Shown: positions 1 to 64,000 of the stretch, piece after piece
Layout: every line of letters starts with the position of its first letter
Position numbering within the stretch: the first letter of the stretch is position 1
Assembly (NCBI GenBank): GCA_963693285.1
Contig: OY848917.1
Coordinates: 16,911,245 to 16,975,244 of the forward strand
Reading direction: 5' to 3'
DNA: 64,000 nucleotides
Source of the DNA: Xestospongia muta
Taxonomy: Eukaryota > Porifera > Demospongiae > Haplosclerida > Petrosiidae
Notes under the pieces: model-generated
Told to the model about the DNA's origin: nothing
Databases searched by the model: none
The model's input: the letters and a program-made list of their open reading frames with translations, nothing else
Translations under genes and position numbers: made by a program

Positions 1-104
1 TAACCTTTCTTCAGCCAGTTTATACTACACATGTACATATATGTATCTTACATATAGTATTACAATGCACCTTATCCACCTTGTTTAATTCCTTGATTTT
101 ACAG

Positions 105-265
105 ACCTAGAAGGAGATAAAGAAGCTACTAGTTTGTTGACAGTTAATGCTGAGAATCTCATGAATGCTGTTGGTGTAGTACTTAATACCACAGAGAGTG
201 CTTTAATAAAAGTACCTCTAGATTCTCGTGTACACTTGACTGGTCTAAACTGGGTTAAAAAATAA
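105..265 (+). CDS. Terminal vinculin-tail exon of a family A gene that starts left of the window
   Basis: A good acceptor (ttgattttacag) opens an exon that reads in phase to a stop at 263-265. It encodes about 53 residues, including KEATSLLTVNAENLMNAV and, near the end, GLNWVKK. The pattern (acidic start, ATxLLxxNAxNLM, V/I-rich helix, T/AESALIK, then xWVxK) follows the last helix and C-terminal arm of the vinculin tail, the actin- and PIP2-binding end of vinculin. It matches the last exon of the gene at 35135-54028, but here the C-terminal arm is intact, whereas that copy stops 17 codons earlier. The other exons lie outside the window, so whether the gene is active cannot be judged. The downstream flank (266-480) recurs at 5210-5290, 54080-54240 and 56887-57050. 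Confidence 0.75.
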
Positions 266-1014
266 CACTGAACTAGTAAACTCAATTGATTGCTGTGCCC
301 TTTTATATGTACCTTTTAATTACCTCAACTAGTAGTGATTTTTTAGATATATTGGTATTTTGTAGTTGCTGATTTTGTTTTCCTTATAATGAATGATGTC
401 ATTTCAATTGAGTATTCACTAAACACTATTTAGTTTCAATTCTTATATCATGGAGTGATTGACATTTTAAGTATTGATATCCTTTTTGATAATTTTCTAT
501 GTCAAGTCAAGTCAACTAAATCACAACAAGTACAGTTTACTAAAGCAAGGCCATGTAGGTTTCATCTGTGTTAAAGGTATGTCTTAAGAAGACTCCTTTT
601 TATCCATCACAGTGACTTCAACACAGTTAGTTGCAATTGGGTAGCCTAGTAGTGGTTAGTCTAACTGATTCATAACCATAGCATGTGATAGTGAAACAAT
701 TGTGAAGCTATATAGGAATTGAAAACATTATACTACACATAGTACATTGTCACATAACTACTCAACAAGACCCTTAAGCAAAACCCATTTTTAATGTATC
801 CATCTTTTCACAATATATTATTACCTTGTACAACAGCTAGTTACTGGACTACTGTTTGTTAATGAAATATAATGATGCAAAGAATTTAACAATTCTGTAA
901 ATTATTTTTATTTATAATATAAAATCATAAATCAGAACAGAACTATGTCATGTAAATGACAACTACAATAAAAAAGTATAGTAATAATAATAATAATAAG
1001 AGTTACTCAGACAA
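266..1014. other. Convergent intergenic spacer, unit 1
   Basis: No gene is seen. The segment separates the + strand vinculin-tail exon from the - strand TGFBRAP1 fragment. It is homologous to 5204-6226 and to 57050-57721, so the same spacer follows family A ends and precedes TGFBRAP1 ends in three places. A short (TAA)n run at about 980-1000 sits just beyond the TGFBRAP1 stop in all three copies. Confidence 0.6.
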
Positions 1015-3900
1015 TTAATAATCAGAGAACCAAGTACCAGTTATGGGACATATATTTTTATTACGTCCACATTTGAGGTGAGTGACAATACCATTAGGAT
1101 AACGTACAAATGCAGTGGCTTCAGTAAATGGTAACTGACAAACTGGACATACTCTATAGAAGAGAGAGTATCAAGTTACATTTACTATAGTATATGTAGA
1201 CAATGTCTTTTGTATAAACAACTAATGAAGATATAATGTATGTAATATATATTAAAATTACAATTGACAGTCTGTTGTCATAGTGATAATGATACAAACA
1301 TGTACCTGGTATCAGTAATTTTCACAGGTCCCTCTTGTAATTTCATTAATTCATATTTTGTCTAAAATAAAGGTAAAATAAAGAATAATAATTATATCAA
1401 TAATATTAGTAATGTCTACAAAAGCGGAAATCCTATTTGAAAAACAACTATTAATTACTAAGATAATTGTGAGCTACCTCTGACTCATCAAATACAATCA
1501 ATATTTACAAATTACATAAAACATTTTAATAACTTGTATTAGTAATACATTCATTATATATCTATTATTATGACATAAAATATAGTACAATTAATGTGTT
1601 ATACATTTGAAATCCTATTACTGTAGCAGTACATAATGTTTACCTGTAAATTTTCTCCTTTAGCTAGACTGTGTTCTATTTTACTTGTACGTCCAGCATT
1701 AGTTGTACTACGAATACTGCGAACAAGAAAATCTTTGACAGTACAGATTTCCCATTGAGATGGTAATATCTGGAGTACCTATAACATGACAATACATAAT
1801 AACAATATGTATCTGTAATATAATTATACTTTACATGTAATTAACAAAATAGCAATATTTACTGACAATCATCTAACAGAGCTGTTGATGACTACACAAA
1901 ACTAGATCAAGAACTGATACTTTGTATCAACTAACCACTGTACAATGTGAAATTTAGTGAAAATAAAATTTAATGATTGAAATGGTGTTTGGAAAGTTAA
2001 ACTTGACAACTTAAATAAAATCTTACCAAACTGCTATATTACAGTTACCAAGGATAGCATAAATTATCTGCACACACACACACAGTTCTTACTTTTGCAG
2101 CATCAAATTCTTCACCATGTGTGTTCAAGAGTTTTAGTGCTTGTTTAATAAGAGGTGGTTTTGAACTAAAATAATATTATATTAGTTAATAAAGGGTTAA
2201 CTAACTTACCCGTCAGATGGTCTAAGGTAGACAGTTAATAATGTCTGGTATACTCGTTGACGATCTTGTCTGCTACGACCCTATCATAATTAATGTTATA
2301 TTATATCATATTCTATAACAAACTTATAACATGTATTATATTATTGAATCTTGTTTGAATATATATTAGCTTACCTTTGTATATCTAGAACAATATCGTT
2401 CAGCACCTTCATAATCCTGTAAATGATGAGCTAATATACTAAGAGCTTTTTCATGTTCATCCATCTGTATAAATTATAAAGACACATAATAACTACATAA
2501 TAACTACTGTTATGTACATGTACAAATATACTCTCTCATGATAACACTACAATAAATGTGTTAGTGTATATATATATATATATGTCTGTGTGTGTGTGTG
2601 TGCATGTGTGTGTATATATATATATATACATTTACATGTATTGTTTTAAGATTTTTTTGACTAAAGAAATGATATGTGAGGTGTCTATCAAGTTTTACCA
2701 CTGATATGTGCTACAATACATTGACTTACTCTGCCATAAAGAATAGCACATTCTTTGTATAAGTCAGTGTCTTGAACTCTGTTTAATAAAAAGGAGGCAC
2801 GATAACTAGATGATTCTTCAAGAAAGCTCTGTAGGTTTGTCCTGTCCAATAATAAATATGATAATTAGTAATGTTAGACTGATTTTCAAATGTTAATATT
2901 ATTAAGTGTCATGTAAAATGGATCAACAATATTTATATATGTACCTGGCCTCTTTTAAGTGTTTGGTATTCTTCTCTTCTTTTAACTTTAATACTTTTTC
3001 TAAATACAACCTACCAAGACGAGTATGAAAGACCTCATCCTAGACAACACAACAACAAACAGTATACCAGTAATATTATTAATACATACATTATCGATAT
3101 AATAGACTTATTAAATGATATATTAGTATTAATAATACACTATTACCTTCAATTCTAGTTCATGTATTAAGTGTTCTAAGTAAAGTAGACTAGCTTGAAC
3201 ATATGGTGATAATTTTTCAAGTACTACAGAATGTTCTAGTTGTATACGTCCTTTGTCTTTACCAAGTCTGTCAATAAATATTTTAACTCCTTTTAGTTCA
3301 TCATGATCTAGTACCCATTTAGAATACTTCAGTAGTAAATTATTATCAATAAACCTGGAATATAAAGATAATATAATATTATATTGTAGTAGTATTGCTG
3401 ACATCAGCAATATTATATAATCATTATAGAAACTTTCTACACTATAGTATTGTCAGTTAGATGTACAATATATCATATAACTACATGTACATTAACTCTA
3501 CTATTAACTGTATCTACTATATTTAGTGATAATTTAATATAGTATGCATTAATATCAGCAATAAGACACACCCAATTCAATATAATTTCATGTTTGATAT
3601 TAGAATTTTATCACATACTAATATTACCAATAATTAGGATAGTCACTAAAATCACTAAATTAGACACTCAAGAACAGTAGAAGTAGAATGCGTCATGTGA
3701 CAACAATTAATAGTAGGATTAAACTATAGAACAAGTCATGTGACTACAATCTCAACTCACGATGTTAAAAACTTGACAATGTGATCAAGTCCAGGAAATT
3801 GATCATCAGATAATTTACCATCATATATTCTAGTCCATATTTGTAGTGCAGTATCCACATCACTATTATAATAATATAGTAAACCCAGAGCAAAATAACA
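1015..3900 (-). pseudogene. TGFBRAP1: TGFBRAP1/VPS3 copy 1, 5'-truncated (C-terminal half only)
   Basis: Ten - strand exons correspond one to one with the ten 3'-most exons of the full copy at 6227-19670. The stop is at 1015-1017, and the most upstream exon is 3761-3900. The terminal exon encodes the zinc-binding end, with VCPVCQLPF, AFVRYPNG and ICPITGTWF. Upstream exons encode helical-repeat segments such as MDEHEKALSILAHHLQDYEG and FIDNNLLLKYSKWVLDHDEL. All exons I read are open with normal splice sites. The gene nevertheless lacks the whole CNH domain and the first helical repeats, because homology ends in the next intron at about 4124, where sequence of a family A gene begins. There is therefore no native promoter or start, and I call it a truncated duplicate. 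Expression from a cryptic promoter cannot be excluded. Confidence 0.8.
2572..2632. repeat. Compound (TA)n-(TG)n-(TA)n microsatellite
   Basis: Simple repeat in an intron of TGFBRAP1 copy 1. The same intron carries shorter versions in copy 2 (about 7797-7830) and copy 3 (about 59325-59358), so the locus predates the duplications and has changed length since. Confidence 0.85.
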
Positions 3901-4123
3901 CTAGAGAAATAGTATATTATCATAAAATAATAATATCATTTGGTTATATATACATGTACATGTGTCAGGATATACAAATGTATCAATACTTTATTAGTTG
4001 TTAATAATAGCTTAAAACAACTGATAGAGATAAGTATGACTTTTAGATAATGATAAAAATAACTGTAATTTAGTACAAGTGTTCCTTTAATAACTTATTA
4101 TAATGCCAAGCTATGCAGTTACT

Positions 4124-5203
4124 GGACATTAATGAAGTTACAATTGCTAATAAGTGTTATGACATTAAGCCAATGATGTATCCATTTCAAGTAAAGTCCT
4201 AGTTGATGTTGTGAAATTAGATTTTGTATTGTTAAAGGTTTCTAGGAAACTCATTGATCAATGTCAACCAGACACTGCTGTACTACCTTATTTAAAATAT
4301 AAAGTCTCTCTCAAAGATGAGAGGAAACTCCCTGACTTAGAGCTCACTTTTAATGGAATAAGTGAACAAATGAGTTTGGTAATTTCTTGTTATGAATTGG
4401 AACAAATACAGGAGACAACAAGTGAGTGACATTAAAAATAGAATATACTCATGTTTTATATTAATATCAGCATAAAACATTGCCTGAGCTTTTCCAAAAT
4501 ATTGAAGTAATATAAAGAAATGTTTGCTCATTTTGCTGATATAGCTCACCCTACCAGCACTCTTTCCACTCCTACTCCTACAACTGCCAGCATGCCTACT
4601 TCTGTTCCTACTACTGCCAGTGTGCCTACTTCCACCAGTAGTCCTCCTTCTATCTATACACAGTCATCATATTATCCATTAGGAATATCTGATGAATTAT
4701 TATGTGAGTTATGCAATATGCTAGTTAATGGATAATTTGTTATTAAATTAATTGAATCATCTTTCACATTTTCTCATTATTAGGTAAAAAGCCCAAGAAA
4801 GAGCACCTGATGACACTACTTCACGAAATTAGGTGGAGGTGGAATATTATTGGTGAACAACTTAAAGTGCATTATGGTGATATAAAGTCTGCTGAATATA
4901 ATGTGGCATATGACCATACCACAAAACTCTCAGAAGTTCTTCAGGTCTGGATGGACAAGAGAACATGTGAAGTGTCTTGGAGAATGATTATCACTGTTGT
5001 GAAGAAGCCACCTGTAGAACACAAAGTAGTAGCTGAAAAGATATATAAATTCTTAGCAAGGCCTGAGATCAGGAATGAATACCTCTCTTTTGATCAACCT
5101 GGTAAAGTTAAAAATATATATTTAATGATTTTTTCTATGTCATTCTATAGGTCAAGTGATTACCACTTTTAATTCTCCACCTCCAGCTCAACCAACCTTA
5201 TAA
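4124..5203 (+). pseudogene. Family A fragment: UPA and death-domain exons without ankyrin, ZU5 or vinculin tail
   Basis: The fragment begins inside an exon. Bases from about 4130 to 4191 match the 3' half of exon 50106-50237 and end at a donor. It continues with exons 4238-4421 (UPA-like; PYLKYKVSLKDE), 4545-4703 (Thr/Ser/Pro-rich linker with about four PTTAS/PTSV-type repeats), 4784-5101 (death-domain-like; LSEVLQVWMDKRTCEVSWR) and 5151-5203, which is open to a TAA at 5201-5203. All exons are open and phases are kept. After the stop the sequence switches to the flank that normally follows the vinculin-tail exon, so the proline-rich and vinculin-tail exons were deleted. The left end is joined to the truncated TGFBRAP1. 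The linker is longer than in the main gene (53 against 42 codons). It is probably a pseudogene, but a short UPA-death protein could be made if it is transcribed. Confidence 0.75.
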
Positions 5204-6226
5204 TACTGTCATTTCAATTGATATTCACTAAACACTATTTAGTTTCAATTCTTATATCATGGAGTGATTGACATTTTAAATATTGATATCTTTTGATAAT
5301 CGATATATTATCTATTAGTAGCAGTTTTTCAGTGCTTTGAGACGTTTCCTGAATGCGTTACTTCGATCGCTCCAAGTCCACAAAACACTTTTCAGAACTT
5401 TTCTACGATTGCTTCGACCAACGGCCTTCTGTCTTGGTGATCCGTATTCCTCTAAGATTCTCTACAGCATACTAAAAAATCTCCACAATAAGGTTTTTAC
5501 TTTTCGAGAAACGGCACTTGACCTCTGCAGCCTGAAAATTCTTTTGCGAGTTTTAAGCTTTCGTTTTCTTTTATGATATTCTTGATACTACTGTTGTAAA
5601 GTCCACACGTTTTTCTATTCTTTGCTAAACGTTGGTAGCTGCTAACACTTCGCTTGCCAAGTTATAGCAGTTCAAAAAAACAGGCAGTGCAGACACACAC
5701 ACACACGCTGACAGACTACAGTACCCTCGCTTTGCGCCCACGCACAGAGAGGTTAACAAGGCCATGTGGATTTTATCTGTGTTGAAGGTATGTCTTAGAC
5801 TCCATTTTTAATCCATCACAATGACTTCAGCACATAGTCACAATTGGATGGCCTAGTCAGTGATTGGTCGAACTGATTCATAACCATAGCATGTGATAGT
5901 GAAATGATTGTGAAGCTATATAGGAATTGAAAACATTATACTACACATAGTACATTGGTCACATAACTACTCACCAAGACCCTTAAGCAAAACCCCTTTT
6001 TAATGTATTCTATCTTCTCACAATATATTATTACCTTATACAACAGCTAGTTACTGGACTACTGTTTGTTAATGAAATAATGATGTAAAGAATTTAACAA
6101 TTCTGTAAATTATTTTGTTTTTATAATATAAAATCATAAATCAGAACAAAACTATGTCATGTAAATGACAACTACAATAAAAAAGTATAGTAATAATAAT
6201 AATAATAATAACAGTTACTCAGATAA
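5204..6226. other. Convergent intergenic spacer, unit 2, with an inserted dispersed repeat
   Basis: 5204-5300 and 5758-6226 match the spacer at about 390-1014. The middle, about 5330-5757, is unrelated to that spacer and matches 31588-31917 and 32817-33186, so a repeat inserted here after the spacer was duplicated. No gene is seen. The only long frame (5337-5576) lies inside the repeat. Confidence 0.65.
5380..5757. repeat. Dispersed repeat family, copy 1 (others at 31588-31917 and 32817-33186)
   Basis: The three copies share the block from cttctgtcttg (about 5425) through the segment containing ttttgcgagttttaagctt to a (CA)n run followed by ctgacagactacagtaccc. The family is more GC-rich than its surroundings. 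I see no terminal inverted repeats and no convincing protein. It could be a SINE- or MITE-like element or a fragment of a longer one. Confidence 0.6.
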
Positions 6227-9200
6227 TTAATAATCAGAGAACCAAGTACCAGTTATGGGACATATATTTTTATTACGTCCACATTTGAGATGAGTGACAA
6301 TACCATTAGGATAACGTACAAATGCAGTGGCTTCAGTGAATGGTAACTGACAAACTGGACATACTCTATAGAAGAGAGAGTATCAAGTTACATTTATTAT
6401 AATATATGTAGACAATGTCTTCTGTATAAACAACTAATGAAGATGTATTGTATGTAATCTATATTAAAAGATCATTTTGGTAACAAGGAGTATACAGACT
6501 ACAATTGATTACAATCTGTTGTCATAGTGATAATGATACCAACATGTACCTGGTATCAGTAATTTTCACAGGTCCCTCTTGTAATTTCATTAATTCAAAT
6601 TTTGTCTAAAATAAAGATAAAATAAAGAATAATAATTATATCGATAATATTAGTAATATCTCTAAAAATGGATATCCTCATTTGAAAAAAAACTATTAAT
6701 TACTAAGATAATTGTGAGCTACCTCTGACTTATCAAATACAATCAATATTTACAATTTTATATAAACATTCTAATAACTTGTGTTAGTAATACATTCATT
6801 ATATATCTTATTATTAAGACATAAAATATAGTACAATTAATGTGTTACAAATTTGAAATCCTATTACTGTAGCAGTACATAATGTTTACCTGTAAATTTT
6901 CTCCTTTAGCTAGACTGTGTTCTATTTTACTTGTACATCCAGCATTAGTTGTACTACGAATACTACGAACAAGAAAATCTTTGACAGTACTGATTTGCCA
7001 TTGAGATGGTAATATCTGGAGTACCTATAATATGACAATACATAATAACAATGTGTATCTATAATATAATTATACTTTACATGTAATTAACAAAATAGTA
7101 ATATTTACTGACAATCATCTAACAGAGCTGTTGATGACTACACAAAACTAGATCAAGAACTGATACTTTGTATCAACTAACCACTGTACAATGTGAAATT
7201 TAGTGAAAATAAAATTTAATAATTGAAATGGTGTTTGGAAAGTTAAACTTGACAAATTAAAAAATTACAGTTACCAAGGATAGCATAAATTATCTGCACA
7301 CACACACACACACAGTTCTTACTTTTGCAGCATCAAATTCTTCACCATGTGTGTTCAAGAGTTTTAGTGCTTGTTTAATAAGAGGTGGTTTGGAACTAAA
7401 ATAATATTATGTTAGTTAATAAAGGGTTAACTAACTTACCCATCAGATGGTCTAAGGTAGACAGTTAATAATGTCTGGTATACTCGTTGACGATCTTGTC
7501 TGCTACGACCCTATCATAATTAATGTTATATTATATCATATTCTATAACAAACTTATAACATGTATTATATTATTGAATCTTGTTTAAATATATATATTA
7601 GCTTACCTTTGTATATCTAGAACAATATCGTTCAGCACCTTCATAATCCTGTAAATGATGAGCTAATATACTAAGAGCTTTTTCATGTTCATCCATCTGT
7701 ATAAATTATAAAGACACATAATAACTACATAATAACTACTGTTATGTACATGTACAAATATACTCTCTCATGATAACATTATAATAAATGTGTTAGTGTA
7801 TATATATGTGTGTGTGTGTGTGTGTATATATACATTTACATGTATAGTTTTAAGATTTTTATGATTAAAGAAATGATATTGGAGGTATCTATCAAGTTTT
7901 CCCACTGATATATGCTACAATACATTGACTTACTCTGCCATAAAGAATAGCACATTCTTTGTATAAGTCAGTGTCTTGAACTCTGTTTAATAAAAAGGAG
8001 GCACGATAACTAGATGATTCTTCAAGAAAGCTCTGTAGTTTTGTCCTGTCAAATAATAAATATGATAATTAGTAATGTTAGACTGATTTTCAAATGTTAA
8101 TCTTATTAAGTGTCATGTAAAATGGATTAACAATATTTATATATGTACCTGGCCTCTTTTAAGTGTTTGGTATTCTTCTCTTCTTTTAACTTTAATACTT
8201 TTTCTAAATACAACATACCAAGACGAGTATGAAAGACCTCATCCTAGACAACACAACAATAAACAGTATACCTGTAATATTATTAATACATACATTATCA
8301 ATATAATAGACTTATTAAATGATATATTAGTATTAATAATACACGATTACCTTCAATTCTAGTTCATGTATTAAGTGCTCTAAGTAAAGTAGACTAGCTT
8401 GAACATATGGTGATAATTTTTCAAGTACTACAGAATGTTCTAGTTGTATACGTCCTTTGTCTTTACCAAGTCTGTCAATAAATATTTTAACTCCTTTTAG
8501 TTCATCATGATCTAGTACCCATTTAGAATACTTCAGTAGTAAATCATTATCAATAAACCTGGAATATAAAGATAATATAATATTATATTGTAGTAATATT
8601 GCTGACATCAGCAATATTAAATAATTACAGAAACTACTAACGTTCTACACTATAGTACTGTCAGTTAGATGTACAATATATCATATAACTATATGTACAT
8701 TAACTCTACTATTAATTGTATCTATTATATTTAGTTATAATTCAATATAGTATACATTAATATCAGCAATAAGACACACCCAATTCACTGTAATTTCATG
8801 TTTGCTATTAGAATTTTATCACATACTAATATTACCGATAATTAGGATAGTCACTAAAATCACTAAATTAGACACTCAAGAACAGTAGAAGTAGAAAGTG
8901 TCATACAACTACAGTTAATAGTAGGATTAAACTGCATAACAAGTCATGTGACTACAATTAATAGTAGGATTAAACTGCATAACAAGTCATGTGACTACAA
9001 TTAATAGTAGGATTAAACTGCATAACAAGTCATGTGACTACAATCTTAACTCACGATGTTAAAAACTTGACAATATGATCAAGTCCAGGAAATTGATTAT
9101 CAGATAATTTTCCATCATATATTCTAGTCCATATTTGTAGTGCAGTATCCACATTACCATTATAATAATATAGTAAACCCAGAGCAAAATAACACTAGAG

Positions 9201-12200
9201 AAATAGTATATTATCATAAAATAATAATATCATTTGGTGATATATAAATGTACATGTGTCTGGATATACAAATGTATTAATACTTTATTAGTTGGTAATA
9301 ATAGCTTTAAAACAACTGATAGAGATAAGTATGACTTTTAGATAATGATAAAAATAACTACAATTCAGTATAAGTGATCCTTTAATAACTTATTATAATG
9401 CTAAGCTATGCAGTTACTAGACAATAACATAAATTATACAGGCACTTTTCTAACTATCCAGTCTTGTATAGAGTTTATAATCAACTATAACAATAAGTAC
9501 CTGATTCTTGTCAAATGCAACTCGAGCATCTTCAAAGTTGAGATAGAGTTCATGATGTTCAATATAATTTATAAGAGATGATGGATTGTCTTCAGCTAAT
9601 AACTTTACTAGAACAGTATCCACCTCCTACACATGTACATATATAGAGATACATTTATCTAGTTATTTAGCAATTTAAAAAATAGTTTACAGTTTCTGTA
9701 TCAGTGGTTATAAACTATATATACAAAATACCAGACACAGCTGAATAGTATGATATGTTGGGAAAATATAATAGTGCTTAATGGGTTAAAATTTATGAGT
9801 AAAATTACTATATTTTAACCCTCATTATTACTCTACAGTTATCAACTCAATAAGATATAGAACTATACCTCTTTTCTTCCCAAAGCAACAGCTGTAGTTC
9901 GTATTTCTTTCTAAGGTGTGTAAATATGAAGTGTAAATATAAAATATATAAAGTACTCACTAAATATCTGATTAAAAACTTTTTAGCTTCTTTCATGTTA
10001 ATCTTTCCATCATTAGCTGTAATAATAGAAATAACAACATCACATGGATAAAACAATGTTTTCTAGATTATTCATCACAACAGTAAACATTCCTGTGATT
10101 ATGTGTTCTTGAAAGTAATTAGTTACATGTTTAAGTTATAAATATATAAATATTTCACATGAGGTCGGTCTAAGAGTGTATGTACTTCAGCTCCTAATAC
10201 CATTGTGCTAACAATGTTCAACAATAATTATTTCTATTATATAGTCTTATTGTCTGGAACATAAAACATGATAGACAGTCCTACAATTGTGTTTTTAAAA
10301 ACATCGTATAATAAAGTAAAACTATATACTTTAACTAATAATACATATGGTGATACATATGATTTAATGATAGTCATAACTGATTAGAGATTAAAGCCTC
10401 TTCTAGGCTATTACTAAATTTGTTCCTCTCCATTCAAAGCTCACTGCTATCTCTTTCATTTTTCAATACACTAATATTTTATTATCATAAAAGCATTCAC
10501 AAAATAATCATAAGAAGTTTCTTATAATTATAGTCTTATAAAACTTACCAAGGTCTTCAGCAGAATCCATTTCAATTTGTTGATGATATGTTGATGATGT
10601 TGGTAAAAGACCTTCAAATTTGGAGATAATCTGTGAAAGTAAACATTGTAACAGTATATCCATTATAACTGTCATTATTCTATTATAATTATGATAATAA
10701 GTTGGTAAGTACATAATTTCCATAAACATATTAACACACTTAATAAAACATCTACAAGTACATCACATATCATACAATTACCTCTCTAGGATCTGTATTT
10801 CCTTCTAACAGTAGAGTTTCAGCTTTTGAAAATTGTCCTTGACTAAAGTATAGGAATGCAGCCTGTTGTTTTACACTACCAATATACTAAAATATAACAA
10901 GAGAAACAAAGTTAATTACAACTTTAATCAATCCATTGATTGTTAATGTATACTTTGACCTTTACAATTGTATATGAATCTTCTTATCTCATATGATATC
11001 AAATAATCTATTAATAATTTCTGTTCAGTAGTATAATTCCTATTTAGTTATTCATAAGCAAAGTATTATCAAAAGAGGATGTATAAACTCATATATTATA
11101 AACCCATCAAAGTCAATTACAATGTCAATGAGTTAATATAATATATTTATATACCATTGTGTCTTATATTGTATAGTTTGTACATTTGATGTGTACCTCA
11201 TCAGCTTTATCAGGATTTTTACTTTCCTTAACAGCTGTAATAGTTTCAGCTAACAAGATGGCTTCTTCAACTTGTTGCTGCTCAAACAAACGAGTTACCT
11301 ATAAGAGAAATACATCTATCAGTTAATACACTAGGAATACCGTATATCGGGAAACTTTCATGTCAGGTTATTTTTGCGAATTGGTGAAATTGTGGTTTTT
11401 TGCGAATATAAATTTTGAGAATTATACCTTTTCCCACCCACTTGCAATTATTACTGTTTGACCACACCCTAAACACATTTTCTCACATCTGGACTGACAA
11501 TGGAGAGACATTCAAAATGGACTCCTGTATCAGAGAATACCATGTTTATAAAGAGGTATGGACGTCCAATGGAGAATAAATCATTTTTTACTAACTATTT
11601 GCCAAACGGTCACCCACAATCAAATTTTCTGCTTAACCATTTGCCACGCCCATAATTGTAAGAAATTGGCGAGGGATATTTTTACGAGGGAGATAAATTC
11701 GTGAAATTTGCAAAAATTTTGCAACACAAATGTTTCCCAATATACGGTAATGCCCATTAATTGAGAGACCTAGTTGAATCACTCATACATATTGTATCTA
11801 TAAGTCTCCAATTGTTTAGTACATGTGACAATAAATACTTCAAACAGTACTGGTCTCTATACTTATTTGTCTTGTATTAAACTGACCTGTTCTTTTAATG
11901 GTACTAGTGCTAGAAGATATACTGATGTGCTCACTGCAGCATATACTTTACCATGAAACTGACCCAAACACTTGCCACTCTAAAGAAAAGAATATTTAGT
12001 GAAACCAATAACAAATATTTTCTATAAAAAACAAGATCTACAAAAGGTCATATTTTGTAGTTGAGTGGTTATTTCTATAAATGAAACTAATTTTTCTGTT
12101 CATATCCATTTCTTTTCCATTAATGTTAAATATTGAAATAAATGGCTTCGTAAGAATAAAACATTGCTGAAATCACTACTAGTTTGTGTTTGAAAAACAA

Positions 12201-15200
12201 AACCTACAAATACTATACTGTACTTTGTAGTTGAGTGTGCTATTTCTATAAATGGTTATTGAGTTATCATGAACAATAAATCAGAGGCAGAGGAGGCCAA
12301 AAGAAAAACAAATCTAACATTTAAATGTGTCTGTTACTTAGAAACCTTATCTTAACCTGTAACTAAGTCATTTACCATAGAAACCATATCCATTTCTTTT
12401 CCGTTAATGTTAAATATTCAAAAAATGGATTCGTAAGAGTAAAAACATTGCTGAAATCACTACTAGTTTTGTGTTTGAAAAACAAAACCTACAAATACTA
12501 TACTATACTTTGTAGTTGAGTGTGCTATTTCTATAAATGGTTATTGAGTTATCATGAACAATAAATCAGAGGCAGAGGAGGCCAAAAGAAAAACAAATCT
12601 AACATTTGATCAATTGTGTCTGTGATACTTAGAAACCTTATCTTAACCTATAACTATTTACCATAGATAGAAATAATGAAAAGAATTGAAGAAAAGTTTT
12701 GAGTAAAATATTCATTACTTTCTACCAATACATTTCAATGGACAATCCAGGCCATCCCTACATAGACCTACTACTACATATCAGATACTAACATATCATA
12801 CATACACATATTATACTAATATGTCTGTACCGAGAAAGTGATGTCTTGTTTACATTGTTGATCCATTAAACTAAACACATGAAGTGAATTAGTGTCCTTT
12901 GACCACGTCACAACATAGGGAAATTGATAACCAGCTGCATGTGGTCGTCTCTGACGCCACTCTATAGGTGGACGCTACATGGAAATATAACAGGATATAA
13001 CTCTAATATATAATATTGTATATAACAGTATATAACTCTAATATATAATATTGTATATTGCTTAACATCAAATGATACAGTCACATATTGATGTTAACTT
13101 GGAACTTTGTTTTTTAATCATAGTTTGAATTTCCAATTCTAAGGTACCAAATCATTCCAATAATACTTCAAATTAATGTAGACTAAGTCTGTTATCAATA
13201 TGTTTGATGATTCCATAGTTAGCTGTATTACTCATAAACAAAGTATTGTCATAAAGGTACATATAAATAATGTATGTATTAAAAATATGATGAAGCCATT
13301 AAAGTGATATACAAGGTCAAAGTAAACACATAACTAGACATTATTAACTCTACTATAATCTTACATTTGATGTTCCTTCACTAGAAACAATGACACCAAT
13401 ATCTCCAGTATTGATAAGAAACTCATCCTAAATGAGATAGACAATAATAACAATACATTGTATACAACAATACAAATAAGATGATTTTTAAAATTATTCA
13501 TTATATTTTGTGGTTTCATTACATACAAGTACATGTACATTGAGATACACACACAATATAGTTCATTATTACCTTAGCTGTTCTCTTAACCAGTGGACTT
13601 ATTCCTATCTCATATGGAGGTAACTCTATCATCTACATTATAAAATATTATAATTCATATACTAGTTAATATACCTAAGTATCAGTTATATGGATTGTTA
13701 AATGTTATAAATTAATTGTAAAGACTTACATTTCCACTGTCTGCTAAGTTATGTTGACTAGATATAGCAACACACACACTATTACCATCTCTTGCCTATA
13801 AAATATATTATTAATATTATAATATATGTACAGTGTACAATATAACATGTACAATATATTGTATGTATTGTAGTATACTGTATGGTTAGTAAATTTGTAT
13901 GTAACAATTGAAAGTAAAGAATGAAATGTAACCACATTCTTTAAATTCACTGCTCAACTCCGTATATATAAAACCACACCCACAATAATTGATATTATTA
14001 TGTTTCAAAATTGGCCTACCCACCTATAAAATCCACAAACGTTTATATCAATAAAAATTACCAAGCATAAAGTTATTATAGTACATGTTGTAATTGTTGT
14101 TACCATAGCTACTGGTTGATCAGGTAAGGGTATATCACGACCAGCTACAAATCTATCTCCATTGTTATATGTATACATCAGTAAACTCTTTCTTTTCTGT
14201 TGTGCTACAATGATCTATAGAGTAAAGTACAACTTATATTATTATATAAGTATAGTTATTGTTAATATTTTAAAGTTAGTAATCTAAGAGACTATGATCT
14301 CTCATAAGAAAATCACACTTGTAGAGTGAAAAAATTTTGATGAGCACTTGTGGCTATACTGTTGTTATACAATCATTTAGCTAAGGATGTTTGCTAAATT
14401 CAATAAACATTTTCTGTTCAACAAATGTGGTTTTCTCAAGTAGGTCATTGTTCTTTAACTAAACACTCAACCATTGGTATATAAATTACATAGCTATATT
14501 GACCTTAGTGTAACACCTCATCAGATCATGTACCAATATACAAGAAATGATGGTACAAATAAGGTTGTAGACATACCTTACATGATGATGAGTGTGGTGA
14601 TCTCCCTTCATCAATACAATAACATACAACCTATTGTTATATCAGATAAAATAACAAGTACTTAAAAATATAATAGATTAACTTACTTTTGTTATACGAT
14701 CACGAGTATCAATAATCTAATAAGAGGAGAACAAAGGGTTAAAAGTACAGTTGTACCATCATATGATCAATTTTTCCTTTTAAACTCATTAAATATTAAT
14801 TGAACAACATAACATATATAAATACATTATTGACACACACTCATATTTACCTCTAATCGTTGCATGTCCAGTACATAAATAGTCCCTATATATAAACATA
14901 ATAAACATTAATATAACTGATTGATAATTATAATAATTAAAGAGAGAGGTGTGGCTGATAAACAAGTATTGTTTTCTAAATATGAAATATTTGAATACTG
15001 TTAATGATATCTGGATCTAATGTGCATTACTGAACTTATAGGTACAGTTCAGTGTGTTCAATGACATATCTAATGTGTATTACTGAACTTATAGGTACAG
15101 TTCAGTGTGTTCAATGACAGATCTAATGTGTATTACTGAACTTATAGGTACAGTTCAATGTGTTCACTGAATACACTAACACTCCATTAAAAAAATAAAT

Positions 15201-16949
15201 ACATTATAACAAACAAAACAAATAAAACTAACCATCTAATTGTGCCAATAGTCTGTTCATACTAGGTATCAATGTTAGTTGTTGTAATGTCTTGCGCTGT
15301 AATAAAGTTATATATCATAGTATAATCCATTAATAAACAGTATAAATAGTAGATACTCTAATAAGACAAGGAAAGAAATTATGCTTTCATTAACTGCCAT
15401 ATATTTAGTTTTTAGAGATACAATATCTCTATTTTCTGTCTAGTAGACAATGTTCTATATTCTAATAATATTATATTAATGATAATTAACATCTAGCAAA
15501 GAAGGATGGGTGTGTTCAATTTATTACATGTGGGCTCACAAAGATGACAATTAATACTTTATTAATTTGAATGCATTTTTGTTCTTATTTCAACTAAAGT
15601 AGGATGTACTCACTATAGCAAGTTGTAAATATAAATAAACTTTGATAGTAAAGTACACACCTAATATTTACACTACTTTATATACAATGTCTGTTATTTA
15701 GAGGTTCCACAATACACATACATATATTGTACATACATTACCACATACTGGTATAAGTAGTAGACAATAGCTATACTTACCCGATCTGCATCTAGCTGTT
15801 TGCGTACTCTTAATTTAGACTGATAAATTGTCTTGCCAAGGGGAGACTTACCATCTACCAAACTATAATACAAAATGGATCTATAAAGAAAACAAAAATA
15901 TAAGAAAAATAAACTATATTTATAGACAGAGTCAGGTATTATTGCTACATTGTCTTAAAAACATACCAATGAGATATGTAATAGGTTTTACTTTAGCAAG
16001 TTTTCTAAAACTCTGATATATCTCCCAACCTTAGTGCCACACCCACAATTATTATTATAAATAATTCATAATTTAACTTTATTGTTTTCCATATTATCTC
16101 ACTATAATGATAGTTATTATCAATACAAGACTAATATAAACCTAACAATGTTGTATTAATGATAATCAAATAAGTCACACATCACTAGTACCAATATAGA
16201 GCTTTCTCCCATGCACAAAGACACTCAACCTAGGAAAGGATTATAAAATTGAGATAAATTTTAAGGAATTCTTATAATCATACTACATTTGAGTTGAGAA
16301 GGTTCCCTTATTAAAAAAAGGTGTTTTATGCATGGAATGTATGGTGAGGTATTTCCTCTCCTATTATATGTTATTAGTACTAAAGTGCATTTTAATTGTA
16401 TTCATTATTTTTTCACGTGAATGTCATGCGAGCACACCACGTTTTTTCACGTTTTCTCTTGTGTTAGTGAAGATGCTAACAGGAAAAAGACTGAAGTCTC
16501 AAACAAAGGAGGTTGTTCCGAGGAACTCAACAGGTATAAATGGACTTAAAGGAGACAGTTAATAATGTCTGGTATACTCGTTGACAATCTTGTCTGCTAC
16601 GACCCTATCATAATTAATGTTATATTATATCATGGTACAATATATCATATTCTATAACAAACTTATAACATGTATTATATTATTGAATCTTGTTTGAATA
16701 TATATTAGCTTACCTTTGTATATATAGAACAATATCGTTCAGCACCTTCATAATCCTGTAAATGATGAGCTAATATACTAAGAGCTTTTTCATGTTCATC
16801 CATCTGTATAAATTATAAAGACATATAATAACTACATAATAACTATTGTTGTGTACATGTACAAATAAACTCTCTAATGATAACACTACAATAAATGTGT
16901 TAGTATATACATGTACATGTACATGTATATATACACGCACGCATGCATG

Positions 16950-16985
<36 letters not shown>

Positions 16986-19670
16986 ATATACATGTACATG
17001 TACAGTTTTAAGATTTTTTATGATTAAAGAAATGATATGTGAGGTGTCTATCAAGTTTTACCACTGATATATGCTACAATACATTGACTTACTCTGCCAT
17101 AAAGAATAGCACATTCTTTGTATAAGTCAGTGTCTTATAGTTATATGATATTCAATTAGCGATTTTATATAATCATAGAAAGTTCTACACTATAGTACTG
17201 TCAGTTAGATGTACAATATATCATATAACTACATGTACATTAACTCTATATATGATAATATGATATTCAATTAGCGCGAAGTGCATTTTAATTGTATTCA
17301 TTATTTGTTCATGTGAATGTCATGCGAGCACACCACGTTTTTTCACGTTTTTTCTCGTGTTAGTGAAGATGCCAACAGGAAAAAGACTGAAGTCTCAAAC
17401 AAAGGAGGTTGTTCCGAATGTCAATGACTATTTCGAGGAACTCAACAGGTATAAACGGACTCAAGGGCCTCTTAAACAAACAGCTAATGCCACAGCAGTT
17501 TCACGTACTAGCATCAAGAAGCTATGGAAAGAGAAAGTTGATACTGGTGGAGCTGCTTTTTCAACTCCAACAAAGAGGTACAGAGTCTCTAGATGCCTGT
17601 TAGTTGATGATTTTGATTGTGAAGCCATCAGACGGAAAATATACCACCTCTATCAAGCCAAAGAACATGTGACACTTACCAAGTTGCTTCTTGAGTTAAA
17701 AAGAGATAACATCTTTCGCGGTCAGAGGTCAACCCTCCGCATCTTGCTAAGAGAAATGGGTTTCAAGTGAGTCATCATTACTTTTGTTATGATACCTATT
17801 AATATTGTACTTATAGACATAAGAGAGTGGATGACAGATGCTACTACTACAAACAACCTCATATTATTGAACAGAGGCATGCTTACCTTCATCAAATGAG
17901 GACGAACTGTCAAGAGAATAGGTCAATTGTTTACCTTGATGAGACCTAGGTTAATGCTCACGATGATAAGGATTGTGCTTGGGTGGAGAGGGATGATGTG
18001 ACTGGTGGAACCCTTAGCGGTATAAAAAGCCTTCCTGGGAAGGCTTATTATTCTTGGAGATAGTGGTGAGATTGGTTGGATTCCCAATACCACTCTCATA
18101 TTCAGATCCAAAAAAATACTGGTGATTACCATGATGAGATGACTGCTAATCATTTTGAGGAGTGGTTTGCTACCAAACTTCTCCTCAATATTCAACCTAA
18201 CAGTCTTATTGTCGTGGATAATGCCTCATATCATAGTCGTCATAGTGACCCTGTCCCAGTCAAGAGTTGTTGTTGATGACATGGTAGCTGCTGCTGGTAA
18301 GTACTCAGTCAAGATAGTATTTTATTTATTGATCTGTAGACCATATAGGGCACGAGGTAGTCCAACTCTCTGTTGCTCACTGCACTCTCAATCCTATTGA
18401 GTTGGCATGGCCACAGGTTAAAGGTCACATCAAGGCCAATACTCATGCATTCAATCTTTGAGAGGTAGAGCAGCTGGCATGGGAGGGTTTTGATGTTGTG
18501 ACACCTGACCGTTGGAAGAGCCTTGTTCAACATGTTCAAATCCACTATGAAGACCACTATTGGTCTAGTGATGGCCTCTGTGAGGAGCTAGTGGATGAGT
18601 TCATTATTCAAGTTGGAGGTGAATTGGATGAGTCTGATGATTCAGATCAATCTGATAGTTCTGATGACAAATAGTTCTAAGTATTCTCAGTTTCCTTTTT
18701 TATTAAATGGTTTTTTTATAACCACAGTGGCTTAATAGCAGCCTTAAATCGCAAAAGACAATACCTGATTATTATTTTTATAATAAATAGTAGTCATAAT
18801 AGAACATCTGTTCATATAATTAGAACCGTAATTTTGAATTGCCACGTGACACGCAGCTGACTTCTAATTGTAAAAATTGCTATTTATTAAAATCCTTGGA
18901 GGTGTTGAATTTGAAGTATAATGAAGGTATGTAATTGAAAATGTATGGAGTTTTTTAGTTTGCTACTTTCTCATAGCACTATAGAGCCAAATTTTATATA
19001 TAAAATGTGGGTTTGCAAGCTGAATTGATTGGTACAAGTTCTATGTAGATAGCACATAAAATGACAAAGTTATTTACATGTCTGGGTGGCCCTCTTCAAA
19101 TCAAACATACTATAGTGTTGACTAATATTGTATCCAAGGGGTACAACAGGAGGAAGAATTGTGTATGACATTTCTCAGCAATTTACTGACCTCTATCACA
19201 TCAACATATAAATAAGCTTTAATAGTGATCTCTAAGTCCAAGATGTGGACATAAACAATGATTTCAGACAGATATTTATGATTTCAATTCTGAGTATACA
19301 TGATTTAAACATTATGTCAGACCTCACACTTTGTACCCAAAAGAACAGGGGCATTCCAGTTGGGTACAAGACAAAGGTCAGAGATCTACAAGGAGGTGTG
19401 GTCTAGAGTGTGATTTAGAAATTCCCTACTCATTACATGTTTCAGATTGAAGCAATCACCCTTAATTACATATACCTTCAATTATTATCACCTCAATATG
19501 TGTATACCAACCATCTTTGTACACAACTATGTTTGGTAGGTTAGCTAAGATTTGCCTGTTTATAACATGTAATGAATACAAGCTCTATAACATACCTGTT
19601 TGTCTGGTGGTAGTTGCTCTATGACAGACACCAAATCGAAGGCAGAAACAAGGTAATCACGTCTTGAAGA
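6227..19670 (-). CDS. TGFBRAP1: TGFBRAP1 / VPS3 homologue, near-complete copy 2 (CORVET tethering subunit)
   Basis: TGFBRAP1 (yeast Vps3) belongs to the CORVET complex, which binds Rab5 and tethers early endosomes. I trace 28 exons of about 2,520 coding bases (about 840 codons; vertebrate TGFBRAP1 is about 860). From the N-terminus: exon 19596-19670 (YLVSAFDLVSVIEQLPPDKQ), 16179-16229 (HGRKLYIGT), 15781-15880, 15233-15296, 14851-14885, 14687-14716, 14104-14214, 13730-13795, 13573-13632, 13365-13427 and 12831-12974 (WRQRRPHAAGYQFPYVVTWS) form the CNH propeller. Then 11887-11979, 11197-11298, 10782-10886, 10549-10630, 9961-10016, 9869-9910, 9501-9626, 9055-9194, 8351-8558, 8149-8243, 7934-8045, 7607-7696, 7440-7510, 7323-7395, 6890-7024 and 6550-6605 form helical repeats. 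Exon 6227-6365 holds the zinc-binding end (CPVC, then H and CP). No in-frame ATG precedes exon 1, and exon 1 to exon 2 phase does not close, so a short upstream or linking exon was missed or lost around the transposon in this intron. Confidence 0.85.
7290..7315. repeat. (CA)n microsatellite, TGFBRAP1 intron
   Basis: Short CA run just outside the exon that starts at 7323. It is shorter in copy 1 (about 2071-2084) and clearly expanded in copy 3 (about 58803-58836). Confidence 0.8.
8925..9043. repeat. 42-bp minisatellite, about three copies, in a TGFBRAP1 intron
   Basis: The unit, aattaatagtaggattaaac followed by tgcataacaagtcatgtgact, is repeated in tandem about three times. The same intron has one unit in copy 1 (about 3705-3750) and four in copy 3 (60441-60620), so the array has changed length since the gene was duplicated. 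Confidence 0.85.
11338..11749. mobile_element. MITE-like element in a TGFBRAP1 intron
   Basis: The element is about 408 bp, with inverted ends ccgtatatcgggaaac and gtttcccaatatacgg, flanked on both sides by TA. A TA target duplication with short inverted ends is typical of Tc1/mariner-type non-autonomous elements. It has no coding capacity. The same element sits at the same intron position in copy 3 (63170-63583), so it inserted before those copies separated. Confidence 0.75.
12104..12640. repeat. Imperfect tandem duplication inside a TGFBRAP1 intron
   Basis: A block of about 225 bp beginning catatccatttcttttcc and ending near aaaaacaaatctaacattt occurs at 12104-12322 and again at about 12386-12608. 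The first part of the block also appears at 63898-64000 in copy 3. It is intronic and shows no coding signal. Confidence 0.75.
15017..15170. repeat. 53-bp tandem repeat, three copies, in a TGFBRAP1 intron
   Basis: Units start at 15017, 15070 and 15123 with ctaatgtg and contain ttactgaacttataggtac. The three units are nearly identical, so the expansion is recent. Confidence 0.85.
16383..16553 (+). pseudogene. 5' fragment of the same DDE transposon as at 17277
   Basis: This segment repeats 17277-17460, including the start of the transposase (TGKRLKSQTKEVVP), but lacks the 18 bases that encode NVNDYF in the longer copy. It ends abruptly at about 16553, where TGFBRAP1-derived sequence begins. 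It is a deleted fragment. Confidence 0.7.
16554..17270 (-). pseudogene. Stray internal TGFBRAP1 fragment between two transposon copies
   Basis: About 580 bp match the region of the functional copy holding exons 7440-7510, 7607-7696 and the start of 7934-8045, with their introns. A second piece (about 17165-17245) matches intron sequence near 3420-3500. Exon order and orientation are those of the parent gene, but the ends are cut in mid-exon. It sits in the first intron of the complete TGFBRAP1 gene, on the same strand as that gene, so it could interfere with splicing as a decoy exon cluster. The family's TA/TG microsatellite is greatly expanded here (about 16900-16990). Confidence 0.7.
17277..18674 (+). 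pseudogene. Broken Tc1/mariner (IS630)-superfamily DDE transposase
   Basis: The reading frame starts at about 17357-17369 (MPTGKRLKSQTKEVVP), with an N-terminal helix-turn-helix-like part (SRTSIKKLWKEK). A short intron with GT-AG ends (about 17766-17816) follows. The catalytic part shows the first aspartate in VYLDET, the second in LIVVDNASYHS and the glutamate in HCTLNPIELAWPQVKGH, which is the DDE order of this superfamily. An acidic tail rich in Asp and Ser ends at a TAG at 18672-18674. It is dead: the codon after LDET, normally Trp, is a stop, and there is a frameshift near 18045 and another between the second Asp and the Glu. I found no clean terminal inverted repeats. It lies in the first intron of TGFBRAP1 copy 2, on the opposite strand. 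Confidence 0.8.
18675..19595. other. Rest of TGFBRAP1 intron 1, no feature recognised
   Basis: AT-rich sequence between the transposase stop and TGFBRAP1 exon 1. A slightly GC-richer patch at about 18838-18870 may be the transposon's 3' end, but it does not pair convincingly with the 5' end. Confidence 0.4.
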
Positions 19671-21492
19671 CACGAGGATAAGCAAACTGGGAGGGCTCAC
19701 ACCCCATCCATTTGTTTCCCTCTACGGGCAGGACCCTAAATAAATACATTTTGGTCATCGACAAATTTAAGCCAATGCTCTTTAACTAAAAAAACTTTAG
19801 CCTGTCTCTTCATCTATTGTTGTTTATCTTGTGAAAACTAACTAAACTGTTATTAAAGATGTAATGTAACGTAATAAATACTAGGTAGGTTGTGAAACCA
19901 CATGTACATATATATCCAATGATGCAATTGTAATCAAGCATTCTGATTGGTCAACATGGTACAAGTCAGTTATACACCTTGGTCTCTCTAGCTACATGTT
20001 GATATACCTATAGCATATACATATATGTCATGTAAGTACCTTGACCTCAGTATATAACCTATACATAATTATATCTACATGATATTATGATATATCCAAT
20101 ATGACTGTACACTTTTATCATCATTATCACTTTCCTATCAGACATAGACATACATGTATAGTAATTACTCTATCTCACCTTCATTGAAATTTATATTCCT
20201 CTCGTTTATGTACATTATATCTGTATTCCAGCATGTATACAGAGGAAGTAGTTTGATATGTAACATATGTCTGTCAATAGTACCAAGTGGTATATAAGTA
20301 GTTTTTGACACACTAAATGAATAAAACAAGTTATAGCAAGAAACTTTGTTAGTTTTTAATTTGATGATTTGGCAAATTTTAGTAAGTGTGAAATTTAATC
20401 CTCGCAAATGTGGCCACACCCATAAAATTATTAATCAGTATTGTCTGATTTTAATGATTCGCCAAGTCAAACCCTACTGAGCACTATTTTGGAAGCAATT
20501 AGGCAAATGTTATCCAAATTTACTTACTATGCAGTATTAGCATTAACTGTGATTGTTGTATTAACTGTGATTGTTGTAGATTAAACTGTAACATATATCT
20601 GTTGTTTTATTTATTATTACAATAGATACAATGGACTGCCTTTAATGACTTTACATTACAAGACAAGTTATAAGTACATACAGACATTGTTGAATAATTA
20701 GTTAGGTAAGATGGACAGAAATTTAACTAACATACCTTGAAAGGTCTAATTATACCTTTCATCAAGTCCATTTGCCTGTAAAAATTAATAAAATGATTGA
20801 CCAAAACTAAAATAAAATTAAAATTTTGTTTTCTAAAATACCTGAGGATGGTAAGTAGTTGTGAAATACATTTACTTCGAAATTGTTTTGACATCACACT
20901 TATTTTTTAAATTCCTTATCATTGTCAGATGTTATTATTCTAGGAATTCCCATCCTCATAAAGATCTAAAAAAGTAAAAAAAACTATGAATACATCAAGT
21001 ACAATTAAATGTAGGACCTTTACATTAAAACATTTAACTATATTGGTATTTGGAATTACAAATTCTAATGAAACGTTAAAAGAGCCTTGACAACACCTGG
21101 TACAAATTTGTTTGGAAGTGTGACAGCCTCAACAAACTAGTCTCTTAGGATTAATATATATCAATTTACTTGCCTTAGAGTCTTATTGGAGCAATGAAAT
21201 CAATACCAACATGATGATATCAGAGTGTTTTCACAGGCTGAGGATGTAACTCTTGTGTTTGAGTCATCATTTTATGATTTAGTCATTAAATATCACATGA
21301 TGATATATCTAGAAACAAAATGAAAAGTCCTTAAATGATTAGAGGGTCTTTGATGACATCTATATTAATATTTGTCACAAGACTATTTACATAGCTAGTT
21401 TATAGTTATATAATATTATCATTTTCTTTACATCTTTAACTATTCCAAGTCCACATAAAGTGATATAATTCTTTGAATACTTTTTACTCACC
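19671..21492. other. Upstream of TGFBRAP1 copy 2; one possible short - strand exon
   Basis: This stretch should hold the promoter and any missing first exon of TGFBRAP1 copy 2. A possible - strand exon with good splice signals lies at about 20736-20777 and reads MDLMKGIIRPFK. It could belong to TGFBRAP1 or to the retroelement-like exons at 21493-21750, since WxGM/GLMKG-type motifs follow the integrase zinc finger in Gypsy-like elements. The rest shows nothing I can name. Confidence 0.35.
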
Positions 21493-21750
21493 TATACATG
21501 TGTCCAGCAGTTGGATCATCAAGGTGGTATGCTTGAAGCATTTTCAGCTGTTCTTCTCTTGTTCTGAAAAATCAAAGCTCATCTATCTTTAAAATCAATA
21601 ATGTAAATCTACAAAATAATTTACTTTCATCATTTACCTTTCCCTTTTCTTCTTTTTAAAAAACATCCCTCTATCATGAATTACAAACATACCAGCTTTC
21701 TTTCTGATAGCTCTCTTCCAAGCATCACTACATCCACTAGGATACCTAGA
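21493..21750 (-). pseudogene. Retroelement integrase zinc-binding-like exons
   Basis: Two - strand open segments are separated by an intron with GT-AG ends (about 21564-21637). The first reads YPSGCSDAWKRAIRKKAGMF then FFKKKKRER. The second (21493-21563) reads TREEQLKMLQAYHLDDPTAG followed by HM. The order (basic segment with a Phe/Lys-rich strand, REEQ, then H-x-D-PTxGH) follows the region just before and inside the HHCC zinc-binding domain of Gypsy-type integrases. The second half of the zinc finger and the catalytic core are absent. A frame starting ATG near 21842 runs toward it but meets a stop at about 21757 unless another intron is assumed. It may be a decayed retroelement or a domesticated fragment. 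Confidence 0.45.
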
Positions 21751-24440
21751 TTCAGTTAAGGAGAGGGAAAAGAACCATTGACTAAATCAGTATCTTCAAC
21801 ACCTCCAGACTTTTCAACTACAGCACCTTCGTTATAATCTTCCATTGCTCTTCAATAACACCTCGTGGCATAACGTGTGTATACACGGATCTATTCTATT
21901 TTGGCAATGGGGGTAGGGTTTTGGCTTGGCTAAATTAGGTCCCTCCACCTTTCCCCTGTCTAATATTTTTGCGTAACAGGTACTCACGTGATATGAAGCA
22001 TCTGTTATGTTGTAAGTTGCAACTTTTTCGCAAACCAAAGCTCTATATGAGAAACCTTTGTTAGAAAATAACATTCCAGTGTGCTACGTTTACAGATAAC
22101 TACACGACAAAAGAGTGCTTTCTTTGAGCAAAGAGATACCATAAAGGCGACAGGATCGTGAAAGGACCAAGCAGTTCGAAAGGTACTTCATCAATTATCA
22201 ATCCTAGTCTATCGTGTTATTGTTAAGTAGTTATTAATGTTAGTTTCGGTTCTAGTAGCGAACGAACTATTTGCAGCTTTGTCTGGCAAAGATTTCACTC
22301 TAAACCTAAAGGTATCATTAATTGTATATTTCCATTTTATTAACATTTTATATAAATCTAGGAATTAAAGTGAGAAAAACTACTAATAGGATATTAGGTA
22401 TGTTTCTTTTAAACAGTTCTGAGTTTGGCTTTCATTTAAGCCACAAGCTAAACTTACATGTTTTCTAACAAGCAGTATTGAAGTTAAAAGGTTTTATAGA
22501 GACTTTATACTTATAAATTATTTAATTTTCAAGACGTTATACTAGTTGTTAATACTATGCAGTACCAAAGAAAGAGTATTCCACATAGGACCCCATCTCA
22601 TAGAAACAGGCATGTATCAAGTAAATGTTTAATTCTTATATAAGCATGTTCTACTGACAGATGGTATCCCACAAAAAGAATATCCCAAACATATGAATGA
22701 CCACATTGTTACTTCAGGTAATGTCTTCAATTCATTCATTTCAGTATTACAATGTTTCATAGACTCTAATACTGGTTCAGACACAATGTGTCTCCTTAAG
22801 GCAATGGTAATAGTACACATAGTAATTAATTGCATGCTCTAATATAGTTATGTGCTCTACAGAGAAGGTTAAACCTTCAAGAACGTTAACTACAAATGTG
22901 TACCTTTGATTCTCACCTTAATCTAAGGTTAGTTTAAATAAGAATAAATTTTTATTTGAGTATTTTATTAAAAACCAATGGGTGGAGTAAGAAATTTGAC
23001 ACTTTAAATAGGTCAACCACAAGGCTTTGCATAGAGTTAGCTAAAATTATCTATTTAAGTTGTTATATTTCAGTTGTCTTAATCAAAGTCTTTTGTGTGC
23101 AAGGTTGAGTTAAGCATTAAAGCTGATATATATGGAAACCAGTTCTCGTATATATATTTGTTTTCTTGCGGAAGTGCTGTTTGACTCCATCTTATTTTAT
23201 TATGCTGGCATATGGTGCATATATATAATGCTAGTTCAGGTTAACTATGAGAATTGTGGTAACAAAATAAGTCCAAATTTACATTATTTTCTACTCTCTA
23301 CTAGTACTTATTGTTCAATTCAGAGAGCAAAGTATAAGATAGATACTTACAAAAGAAAGAAACAGCTAGACAGTCACTCAACATTAAAACATTTGAGTAT
23401 ATTCTCTAAAGATAGCCTTTTAATTTCGGACTGTCAGATGATGTTTGCATGTGCTTGACTTTTTATTCACCATCTCCAGACATACCTTTGTTGCCATCAA
23501 TGTTGTCACCATTGGACAGTAGTCCTCTAGTAGAATGTTTTTTAATAGTTGTTTCAATTTGTGTAATATCATAGTACATACTATGAAAGTGAAATACAAT
23601 CTCCTCAAAGTTTATCAAATGTTATGTAATATTAGTGAGGTCATTAGCTAACTAGCTATCAAATTAAAGAAAATGCTTCAACTGATGCCTCTCAATTAGG
23701 TCTAAAACTAATGGATTTTTTTTATTCCAAGGAGGAGCTTCCAATAGTAACAGTATACAGAGTTGAAGAAAGAGAGTTCTTACAACAAGATATTATTGAT
23801 GGTATTTGATGTCACTAATACTCTCTATGTTGTTATAATTTATAGATGATTATTTTTTCTGACAGTACACATTAACTACAAGTATACTATGGCAATGAAA
23901 AACTTAAACAGAGAAAATGGAAAACTACTCCACAAAAATATTAATAGTAAATATAGAACACATCAGAGCAACAATTAATCAATATCAATTGAACTAACAA
24001 TAAAAACTCATCAATTTTAAAAAAAGTTATGATCATCAGGCTCACCAGTTATGGTGAAATCTTGTTCAAGTCTTCTATGTATTATTGCACTCATTACTTT
24101 GTCAGTAGGTATAGTAAAAATTAACAATTGAAGTATGTGATTTATGAGGATTAGATAATTGGCAATAATTTGTGCACACATTTTAGATTTAACATTCTAA
24201 TATTTTTGTAGGTTAACTACATTCCACAGTTGTATGGATGGGTTTAACACTTTAAATCACTAATTTTATTTTTTAAAATTAACCAAAGACTTATTTTTGT
24301 AACTCAATAAAGATAGATTTACAATAAGTCAATTAGCTAAAGATGAGCCTTAACTAAAAGTGCAGATAAGCAACTCAAAAATGTTTTTACTGATGGCACA
24401 GATTAAAAATGAAAGTTCAAGTAATAAGATCCTCTTCACT
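21751..24440. other. Gene-poor stretch
   Basis: No gene is recognised. 21832-22310 is noticeably less AT-rich, with two possible donor sites (about 22178 and 22311), so a 5' exon or promoter of an unseen transcript is possible. The rest is AT-rich with short open frames that show no conserved pattern. Confidence 0.35.
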
Positions 24441-24469
24441 TTTCATTACTGGACCCCTCTATTGTTAAA

Positions 24470-25115
24470 AGTTGTTCGTTGTTGTCATCTACTCTAACTT
24501 CTGCATAGCTAATCTCATAATCATCATCCCAAACAAAAACAATGGATAGTTTCTCAGGTATCAATTCATTGTCACTGTCCGACAATGTTGAATTATGTTG
24601 CTGGAAAGATGAGAACTATAATTAGGAGCAGCTCTGCTTTTCCTCAACCTATTACAAATTATATACAATTTGAAAGACAATAAACACAAATTCTGGAAGC
24701 CTATAATTATTGCTTGAATAATTGCTAGAATAAATGAATACTGGGAAGAATCAACAGCTAGCACTATAATGTACTTCTCAATAACACACATTATTGTGAA
24801 AGTATGTAACTGTATATACATACTGTCCATCTTCACTACCAACCCGTCTCTCTGCAGGTGTTTGTAGATAAGGTGTAACCATAAAATTCATTATTTTGTG
24901 CTTTATATCTTCTTTTCTATTAATTCCAGCCAACCCATTCCAGCAATCCTCATCGTACCGATGAAAAGTCATAACGAGGTCAACGTTGTCTCTGAAGTTG
25001 ACATTTCTATGAAAATCAGTTTCTTAAAATTCGACATCAGATGGTAGGGTTTCAAAACGGTTTGTCTCGTTCAAGATATTGAACTAACACGACATTCACC
25101 TCGTCAGTCATTGTG
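24470..25115 (-). pseudogene. Unrecognised - strand gene remnant
   Basis: From an ATG near 25111 the sequence reads MTDEVNVVLVQYLERDKPF and then meets a stop. One base later the frame would continue with ETLPSDVEF, a second stop, and then a long open segment (about 25018 down to 24824) containing MTFHRYDEDCWNGLAGINRK and ending at a good donor. After an intron, an acidic segment (24600 down to about 24470; VFVWDDDYEISYAEVRVDD) follows an acceptor, though the phase does not join cleanly. The composition is protein-like and far from the background. I do not recognise the family. A frameshifted pseudogene, or a transposon-associated protein, would fit. Confidence 0.35.
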
Positions 25116-26993
25116 TTTCAAACGTCCTACGAACACGTGGTTTATAATAATTGGTACAGCACAAAGCGCGCTAATTAACCAGTAAGGGTAAGTAAACTTT
25201 GAATATTATGAGAGTTTATAATGAAGTAACTAATTAGTCATGACTACTAGCCTGGTGTTACTCTTAGCGAAGGGTCAGCAATGTCAGACTATAGCTAAGC
25301 TACTACTGCAACGTATGTTTCAGATTTGCAGGACCTTCAATGAAAGATATGGTATGTCACACTAGAAACATTTGTATGTTTGAGCCCAACTTTAATGTCT
25401 CCTGTAGTGCATTTGGTTGTCCTAGAATTTACAAGATATTTCATTCCTATAAAACACTAGTATAGATAGTGTAAAGACATATTGGGACATGAAGTTCGTG
25501 TGGAGAATTCCATTAGAAATTGTGATACTTTGTGCTTTACATGTGGTGACCAAATCAGAAACAGCTAGGTACATATAATAGACTGCATTGAAGGTGAAAC
25601 AGGAAGGAAAATCTCTCAGCATATTTTATGGAATCTTGTTGGTGATATGACATTATAGTTGTAGCAGTGTACTGCATAAATAGAAGAACAATGCAAACAC
25701 TCATCATTGAACCATTCTTGTTCACTAAATATTTATTACTTATACTCTTGTGGCAGTTGTTGTACATATAGAGAAACAAATACTCACCATTGTACCATAC
25801 TTGTTCACTAAATATCCATCACTAAAGGTTATCCTGAATACATCTCAACTTTGACACCATTTAATGGACTCATGTCAGAACATTTTTGAATAAGTATATA
25901 ATTGAAAGTCTTCATTTTGTGGTATGTTCTCAGCTCTAATCATAATATGCTTGTTTCAATTAAATAATAATGTCGCTATTTGAAAGATAACTTAGACAAA
26001 GTATTGTTCAAAGTTTTGTTTGAACAAATTTTGCTCCATGTATGTGTTATGTAGTACCAATTGAGTTGTCCCTCCAGCAGCTATTATTTAGTAGTAGGAG
26101 GCTCAGAACATACCAAACGCACCAAAAATTAGAGCAAATGACAAGATAAATGCATTCATTAAAATTTTTTTGCTAACTATCATTAATGACAGTGTTACTA
26201 TAGCAACCACTTTCCACCTGTATAATATTATATTGAAGATATTCTACAGTATAAGTTTATCATACTACTCATCTTTGTTATGTTCTTCTGGCTAGATGTT
26301 TTTTATTATATAAATTATGGATATTATGTCATAAGACATACATGTATAGTAATAATTACTAAATTTATTAATGTTATAAGTTTATGTGTATTTAGAGAAA
26401 ATAAAAGAACTTTTGGATTTCTTTGTGACTATTGTGATGGACAGAAGTTTTATTATAGTATTCTTACTTTATTCAACATTCTCAAGCTTTATAATTTATG
26501 CTTTATTTTAATAATGTAGAGGTGTTATCTATACCCTAATAACTAATGAACAGTAGAGGTGTTAACTATACTATGTATAAAACTAATGAACATTAAAAGG
26601 TGTTAACTATACTGTGTATGGTAAAATAACTATAGGAAGGAATGATTTCATTTCAAAAGTTACAGTCCATCATTGTACTGTTAACAATACAGTTTGGTAG
26701 CCTGACTTTCTTTATGTTACAGTTGTAATAAAAATACACAGTGTAGCAAACAAATGTATCTTTCCTTTGCATTAGTATTGTAATTGTCCGGCACTTTACT
26801 TTAAAGTCACAACTATTTTAAAATAACCAGAAATAGTGGATACAATCTCTTAGAAAACACAATACAATAAAATTATGTCTAACATTACAACAACAAATAT
26901 ATTTGTATAGCTAATAAGGTAGATACTATGTTTGGCTTTGTGACTGATAACCTTGATGACACTCAGATAGTGATGCTTTGTAAGTCACACTAC
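25116..26993. other. Gene-poor stretch
   Basis: Nothing supported. 25230-25350 is less AT-rich and ends in an ATG beside a donor-like gtatgt (about 25349). Two short direct repeats, ttgttcactaaatat, lie at about 25727 and 25801. 26515-26620 holds three degenerate copies of an actaatgaaca / ggtgttaactatac motif. Confidence 0.35.
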
Positions 26994-28855
26994 GGACAGG
27001 TCCATTGTTTATCACATAGCAATGATGATATGTATGTACGTTTATGTCCATAAGTGCTATACACATAATGCTAACATAAAACATGACACAGCTCAATATT
27101 GGCCAGACCCTAAGGCAACATTATCAAGTTCATCATAATAGTGATTAAAGCTTTACATCAGATCATAGAATTTGTAAAATTTGCTGCAACACTTATTCTA
27201 CTATTATTAAGAGGGTTCAGTCTCTAATCTTTAGTTTAAATGAGAAGCTTCAACACCTACCAAATGATGACCTTCTATTACCTGAAGGTAAAGAAAGAGT
27301 ATACACTGTTTCTAACAATATGTCTGTGTTCAACGGATGACTTATGATGACTAAATTGAAATGATCACCTCATTCACTATTTAAGCCACTTCATTGACAG
27401 GATGTCTTTAAAATTGTTAGCTATACTTTCTTTATTTTATCACACCATATTATTACTGTAGATAGTACATAATTAGAAGTAACTTAGGTTTAAAAATGGT
27501 GACTGTCCTATACAGATACTAATATTAATGTCAGGCTGATTCATATAGACAAAGTACCTCAAAAAACAAACTAAGTCAATCTATGACAAAATTTATAAGC
27601 ACTTATGAAAAAAAGACATTAAAGAGAGCAGATTGAAGACAGGCCCATTGTTTATGACATAACAATGATGATATGTATGTAAGTGTTATGTCCATAAGTG
27701 CTATACGTGTAATGCTAACATAAAATATGACACAGCTCAATAATGCCCAGACCCTAAGGCAATTATAGAACATTATCAAGTTCATTATAATAGCGATTTA
27801 AGCTTCACATCAGATTATAGAATTTGTAACATTTGCTGCAACACTTACTCTACTACTATGAAGAGGGTTCAATCTTTAATCTCTAGCTTAAATGAGAAGC
27901 TTCAACACCTCCTAAATGATGACCTTCTATTACCTGAAGCTGAAGAGTATGGACATTAATAAAATGCTCTTTACAAGACTTAAGCGATGACATTACACAG
28001 AAACACTCTAACTTTTACAACAATCTATGACACATAAAATAAAATTTGATCAAATATATTGAAGACCAATTACTACCTTCATTCGAACCTTTAGAACATC
28101 ACTGGATTAGATCTATTGGGTCTATGGCTACTATAGAATCAATATTGTTGGAATACAATCATTATTCTACCTGTGGATATATTTGGATGGACTAGACACA
28201 ATGGAAATTTGTCTATATAGATTAGAACCCATCTGAAAATACTTTAGCAGTGGATGGAAGATTAGATGTGGGACAGCCAGATGTAAATTTGTCAAATCAG
28301 GACATCATTATGGACATACATACTCATGCAGTAAACATGTAATCTGTGTTAACAGAGGAGAGGCAACTCAAGATAACTTTCTGATTGATAAAATATCTTA
28401 ATTATGCCAAATTATAGATATCAGAAACAATCATGCAAATATAAATGAGAGTGATAGTGCAGAACTAGACAGTTCAAATTACTTACAGGTAAGGAAAGAG
28501 TATACACTGTTTTTCACAATATGTCTATGTTCCACAGATGACTTATGATGACTAAATTGAAACCTCATTCACTATTCAAGTCACTTCATTGACAAGAAGT
28601 CTTTAAATTTGTTAGCTATACTTTCTTTATTCTACCACATAATTTATATTATTACTGTAGATATTACATATATAGTAGTAACTTAAATTTAAAAATGATG
28701 ACTGTCCTATACATTGTGTTGTATTTACAATCAACCAAGGATGATATTAATATTAATGTCAGGCTGATTCAAAGTACCTCCAAAAACAAATTAAGTCAAT
28801 CTATGACAAAATTTATAAGCACTTACGAAAAAAAGATATTTTAAAAGACAACAGA
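26994..28855 (+). pseudogene. Two tandem copies of a decayed zinc-binding protein gene
   Basis: Unit 1 (26994-27632) and unit 2 (27635-28855) are homologous along their length. Unit 2 has about 540 extra bases (27950-28490), apparently deleted from unit 1. Each carries an open segment: unit 1 reads HRICKICCNTYSTIIKRVQS then LNEKLQHLPNDDLLLPEG; unit 2 reads YRICNICCNTYST then KRVQSLISSLNEKLQHLL. An upstream part has CHKCYT/CPDPKAI-like words, so two CxxC pairs may form a zinc site. The extra part of unit 2 contains EDQLLPSFEPLEHHWIRSIG and EYNHYSTCGYI. Stops and frame breaks separate the pieces, so both look dead. I cannot name the family. Confidence 0.5.
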
Positions 28856-29983
28856 TTGATAAAAGCGCCTTTTAAGGTAAAAAAGTAGCTAATATCTCTA
28901 TGGTTCAGCATCGTCAAATCGCCACCATTTGCAAAACGTCACTTCCGCTTTGCAGTAATATTTGCGCAGTGGAGTTATAGTGAGATGGTTGAGTACAGAA
29001 ATAATAAGAAATAAAGTAGAAATATAATTAGATAGAAGTGTGTAAATGAGAAGTACTGTGTAAACTGTCAGCTAATTATAGTCTGTATTACTTACAAAAC
29101 ATTATTTATTGAATGACTATAGTTGTATCTTAGAATGAACTTGATACACTCTCAGAAATTGTCACTCTATTGAGTCCATTACAAAGACTTTGTCCTCAAC
29201 AATAAGTTGTGTTGTTTTTGGACAATTTTATTAAACAATGAACATGTATACATGTAATATGTATATATGTAATACATATTAACATATTTTTAATCTAAAA
29301 TTTTTAACAATTTGAATTCTGAACAATCAATCCAATAATGTTATTTATTTAAGATTATTTTTATAAATGTAGTACATCTTGGGTTGAGATCATGAGAACT
29401 AATAAAAAAATGATTGTTGTTGTTGTTAGTATGGATCTACTACTTCATTTTGGCCTACTACAGAACATAGTAATTATAAAAATTGATAGTATTATATTTC
29501 TTTATTATCACTTGTAACTATATGTTTTGTATCACATTTGTGTTCTTCCATTTGTATTCTCCAAGAATTATGTAACTTATATTAAACTTTTTTTTCTTAT
29601 TTTGGTTTGATAGATGCTTATGTCTGATGTTGAAATCCATTTGAATTATATTTCTGATTTTTTGAGTACATTGTGTGTATATGTGGATGAGTTATGCCTT
29701 TTTTACTCACTATAGTAATGGATAATAGCAGATCTATATATTATTGTTTGGAGCCATTGTTGTTCATACAAAAAATTAAACTAGAGTGCAGACTTCGTTT
29801 TGCACTTTGAATTTGTGTCTTTAAAGATTTTATTATTCCTACTCTATGTATGATATAGCAAAGATAATATGAACATATGAACTATAATGATTTTCTAATG
29901 TCACTCTATGCCCTTTTTTAACGCTGTCTTGTGTCCCTCTATATCTACGCCCATCAAATTACTCGTGAAATTATCTACGGTGT
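28856..29983. other. Gene-poor stretch
   Basis: No gene recognised. 28905-28990 is less AT-rich and might be an old promoter or exon. The remainder is AT-rich with oligo-T and oligo-A runs. Confidence 0.35.
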
Positions 29984-30150
29984 TAGTCTAGCGAGCTAGA
30001 CCCTCCTCCTTTTTGATAAGCTGATGGCGGCTTATCAAAAAGGAGGAGGGTCTAGCTCGCTAGACTACAAAATAGGAAATTGAAGGACTGTCACGAGAAT
30101 ATTTTTATATATGAAAATATTCTCGTGACAGTCTTTCAATCTCCTATTTT
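29984..30150. repeat. Two adjacent long hairpins (paired perfect and near-perfect palindromes)
   Basis: Hairpin 1 has 37-base arms, 29984-30020 and 30031-30067, with perfect complementarity and a 10-base loop. The arms include ctagcgagctagaccctcct. Hairpin 2 follows after one base: arms 30069-30105 and 30114-30150 pair with about three mismatches around an 8-base loop, and include actgtcacgagaatatt. Both are less AT-rich than their surroundings. The likeliest explanation is foldback or MITE ends. An RNA hairpin precursor is an alternative. Confidence 0.85.
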
Positions 30151-30221
30151 GTTGGACTCCTATTGGACGACCATAACGTTTGCTGTCCTTGTATAGCGTA
30201 TATGAGCTGTTATCATAAACT

Positions 30222-30224
30222 ATG
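30222..30224 (+). promoter_or_regulatory. Candidate start codon of the main family A gene, at the end of a 5' exon
   Basis: An ATG at 30222-30224 is followed directly by a strong donor (gtaagt). The first ankyrin exon (35135) begins in phase 0 with NDNLIECVKKGD and has no suitable ATG of its own. Splicing this ATG to it would give MNDNLIEC. The implied 4.9-kb first intron is unproven, and other ATG-plus-donor sites exist (for example about 25349). Confidence 0.3.
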
Positions 30225-30741
30225 GTAAGTACATTATACATAGTTGTATTGCTATATAGTACTCAGTCATATAATTAACTTGATCGTGAAAGGACTGAGA
30301 ACGTTCATCTTGCTTTGTTAAATAGTTTACAGATCACTCCATGAACATTAGAATGATCCCTAATAACCAACAATATTACTACATGTTATTGTTTACTATT
30401 AATATTATTAACTGTTTTATTTATTGCAACTTAAGTATCAAGTACAAGTTTTCAGTCTCGTACTCAGACGCCCACTCACTAGTGGTATGAGACAAACTAT
30501 TTCTTTAATCATTGTTGCAAAATCCATTGAAAAACGACTCATTGCTAACTGACTAATTGTCTTATTGGGTTATTTATTAACCTCTCTAATATGTAATTTT
30601 ATTTTTCTGCAATAGATTTATTCTTTTTTACTGAATTATTAGTCTGTTGATAAATAAAAGTAGAATATATGCTTCAGCCTCCCTAATATATGGTTGTTGA
30701 ATGGAATGTTTACATGCTTTTGAAATAATAAAGAAAAGGCT

Positions 30742-30744
<3 letters not shown>

Positions 30745-30800
<56 letters not shown>

Positions 30801-30806
30801 TATACA
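30745..30806. repeat. (TA)n microsatellite
   Basis: About 30 TA units, nearly uninterrupted. Confidence 0.9.
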
Positions 30807-30832
30807 ATTTATATGGACAGTTTTCAAACAGT

Positions 30833-33101
30833 TCTTAGAAAATGTTAATTATTTTGTGTGAATATAGTGATCAGAAACCATAAGAATGAGAGGAATCCAA
30901 TAATATCTAATTAACTTTGTACCAAGATGTATATAATGAGAATGAATTTGCAAAGTCGGACCAAACAGAATAAAGTAGACTCCAAAATTTACCCAGTTTG
31001 AAATTATCCAAAGTGTTTTCAATCATACAGCTCTTTATAAATCATTAGCTATACAATACGATACTTCTAATATTTCTGTGGAAGGTCATCTATACTCTTA
31101 AAAGTTATAGGGCCATTATCTGAATTATATATATAAGTCTAATGTATACACCACAAGACTGTAGTCTGTAATGTGTACAGATTGTCCTAAGTGAATGAAG
31201 TTTAAACATTCATACTGTGGTCTATGTGAAATTAAAAACAATTGTCAATATACCTAATCGAGCAAATTTGGGATTTAATTTCTTTCTATCTGGCAAGTGC
31301 AATGTGCCAGCAGACAATCCTAAGACTATTCTGACCCATACTGTATCTATATATACTTATACTACATGGTACATAACTTTACAAATAGTAGTTCATACTT
31401 CTTATCATGTAACTGTACATGTTTACTTTAATATCTGATAAGGTTATTAATTAATTGTTTATTAACTGTTAGCCTATCCCTGTTTTGCCTACTCCCTGTA
31501 CAACTCTGAAATGATCAAAGTACTGTTTCGCCTACTAAACAGTTAGTTATCATGTGTTAAAATAAACAGATAAAATGATAGAAAGTATCGGCCTTCTGTC
31601 TTGCTGATGCATATTCCTCTAAGATTGTCTACAACATACTAAAAAATCTCCACATTAAGTTTTTTACTTTTCGAGAAATGACACCTTGACCTCTGCAGTC
31701 TGAAAATTCTTTTGCGAGTTTTAAGCTTTCCTTTTCCTTCTTTGATGATATTCTTGATACTACTGTTGTAAAGTCCACATGTGCTTTGCTTGCCAAGTTA
31801 TAGCTGTTCAAAAACAATCCGTGGTAATAGGCAGTGCAGACACACACACACACACACACACACACTGACAGACTACAGTACCCTCACTATGCACCCACAC
31901 ACAGCGAGGTTAACAATGTAAATTGACAATTACTTTCTATACAGATTTCATGATTATTGTCAATATTGTCTTCCTATATTAATTTGATACAGCTATAAAC
32001 TTTGTTCAAATTAACTGTAGTATATTAAGTAAAGAGTACTAAAATGATATACAGAAACATAGATTTATATATAAAGACTTCTTAAAAAATGTTAATTATT
32101 TTGTGTGAATATAGTGATCAGAAACCATAAGAATGAGAGGAATCCAATAATATCTAATTAACTTTGTACCAAGAAGTATATAATGAGAATGAATTTGCAA
32201 AGTTGGACCAAACAGAATAAAGTAGACTCCAAAATTTATCCAGTTTGAAATTATCCAAAGTGTTTTAAATCATACAGCTATTATAAATCATTAGCTATAC
32301 ATAACAATACTTCTAATATTTCAGTGGAAGGTCATGTACACTCTTAAAACTTATAGGGCCATTATCTGAATTTTATATAAGTCTAACTGTAGTCTGTAAT
32401 GTGTACAGATTGTCCTAAGTGAATGAAGTTTAAACATTCATACTGTGGTCTATGTGAAATTAAAAACAATTGTCAATATACCTAATCAACCAAATTTGGG
32501 ATTTAATTTTTTTCTATCTGGCAAGTGCAATGTGCCAGCAGACAATCCTAAGACTATTCTGACCCATACTGTATCTATATATACTTATACTACATGGTAC
32601 ATAACTTTACAAATAGTAGTTCATACTTCTTATCATGTAACTGTACATGTTTACTTTAATATCTGATAAGGTTATTAATTAATTGTTTGTTAACTGTTAG
32701 CCTATCCCTGTTTTGCCTACTCCCTGTACAACTCTGAAATGATCAAAGCACTGTTTCGCCTACTAAACAGTTAGTTATCATGTGTTAAAATAAACAGATA
32801 AAATGATAGAAAGTATCAGCCTTCTGTCTTGCTGATGCATATTCCTCTAAGATTGTCTACAACATAATAAAAAATCTTCACATTAAGTTTTTTACTTTTC
32901 GAGAAATGACACCTTGACCTCTGCAGCCTGAAAATTCTTTTGCGAGTTTTAAGCTTTCCTTTTCCTTCTTTGATGATATTCTTGATACTACTGTTGTAAA
33001 GTCCACACGTTTTTCTTTTTGTTGCTAAAAGTATGTAGCGGCTAATGCTTCACTTGCCAAGTTATAGCAGTTCAAAAACAATCCCAGTAATAGGTAGTGG
33101 A

Positions 33102-33136
<35 letters not shown>

Positions 33137-33335
33137 ACAGACTACAGTACCCCTCACTATATGCCCACACACAGCGAGGTTAACAATGTAAATTGACAAT
33201 TACTTTCTATGCAGATTTCATGATTATTATCAATATTGTCTTCCTATATTAATTTGATACAGCTATAAACTTTGTTCAAATTAACTGTAGTATATTAAGT
33301 TAAGAGTGCTAAAATGATATATTATTATACAGAAA
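30833..33335. repeat. Direct tandem duplication of a 1.25-kb unit
   Basis: Unit 1 (30833-32079) and unit 2 (32080-33335) are over 90% alike by eye. Each contains a copy of the dispersed repeat also at 5380-5757 (31588-31917 and 32817-33186) and a (CA)n run (about 31841-31866 and 33105-33136). Each also holds a 73-codon open frame (31217-31438 and 32445-32666). The two frames differ at only two residues, but that is expected from recent duplication and is not evidence of coding. A shorter, older relative lies at 34020-34280. Confidence 0.85.
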
Positions 33336-35134
33336 CATAGATTTATAGCCCATTCATTGTAGCTAAGATATGACAATATTAGGATGAAGTAATCCTAGAA
33401 GTATTTATGATCATCATTATCATGATATTACTCATCCCTAGTTAGTAATGCAGAGATATTGTGGCATAGTCTACTGTTATATCTTGTTTACTGTACATTT
33501 TTATCACTGTGCATAGGATCTTGCATAGACAAATAGATCTGTTAACTTGAGAACAGATTTATAATTAAGAGTAGGCCAGGCCCACCCAAACACAGTACCC
33601 TCACTTCTTAGATGTGGTAGAAGTTTCCATTAACAACTAGTGAAATGTACATGCATGGTCTAAAGGTAGTAATGTGTTTTCTGCAAATATCATGCTTAAT
33701 ACATGAGTACATGTACTATAATTTCTGGCCCTCCTAAGTTTCTTTTCTAGATCTACCCTAGCTTGAGAATATATTCCAATTAACATGATAACAATTTCAA
33801 TTTAAACTGCATACTCTAGAGTGTTATCCCAGTAATCTAAGTTGTGGTTTGAATAGAGATTATAAGATTAAACAATGCAGAGAATTAATGTCATTTTGTT
33901 AAAGTTTATTTAAAACTTTCTTGTCATATAAGAATAGTGTAGTATTAATCCTATAGGATATGTGATTATAATAATCTAAGATGAGAATTACTGCTATATA
34001 AAATAATTATTGCATTAGTGTCTTTCTATATAAATTTTATACAGTTATAAGCATTGCTTAAATTAAATGTAGTATGTTGAGTAAGCAATGCTAAAATGTG
34101 ACATAATGATGCAGAGAACATGGATTTATGTCCAAATCGTTGTACAATGTACCACTTTTGTAGCCAAGACATGACGATATTAGGACAATAAGATTATTAG
34201 AAGTATTTATAATCACTATTATCATGATATTGCTCATCCCTAGTTAATAGTATACCAATGCTGTGGCAGAGTTTAGTAATTAAAGTAAACATTGATATCA
34301 TAGGTGGTAGTATTATAGTACATTTATCTCTAATAGTAAGTATAGCTTCATAATTTTGAATAACCCTGGAAAAGATGTTTACGTATGAAATCATTTTTTT
34401 AAGCTGAGGCTTGGTTTCTAAAGTTGCTTGAAAGCATTAAAATGACTATCATATTTCAGAAACAATAGTAGTTAGATCAAATCTTCTTTGTAGGATACAA
34501 ATTTAATGTTACTATACTAGCAAGGTAAGTAGTTACTAATCTCTGTCTTAAAAGTGTTCTTAGAAAAACGTACCTTTGTGTTGTGTGTTGTCACTTCAAT
34601 AACTCGGCATTGCTATGTGGAATTACCTCGAAACAAACAACAAAGTCAAATACCATTGATATAATGTTGTATTAAAGATATAGAGTTAAATATAAAACAA
34701 GTATTGCTATGAATATTATTAACAACATGGTACCACCTCCTTTAAAATAATTAAGGTATGACAGTACTAAAAACATGGGATTTTTGAAATCTGTGACTAC
34801 AATATGTAAAGTACATACATGATAATCATATATCATTTATGTAGAATATCAGTAAAGGTACTGCAACAAGATTTCAATGATGTAATAATGTTAGTTTGTT
34901 TGTTCTTAGCATAAGATATATAAGTCAGAGAATGGCACAGTATCAAACATGTTCTCTTAAAACTGTATACACTAACTTTTTATCACAAAATAATTAAATA
35001 TTTTTTAGATTTTAAATATCACTGAAGTAAAGTGACCAAGCCAATTGCTAGTAATTTTTTTCAAATATTATTTTGTTTTTAAAGTCAGATCATTCATTAT
35101 GTACTTGACACATATAGTGTTTTTGTTTTTATAG
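33336..35134. other. Upstream or first intron of the main family A gene
   Basis: No exon is firmly seen. 34020-34280 matches 31960-32070 and 33360-33450 and is a diverged partial third copy of the neighbouring tandem unit. A possible mini-exon between an acceptor and donor (about 34495-34525) has stops in two frames. Confidence 0.45.
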
Positions 35135-38100
35135 AATGACAATCTAATTGAATGTGTTAAGAAAGGAGATTTGTCTGGAGTGCAAAATGCTCTCTCAAGA
35201 GGAGCCAACATAAATGTTCTAAATGAAGTAAAATTTCATTTATTGTACAAGCAATATTTGATTTTAAATGAAGCAGCCTATCTGATTATGTTTCTTTGAA
35301 TAAAAATAATCCTATCAAATCCTTGTTTCCACATTAATGTTAACTTTAAGTCTATATTAACTATATTATTGCCTAAGCAATCAGTATTTCTGACCTCGTA
35401 TAACTCCAGATACTATTATAGGGTTTGTGTATGTTTTAATAATAGTTTAGTGTATTAGTAGTTTAATTTTATAGTTGATACTTTGTTTGTTTATATAATA
35501 GGATGGATGGGCAGCTCTTCATTTTGCAAGTTATGAAGGACACTCAAATATTGTTAAGCTATTACTCACTCATGGAGCTAATATCAATGTTGTTATTGAG
35601 GTAATTCAAATCATGAGAATAAGTGTGTTTTACTTTAACCTTTAAGTTGTATGAATAGATAGTAACTATTAGAGAAGACATAGCATAGACTTTATAATTT
35701 TACTATATTAACAATGAAAAGCAAAATGTGCAGAACTCTTGACACAATAGTAGATGAATTACACTGAATGATATTACTTTGCAATTGGCAGCTACCATTG
35801 TATGAGAATTTATCAAGAAGTGAATCATTATTGGAAACCTAATCCTAAATAGTACACATTCATTGTAGTAAATTTTACAAGTACTATTACTGTTACATTA
35901 CTCACAAGCCTGCTATAATTATTACCTGGTAACAAACACATAGACATACTTATACACAGAGCAATACAGTAATCTTAACTCACACTACAGCCACAAGGGT
36001 TAATGAGGAAGTAGTCTAAAAAATTAGATCCTTGTCATATTATGTTTTCTTTTTTATAATTGTGAGCTGATCTGCAAACAGGGACCACTTCTGTTAAAAC
36101 ATCTCAAAAATATACAGTTGTTGTGTACACAAGCATACATTTTCAATAGATGTTTACAAAATGATATCTCAGTTTAAAAACAATAGATAACATGAAATGT
36201 AAAACTTAGTAAGAATTTTATTGAAGAAATTGCTTACGCAATTACAGTAAGTGTTTTTAATGGTTTGATAGAAGAGGTCCCTTTTCACAAATCAGGTCAC
36301 ATTTTGTACTCATATTTATGGTAATGTGATTACTTGTCATCTCTATGTGTCATTTACAATATCATAGAGAGTAAGTGTCATATAATGTAATATAACTTCT
36401 AAGTTTAGTGTATACAATGGTGTTAATTTGTTTTCTTTCTTATATTTTGCTCTCATATTTATGTTGATGTGATTACTTGTCGTCTCTATGTGTCATTTAC
36501 AATACCATAGAGAGTAAGTGTTATATAAAGTAACAGAACTTCTATGTTTAATGTATACAATGGTGTTATTTTGTTTTCTTTCTTATATTTTGCTCCTATA
36601 TTTATGTTGATGTGATTACTTGTCGTCACTATGTGTCATTTACAATACCATAGGAAATAAGTGTTATATAATGTAATATAACTTGAAAGTTTAGTGTATA
36701 CAATCGTGTTATTTTGTTTTCTTTCTTATATTTTGTTCCCACATTTATGGTGATGTGATTACTTGTCGTCTCTATGTGTCATTTACAATACCATAGGAAG
36801 TAAGTGTTATATAATGTAATATAACTTCTACGTTTAGTGTATGCAATGGTGTTATTTTATTTTCTTTCTTATATTTTGCTCCCATATCTATGTTGATGTG
36901 ATTACTTGTCGTCTCTATGTGTCATTTACAATACCATAGGAAGTAAGTGTTATAAAATGTAATATAACTTCTAAGTTTAGTGCATGCAATGGTGTTATTT
37001 TGTTTTCTTTCTTATATTTTGCTCCCACATCTATGTTGATGTGATTACTTGTCGTCTCTATGTGTCATTTACAATATCATAGAGAGTAAGTGTTATATAA
37101 TGTAACGTGTATACAATGATGTTATTTTGTTTTCTTTCTTATATTTCACTCCCACATTTATGATGATGTGATTACTTGTCATCTCTATGTGTCATTTACA
37201 ATATCATAGTTGGTAAGTATTATATAATGTAATATAACTTCTAAAATTATTGTATACAATAGTGTTATTTTGTTTTCTTTCTTATATTTTCCTCCCATAT
37301 TTATGTTGTTGTGATTACTTGTCATCTCTATGTGTCATTTACAATATCATAGTTGGTAAGTATTATATAATGTAATATGACTTCTAAAATTATTGTATAC
37401 AATGGTGTTATTTTGTTTTCTTTCTTATATTTCGCCCCCACATTTATGATAATGTGAATACTTGTCGTCTCTATGTGTCATTTACAATATCATAGAGAGT
37501 AAGTGTTATATAATGTAATATAACTTCTAAGTTAAGTGCATGCAATGGTGTTATTTTGTTTTCTTTCTTATATTTTGCTCCCATATTTATGTTGTTGTGA
37601 TTACTTGTCGTCTCTATGTGTCATTTACAATATCATAGAGAGTAAGTGTTATATAATGTAATGTGTACACAATGGTGTTATTTTGTTTTCTTTCTTATAT
37701 TTCGCTCCCACATTTATGATAATGTGATTACTTGTCGTCTCTATGTGTCATTTACAATATCATAGAGAGTAAGTGTTATATAATGTAATATAACTTCTAA
37801 AATTAGTGTATACAATGGTGTTATTTTGTTTTCTTTCCTATACTTTGTTCCCATATTTATGGTGATGTAATTATTTGTTATCTCTATGTGTCATTTACAA
37901 TATCATAGTTGGTAAGTATTATATAATGTAATATAACTTCTAAAATTAGTGTATACAATGGTGTTATTTTGTTTTCTTTCCTATACTTTGTTCCCATATT
38001 TATGGTGATGTAATTATTTGTCATCTCTATTTGTCATTTACAATATCATAGTTGGTAAGTGTTATATAATGTAATATAACTTCTAAGTTGAGTGTATACA

Positions 38101-41100
38101 ATGGTGTTATTTTGTTTTCTTTCTTATATTTTGCTCCCATACTTATGTTGTTGTGATTACTTGTCGTCTCTATTTATCATTTACAATATCATAGAGAGTA
38201 AGTGTTATATAATGTAATATAACTTCTACGTTTAGTGTATGCAATCATGTTATTTTGTTTTCTTTCTTATATTTTGTTCCCATATTTATGGTGATGTGAT
38301 TACTTGTCGTCTCTATGTGTCATTTACAATATCATAGGAAGTAAGTTTTATATAATGCAATATAACTTCTAAGTTTAATATATACAATGGTGTTATTTTG
38401 TTTTCTTTCTTATATTTTGTTTTCATATTCATGGTGATGTGATTACTTTTCGTCTCTATGTGTCATTTACAATATCATAGTTGGTAAGGGTTATGTAATG
38501 GAATATAACTTCTAAATTTAGTGTATACAATGGTGTTATTTTGTTTTCTTTCCTATACTTTGTTCCCATATTTATGGTGATGTGATTACTTGTCGTCTCT
38601 ATGTGTCATTTACAATATCATAGGAAGTAAGTTTTATATAATGCAATATAACTTCAAAGTTTAGTGTATACAATGGTGTTATTTTGTTTTCTTTCTTATA
38701 TTTTGTTTTTATATTTATGGTGATGTGATTACTTGTCGTCTCTATGTGTCATTTACAATATCATAGTTGGTAAATGTTATATAATGGAATATAACTTCTA
38801 AATTTAGTGTATACAATGGTGTTATTTTGTTTTTTTTATATCTTGTTCCCATATTTATGGTATGTGATTACTTGTCGTCTCTATGTGTCATTTACAATAT
38901 CATAGGACGTAAGTGTTATATAATGTAATATAACTTCTAAGTTTAGTGTATACAATGGTGTTATTTTGTTTTCTTTCATATATATTTTACTCCCATATTT
39001 ATGGTGATATGATTACTTGTCATCTCTATGTGTCATTTACAATATCATAGTGTGTAAGTGTTATATAATGTAATATAACTTCTAAGTTTAGTGTATACAA
39101 TGGTGTTATTTTGTTTTCTTTCCTATACTTTGTTCCCATATTTATGGTGATGTAATTATTTGTTATCTCTATGTGTCATTTACAATATCATAGTTGGTAA
39201 GTGTTATATAATGTGAAATAACTTCTAAGTTTATTGTCTAAAATAGTGTTATTTTGTTTTCTTTCTTATATTTTGCTCCCAAATATATATTGATGTGATT
39301 ACTTGTCGTCTCTATGTGTCATTTACAATATCATAGAGAGTAAGTGTCATATAATGTAATATAACTTCTAAGTTTAGTGTATACAATGGTGTTAATTTGT
39401 TTTCTTTCTTATATTTTGTTCACATATTTATGATGATGGGATTACTTCTTGTCTCTATGTGTCATTTACAATCCCATAGTTGGTAAGTGTTATATAATGT
39501 AATATAACTTCTATATTTAGTGTGTACAATGGTGTTATTTTGTTTTCTTTCTTATATTTTCTTCCCATATTTATTGTGATGTGATTACTTGTCGTCTCTA
39601 TGTGTCATTTACAATATCATAGGAAGTAAGTGTTATATAATGTAATATAACTTCTAAGTTTAGTGTATACAATGGTGTTATTTTGTTTTCTTTCTTATAT
39701 CTTGTTCCCATATTTATTGTGATGTGATTTTTTGTCATCTTTATGTGTCATTTACAATATCATAGGAAGTAAGTGTTATATAATGTAATATAACTTCTAA
39801 GTTTAGTGTATACAATGGTGTTATTTTGTTTTTTTTATATCTTGTTCCCGTATTTATGGTATGTGATTACTTGTCGTCTCTATGTGTCATTTACAATATC
39901 ATAGAACGTAAGTGTTATATAATGTAATATAACTTCTAAGTTTAGTGTATACAATGGTTTTATTTTGTTTTCTTTCATATATATTTTACTCCCATATTTA
40001 TGGTGATATGATTACTTGTCATCTCTATGTGTCATTTACAATATCATAGTTGGTAAGTGTTATATAATGTCATATAACTTCTAAGTTTAGTGTATACAAT
40101 GGTGTTATTTTGTTTTTTTTATATCTTGTTCCCGTATTTATGGTATGTGATTACTTGTCGTCTCTATGTGTCATTTACAATATCATAGAATGTAACTGTT
40201 ATATAATGTAATATAACTTCTAAGTTTAGTGTATACAATGGTGTTATTTTGTTTTCTTTCTTATATCTTGTTCCCATATTTATTGTGATGTGATTTTTTG
40301 TCATCTTTATGTGTCATTTACAATATCATAGGAAGTAAGTGTTATATAATGTAATATAACTTCTAAGTTTAGTGTATACAATGGTGTTATTTTGTTTTTT
40401 TTATATCTTGTTCCCGTATTTATGGTATGTGATTACTTGTCGTCTCTATGTGTCATTTACAATATCATAGAACGTAAGTGTTATATAATGTAATATAACT
40501 TCTAAGTTTAGTGTATACAATGGTTTTATTTTGTTTTCTTTCATATATATTTTACTCCCATATTTATGGTGATATGATTACTTGTCATCTCTATGTGTCA
40601 TTTACAATATCATAGTTGGTAAGTGTTATATAATGTCATATAACTTCTAAGTTTAGTGTATACAATGGTGTTATTTTGTTTTTTTTATATCTTGTTCTCG
40701 TATTTATGGTATGTGATTACTTGTCGTCTCTATGTGTCATTTACAATATCATAGAATGTAAGTGTTATATAATGTAATATAACTTCTAAGTTTAGTGTAT
40801 ACAATGGTTTTATTTTGTTTTCTTTCATATATATTTTACTCCCATATTTATGGTGACATGATTACTTGTCATCTCTATGTATCATTTACAATATCATAGT
40901 TGGTAAGTGTTATATAATGTAATATAACTTCTAAGTTTAGTGTATACAATGGTGTTATTTTGTTTTCTTTCCTATACTTTGTTCCCATATTTATGGTGAT
41001 GTGATTACTTGTCATCTCTTTGTGTCATTTACAATATCATAGTTGGTAAGTATTATATAATGTAATATAACTTCTAAGTTTAGTGTATAAAATGGTGTTA

Positions 41101-44100
41101 TTTTATTTTATTTTCTATATTTTGTTCCCTTATTTATGTTGATGTAATTACTTGTTATCTTTATGTGTCATTACCAATGTCATAGAGAGTAAGTGCTATA
41201 TAATGTAATATAAGTTTTAAGTTTAGTGTTATATAATGTAATATAACTTTTAAGTTTAGTGTATACAATGGTGTTATTTTGTTTTCTTTTTTATATTTTG
41301 TTACCATATTTATGGTGATGTGATTACTTGTCATCTCTTTGTGTCATTTACAATATCATAGTTGGTAAGTATTATATAATGTAATATAACTTTTAAGTTT
41401 AGTGTATAAAATGGTGTTATTTTATTTTATTTTCTATATTTTGTTCCCTTATTTATGTTGATGTAATTACTTGTTATCTTTATGTGTCATTACCAATGTC
41501 ATAGGAAGTAAGTTCTATATAATGTAATATGAGTTTTAAGTTTAGTGTATACAATCTTGTTATTTTGTTTTCTTTCTTATATTTTTCCCATATTTATGGT
41601 GATTCGATTATTTGTCATCTCTGTATGTCATTTACAATGTCATAGGGAGTAAGTGTTATATAATGTAATATAACTTCTAAGTTTAGTGTATACAATGGTG
41701 TTATTTTTGTTTTCTTTTTTATATTTTGCTCCCATATTTATTGTGATGTGATTAATTGTTCTGTCTATATGTCACTTGCAATATGATAGAGAGTAAGTGT
41801 TATATAATGTAATATAACTTCTAAGTTTACTGTATACAATTGTGTTATTTCGTTTTCTTTTTTATATTTTTCTCCCATATTTTTGCTGATGTGATTACTT
41901 GTCGTCTCTATGTGTCATTTACAATATCATAGGAAGTATGTTTTATATAATATATTATAACTTCTAAGTTTAGTGTGTACAATAGTGTTATTTTGTTTTC
42001 TTTCTTATATTTTCTTCCCATATATATGGTGATTCGATTATTTGTTATCTCTATATGTCATTTACAATATCATAGGAAGTTAGTGTTATATAAAATAATA
42101 TAACTTCTAAGTTTAGTGTATACAATAGTGTTATTTTCTTTTCTTTTATATATTTTATTCCCATATTTATTGTGATGTGATTACTTGTCATCTCTATATG
42201 TCATTTACAATATCATAGGAAGTAAGTGTTATATAATGTAATATAACTTCTAAGTTTGGTGTATACAATAGTGTTATTTTGTTTTCTTTCTTATATTTTG
42301 CTCCCATATTTATGGTGATGTTATTACTTGTCTCTATGTGTCATTACCAATATCATAGAGAGTAAGTGTTATGTAATGTAATATAACTTCTACGTTAAGT
42401 GTATACAATGGTCTTATTTTGTTTTCTTTCCTATATTTTGCTCCCATATTTATGATGATGTGATTACTTGTCGTCTCTATGTGTCATTTACAATATTACA
42501 GCGGTAAGTGTTATATAATGTAATATAACTTCTAAGTTTAGTGTATACAATGTTGTTGTTTTTTTCTTTCTTATATTTTGCTCTCATATTTATGATGATG
42601 TGATTACTTGTCGTCTCTTTGTGTCATTTACAATATCATAGGGAGTGAGTGTTATATAATGTAATATAACTTTTAAATTTAGTGTATACAATGTGTTATT
42701 TTGTTTTTTTCTTATATTTTGTTCCCATATTTATAATGATGTGATTATATGTCATCTCTATGTGTCATTCACAATATCATAGCCAGTAAGTGTTATATAA
42801 TGTAATATAACTTCTAAGTTTAGTGTATACAATGGTGTTATTTTGTTTTCTTTCTTATATTTTGTTGCCATATTTATGGTGATGTGATTACTTGTCATCT
42901 CTATATGTCATTTACAATATCATAGGAAGTAAGTGTTATATAATGTAATATAACTTCTAAGTTTAGTGTATACAATGGTGTTATTTTGTTTTCTTTCTTA
43001 TATTTTGCTCCCATATTTATGGTGATGTTATTACTTGTCTCTATGTGTCATTACCAATATCATAGAGAGTAAGTGTTAGATAATATAATATAACTTCTAA
43101 GTTTAGTGTATACAATGGTGTTACTTTGTTTACTTTCTTATATTTTGTACCCATATTTATGGTGATGGGATTACTTGTCATCTCTATGTGTCATTTACAA
43201 TATCATAGAGAGTAAGTGTTATATTATGTAATATAACTTCTACGTTAAGTGTATACAATGGTCTTATTTTGTTTTCTTTCCTATATTTTGCTCCCATATT
43301 TATGATGATGTGATTACTTGTCGTCTCTATGTGTCATTTACAATATTACAGCTGGTAAGTGTTATATAATGTAATATAACTTCTAAGTTTAGTGTATACA
43401 ATGTTGTTATTTTTTTTCTTTCTTATATTTTGCTCTCATATTTATGATGATGTGATTACTTGTCGTCTCTTTGTGTCATTTACAATATCATAGGGAGTAA
43501 GTGTTATATAATGTAATATAACTTTTAAATTTAGTGTATACAATGTGTTATTTTGTTTTTTTCTTATATTTTGTTCCCATATTTATAATGATGTGATTAT
43601 ATGTCATCTCTATGTGTCATTCACAATATCATAGAAAGTAAGTGTTATATAATGTAATAATACTTGTAAGTTTAGTGTATACAATGGTGTTATTTTTTTT
43701 TCTCTCTTATGCTTTGCTCCCATATTTATGGTAATGTAATTACTTGTCGTGTCTATGTGTCATTTACAATATCATAGAAAGTAAGTGTTATATAATGTAA
43801 TATAACTTCTAAGTTTAGTGTATACAATGGTGTTATTTTGTTTTCTTTCTTATATTTTGCTCCCATATTTATGGTGATGTGATTACATTTTGTCTCTATG
43901 TGTCATTTACAATATCATAGGTGGTAAGAGTTATATAATGTAATATAACTTCTAAGTTTAGTGTATACAATGGTGTTATTTTGTTTTCTTTCTTATGTTT
44001 TGTTCACATATTTATGGTGATGTGATTACTTGTTGTCTCTATGTGTCATCCATTGTAGTAAATGTTATGAGTACTATTATTTCTAATTATTGAGAAGCCT

Positions 44101-47100
44101 ACTTTAATCAGAATTGTCTAAAGACTTATAGTCAAAGCTTTACTTCATACAAATGATACCAATTAACCACAATGTGTGTGGTAGTGACAGTCACTTGGTC
44201 AATTGACAGTTTCTTTAGACCCTTTTCCTTTGTTAATCTATAATGTTGTGATTGTTTATCTTGTATAATGATTGTTAATTTAATTAATGTAAGTGTGTGT
44301 ATAAATTTATTTTGTTAAATTATTTATATTGTGGGGAATTGAGAGTATATGGCTCTTTCAAAAGAGATTACATTGCTAAACTTGTACTGTGATGTTGTTA
44401 ACATAGTGTAGAGACTTAAAGAACATTTTGTGCTTGTTTGAGAATTTGTAGCATTGATAATACTTCTATACGTAATCTATGTTTCTGTTAAAGAAGCTAT
44501 CTGTTGAAATTGCTTGTGTGAGAAAGATAACTAAGTGTTTGTTATAGCCTTTTCTAAAATGGCATGTGTAAATTGTCTTTGTAAAGAAGTCTATTCTTCC
44601 TCTATGCTAATAAGAAATGAGCAATTTTAATATGATCACAGACTACTGTAAAGTGTCAAATTTATATTTATAATGTCATGTTGATAATTGTGCAAAAATA
44701 TGTCAATTGTGATGTAATGTCTATGTATATTTGTGTACTTAGAGTGTTATTTGTATTGATGACATTATTGTAAGAGTTATTGAGAGTAGTTTGCTTAGTA
44801 TAAGAGTAGTTAATTTGACTCATACTTTGTAATATTGTCTATGTTTATAATGTTACTAGTGTACTCATGTAATACATACATATATACAACACTATTAGTA
44901 TATATAATGTACAAATGTTATGATATATTCTTTAGTTCACATTAATGTGGTTATTATAATATATTTAGGAGGGATCTACTCCAGTGATATTAGCAGCAAA
45001 GAGGGGACACAGGGATATTGTTTTGATTTTAGCACAGAAAGGAACCAATCTAGACATTGTTAACAAAGTAAGTGTTTATGTACATATGTTATATAACAAA
45101 CCTTATATAACTGAAGATGAAATGTAGCTGTCTTAAAAAATATGGAAAATGAATGATTATCACAATAGGAATAGTTTTTTTATAAAACTAAAAAAATTAT
45201 TACAATTTTAATGAATTTTCTACAAACATAAGTGCTATTGTGACTGCCAATTAAATGGAAAGATATTGTAGATCATTTAGCAATGAACATCCAACTTCTT
45301 TTAGTAATGGGTATCTTTGACATTTCAGATAGTTGGTGATTGTCAGTTGTTAAGCTATTATCTTAGAATAGAGCAAGTTGTGTAGCTTTGAATATATGCA
45401 GGCAAAAGGTATATAAAGATGTAGCTAACAAGACTGGATTGCTTCATTTAACTTGCTACACTAGATACACCATGTCTACTGCTTTGTGTATGCATATATT
45501 TTAATATCTTTTTATTAGCTTTAGTTACCATTTCAGCAGTAAAAAATGGATTTCTTAATTATGCACAATACATGACAGAGATATTCTGTTATTGTGCTAC
45601 AGCTTTACTAGTTCTACCTACTACTTTGATGTTCAGCTGAAACATCGTACTGAATAGTTAGAGATTTGAATTTGGTTTTGATAGGAATACTTTTTACCTC
45701 TAAACAGATGATTATTTTCCAAAATCAACAATGGTGTTTAAACTCATGGAAATGTTTTACTTAGTATTAGACTATTAAAAGTAAAATTGAACCACTGAAA
45801 TAGTCTTGGAAGACTAGCCCATTTGCTTAGAGAGAAAGCTCTCAAAGTTGTTGCTCGTCTAAATAGTTAATAGCTGTTATCCAATATTACCAAAGCAATG
45901 AGCACTTGCTGGCTTCAAATAACACCAGCCACTATTTTAGAGTTTGTGTATGTTTTAAATTCCCCTATTTACCCATGGTCTCTAATAAAACGAGTAACAA
46001 GATCAAACCAGACCTCCAAACATTTCAAATACAGAGTTATTAACTGAAAACAAATAAGTAGCTAGAATTAGCACATTTTATCCCTTCAGTTAAGTGGACA
46101 CCTTACAACAAATGGTTTTATAGGAAGACTAAGGCCTACACTTTTGAATAACAATTCAAGTGCAGGCCAGCCACATATCACAATATAAAATCACCAATAT
46201 TAAAAAGGGCTCAAAACTGTAAAAAAAAAAGATTAATTTTTTTTACATTCTTTGAGGTGCTGATTAAAGAGGTTTAACTCCTTTTGAAAATGAGTTTGAG
46301 ATTTATCTGACTCAGATTGGTTTGCCTGGACAGACTGAAGAATTCTGCCAGGGAAGATTCTTAAATAGACAAGTAAATGATATTCTCATAGTGGGTTGAG
46401 GATATAATAAGTAACAGGAAATGAGGTCACTACAAGTACTCCCCCCTAGTATGCGAGACACATAGAATATACATAGAATATACTGTAACTAGTGTGTGAT
46501 AGTGTTGTCTAAACACTGGTAGGATGAGGTTTACCAGGAAGGTGAAAAGGTGGGGTTCATAAGTTTGGAGAATTGCTAAAGGTGTTGTTCATCCACGTCA
46601 TCATCATTTGAAACATTGATAGGGAAAGGACGTTTTGTGAGTCAAGGACCTACTGCTTGTTCACCATAAGCAATACTACTACCGCCTTTGGTATAAACAG
46701 CAGCATCATAGATAAAAGTAGGGTTGGTGAGTCCTTCGAAACTAGTAGGATTAGTACCAGTAGCTTGATTAGTAATACCAATTTGTCCCGTAGTACGGAC
46801 TTTAGTGGACCATGACAGTGGAGCAGTTTGAGCACTGATCCTGGTAACTGATTTGACGACGGGAATAGGAAGTTGTCCAAGAGTGTTATCTCGTTGAGCC
46901 TGTTTAGCGTAACGTACTTCTTTACTATTGATATGTCTTCTTGTGAAGTTGTTTCACCATCCATGAGACTGACGAAATCGACGAATAAATTGCATGTCTC
47001 TGAGAGTTGACTTGTCTATATAAGTCTGTTTCGTGATACTGACTGATCACTCATCTGCAGGCAAGGTGAAGCGAAACCCTGTGGTGACAGTAGGCTTCCA

Positions 47101-50100
47101 TTCAGTTATGGAAGACTAATGCTGTTGAGAGCCAGAGAGCATGCTTTAGGTCGCATGTCTGGGTCACCAAATAAAGAGGTGAGGTTTAACATCCGGGTCA
47201 CCAAATAAAGAGGTTTAACTCTTTATGAGAATGAGTTAGAGCTTTATCTGACTCGGATTGGTTTGCCTGAACAGACTGACGAATTCTCAATTCTCCCAGG
47301 GAAGATTCTTAAATAGACAAGTAAATGATATTCTCATAGTGGGTTGAGGATATAATTAGTAACAGGAAATGAGGTCACTACATGATTTTGATTACATTCA
47401 CATTTTAATAAGGTGATCTAGAAAAGATCAAATATTAATTATTTATTAAGTTATTTATGAAATTATTACTTTTCTATCTTAGTGAAGTAACAAGGGAGCA
47501 ATGCAACTTTACATAGATGAAAGTGTTGGCAGGGACAGTACTATCCTTTGAATAGTTAGGAAAGTGCCCACTTCAATAAAAGCAGAGGCAGCTCCACAAC
47601 AAAACAGCTCACAAAATCACATCCACCAAAAATATTCCTCATGCCAAGTTTATCAATGAGAAAAATGGCAACAAACAAGAGCACCTAAAAAGGTACTTGA
47701 CTGTATCTTTCTAAAAAATTCGAAAAAGCAGAAGAATAGGTAAAACATTGAGAGGAATCTCGTCATGGCTTTGCAATGTTTAAAAAGTACTGTTACTGCT
47801 GCAGAGGCTCTTCATCTTAATTGATTGTCTCATCTTTTTTTCAAGTAATGATTCTTATAATATAAGGCAATATCCTTGATAGCAAGTTAGCATTCTAACT
47901 GCTATTTTACGTGTCTCAGATATCCTATTTATTACCTGCTTCCTCCAATTCCACTTTTGTTACTGTATTAAAAAGTTTTGCTGGAGCTTTATGCAGAATA
48001 AGCAAACTTTTTGGCAGTTTTTCTGACATACAGATAGCCATCTCAAGTTAGATTTAAAATAATAAAGATGGAAATGCTACATGAATATGCAATACATAAT
48101 GTTTTGAGGAAAATGTGTATGTCAAAGAAAACAACTTGTGTCCCTGAGACTTTAAGTGACTCAGGAGGAGCATTGTTCATACAGTGCATGGTGTAAAGAG
48201 AAATTCTACATGACAAAACTCAAAATTTAAGCTGGTCTCTGACTGTAAAATTTATTTTATAATAGTTGGCCAGGCAGATTGCCCCATTCATGTGTTGACA
48301 GGATAAATAAGTCTTGCCAATTATGGCGTCAACTCTATTCCTAAAGATGTATCATTAAATATCACAGTGCTTAATATTAGGGTGGTCCTGTAAAAAAATG
48401 GCTGGAGCATAACATAAGCAACAAATTCATGACGAGGTTTCGTATCATGAGTCATAACTTTCACTACAACTGCGTGGTTGAAGCTGGCAATTTACTAATG
48501 TAAATGTTTAATGTCATGGATGGACATGATAAAGAGTTGAATGAATGGATTGACATATAAATGACATGATGCCTATGAAAGCATACATCATACAGGTGCC
48601 ATCTATTCAGACTTTCGACTGACTTCCATCCATTCACTATCCCCATGCACCAGGACAAACATTAAAGATACTTTGATAGTATTGACATCAGAGATATTTA
48701 CAGCCGATTCCTCTTCTAATTCTGATTCTAGTTCTAGTAGGGCTACTTGATAATGCCTAAAGATGTAGTGCATGAAGATAACTTTATAATTACATAAACA
48801 TGAAAGCTCATTATCCTATAAGATATTGGTGACTGAGAAATGTTTGTCTTTTATTGTGTAATACAAAGAAACAGTAAAAAAAGAAAGTCAATCAGGTATT
48901 GAGCTAAGTGTTGGGTATGATACTTAAGGCATTGCCCACACTTATGATCAGTCATTACTTAGATGTATATTATGGTGTAACAGCAAAACCTAAGTATAGA
49001 GTCCTGATCAGCTATACTGAGGAGATATTTAGTGTTTTACTTAGTCTTAAGGCTATATATCAGAGTACATGATATTAATTTGTCTAGGATCACATGACAG
49101 CTCTACATTGGGCCTCAAGCAACAATCATACTGAGATAGCCCAGTTACTCCTGCAGTATAGTGCAGATCCTAATATTTGTGACAAGGTTAGTCTATGACT
49201 TCGTTTATTGTAAATCTACTTTAACGCAGGATGGTAATACTGCATTGCATATTGCCTGCAAAGGAGGTCATATAAATATTGTACAATCCTTGCTATCTCG
49301 TGGAGCAGATATGACTATTAAGAATAAAGAGGATAAGACTCCATTAGATGAATGTCAAGACACAAGCAAGGATGAAATTGTTAGTCTTTTCTCTGAGTAC
49401 AATCCAAAACGAGGTGAGGTATTAAACAACAACTATGTAGCACTCCTACTTGTTTGATTTGTTATTATTTAGTTTTAGAAGATGTGTCTATATGGAATAT
49501 TGAATACCTCAATGAAGAGCAGGTTTTTGAGAAACCAGAGTATGGAATCAAGTTTGTCATTCCACCATCATCAGTGGATGTAGGACAAGAAGTCAAAACT
49601 GAAGTCAACATAGTTGCACCAGAGGATTCAGAGATCATCCTCCCTTGTGATGTTGAGCTTGTTAGCTGTTTCTATAAGATTAAAACAACAGGAAAATTCT
49701 CCAGACCTATTCAACTTCATCTTCAACATAACGTTGAGCTAAGATCGCAAGAGGAAAGCCAACACCTAGCCTTTGTCAGAGCAAGAGGACCACCACCTTA
49801 CAAGTTTGAGCTTCTACCAACTAAATCAAGCCAAGTGTTCAGACCTTACAACAATTCTGGTGTCATAAGAATCTCTGATTTTTATCTCATTGGTATCATC
49901 CAAAATTTAATTAATTCTCCAATTGAATGGCCATCTCACAGTTATATAATGACAGTCTTTTTCAAGGAGATGGAGAAATTTTGTTGGGAAATACAAGCAG
50001 TGGTCACAAAAAATCTTGGACCTTTTCTTGAGGTATGGAAGACACAACAAAAAGAGAATTACAATACTAGATTACAACTGTATACATGTTATTTGTCTAT

Positions 50101-53100
50101 ATTAGAGAGTGAACACAGAGAAACGCTTTGAAAACTGGAAAAGGATAGACCCAGTTACTTTCTTTGATCCTGAGATTAATGGAGTTACAATTGCTAATGA
50201 GTATTATGACATTAAGCCATTGATGAATCCATTTCAAGTAAAGTTCAGTTGATTTTATGATCTTTTAAATATAGTGTCCTTTAAGGTTTGTAGGAAAGTG
50301 GTTGATAAATGTCAACCAGACATGGCCCTACCTTACTTAAAATTTAAAGTCTCTCTCAAACATAAGAATGAACCCCCTGACCTAGAGCTCACTTTTAAAA
50401 GAATAGGTCAACCGTTGACTTTGGTAATTCCTAGTTATGATTTGAAACAAGTACAGGAGACAACAAGTGAGAGACAATAAAAATAGGATCTAGTCATGTT
50501 TCTGTTAGCATAACACATTGCTGGAGCTTTTATAAAATACTGAATATACTAATATGTATGCTCCTTTTCCTAATAGTTATCTCTGACAGCACTCCTTCCA
50601 CCACTACTCCTACTACTGCTAGTATACCTACTTCCACCAGTAATCCTCCTTCTATCCATATGCACTCATCATATCCATCAGGAATATCTGATAAATTATT
50701 ATGTGAGTTATGTAATATCCAAGTTAATGAATAATTTTGTCATTGAAATAATTGAGTTGTCTTTCTTATTTCCTTAACTATTAGGTAAAGCACCTAAGAA
50801 ACAACACCTGATGACACTACTTCACAAAATTAAGTACATGTGGGATATTATTGGTGGACAACTTGCTGTGTCTCATAATGTTATCATGTCTGCTCAAAAC
50901 AGTGCACCATATAATGATACCAGAAAACTCTCAGAAGTCCTTCAGGTGTGGATAGACGAGAGAACATGTGAAGTGTCTTGGAGAAAGATCATCACTGTTG
51001 TTGAGGAGCCACCTGTAGAACACAAAGATGTAGCCGAGAATATATTTCACTTCTTACAAAGACCTGAGATCAGGAGTGAATATCTTTCTTCTTATCAACC
51101 TGGTAAAATTAAATATATATATATATATTTAACAATTGTTCCTACATCACTCTATAGGTCAATTGATTTCCACTTTTTATTCTCCTCCTCCAGTTCAACA
51201 AAAACCTATTGAGACAAAAGGTATAACTATATAGCTATAATGTTAAATAAGAGGTATATTAATAATCTTTATTGTAATCAGATGCTTAACATTAATTCCC
51301 ATGCATTTCAGATAATGATAAGGATCCTACTGTCACATTCAAATCTAAAAATGAAGGTGTGTATTATAAATGTACCCAACCTCCAAATACACCACATCTT
51401 GGTGAGAAAATACATATACAATAAGTAGACATTTTTTCTCCACCTCCAGCTCAAACAAAACCTACTGAGATTAAATGTATAACAATATAATAAATGACTC
51501 ATTTGCATATTTGTTATATTTCAGATCATCCTAGTATTGCTACTACTCCACCTCCAATTGGACCAAAACCAGCTGAAAAGAAAGGTACCCACAACTAAAT
51601 ATACTCTAAGATACTTACATTATAGGTCAATCTTTATCTGGTGCCCAATCTCCAAATACAACACAACTTGGTGAGAAAGTAGATAGCAACAATTAGACAA
51701 ATTTCTTTATATACCATGAACATATTTGAAAGGATTTAAATATTAATTTCTTTCTAGTGAAAGTAGAGGAAATGGAACAAGAAGCTCCCTTACAGTCAAC
51801 CAATCCTATTGGAGTAAGTTAATTAGTTATTATGATTTATTACTATAATATTATGTGACATAATTTCATAAAACTCTTACATAATGTAATAATACATACC
51901 ACAAAGTGGTTATGCAACAATTCAAGTGTTCATCTGAAGTTTTATATTCTTCTACAATATATACATATAAGATTACAGATAATGATTAAATATGAAAATA
52001 GGCTTATTATTTTTGTCTTAGTCTACTGGCAATGAAATATTTATAATAGAAGAGTTTATTTTATATATATTTGAAAAAAATATTTTGCAAAATTTGGGCT
52101 GATTGTGATTGTGTATACATATTTATATATAAATGCAAATAAGTGTAATAGTATTATGAATGCATCTCTCTTTTTAGTTTGCTGCTTATTGTCTTCATGA
52201 ACAAGCTAAACAATGGGAGGAAAAAGATAATGACGTGATACTAGTTACTAAACGTATGGCCAGACTGATGATGCAAATGTCAAAGTTTGCCCAGTAAGTG
52301 TTATAGAGTGAAATGTATTACTTCAATATGTAGTTTATAGAAGTTCATAGAATCCAAACTAAACATTACAAATATAAGTATACTTGGTATAGTGTATAGT
52401 CTGTTAGTACTGTATCCTGAGTACTCCACTAGTGTATTACTTTCAGTTTAAAGATAACTTTGATAACCTTTCCTCTATAGAGAGGAAGAAAGTGATGTGA
52501 AATCTAAAGATGATTTTATCCAAACAGCTAAACTTATTGTCAATGACAATTTAGAAATTGTTAAAATAGCTAAACAAGTTGCTGAACTCTGTACAGACAT
52601 ACAATTGAAAAGTGTGAGTTAAAGAGAGTTTGATAACAAAAAATATTCATGCTGTATATTCTAAAATTTTTGTGAGAAAAATGTTTTGCAAATTTCTTTT
52701 AAATAGGAATTTTGTGAAAAAATTGTGAAATCTGGTATATGCAAATGCCAAGCCCATTGTACATGAACAATCTTAAGAACAATAAACTTCTTGAAAACTT
52801 TCTTACAGTATTGATAACACCAATTTCACAAGCATATCTTAGCAATCTTGGCATTCTCTTCTGTGAACAAATCCTAGTAGGTAGCACATTTAGTTCTCCA
52901 ACTGTCATGTTTTGATTGTAGTAGTATTAACTCAGTAACACTTTCATTAGCTGCTGCAATGTTGGAGGACAAAAGCTGTGAGGAAAGTGGACCTTGTGGG
53001 TTGGGAAAAATAGAATAATCCTTCTTAAAATACTTCAATAGAGCCACGTGGTTACAACTCACAATGTTGACTCCAATAATATTTAATGTTGACTGTAATA

Positions 53101-54028
53101 TATTTTATTAAAATTTGAAAATTCTTTTACTTAAAAAATTTAATGTATATAGTACATAGAGTACCTTTTAATGTGTGAGTAACTTTCTAATTATCCATTG
53201 TTAACACATCTTATAAGAATTAATAGTAACTGTATACAGCTATTTATACCTGAGTTTGGTCATTTGTTAACTTTTTTTCATTCTATTTTATATCCTCCAT
53301 TACAGACTCTGTCACCTCTTCTTGGCAGTATTCCAACTTATGCCATACAATTTCAAATACACGTTGGTAAGCATGCAAGAAACAGAGGAGGAAATAGTAA
53401 GTTATAAACTAAGAAGTACTACTATTCAATCATTGAGTAACAAAAGTAAAAATAATGAAAAAGTGTGTCATTATAGTGTTGTTATATTATTTTGACACAA
53501 TGTACCTTTCATCCACAAATTATACTGCATGTACATGGCTATGGGGCGCCGTTTGTGTCAAAACTGGAAAAATGTCATGATATATGATAAATCGTGGGTT
53601 ATTTAGTAAATCATACATTATTTAATAAATTATGATAATTTTCCAATTTTGACACAAACAGTTACGGGTCACTATTTGTGTCAAAATTGGAAAATTTTCA
53701 TGATTAAATAAGTCATTATTAATTAAATAACTCTTGATTTATTTAATAAATCATCCATTATTTAGTAAATCACAATTTATTTAACAAATAATGAGTATTA
53801 AAAGTAAATCAATTTTGACACAAACGGCACAACATACATGTCATATCATATATGTAGTTTACACATAGTGTTATGTATGTACATTCTCTACCTTGTGCAT
53901 ACTTCCATGATTTTATAGACCCTGAAGCAGATAAAGAAGCCACCAGATTGTTGACACTCAATGCTGAGAAACTCATGAATGCTGTGAGTGAAGTACTCAA
54001 TATTACAGAGAGTGCTTTAACAAAATAA
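35135..54028 (+). CDS. Ankyrin-ZU5-UPA-death-vinculin tail fusion protein (main copy)
   Basis: Twenty exons join in consistent phase to 894 codons including the stop. Ankyrin repeats, one phase-0 exon each: 35135-35227, 35502-35600, 44969-45067, 49088-49186, with a fifth in 49230-49413 (DGNTALHIACKGGHINIVQS). ZU5: 49473-50032 (EYGIKFVIPPSSVDVGQEVK, CDVELVSCFYKI). UPA: 50106-50237 and 50286-50466 (LPYLKFKVSL). Thr/Ser/Pro linker: 50577-50702. Death-like domain: 50785-51102 (LSEVLQVWIDERTCEVSWRK). Pro-rich linker: 51158-51220, 51312-51401, 51450-51476, 51525-51584, 51626-51670, 51758-51813. Vinculin-tail-like: 52178-52293 (NDVILVTKRMARLMMQMSKF), 52481-52613 (KIAKQVAELCTD), 53306-53396 (IPTYAIQFQI), 53919-54028 (RLLTLNAEKLMNAV). 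ZU5-UPA-death is the supramodule of UNC5, PIDD and ankyrins; the vinculin tail binds F-actin. The stop (54026-54028) comes 17 codons before that of the copy at 105-265. The start codon is not settled. Confidence 0.8.
35866..35925. repeat. Left flank of the satellite, resembling its right flank
   Basis: The run from cattgtagtaaa through gtactatta to aagcct is found again, diverged, at 44049-44100 immediately after the last satellite unit. The pair brackets the array. Confidence 0.5.
36294..44048. repeat. 143-bp satellite array, about 54 units, inside an intron
   Basis: Successive units space at 143 bp: the word catttacaat starts at 36351, 36494, 36637, 36780 and 36923, and so on. Typical words are tgtgtcatttacaatatcat, tatataatgtaatataactt and gtgttattttgttttctttc. 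Most units are full length. A subset lacks about ten bases around ttttttatatcttgttcccg. Units 39690-40800 show a higher-order pattern. The array fills most of the intron between the second and third ankyrin exons (35601-44968), the largest intron in the window. No unit contains a long open frame. Confidence 0.95.
45068..49087. other. Intron 4 of the main family A gene (4.0 kb)
   Basis: It contains the small LTR element at 46261-47386. 47490-47760 has a word-like composition in one + strand frame (KQRQLHNKTAHKITSTKN, interrupted by stops), which may be a decayed DNA transposon I cannot name. Nothing else is supported. Confidence 0.4.
46261..47386 (-). mobile_element. Small non-autonomous LTR retrotransposon
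   Basis: Two direct repeats, 46265-46434 (170 bp) and 47206-47382 (177 bp), differ mainly by a 7-base insertion. They bracket about 770 bp, and TGAT flanks the element on both sides (46261-46264, 47383-47386), a plausible 4-bp target duplication. Read on the - strand, each repeat begins TGTAGTGACC, and the 5' one is followed by tttggtgacccgg, a plausible primer-binding site; that site is partly duplicated (about 47161-47206). The internal part holds only one short gag-like frame (46964 down to 46650, with a second overlapping open frame). No protease, reverse transcriptase or integrase is present, so movement would need help from a full relative. Confidence 0.75.
52690..53062 (-). pseudogene. 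Decayed repeat-associated protein fragment in a family A intron
   Basis: In the intron between exons 52481-52613 and 53306-53396, - strand frames read VALLKYFKKDYSIFPNPQGP then NIAAANESVTELI, and after a frame change RYACEIGVINTVRKFSR. The second part resembles the helix-turn-helix-like AKIAKYAxExGVxxAxRxFS motif I associate with transposon-linked proteins of sponges and cnidarians. It is broken by stops and frameshifts. Confidence 0.35.
53548..53828. mobile_element. MITE-like element with nested inverted repeats
   Basis: The outer ends gccgtttgtgtcaaaa (53548) and ttttgacacaaacggc (to 53828) are perfect inverted repeats. An inner inverted copy, ccaattttgacacaaac and gtgtcaaaattgg, lies at 53642-53690. 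The element can therefore fold as two successive stem-loops, each closed by the same end sequence, as if two MITEs had inserted head to tail. It lies in the last intron, just upstream of the final vinculin-tail exon. Confidence 0.8.
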
Positions 54029-56721
54029 ACTCCAGAAACTTGTGATAGCTTGAGTGATCTAAGCTGGGTCAAAAAATAACACTAAACTAATAAACTTAAT
54101 TAATTGCTGTATCCTTATTTGTACAGCATAGTCTCAAGTATTTAGTATAATTTTACATATATTGGTATTTTGTAGTTGCTGATTTTGTTTTCCTAAAATG
54201 ATGTTATTTCAATGGAGAATTCAATAAACTCTATTTAGTTTGATTTTATTGTACTTCTTACTACTGAGTTCAAGTTGATATCATCAGATTCCTTTTATTC
54301 TTATAGTTCTTATATTGTAGAGTGGTTAACTTTTTTTAGCTAAGCTTTCTTATTGGTAAGTAGAGAGTCATACCAAAATTGGGAATCTAGCTTATATCAT
54401 AGTACACATGACACAACAGATTATGATGAAATATAAGTAAAAACAAATTTGTTATTAATATATACATTGTTGCCAAGCCAATGCAGAGTTTGATGATAGT
54501 AAAATCTTGGATAGACAGTAAGATTGTGACTTCCATACTGATGAATGATAATCTGTTTTACAACTTGAGTCTGACATAGATATTAGAGTACTAGAGTATC
54601 CAATAAACTGGCCTATTTATTTGCATGAGCAAATAATATTTGTGTACATTGTAGATAAAGCACTGTCTAGTGATCAATCAATATGATATCTGCTGAAGTT
54701 CACGATAATTTGCAAACTCTTTTGTTGATATAATCATTATCGTTCCTTACCCACATAATATAATTGCAGTGATACTCATAACTATGACACCTACACAAGC
54801 ATAAATATATTAGAGCCCTTAGACCTATAATAAGTGATGAAAATCATTTTAAAAAATGAAGAAATGATGGTGAGAAACCTTGTGGAATAAAATGAGAGAA
54901 ATACGAGCATTGACAATTGCTACAATGTTACTGTTCAGCTGAAGATGCTTGTTGTATAGGTGACAATTGAATGTGTCATTATTAATATTGTGTGAGTTAT
55001 TACTGCCAAAGCAGGCAAACATGCACCAGATGAAGCAGGAACATGTGAGTTTGTGGTGGTGACAAAATTAAGGAGTCACTTATCTTGTTAGAGTGAGTTA
55101 CTGTACTATAACATCTCTGTAGATTGAAATAAAGAATACTTGATGGGGCAGCTTGTAACTCAAATTATTGAACCAGACACAAGTATAGTCTTTTTCTAGT
55201 AATCAATGACAGCACAAACTCTTTTGTAATAGTGGCTTTCAAAAAAGCCGTTTATTTGAGCAGATCAGGAGTAATGCAAGAAATAATTTTGCTGCAATCA
55301 CAAGTAATATTAAGGGTCTCTGTTGTCACATTTGAATGATTTCTTAACGACAAATTACTATTATGAAATCATGAATACCAGAGAACAAGGTTTAGTTACA
55401 CTGCATATAAATGGAGACAAAGATTAAGCTGACATTTTAGACAAGATGAGAAAGAAGCAAAAAAGAGTAAGAGTGAGTGCACGAGAGAGGGGGGAGGAGA
55501 AGAAGGAAAGAGCCTTATTATTTGTGTATAAACTGAGTAACAGGGGACAAAGATCAAGAGAACACTTTAGAGAGGAAAAAATGAAAGGAGAGATGAAACA
55601 AGAAAACAAGACAAAGTAGAGTGAATAGTATCAGTACTTATACAACAATAAAGAGAGTAATTGTAAAAGGAGACAGACCAATGACAAAAAAAAAACAAGA
55701 CTGGCTACAAATATAGTTTATAAAAGATTGTGAAAAGAGAAAACTGAAACTGAACAGATAATGCAACATCAATACCTTAATGAAGGATACATCAATAAAC
55801 ATTGGCTGAAAATAATATGTACCAGGAACAGAAGATGAATTAACAAAACTGCTATTAATATTTTGTACTATTGTGATCTATTTTTGAATTACCTAATTGA
55901 TATTCAATTTTATTACCTATTGTGTCAAACCCTAGTACTACTATGCTTGAGAATTGCTGGAGTTACAAAGAACCTCATATTGTGAGGAAATTCAATCTCA
56001 CATGTACAATTTACAGTAACTGTCTGTATCCTATACATCATTGTATTATTGTTAAGATATAAGAATATACCACTTACTTACATAGTTCATGTAGTTCAAC
56101 AAATGAAGTCTCTTGATCAGAAAAGATATGCAGGACTGTTCTATTATAAATTCCATAGTGATAAACCTACATGTAAATTCTAGTGTCTAACTAATGAGAC
56201 ATTAAACAGAATATTACCTTGAAAATTAATGTTAATCAGTATAATGGTTATGTCTGATGTCTACTATACTTGTCAGTGTCTTGTATGCAGCCTAAATGAC
56301 TCTATATTGGGTAAGTCAACTGATAATTTTTTTTGTAACATGTATGATGAATATATTAAATCAAGAAATGTAATTTTACCTCTGGCCAAAGAATATGCAA
56401 AAAAGTCTTAAACAGTATTAACTATCAAAGTAAAATAGGAGCATTTATGGAGGAGACTTCATATTTAACCAAGACAATATCTTCCCTCAACTAATAGTAA
56501 CATTAAGAGAGAATCAACAGTAACTAATAGTAACTCCCATCATTAAAAACTGTTGTCCATACTTAGTGTATTACAACAGTGTTGTTATATTATTTTGATA
56601 CGATATGTCTTTCTCCACAAATTATATTGCTTGAAAATAGCATATACATAGTATGTATTTTACATATAGTATTATATTATGTACCTTCTCTAATTTTTTG
56701 TGTATTTACTTGATTTTATAG
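54029..56721. other. Intergenic region after the main family A gene
   Basis: 54029-54260 matches the flank after the copy at 105-265, including the lost C-terminal codons (54029-54079). 55430-55620 is strongly purine-rich on the + strand (agaaagaagcaaaaaagagt), giving pyrimidine-rich - strand frames without meaning. No gene is seen. Confidence 0.5.
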
Positions 56722-56887
56722 ACCTGAAGCAGATAAAGAAGGTATTAGATTGTTGACAGTTAGTGTTATGAATCACATGACTGCTGTGGATGTAGTACTT
56801 AACACTACAGAGAGTGCTTTAATAAAATATCTCAAGGAGCTCCTGTGGACTCGACTGGTTTAAGATGGTCAAAACATCGCACTGAAC
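56722..56887 (+). pseudogene. Extra vinculin-tail terminal exon, frameshifted
   Basis: A homologue of exons 105-265 and 53919-54028 follows the same kind of acceptor (gattttatag). One base is missing right after the splice site compared with both other copies, which shifts the frame. The homologous register would read ADKEGIRLLTV then VVLNTTESALIK before a further disruption of the C-terminal arm. Its upstream exons are absent: the preceding 2.7 kb is the flank of the main gene, so it is a lone duplicated exon plus its 3' flank. Confidence 0.7.
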
Positions 56888-57721
56888 TAGTAAACTTATG
56901 ATCATTGATGTATCTTGTATATGTACCATCTAGTTGTCTCTAATAGTAGTATAGTTTTTAGATTTATTGGTATTTTGTAACTGCTGAGTTTGTTCTCCTC
57001 AATATGATGTAATTTCAATTGAGTATTTACTAAACTCTATTAGCTTGACTTTACAAAACGACCATAACTTTGCTAACTGCTTATTATTGAGTTCAAGTAG
57101 ATATCATTGGATTCCTTCATTCTTTCAGTTCTTATATCATGGAGTGATGGATGGTTCTTGGTGTGACATCACATAAAGTCTAAATCAAACCTAACATTAT
57201 TAAATCAATGACACATAGTGATGTCATCATAGGACATGTTGTTACATCATCAGTCAAGTTACACCAAGAAGCACCCTATGTCTTAGAAAGACTCCATTTT
57301 AATCCATCACAATAACTCGAGCACATAGTCAGTGACAATTGGATGGCCTAATCAGTGATTGGTCTAACTGATTCAATACCATAACATGTGATAGTGAAAT
57401 GATTTTGAACTTATATAGGAATTGAAAACATTATATCACTACTTAGTACATTGGTCATGTAATTAGCCACAAAGAAAGATAAACAAAACAGTTTTAAATG
57501 TATTCTATCTACTCACAATATATTGTTACCTTGTACAACAGCTAGTTACTGGACTACTGTTTGTTAACGAAATATAATGATACAAAGAATTTAACCACAA
57601 TTTTGTAAATTATTTTGTTTTTATAAAATCATAAATCAGAACAGAACTATGTCATGTAAATGACAACTACAATAAAAAAGTATAGTAATAATAATAATAA
57701 TAATAAGAGTTACTCAGACAA
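56888..57721. other. Convergent intergenic spacer, unit 3
   Basis: Homologous to 266-1014 and 5758-6226. No gene is seen. It links the orphan tail exon to TGFBRAP1 copy 3 in the usual tail-to-tail order. Confidence 0.55.
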
Positions 57722-58800
57722 TTAATAATCAGAGAACCAAGTACCAGTTATGGGACATATATTTTTATTACGTCCACATTTGAGGTGAGTGACAATACCA
57801 TTAGGATAACGTACAAATGCAGTGGCTTCAGTGAATGGTAACTGACAAACTGGACATACTCTATAGAAGAGAGAGTATCAAGTTACATTTACTATATGTA
57901 GACAATGTCTTCTGTATAAACAACTAATAAAGATGTATTGTATGTGATCTATATTAAAATATCATTTTGCCAACAAGGAGTAAACAAACTACAATTGATT
58001 ACAATCTGTTGTCATAGTAATAATGATACCAACATGTACCTGGTATCAGTAATTTTCACAGGTCCCTCTTGTAATTTCATTAATTCAAATTTTGTCTAAA
58101 ATAAAGATAAAATAAAGAATAATAATTATATCAATAATATTAGTAATGTCTCTAAAAATGGATATCCTCATTTGAAAAAAACTGACAATTACTAAGATAA
58201 TTGTGAGCTACCTCTGACTCATCAAATACAACCAATATTTACAATTTTACATAAAACATTTTAATAACTTGTGTTAATAATACATTTATTATATATCTAT
58301 TATTATGACATAAAATATAGTACAATTAATGTGTTACACATTTGAAATCCTATTACTGTAGCAGTACATAATGTTTACCTGTAAATTTTCTCCTTTAGCT
58401 AGACTGTGTTCTATTTTACTTGTACGTCCAGCATTAGTTGTACTACGAATACTGCGAACAAGAAAATCTTTGACAGTACTGATTTCCCATTGAGATGGTA
58501 ATATCTGGAGTACCTATAACATGACAATACATAATAACAATATGTATCTGTAATATAGTTATACTTTACATCTAATTAACAAAATAGTAATATTTACTGA
58601 CAATCATCTAACAGAGCTGTTGATGAGTACACAAAACTAGATCAAGAACTGATACTTTGTATCAACTAACCACTGTACAGTGTGAAATTTAGTGAAAATA
58701 AAATTTAATAACTGAAATGGTGTTTGGAAAGTTAAACTTGACAAATTAAAAAATCTCACCAAACTGCTATATTACAGTTACCAAGGATAGCATAAATTAT

Positions 58801-58841
<41 letters not shown>

Positions 58842-61800
58842 GTTCTTACCTTTGCAGCATCAAATTCTTCACCATGTGTGTTCAAGAGTTTTAGTGCTTG
58901 TTTAATAAGAGGTGGTTTGGAACTAAAATAATATTATGTTAGTTAATAAAGGGTTAACTAACTTACCCATCAGATGGTCTAAGGTAGACAGTTAATAATG
59001 TCTGGTATACTCGTTGACGATCTTGTCTGCTACGACCCTATCATAATTAAAGTTATATTATATCATATTCTATAACAAACTTATAACATGTATTATATTA
59101 TTGAATCTTGTTTAAATATATATATTAGCTTACCTTTGTATATATAGAACAATATCGTTCAGCACCTTCATAATCCTGTAAATGATGAGCTAATATACTA
59201 AGAGCTTTTTCATGTTCATCCATCTGTATAAATTATAAAGACACATAATAACTACATAATAACTACTGTTATGTACATGTACAAGTATACTCTCTCATGA
59301 TAACATTATAATAAATGTGTTAGTGTATATATATGTGTGTGTGTGTGTGTGTATATATACATTTACATGTATAGTTTTAAGATTTTTATGATTAAAGAAA
59401 TGATATGTGAGGTGTCTATCAAGTTTTACCACTGATATATGCTACAATACATTGACTTACTCTGCCATAAAGAATAGCACATTCTTTGTATAAGTCAGTG
59501 TCTTGAACTCTGTTTAATAAAAAGGAGGCACGATAACTAGATGATTCTTCAAGAAAGCTCTGTAATTTTGCCCTGTCAAATAATAAATATGATAATTAGT
59601 AATGTTAGACTGATTTTAAAATGTTAATCTTATTAAGTGTCATGTAAAATGGATCAACAATATTTATATATGTACCTGGCCTCCTTTAAGTGTTTGGTAT
59701 TCTTCTCTTCTTTTAACTTTAATACTTTTTCTAAATACAACATACCAAGACGAGTATGAAAGACCTCATCCTAGACAACACAACAATAAACAGTATACCT
59801 GTAATATTATTAATACATACATTATCAATATAATAGACTTATTAAATGATATATTAGTATTAATAATACACTATTACCTTCAATTCTAGTTCATGTATTA
59901 AGTGTTCTAAGTAAAGTAGACTAGCTTGAACATATGGTGATAATTTTTCAAGTACTACAGAATGTTCTAGTTGTACACGTCCTTTGTCTTTACCAAGTCT
60001 GTCAATAAATATTTTAACTCCTTTTAGTTCATCATGATCTAGTACCCATTTAGAATACTTCAGTAGTAAATCATTATCAATAAACCTGGAATATAAAGAT
60101 AATATAATATTATATTGTATATAGTAATATTGCTAACATCAGCAATATTAAATACTCATTACAGAAACCACCAAAGTTCTACACTATAGCACTGTCAGTT
60201 AGATATATAATATATCATATAACTACATGTATATTAACTCTACTATTAATTGTATCTATTATATTTAGTTATAATTCAATATAGTATACATTAATATCAG
60301 CAATAAGACACACCCAATTCAATGTAATTTCATGTTTGATATTAGAATTTTATCACATACTAATATTACCGATAATCAGGATAGTCACTAAAATCACTAA
60401 ATTAGACACTCAAGAACAGTAGAAGTAGAATGTGTCATACAACTACAATTAATAGTAAGATTAAACTGCATAACAAGTCATGTGACGACAATTAATAGTA
60501 GGATTAAACTGCATAACAAGTCATGTGACTACAATTAATAGTAGGATTAAACTGCATAACAAGTCATGTGACTACAGTTACTAGTAGGATTAAACTGCAT
60601 AACAAGTCATGTGACTACAATCTCAACTCACGATGTTAAAAACTTGACAATGTGATCAAGTCCAGGAAATTGATTATCAGATAATTTTCCATCATATATT
60701 CTAGTCCATATTTGTAGTGCAGTATCCACATTACCATTATAATAATATAGTAAACCCAGAGCAAAATAACACTAGAGAAATAGTATATTATCAAAAAATA
60801 ATAATATCATTTGGTGATATATAAATGTACATGTGTCTGGATATACAAATGTACCAATACTTTATTAGTTGTTAATAATACCTTAAAACAACTGATAGAG
60901 ATAAGTCAGATAATTATGATATATTCTTTAATAACTTATTATAATACCAAGCTATGCAGTTACTAGACAATAACAAATTATACAGGTGCTTTTCTAACTA
61001 TCCAATCTTGTATAGAGTTTATAATCAACTATAACAAAAAGTACCTGATTCTTCTCAAATGCAACTCGAGCATCTTCAAAGTTGAGATAGAGTTCATGAT
61101 GTTCAATATAATTTATAAGAGATGATGGATTGTCTTCAGCTAATAACTTCACTAGAACAGTGTCCACCTCCTACACATATACATATATAGAGATACATTT
61201 ATCTAGTTATTTAGCAATTTAAAAATAGTTTACAGTTTTCTGTATCAGTGGTTATAAACTATATATACAAAATACCAGACACAACTGAATAGTACAATAT
61301 ATTGACAAAATATAATAGTGCTTAGTGGGTTAAAATTTATGAGTAAAATTAATATATTTTAACCCTCATTATTACTCTACAGTTATCAACTCAATAAAAT
61401 ATAGAACTATACCTCTTTTCTTCCCAAAGCAACAGCTGTAGTTCGTATTTCTTTCTAAGGTGTGTAAATATGAAGTGTAAATATAAAATATATAAAAGTA
61501 CTCACTAAATATCTGATTAAAAACTTTTTAGCTTCTTTCATGTTAATCTTTCCATCATTAGCTGTAATAATAGAAATAACAACATCACATGGATAAAACA
61601 ACTTTGTTAATTATTATGTAGTCTGTGGTCATATAACATTAACTAAGAGCACTACAATCACTACATATACTAAAGATAGAGACTGAGATAATACAAGTAG
61701 TAGTAAGTGTAGGAGGCTATTGTTAGTACAAACCTCTTAGATAACTAGAAATAAAGTCTAGAACATTCAATGATGTTAGATCTTCTATTTTTAATTTATA

Positions 61801-64000
61801 ATTCAAAGACTAAGTCTTTTTATTCTTTATATCTTTTATTAAGAACTCTTTCATTTTTAATAGTCTTTTAGACCTACAATCGTTTAATGGTCTGACATGT
61901 TTTCTAGATTGTTCATCACAACAGTAAACATTCCTGTGATTATGTGTTCTTAAAAGTAATTAATTACATGTTTAAGTTATAAATATATAAATATTTCCCA
62001 TGAGGTCGGTCTAAGAGTGTACTTCAGCTCCTAATACCATTGTGCTAACAATGTTCAACAATAATTATTTCTATTATATAGTCTTATTGTCTGGAACATA
62101 AAACATGATAGATAGTCCTACAATTGTGTTTTTAGAAATATTGTATAATAAATTAAAACTATATACTTTAACTAACAATACATATGGTGATACATATGCT
62201 TTAACAATAGTCATAACTGATTAGAGATTAAAGCCTCTTCTAGGCTATTACTAAATTTGTTCCTCTCCATTCAAAGCTCACTGCTATCTCTTTCATTTTT
62301 CAATACACTAATATTTTATTATCATAAAAGCATTCACAAAATAATCATAAGAGGTTTCTTTATAATTATAGTCTTATTAAACTTACCAAGGTCTTCAGCA
62401 GAATCCATTTCAATTTGTTGATGATATGTTGATGATCTTGGTAAAAGGCCTTCAAACTTGGAGATAATCTGTGAAAGTAAACATTGTAACAGTATATCCA
62501 TTGTAACTGTCTTATTCTATTATAACTGATAAGTTGGTAAGTACATAATTTCCATAAACATATTAACACACTTAATAAAACATCTACAAGTACATCACAT
62601 ATCATACAATTACCTCTCTAGGATCTGTATTTCCTTCTAACAGTAGAGTTTCAGCTTTTGAAAATTGTCCTTGACTAAAGTATAGGAATGCAGCCTGTTG
62701 TTTTACACTCCCAATATACTAAAATATAACAAGAGAAACAAAGTTAATTACAACTTTAATCAATCCATTGATTGTTAATGTATACTTTGACCTTTACAAT
62801 TGTATATGAATCTTCTTCTCTCATATGATATCAAATAATCTATTAATAATTTCTGTTCAGTAGTATAATTACTATTTAGTTATTCATAAGCAAAGTATTA
62901 TCAAAAGAGGATGTATAAACTCATATATTATAAACCCATCAAAGTCAATTACAAGGTCAAGGAGTTTATATAATGTATTTATATACCATTGTGTCTTATA
63001 TTGTATAGTTTGTACATTTGATGTGTACCTCATCAGCTTTATCAGGATTTTTACTTTCCTCAACAGCTGCAATAGTTTCAGCTAACAAGATGGCTTCTTC
63101 AACTTGTTGCTGCTCAAACAAACGAGTTACCTATAAGAGAAATACATCTATCAGTTATCACACTAGGAATACCGTATATTGGGAAACTTTCACGTCGGGT
63201 TGTTTTTGCGAATTGGTGAAATTGTGGTTTTTTGCAAATATAAATTTTGAGAATTATACCATTTTCCCACCCACTTGCAATTATTACTGTTTGACCACAC
63301 CCTAAACACGTTTTCTCACACCTGGACTGACAATGGAAGAGACATTCGAAATGGACTCTTGTATCAGAGGATACCATGTTTATAAAGAGGTATGGACGTC
63401 CAATGGAGAAGAAATCATTTTTTACTAACTATTTGCCAAACGGTCACCCATAATCAAATTTTCTGCTTAACCATTTGCCACGCCCATAATTGTAAGAAAT
63501 TGGCGAGGGATATTTTTACAAAGGAGATAAATTTGTGAAATTTGCAAAAATTTTGCAACATGAATGTTTCCCAATATACGGTAATGCCCATTAATTGAGA
63601 GATCTAGTTGAATCACTCATACATATTGTATCTATAAGTCTCCAATTGCTTAGTACATGTGACAATAAATACTTCAACCAGTACTGGTCTCTATACTTAT
63701 TTGTCTTGTATTAAACTGACCTGTTCTTTTAATGGTACTAGTGCTAGAAGATATACTGATGTATTCACTGCAGCATATACTTTACTATGAAACTGACCCA
63801 AACACTTGCCACTCTAAAGAAAAGAATATTTAGTGAAACCAATAAAAATATTTTCTATAAAAAAAGATCAACAATGAATGAAACTAATTTTTCTGTTCAT
63901 ATCCATTTCTTTTCTGTTAATGTTAAATATTCAAATAAATAGCTTCATAAGAATAAAACATTGCTGAAATCACTACTAGTTTGTGTTTGAAAAACAAAAC
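57722..64000 (-). CDS. TGFBRAP1: TGFBRAP1 / VPS3 copy 3, partial (5' part outside the window)
   Basis: Seventeen exons match copy 2 in order, length and phase: 57722-57860 (stop 57722-57724), 58040-58095, 58379-58513, 58850-58922, 58967-59037, 59134-59223, 59461-59572, 59676-59770, 59878-60085, 60632-60771, 61045-61170, 61413-61454, 61506-61561, 62387-62468, 62614-62718, 63029-63130 and 63721-63813. All are open with usable splice sites. They cover the zinc-binding C-terminus, the helical repeats and the start of the CNH-to-helical transition; the CNH exons lie to the right. Introns are also alignable to copy 2, including the MITE at 63170-63583. An intron near 61600-61900 holds about 300 bases absent from copy 2. 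Nothing here shows which copies are functional. Confidence 0.85.
58803..58836. repeat. (CA)n microsatellite, expanded in copy 3
   Basis: About 16 CA units directly before the exon at 58850, against about 7 and about 12 at the same place in copies 1 and 2. Confidence 0.85.
60441..60620. repeat. 42-bp minisatellite, about four copies, in TGFBRAP1 copy 3
   Basis: Same unit and same intron as 8925-9043, with one more copy. Confidence 0.85.
63170..63583. mobile_element. MITE-like element, orthologous to 11338-11749
   Basis: TA-flanked element with ends ccgtatattgggaaac and gtttcccaatatacgg at the same intron position as in copy 2. Its presence in both shows they descend from one already-invaded gene. 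Copy 1 lacks this intron because of its truncation. Confidence 0.75.
63898..64000. repeat. Partial copy of the intronic repeat block seen at 12104-12640
   Basis: Starts catatccatttcttttc and runs off the window edge; it occupies the equivalent intron of TGFBRAP1 copy 3. Confidence 0.7.

Follow-up and report, generated by a model that had tools for sequence, protein, structure and literature searches.

The gene and its neighbourhood

The window is a 64,000-nucleotide stretch of the Xestospongia muta genome (contig OY848917.1), and the gene described here occupies positions 35135-54028 of its forward strand. Spliced in silico, 20 exons yield a single stop-free frame of 866 codons, with AG acceptors on all 20 exons and GT donors on all 19 non-terminal exons. 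The exon borders were set by eye and checked by the requirement of one open frame across all of them. The gene and the related fragments around it are made up as follows, with the basis of the assignment in brackets.

105..265, +: final exon of copy A, a neighbouring gene with its remaining exons upstream of the window in L014
4125..5101, +: partial copy, with exons of the UPA region followed by a death exon (4784-5101)
35135..35227, +: exon 1, ankyrin repeat 1 (splice model, Pfam)
35502..35600, +: exon 2, ankyrin repeat 2 (splice model, Pfam)
36301..44049, +: 143-bp tandem array of 54 copies in the intron that separates exon 2 from exon 3
44969..45067, +: exon 3, ankyrin repeat 3 (splice model, Pfam)
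49088..49186, +: exon 4, ankyrin repeat 4 (splice model, Pfam)
49230..49413, +: exon 5, ankyrin repeat 5 and following segment (splice model, Pfam)
49473..50032, +: exon 6, ZU5 domain, with SDFY at the place of the PIDD/CARD8 self-cleavage motif
50106..50466, +: exons 7 (50106-50237) and 8 (50286-50466), putative UPA by position only
50577..50702, +: exon 9, linker rich in Ser/Thr/Pro (splice model)
50785..51102, +: exon 10, predicted death domain (Pfam matches in the family, profile, predicted structure)
51194..51670, +: exons 11-15, five short linker exons at 51194-51220, 51312-51356, 51450-51476, 51525-51584 and 51626-51670 (splice model)
51758..51813, +: exon 16, remnant of a vinculin hinge exon, running into the tail
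52178..52293, +: exon 17, first part of the vinculin tail (Pfam, PDB match, comparison with the vinculin gene)
52481..52613, +: exon 18, next part of the tail (helices 2-3 by alignment)
53306..53396, +: exon 19, helix 4 region of the tail, with the Ile997 position
53919..54028, +: exon 20, helix 5 region of the tail and stop
56723..56827, +: stray last tail exon (helix 5 only), 2.7 kb downstream of the gene

Each of the linker exons 11-15 has a length that is a multiple of three and is in phase 1 at both ends. A start-codon exon sought 5' of exon 1 was not found and the 5' end of the model is incomplete; conservation against the neighbouring copy could not pinpoint a first exon because the entire upstream block is similar to that copy. 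The 143-bp array is also present 3' of exon 2 in neighbouring copy C. A scan of the window against Rfam returned no matches.

The original prediction had read three fragments in the window as sharing the domain order of this gene. They hold less: a single last exon (105-265), UPA-region exons and a death exon (4125-5101), and a last helix (56723-56827), and tblastn of the window gene placed no tail exon between the partial copy and the gene itself. The shared order is nevertheless real, emerging from the flanking sequence rather than from these three fragments alone.

Domains of the predicted protein

Against Pfam, the 866-residue protein matched Ank_2 (1.4e-37) and, over residues 658-866, Vinculin (2.8e-33); the latter match covers only positions 621-831 of the 852 in the profile, and a vinculin head is absent from the protein. 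The ZU5 family (PF00791) gave E 0.0031 and 18.2 bits on the full protein, under the cut-off of 21, and 21.1 bits when the exon was scanned alone, while across the family all 20 members submitted matched it at E <= 0.1 (best 3.3e-8). Neither UPA nor Death was matched in the full window protein. Of the families named in advance for this protein, Pfam therefore recovers the ankyrin repeats and vinculin outright, and ZU5 weakly here but clearly in the family.

For the death domain, the Pfam family matched 14 of 19 family members at E <= 1 (best 7.8e-5), the window exon falling outside these 14, and a profile built from the 19 death exons found FADD at 1.8e-4 and PIDD at 0.07-0.09, with chance matches to IgG Fc starting at 0.046. 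The predicted structure of the window exon has a pLDDT of 91. In Foldseek, all ten of its best matches are death domains (TM 0.58-0.72 by query length, probability 0.99-1.00), with a best E of 0.02 and none at E <= 0.001. This model places exon 10 in the death-domain superfamily with a predicted six-helix death fold, in agreement with the death-like fold first proposed for it.

The UPA family was unmatched in all seven spliced ZU5-UPA proteins scanned with Pfam, and a profile search of the PDB gave ZO-1 as its sole match (E 1.9), over the ZU5 part; the UPA identity of exons 7-8 is thus putative. The ZU5 exon profile met a single unrelated PDB entry (E 0.12) and its structure model was poor (pLDDT 47.7). 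Searches of a protein database, of limited weight because it presumably holds few animal proteins, returned nothing at E <= 0.001 either for the tail (129 candidates) or for residues 192-720 (5858 candidates).

The order of ankyrin repeats, ZU5, UPA position and death domain is that of ankyrins of the ANK1-3 type. However, ankyrins have 24 ankyrin repeats and two ZU5 domains, whereas the window gene has five repeat exons and one ZU5 stretch, and we know of no ankyrin with a vinculin tail. The gene does not have the ANK-ZU5-ZU5-UPA-death layout and long repeat domain of a canonical ankyrin. In the part of PMC5135030 available, no gene combining ankyrin repeats with ZU5-ZU5-UPA is reported in nine sponge species. 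The succession of ZU5, UPA position and death-fold domain is also that of PIDD1, NLRP1 and CARD8. At the place matching their cleavage site, relatives of the window gene carry SDFS (for example copy A), SEFS, SDFC (for example copy C), PDFC, SHFS or SHFT, and F-S, F-C or F-T is found in 18 of the 19 other alignment rows, L019 being the exception; one relative, L017, matched Pfam FIIND weakly (0.0077, below the cut-off). Unlike these proteins, the window copy with its SDFY lacks the serine that CARD8 and NLRP1 require for self-cleavage, and has ankyrin repeats where PIDD and NLRP1 have LRRs, both points as given in the available part of PMC3210808. The vinculin tail is a further novelty of the window gene with respect to this group.

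A vinculin tail probably copied from the genome's own vinculin gene

Among solved structures the window tail is closest to VIN1 (6bfi, 2.7e-30), which we take to be a sponge structure, with vertebrate vinculins following from 3e-22. A profile of the tails reaches 6bfi at 3.5e-42, and PF01044 is matched by all nine spliced tails (best 1e-40). The tail is a true homologue of the vinculin tail, which goes beyond the mere likeness claimed for it at the outset. A chance match is rejected by 20 first-order shuffles of the window: searched together, they gave a best tail match of E 0.24, where the real window gives 2.7e-23. An alpha-catenin tail (best 5e-12, against 2.7e-30 for VIN1) and a talin tail (Pfam talin models 0.0018 at best) are likewise rejected, and both origins are also countered by the vinculin head segment in the donor gene described below.

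The genome holds its own vinculin gene at locus L036, in which a head segment (PF01044 at 6.4e-9 with 35.2 bits, under the 38.1 cut-off; 7.7e-8 to residues 727-805 of solved vinculins) is accompanied by a proline-rich hinge exon and tail exons. The start phases of the hinge and tail exons are 1, 0, 2, 0, 1 in both L036 and the fused genes, the whole tail aligns, and exon 16 of the fused genes has a shorter 5' end than the hinge exon of L036. Where vinculin has its head, the window protein instead has ankyrin repeats, ZU5, a UPA-like segment and a death domain. In a second vinculin copy, L037, all four tail exons fetched are open; a third vinculin-like copy lies at C1:28843990 and a further vinculin-family gene on C13. 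In the tree, the nine fused tails make up a single clade (100/100) next to the genome's own vinculin, and the VIN1 and chicken vinculin tails fall outside the group that the two form.

Exon borders, phases and tree together support the view that the last five exons of the window gene were copied at the DNA level from the hinge and tail exons of the resident vinculin; a retrocopy is rejected, the tail still having the vinculin introns. The sequence comparisons make this gene the likely donor of the fused tails. Because the resident vinculin matches the fused tails in exons and phases and is the neighbour of their single clade, the capture appears to have occurred within the present lineage. The early-animal origin initially suggested is not supported, since the tail shares borders and phases with the resident vinculin and groups there, not with VIN1 or chicken vinculin.

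The F-actin contact residues of the vinculin tail, taken from the available part of PMC10721916, are partly kept. Ile997, Asn1026 and Glu1042 are retained in all nine fused tails, Gln983 in seven and Arg1008 in four, while Arg976, Asn980, Arg987, Arg1039 and Glu1040 are changed in all nine, and Gln1018 is changed in seven and unaligned in two. The change at Arg976 is to Gln in all nine and the residue is Arg in L037; from the alignment, Asn980 and Arg987 are changed in the genome's own vinculin too. Binding of F-actin by the fused tails is a plausible prediction. In the window copy, positions 983, 996 and 1001 of the tail are Pro, Gln and Lys, and exon 20 lacks the C-terminal extension kept in seven of the nine spliced tails.

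A family of fused genes

At 41 of the genome's 87 best ZU5 matches, a death exon and then a first vinculin-tail exon come next on the same strand; these chains lie on four contigs and many are in tandem; 37 of these 41 chains also include a helix-5 exon, and eight fetched loci hold every domain exon from ankyrin through tail. Of the 49 first-tail exons listed, 45 have a death exon at most 3.5 kb upstream; the match at C3:4330719 is without one. The diverged sequences of chains at 41 loci on four contigs exclude an assembly artefact. The fusion originally proposed thus stands, both as 20 exons in phase with Ank_2 and Vinculin matches in the window and as an arrangement that recurs. The window gene probably belongs to a large gene family of this lineage, as judged from predicted proteins. 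The neighbouring copy A differs in having nine E4-type repeat exons.

It could be objected that two genes, one of ANK-ZU5-death type and one for a vinculin tail, merely lie side by side and were always duplicated together, and a methionine codon in exon 16 does offer a possible start for a short protein in eight of the nine copies (Ile in L017). However, phase is unbroken through all linker exons of the window gene, exon 16 has a phase-1 acceptor with codons 5' of the methionine in all nine copies and stems from a hinge exon that is internal in vinculin, and the same order and strand are repeated at all 41 loci. Two neighbouring genes are therefore very improbable.

The family does not depend on the tail, since at another 38 of the 87 ZU5 loci there is a death exon and, by the limits of the script, no tail (at C8:395998, among these 38, a tail exon falls just below the 200-bp floor); the remaining 8 are without a death exon. 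Loci with a tail do not form one clade in the ZU5 tree. In the DNA downstream of tail-less relatives there are instead an SH3 domain, a second death domain, a COR-like segment or a hydrophobic stretch, suggesting that the vinculin tail is one of several exchangeable address modules.

Divergence and selection

Between subfamilies, synonymous divergence is 0.91-1.0 in ZU5-UPA and 1.3-1.7 in the death exons, far above the 0.30-0.38 of the tail (three pairs). The fusion had been proposed to be older than the duplications; this fits copies within a subfamily, but between subfamilies it is at odds with so low a tail divergence. Either the tail moved between subfamilies or it is constrained. Tail introns compared between groups are about as similar as shuffled introns, so a recent transfer of the tail together with its introns is unsupported, and the dissimilarity of the introns leaves exon-limited conversion, an older move or constraint as explanations.

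Six of 14 pairs point to constraint on the tail, with dN/dS of 0.17-0.39 in five and of 0.09 between L021a and L021b (101 codons). For the window tail against A, D and L031 it is 0.79-0.86. These last values, the missing C-terminal extension and the residues at 1001, 996 and 983 together suggest that the window copy may bind actin poorly. It might even be a decaying member of the family, of real ancestry and without present function, to which the high dN/dS in three comparisons, the truncated tail, the tyrosine in place of the cleavage-site serine, the stray helix-5 exon downstream and the start codon not found upstream of exon 1 would all be suited. Decay is nonetheless improbable, as 866 codons are open and 19 of 19 splice junctions intact, although a random single change would create a stop in this frame in about 4.7% of cases and 15-17% of nucleotide sites differ from copy A (ZU5-UPA, death, tail).

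A predicted actin-tethered death-fold scaffold

The best reading, and one that is somewhat better than an even bet for the predicted protein, is an actin-tethered death-fold scaffold. Vinculin hinge and tail exons would have been joined 3' of an ANK-ZU5-UPA-death gene, giving a predicted protein with ankyrin repeats, ZU5, a possible UPA, a death domain, a linker and a vinculin tail. The ankyrin repeats may bind a partner or ligand, ZU5-UPA would keep the death domain inactive until its release, the released death domain would assemble with partners, and the tail would anchor the scaffold at F-actin or adhesion sites, so that signalling would begin there. The autoinhibition step is an analogy only, because UPA is unrecognised and the ZU5 model has low confidence.

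Plant receptors with integrated decoys use captured host domains as immune bait. By the same principle, the tail could act not as a tether but as bait or guard, and tampering with a vinculin-like surface would be sensed and passed on as death-fold signalling. A single capture from the host's own vinculin, which accounts for the nine tails analysed, would suit such a role, as would the many tandem loci, the several kinds of downstream module in relatives and a protein change that is faster in the fused tails (dN/dS 0.27-0.51 against L037) than between the two vinculin copies (0.17). However, to our knowledge no member of the family has an immune role, and a higher dN/dS could also come from relaxed constraint alone; a decoy is rather unlikely. 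A broader scenario, in which death-fold sensors captured the resident vinculin tail and the cassette moved between diverged subfamilies to some 40 loci or more, allowing the state of actin adhesion (or an attack on it) to be read directly, is similarly doubtful.

The family has a parallel in the sponge Amphimedon, for which the available part of PMC8195603 (Kaur et al.) describes lineage-specific expansions of Death and TRADD-N proteins with variable C-termini. The likeness lies in the lineage-specific multiplication of death-fold proteins with varied C-terminal modules; those expansions, unlike the present family, are built on TRADD-N, and the main text of that paper never mentions vinculin. 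The literature search found no paper joining ankyrin repeats and a death-type module with a vinculin tail, and ZU5-UPA-controlled death-fold signalling and an actin-binding vinculin end are not described together in the literature found. Since donor, capture point and descendants coexist in one genome, it is possible to trace exon by exon how a signalling architecture arose. The family may also serve as a test case either for death-fold scaffolds placed on the cytoskeleton or for captured host domains used as immune bait.

Domain architecture of the window gene

The window spans 16.91-16.98 Mb on contig C1 of a 158-Mb genome. The exons of its gene (35135-54028) were set by eye from the sequence and then checked by script, giving AG acceptors at 20/20 exons, GT donors at 19/19 and 866 stop-free codons over the 20 exons. 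The start-codon exon was not identified, conservation with the neighbouring copy being uniform upstream and uninformative. Exons 11-15, which encode short linkers between the death domain and the tail, are multiples of three with phase 1 on both sides, so that each could be skipped with the frame kept. The second intron spans 9.4 kb and is largely a tandem array of a 143-bp unit, found at two places:

Window 36301-44049: 143-bp tandem array between ankyrin exons 2 and 3
L013 3011-10000: the same array, after exon 2 of copy C (a related copy of the gene)

A separate 43-bp tandem unit is common to window 8908-9044 and 60442-60621. At window 17264-17770 (forward strand), a 168-residue open frame resembles the DNA-binding start of a transposase, and Pfam returns nothing at E <= 0.1 for its last 134 residues. 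A transposase frame matching DDE_Tnp_1_7 (3.3e-19) also lies near a tail-less relative, at L019 8904-9227.

The original prediction was of an ankyrin-ZU5-UPA-death protein ending in a vinculin-like tail. When the predicted protein was checked against Pfam, Ankyrin and Vinculin were beyond doubt and ZU5 was marginal, while Death and UPA were unseen. The tail aligns over its full length to solved vinculin tails (best VIN1 6bfi, 2.7e-30). ZU5, marginal in the window copy, is clear across the family; its structure model is poor. Pfam Death has no match in the window copy and, at E <= 1, is matched by 14 of 19 family members, at best with 7.8e-5. The family death profile matches FADD at 1.8e-4, with chance IgG matches starting at 0.046, and the window death exon has a predicted helical fold (pLDDT 91) whose ten best structural matches are all death domains (best E 0.02, probability 1.00). 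UPA went unrecognised in the searches run for it, and the segment is assigned putatively, by position alone.

Distribution of the fusion across the genome

The flanking sequence gives the same domain order in neighbouring copies, and at the level of the genome the ANK-ZU5-(UPA)-death-vinculin-tail architecture is accepted with high confidence. It is also expanded and traced to a likely donor. Eight loci hold all domain exons, from at least one ankyrin exon through the tail: the window gene, copies A and C, L031, L017, L018, L026 and L021a (one of two units within L021). This count refers to domain exons, linker exons having been modelled in part of the loci. The two lettered copies lie at:

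L014, running into window 105-265: copy A
L013 and L009, two stretches separated by a segment beyond the sequence covered: copy C

Across 102 exons of the copies, acceptors are uniformly AG and non-terminal donors uniformly GT. Since borders were picked for these dinucleotides and for matching phase, what the result tests is whether a border of this kind, with the frame open, is present near the homologous position. For linker exon 9 the script found no such border in copy A, and it missed the last exon in seven copies, where that exon is longer than in the window. Copy A also carries a run of nine similar E4-type ankyrin exons (L014 4080-6300), so repeat number differs among members.

Genome-wide ZU5, death and tail matches were chained by order and strand, and the resulting counts are lower bounds, the best candidates having been scored. 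ZU5 is followed by a death exon and the first tail exon on one strand in 41 of the 87 best ZU5 matches, with the helix-5 exon also present in 37 of these chains. Another 38 have ZU5 and death without a tail, including C8:395998, counted as tail-less since its tail exon, 192 bp past the death exon, falls below the script's 200-bp floor. The remaining eight have ZU5 without a death exon, a class that is partly a matter of detection, because tblastn recovers a diverged death exon in at least three of them (L028, L034 and L035). In the cluster at 29.07-29.20 Mb all 11 ZU5 matches carry a tail. Among the matches listed, 49 are first-tail exons, and a death exon lies within 3.5 kb upstream of 45; the exceptions are C3:4330719 and three exons at C1:28.84-28.86 Mb.

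No description of a union of death fold and vinculin tail was found in the open-licence papers surveyed, among them PMC5968619, PMC12909245, PMC8195603, PMC5135030, PMC3210808 and PMC10721916.

Origin of the vinculin tail

In PMC6040629, vinculin is counted among the core gene families of animals. The candidate donor in this genome is:

C1:28843990-28859998: three copies of the vinculin tail, none with a death exon, including L036 and L037, about 0.2 Mb from the fused-gene cluster at 29.07-29.20 Mb

The head segment of L036 matches residues 727-805 of solved vinculins (7.7e-8; Pfam 35.2 bits, slightly below cut-off). L036 also has a hinge exon rich in proline, and its tail exons share their phases with the fused genes, in which exon 16 is the counterpart of the 3' portion of the L036 hinge exon. 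Exon 19 of L036 contains an in-frame stop; all four tail exons examined in L037 are open. A tree of 12 tails places the nine fused ones in a single group (100/100), which L036 joins (99/98), and leaves chicken vinculin and 6bfi outside, both on long branches. With L037 replacing chicken vinculin, the nine again form one group (100/100). A single capture through DNA duplication within this lineage would explain all nine fused tails in the trees. Given the genome's own vinculin exons, their phases and these trees, the early-animal origin first proposed for the fusion should give way to capture within this lineage. Further vinculin-family sequence was seen at C13:2883469-2887681 (a gene covering profile 68-791) and C13:621261-621464 (profile 429-496).

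Between subfamily 1 (window gene, A, C, L031) and subfamily 2 (L017, L018, L021a, L026), synonymous divergence pooled by exon is saturated in exon 4, 0.79-0.98 in exons 5-8 and 1.52 in the death exon, as against 0.27-0.43 in exons 16-20 (ten Fisher tests on five non-independent pairs, p 9e-5 to 8e-9); between vinculin and the fused tail it is 0.57-0.73. Read literally, these values put the split of the ZU5-death lineages ahead of the capture, in which case the tail must have moved between them later. A slower synonymous rate in constrained tail exons is a rival to such cassette movement, and the introns around the tail exons cannot decide the timing because they are saturated, at about shuffle level between subfamilies. 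The tree of 20 ZU5 exons agrees that the history is not simple: the tail-bearing loci require three changes, and tail-less L022, L023, L035 and L029 sit in the same 13-row group. A single gain followed by losses may also account for the pattern.

Selection, actin contacts and self-cleavage

Tail dN/dS was computed for 14 pairs of copies. It is 0.09 for L021a-L021b (101 codons), 0.17-0.39 for L017-L021a, L017-L026, W-L026 (W being the window gene), C-L026 and L031-L026, 0.44-0.63 for A-C, C-L031, W-C and L017-L018, 0.79-0.86 for W-A, W-D (D being a further related copy) and W-L031, and 1.13, from ten changes, for L021a-L026. A C-terminal extension is kept in 7/9 spliced tails and lost in the window copy and copy D. 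This loss and the high tail dN/dS make the window copy a weaker example of the family. Truncated 3' units (death and tail, or UPA, death and tail) follow complete genes, and no ZU5 belonging to them was found:

L009 5354-8846
L021 8329-9726
C1:16670601-16671960

Such units need not be dead copies and may instead provide alternative 3' cassettes, since L021b has low dN/dS against L021a in the death exon (0.19) as well as in the tail.

Of the actin-contact residues of the vinculin tail, taken from PMC10721916, Ile997, Asn1026 and Glu1042 are retained in 9/9 fused tails, Gln983 in 7/9 and Arg1008 in 4/9; Arg976, Asn980, Arg987, Arg1039 and Glu1040 are altered in 9/9, and Gln1018 is altered in seven and unaligned in two. 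In the L037 vinculin, read by eye, Asn980 and Arg987 are altered too and Arg976 is retained. With contacts part kept and part changed, actin binding by the fused tails is plausible.

PMC3210808 places cleavage at HF/S in PIDD and at SF/S in CARD8 and NLRP1, the serine being essential and alteration of the residue before the phenylalanine having little effect. The 20-row ZU5 alignment has SDFS in A, L017, L018, L008 and L029, SEFS in L021a and L026, SDFC in C and L031, PDFC in L022, L023 and L035, and SHFS or SHFT in six of the seven rows on contigs C2 and C3, the motif being lost in L019. Judged from these residues, some family members may self-cleave; the window copy, with SDFY, probably does not.

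Tail-less relatives and the role of the tail

Downstream of ZU5-death, tail-less relatives carry other modules:

L032 4384-4692 and 5564-5860: SH3 and a second death domain (0.016); open frames only
L034 5351-6088 and 6762-7055: second death domain (5.6e-10) and a COR-A-like segment (0.0005, below cut-off); open frames only
L016 5296-5493, reverse strand: hydrophobic stretch, by eye

The fused genes are best read as encoding an actin-tethered death-fold scaffold, a reading given about an even chance of being correct. The variety of modules in the tail-less relatives suggests that the vinculin tail would be one among several address modules on a shared death-fold chassis.
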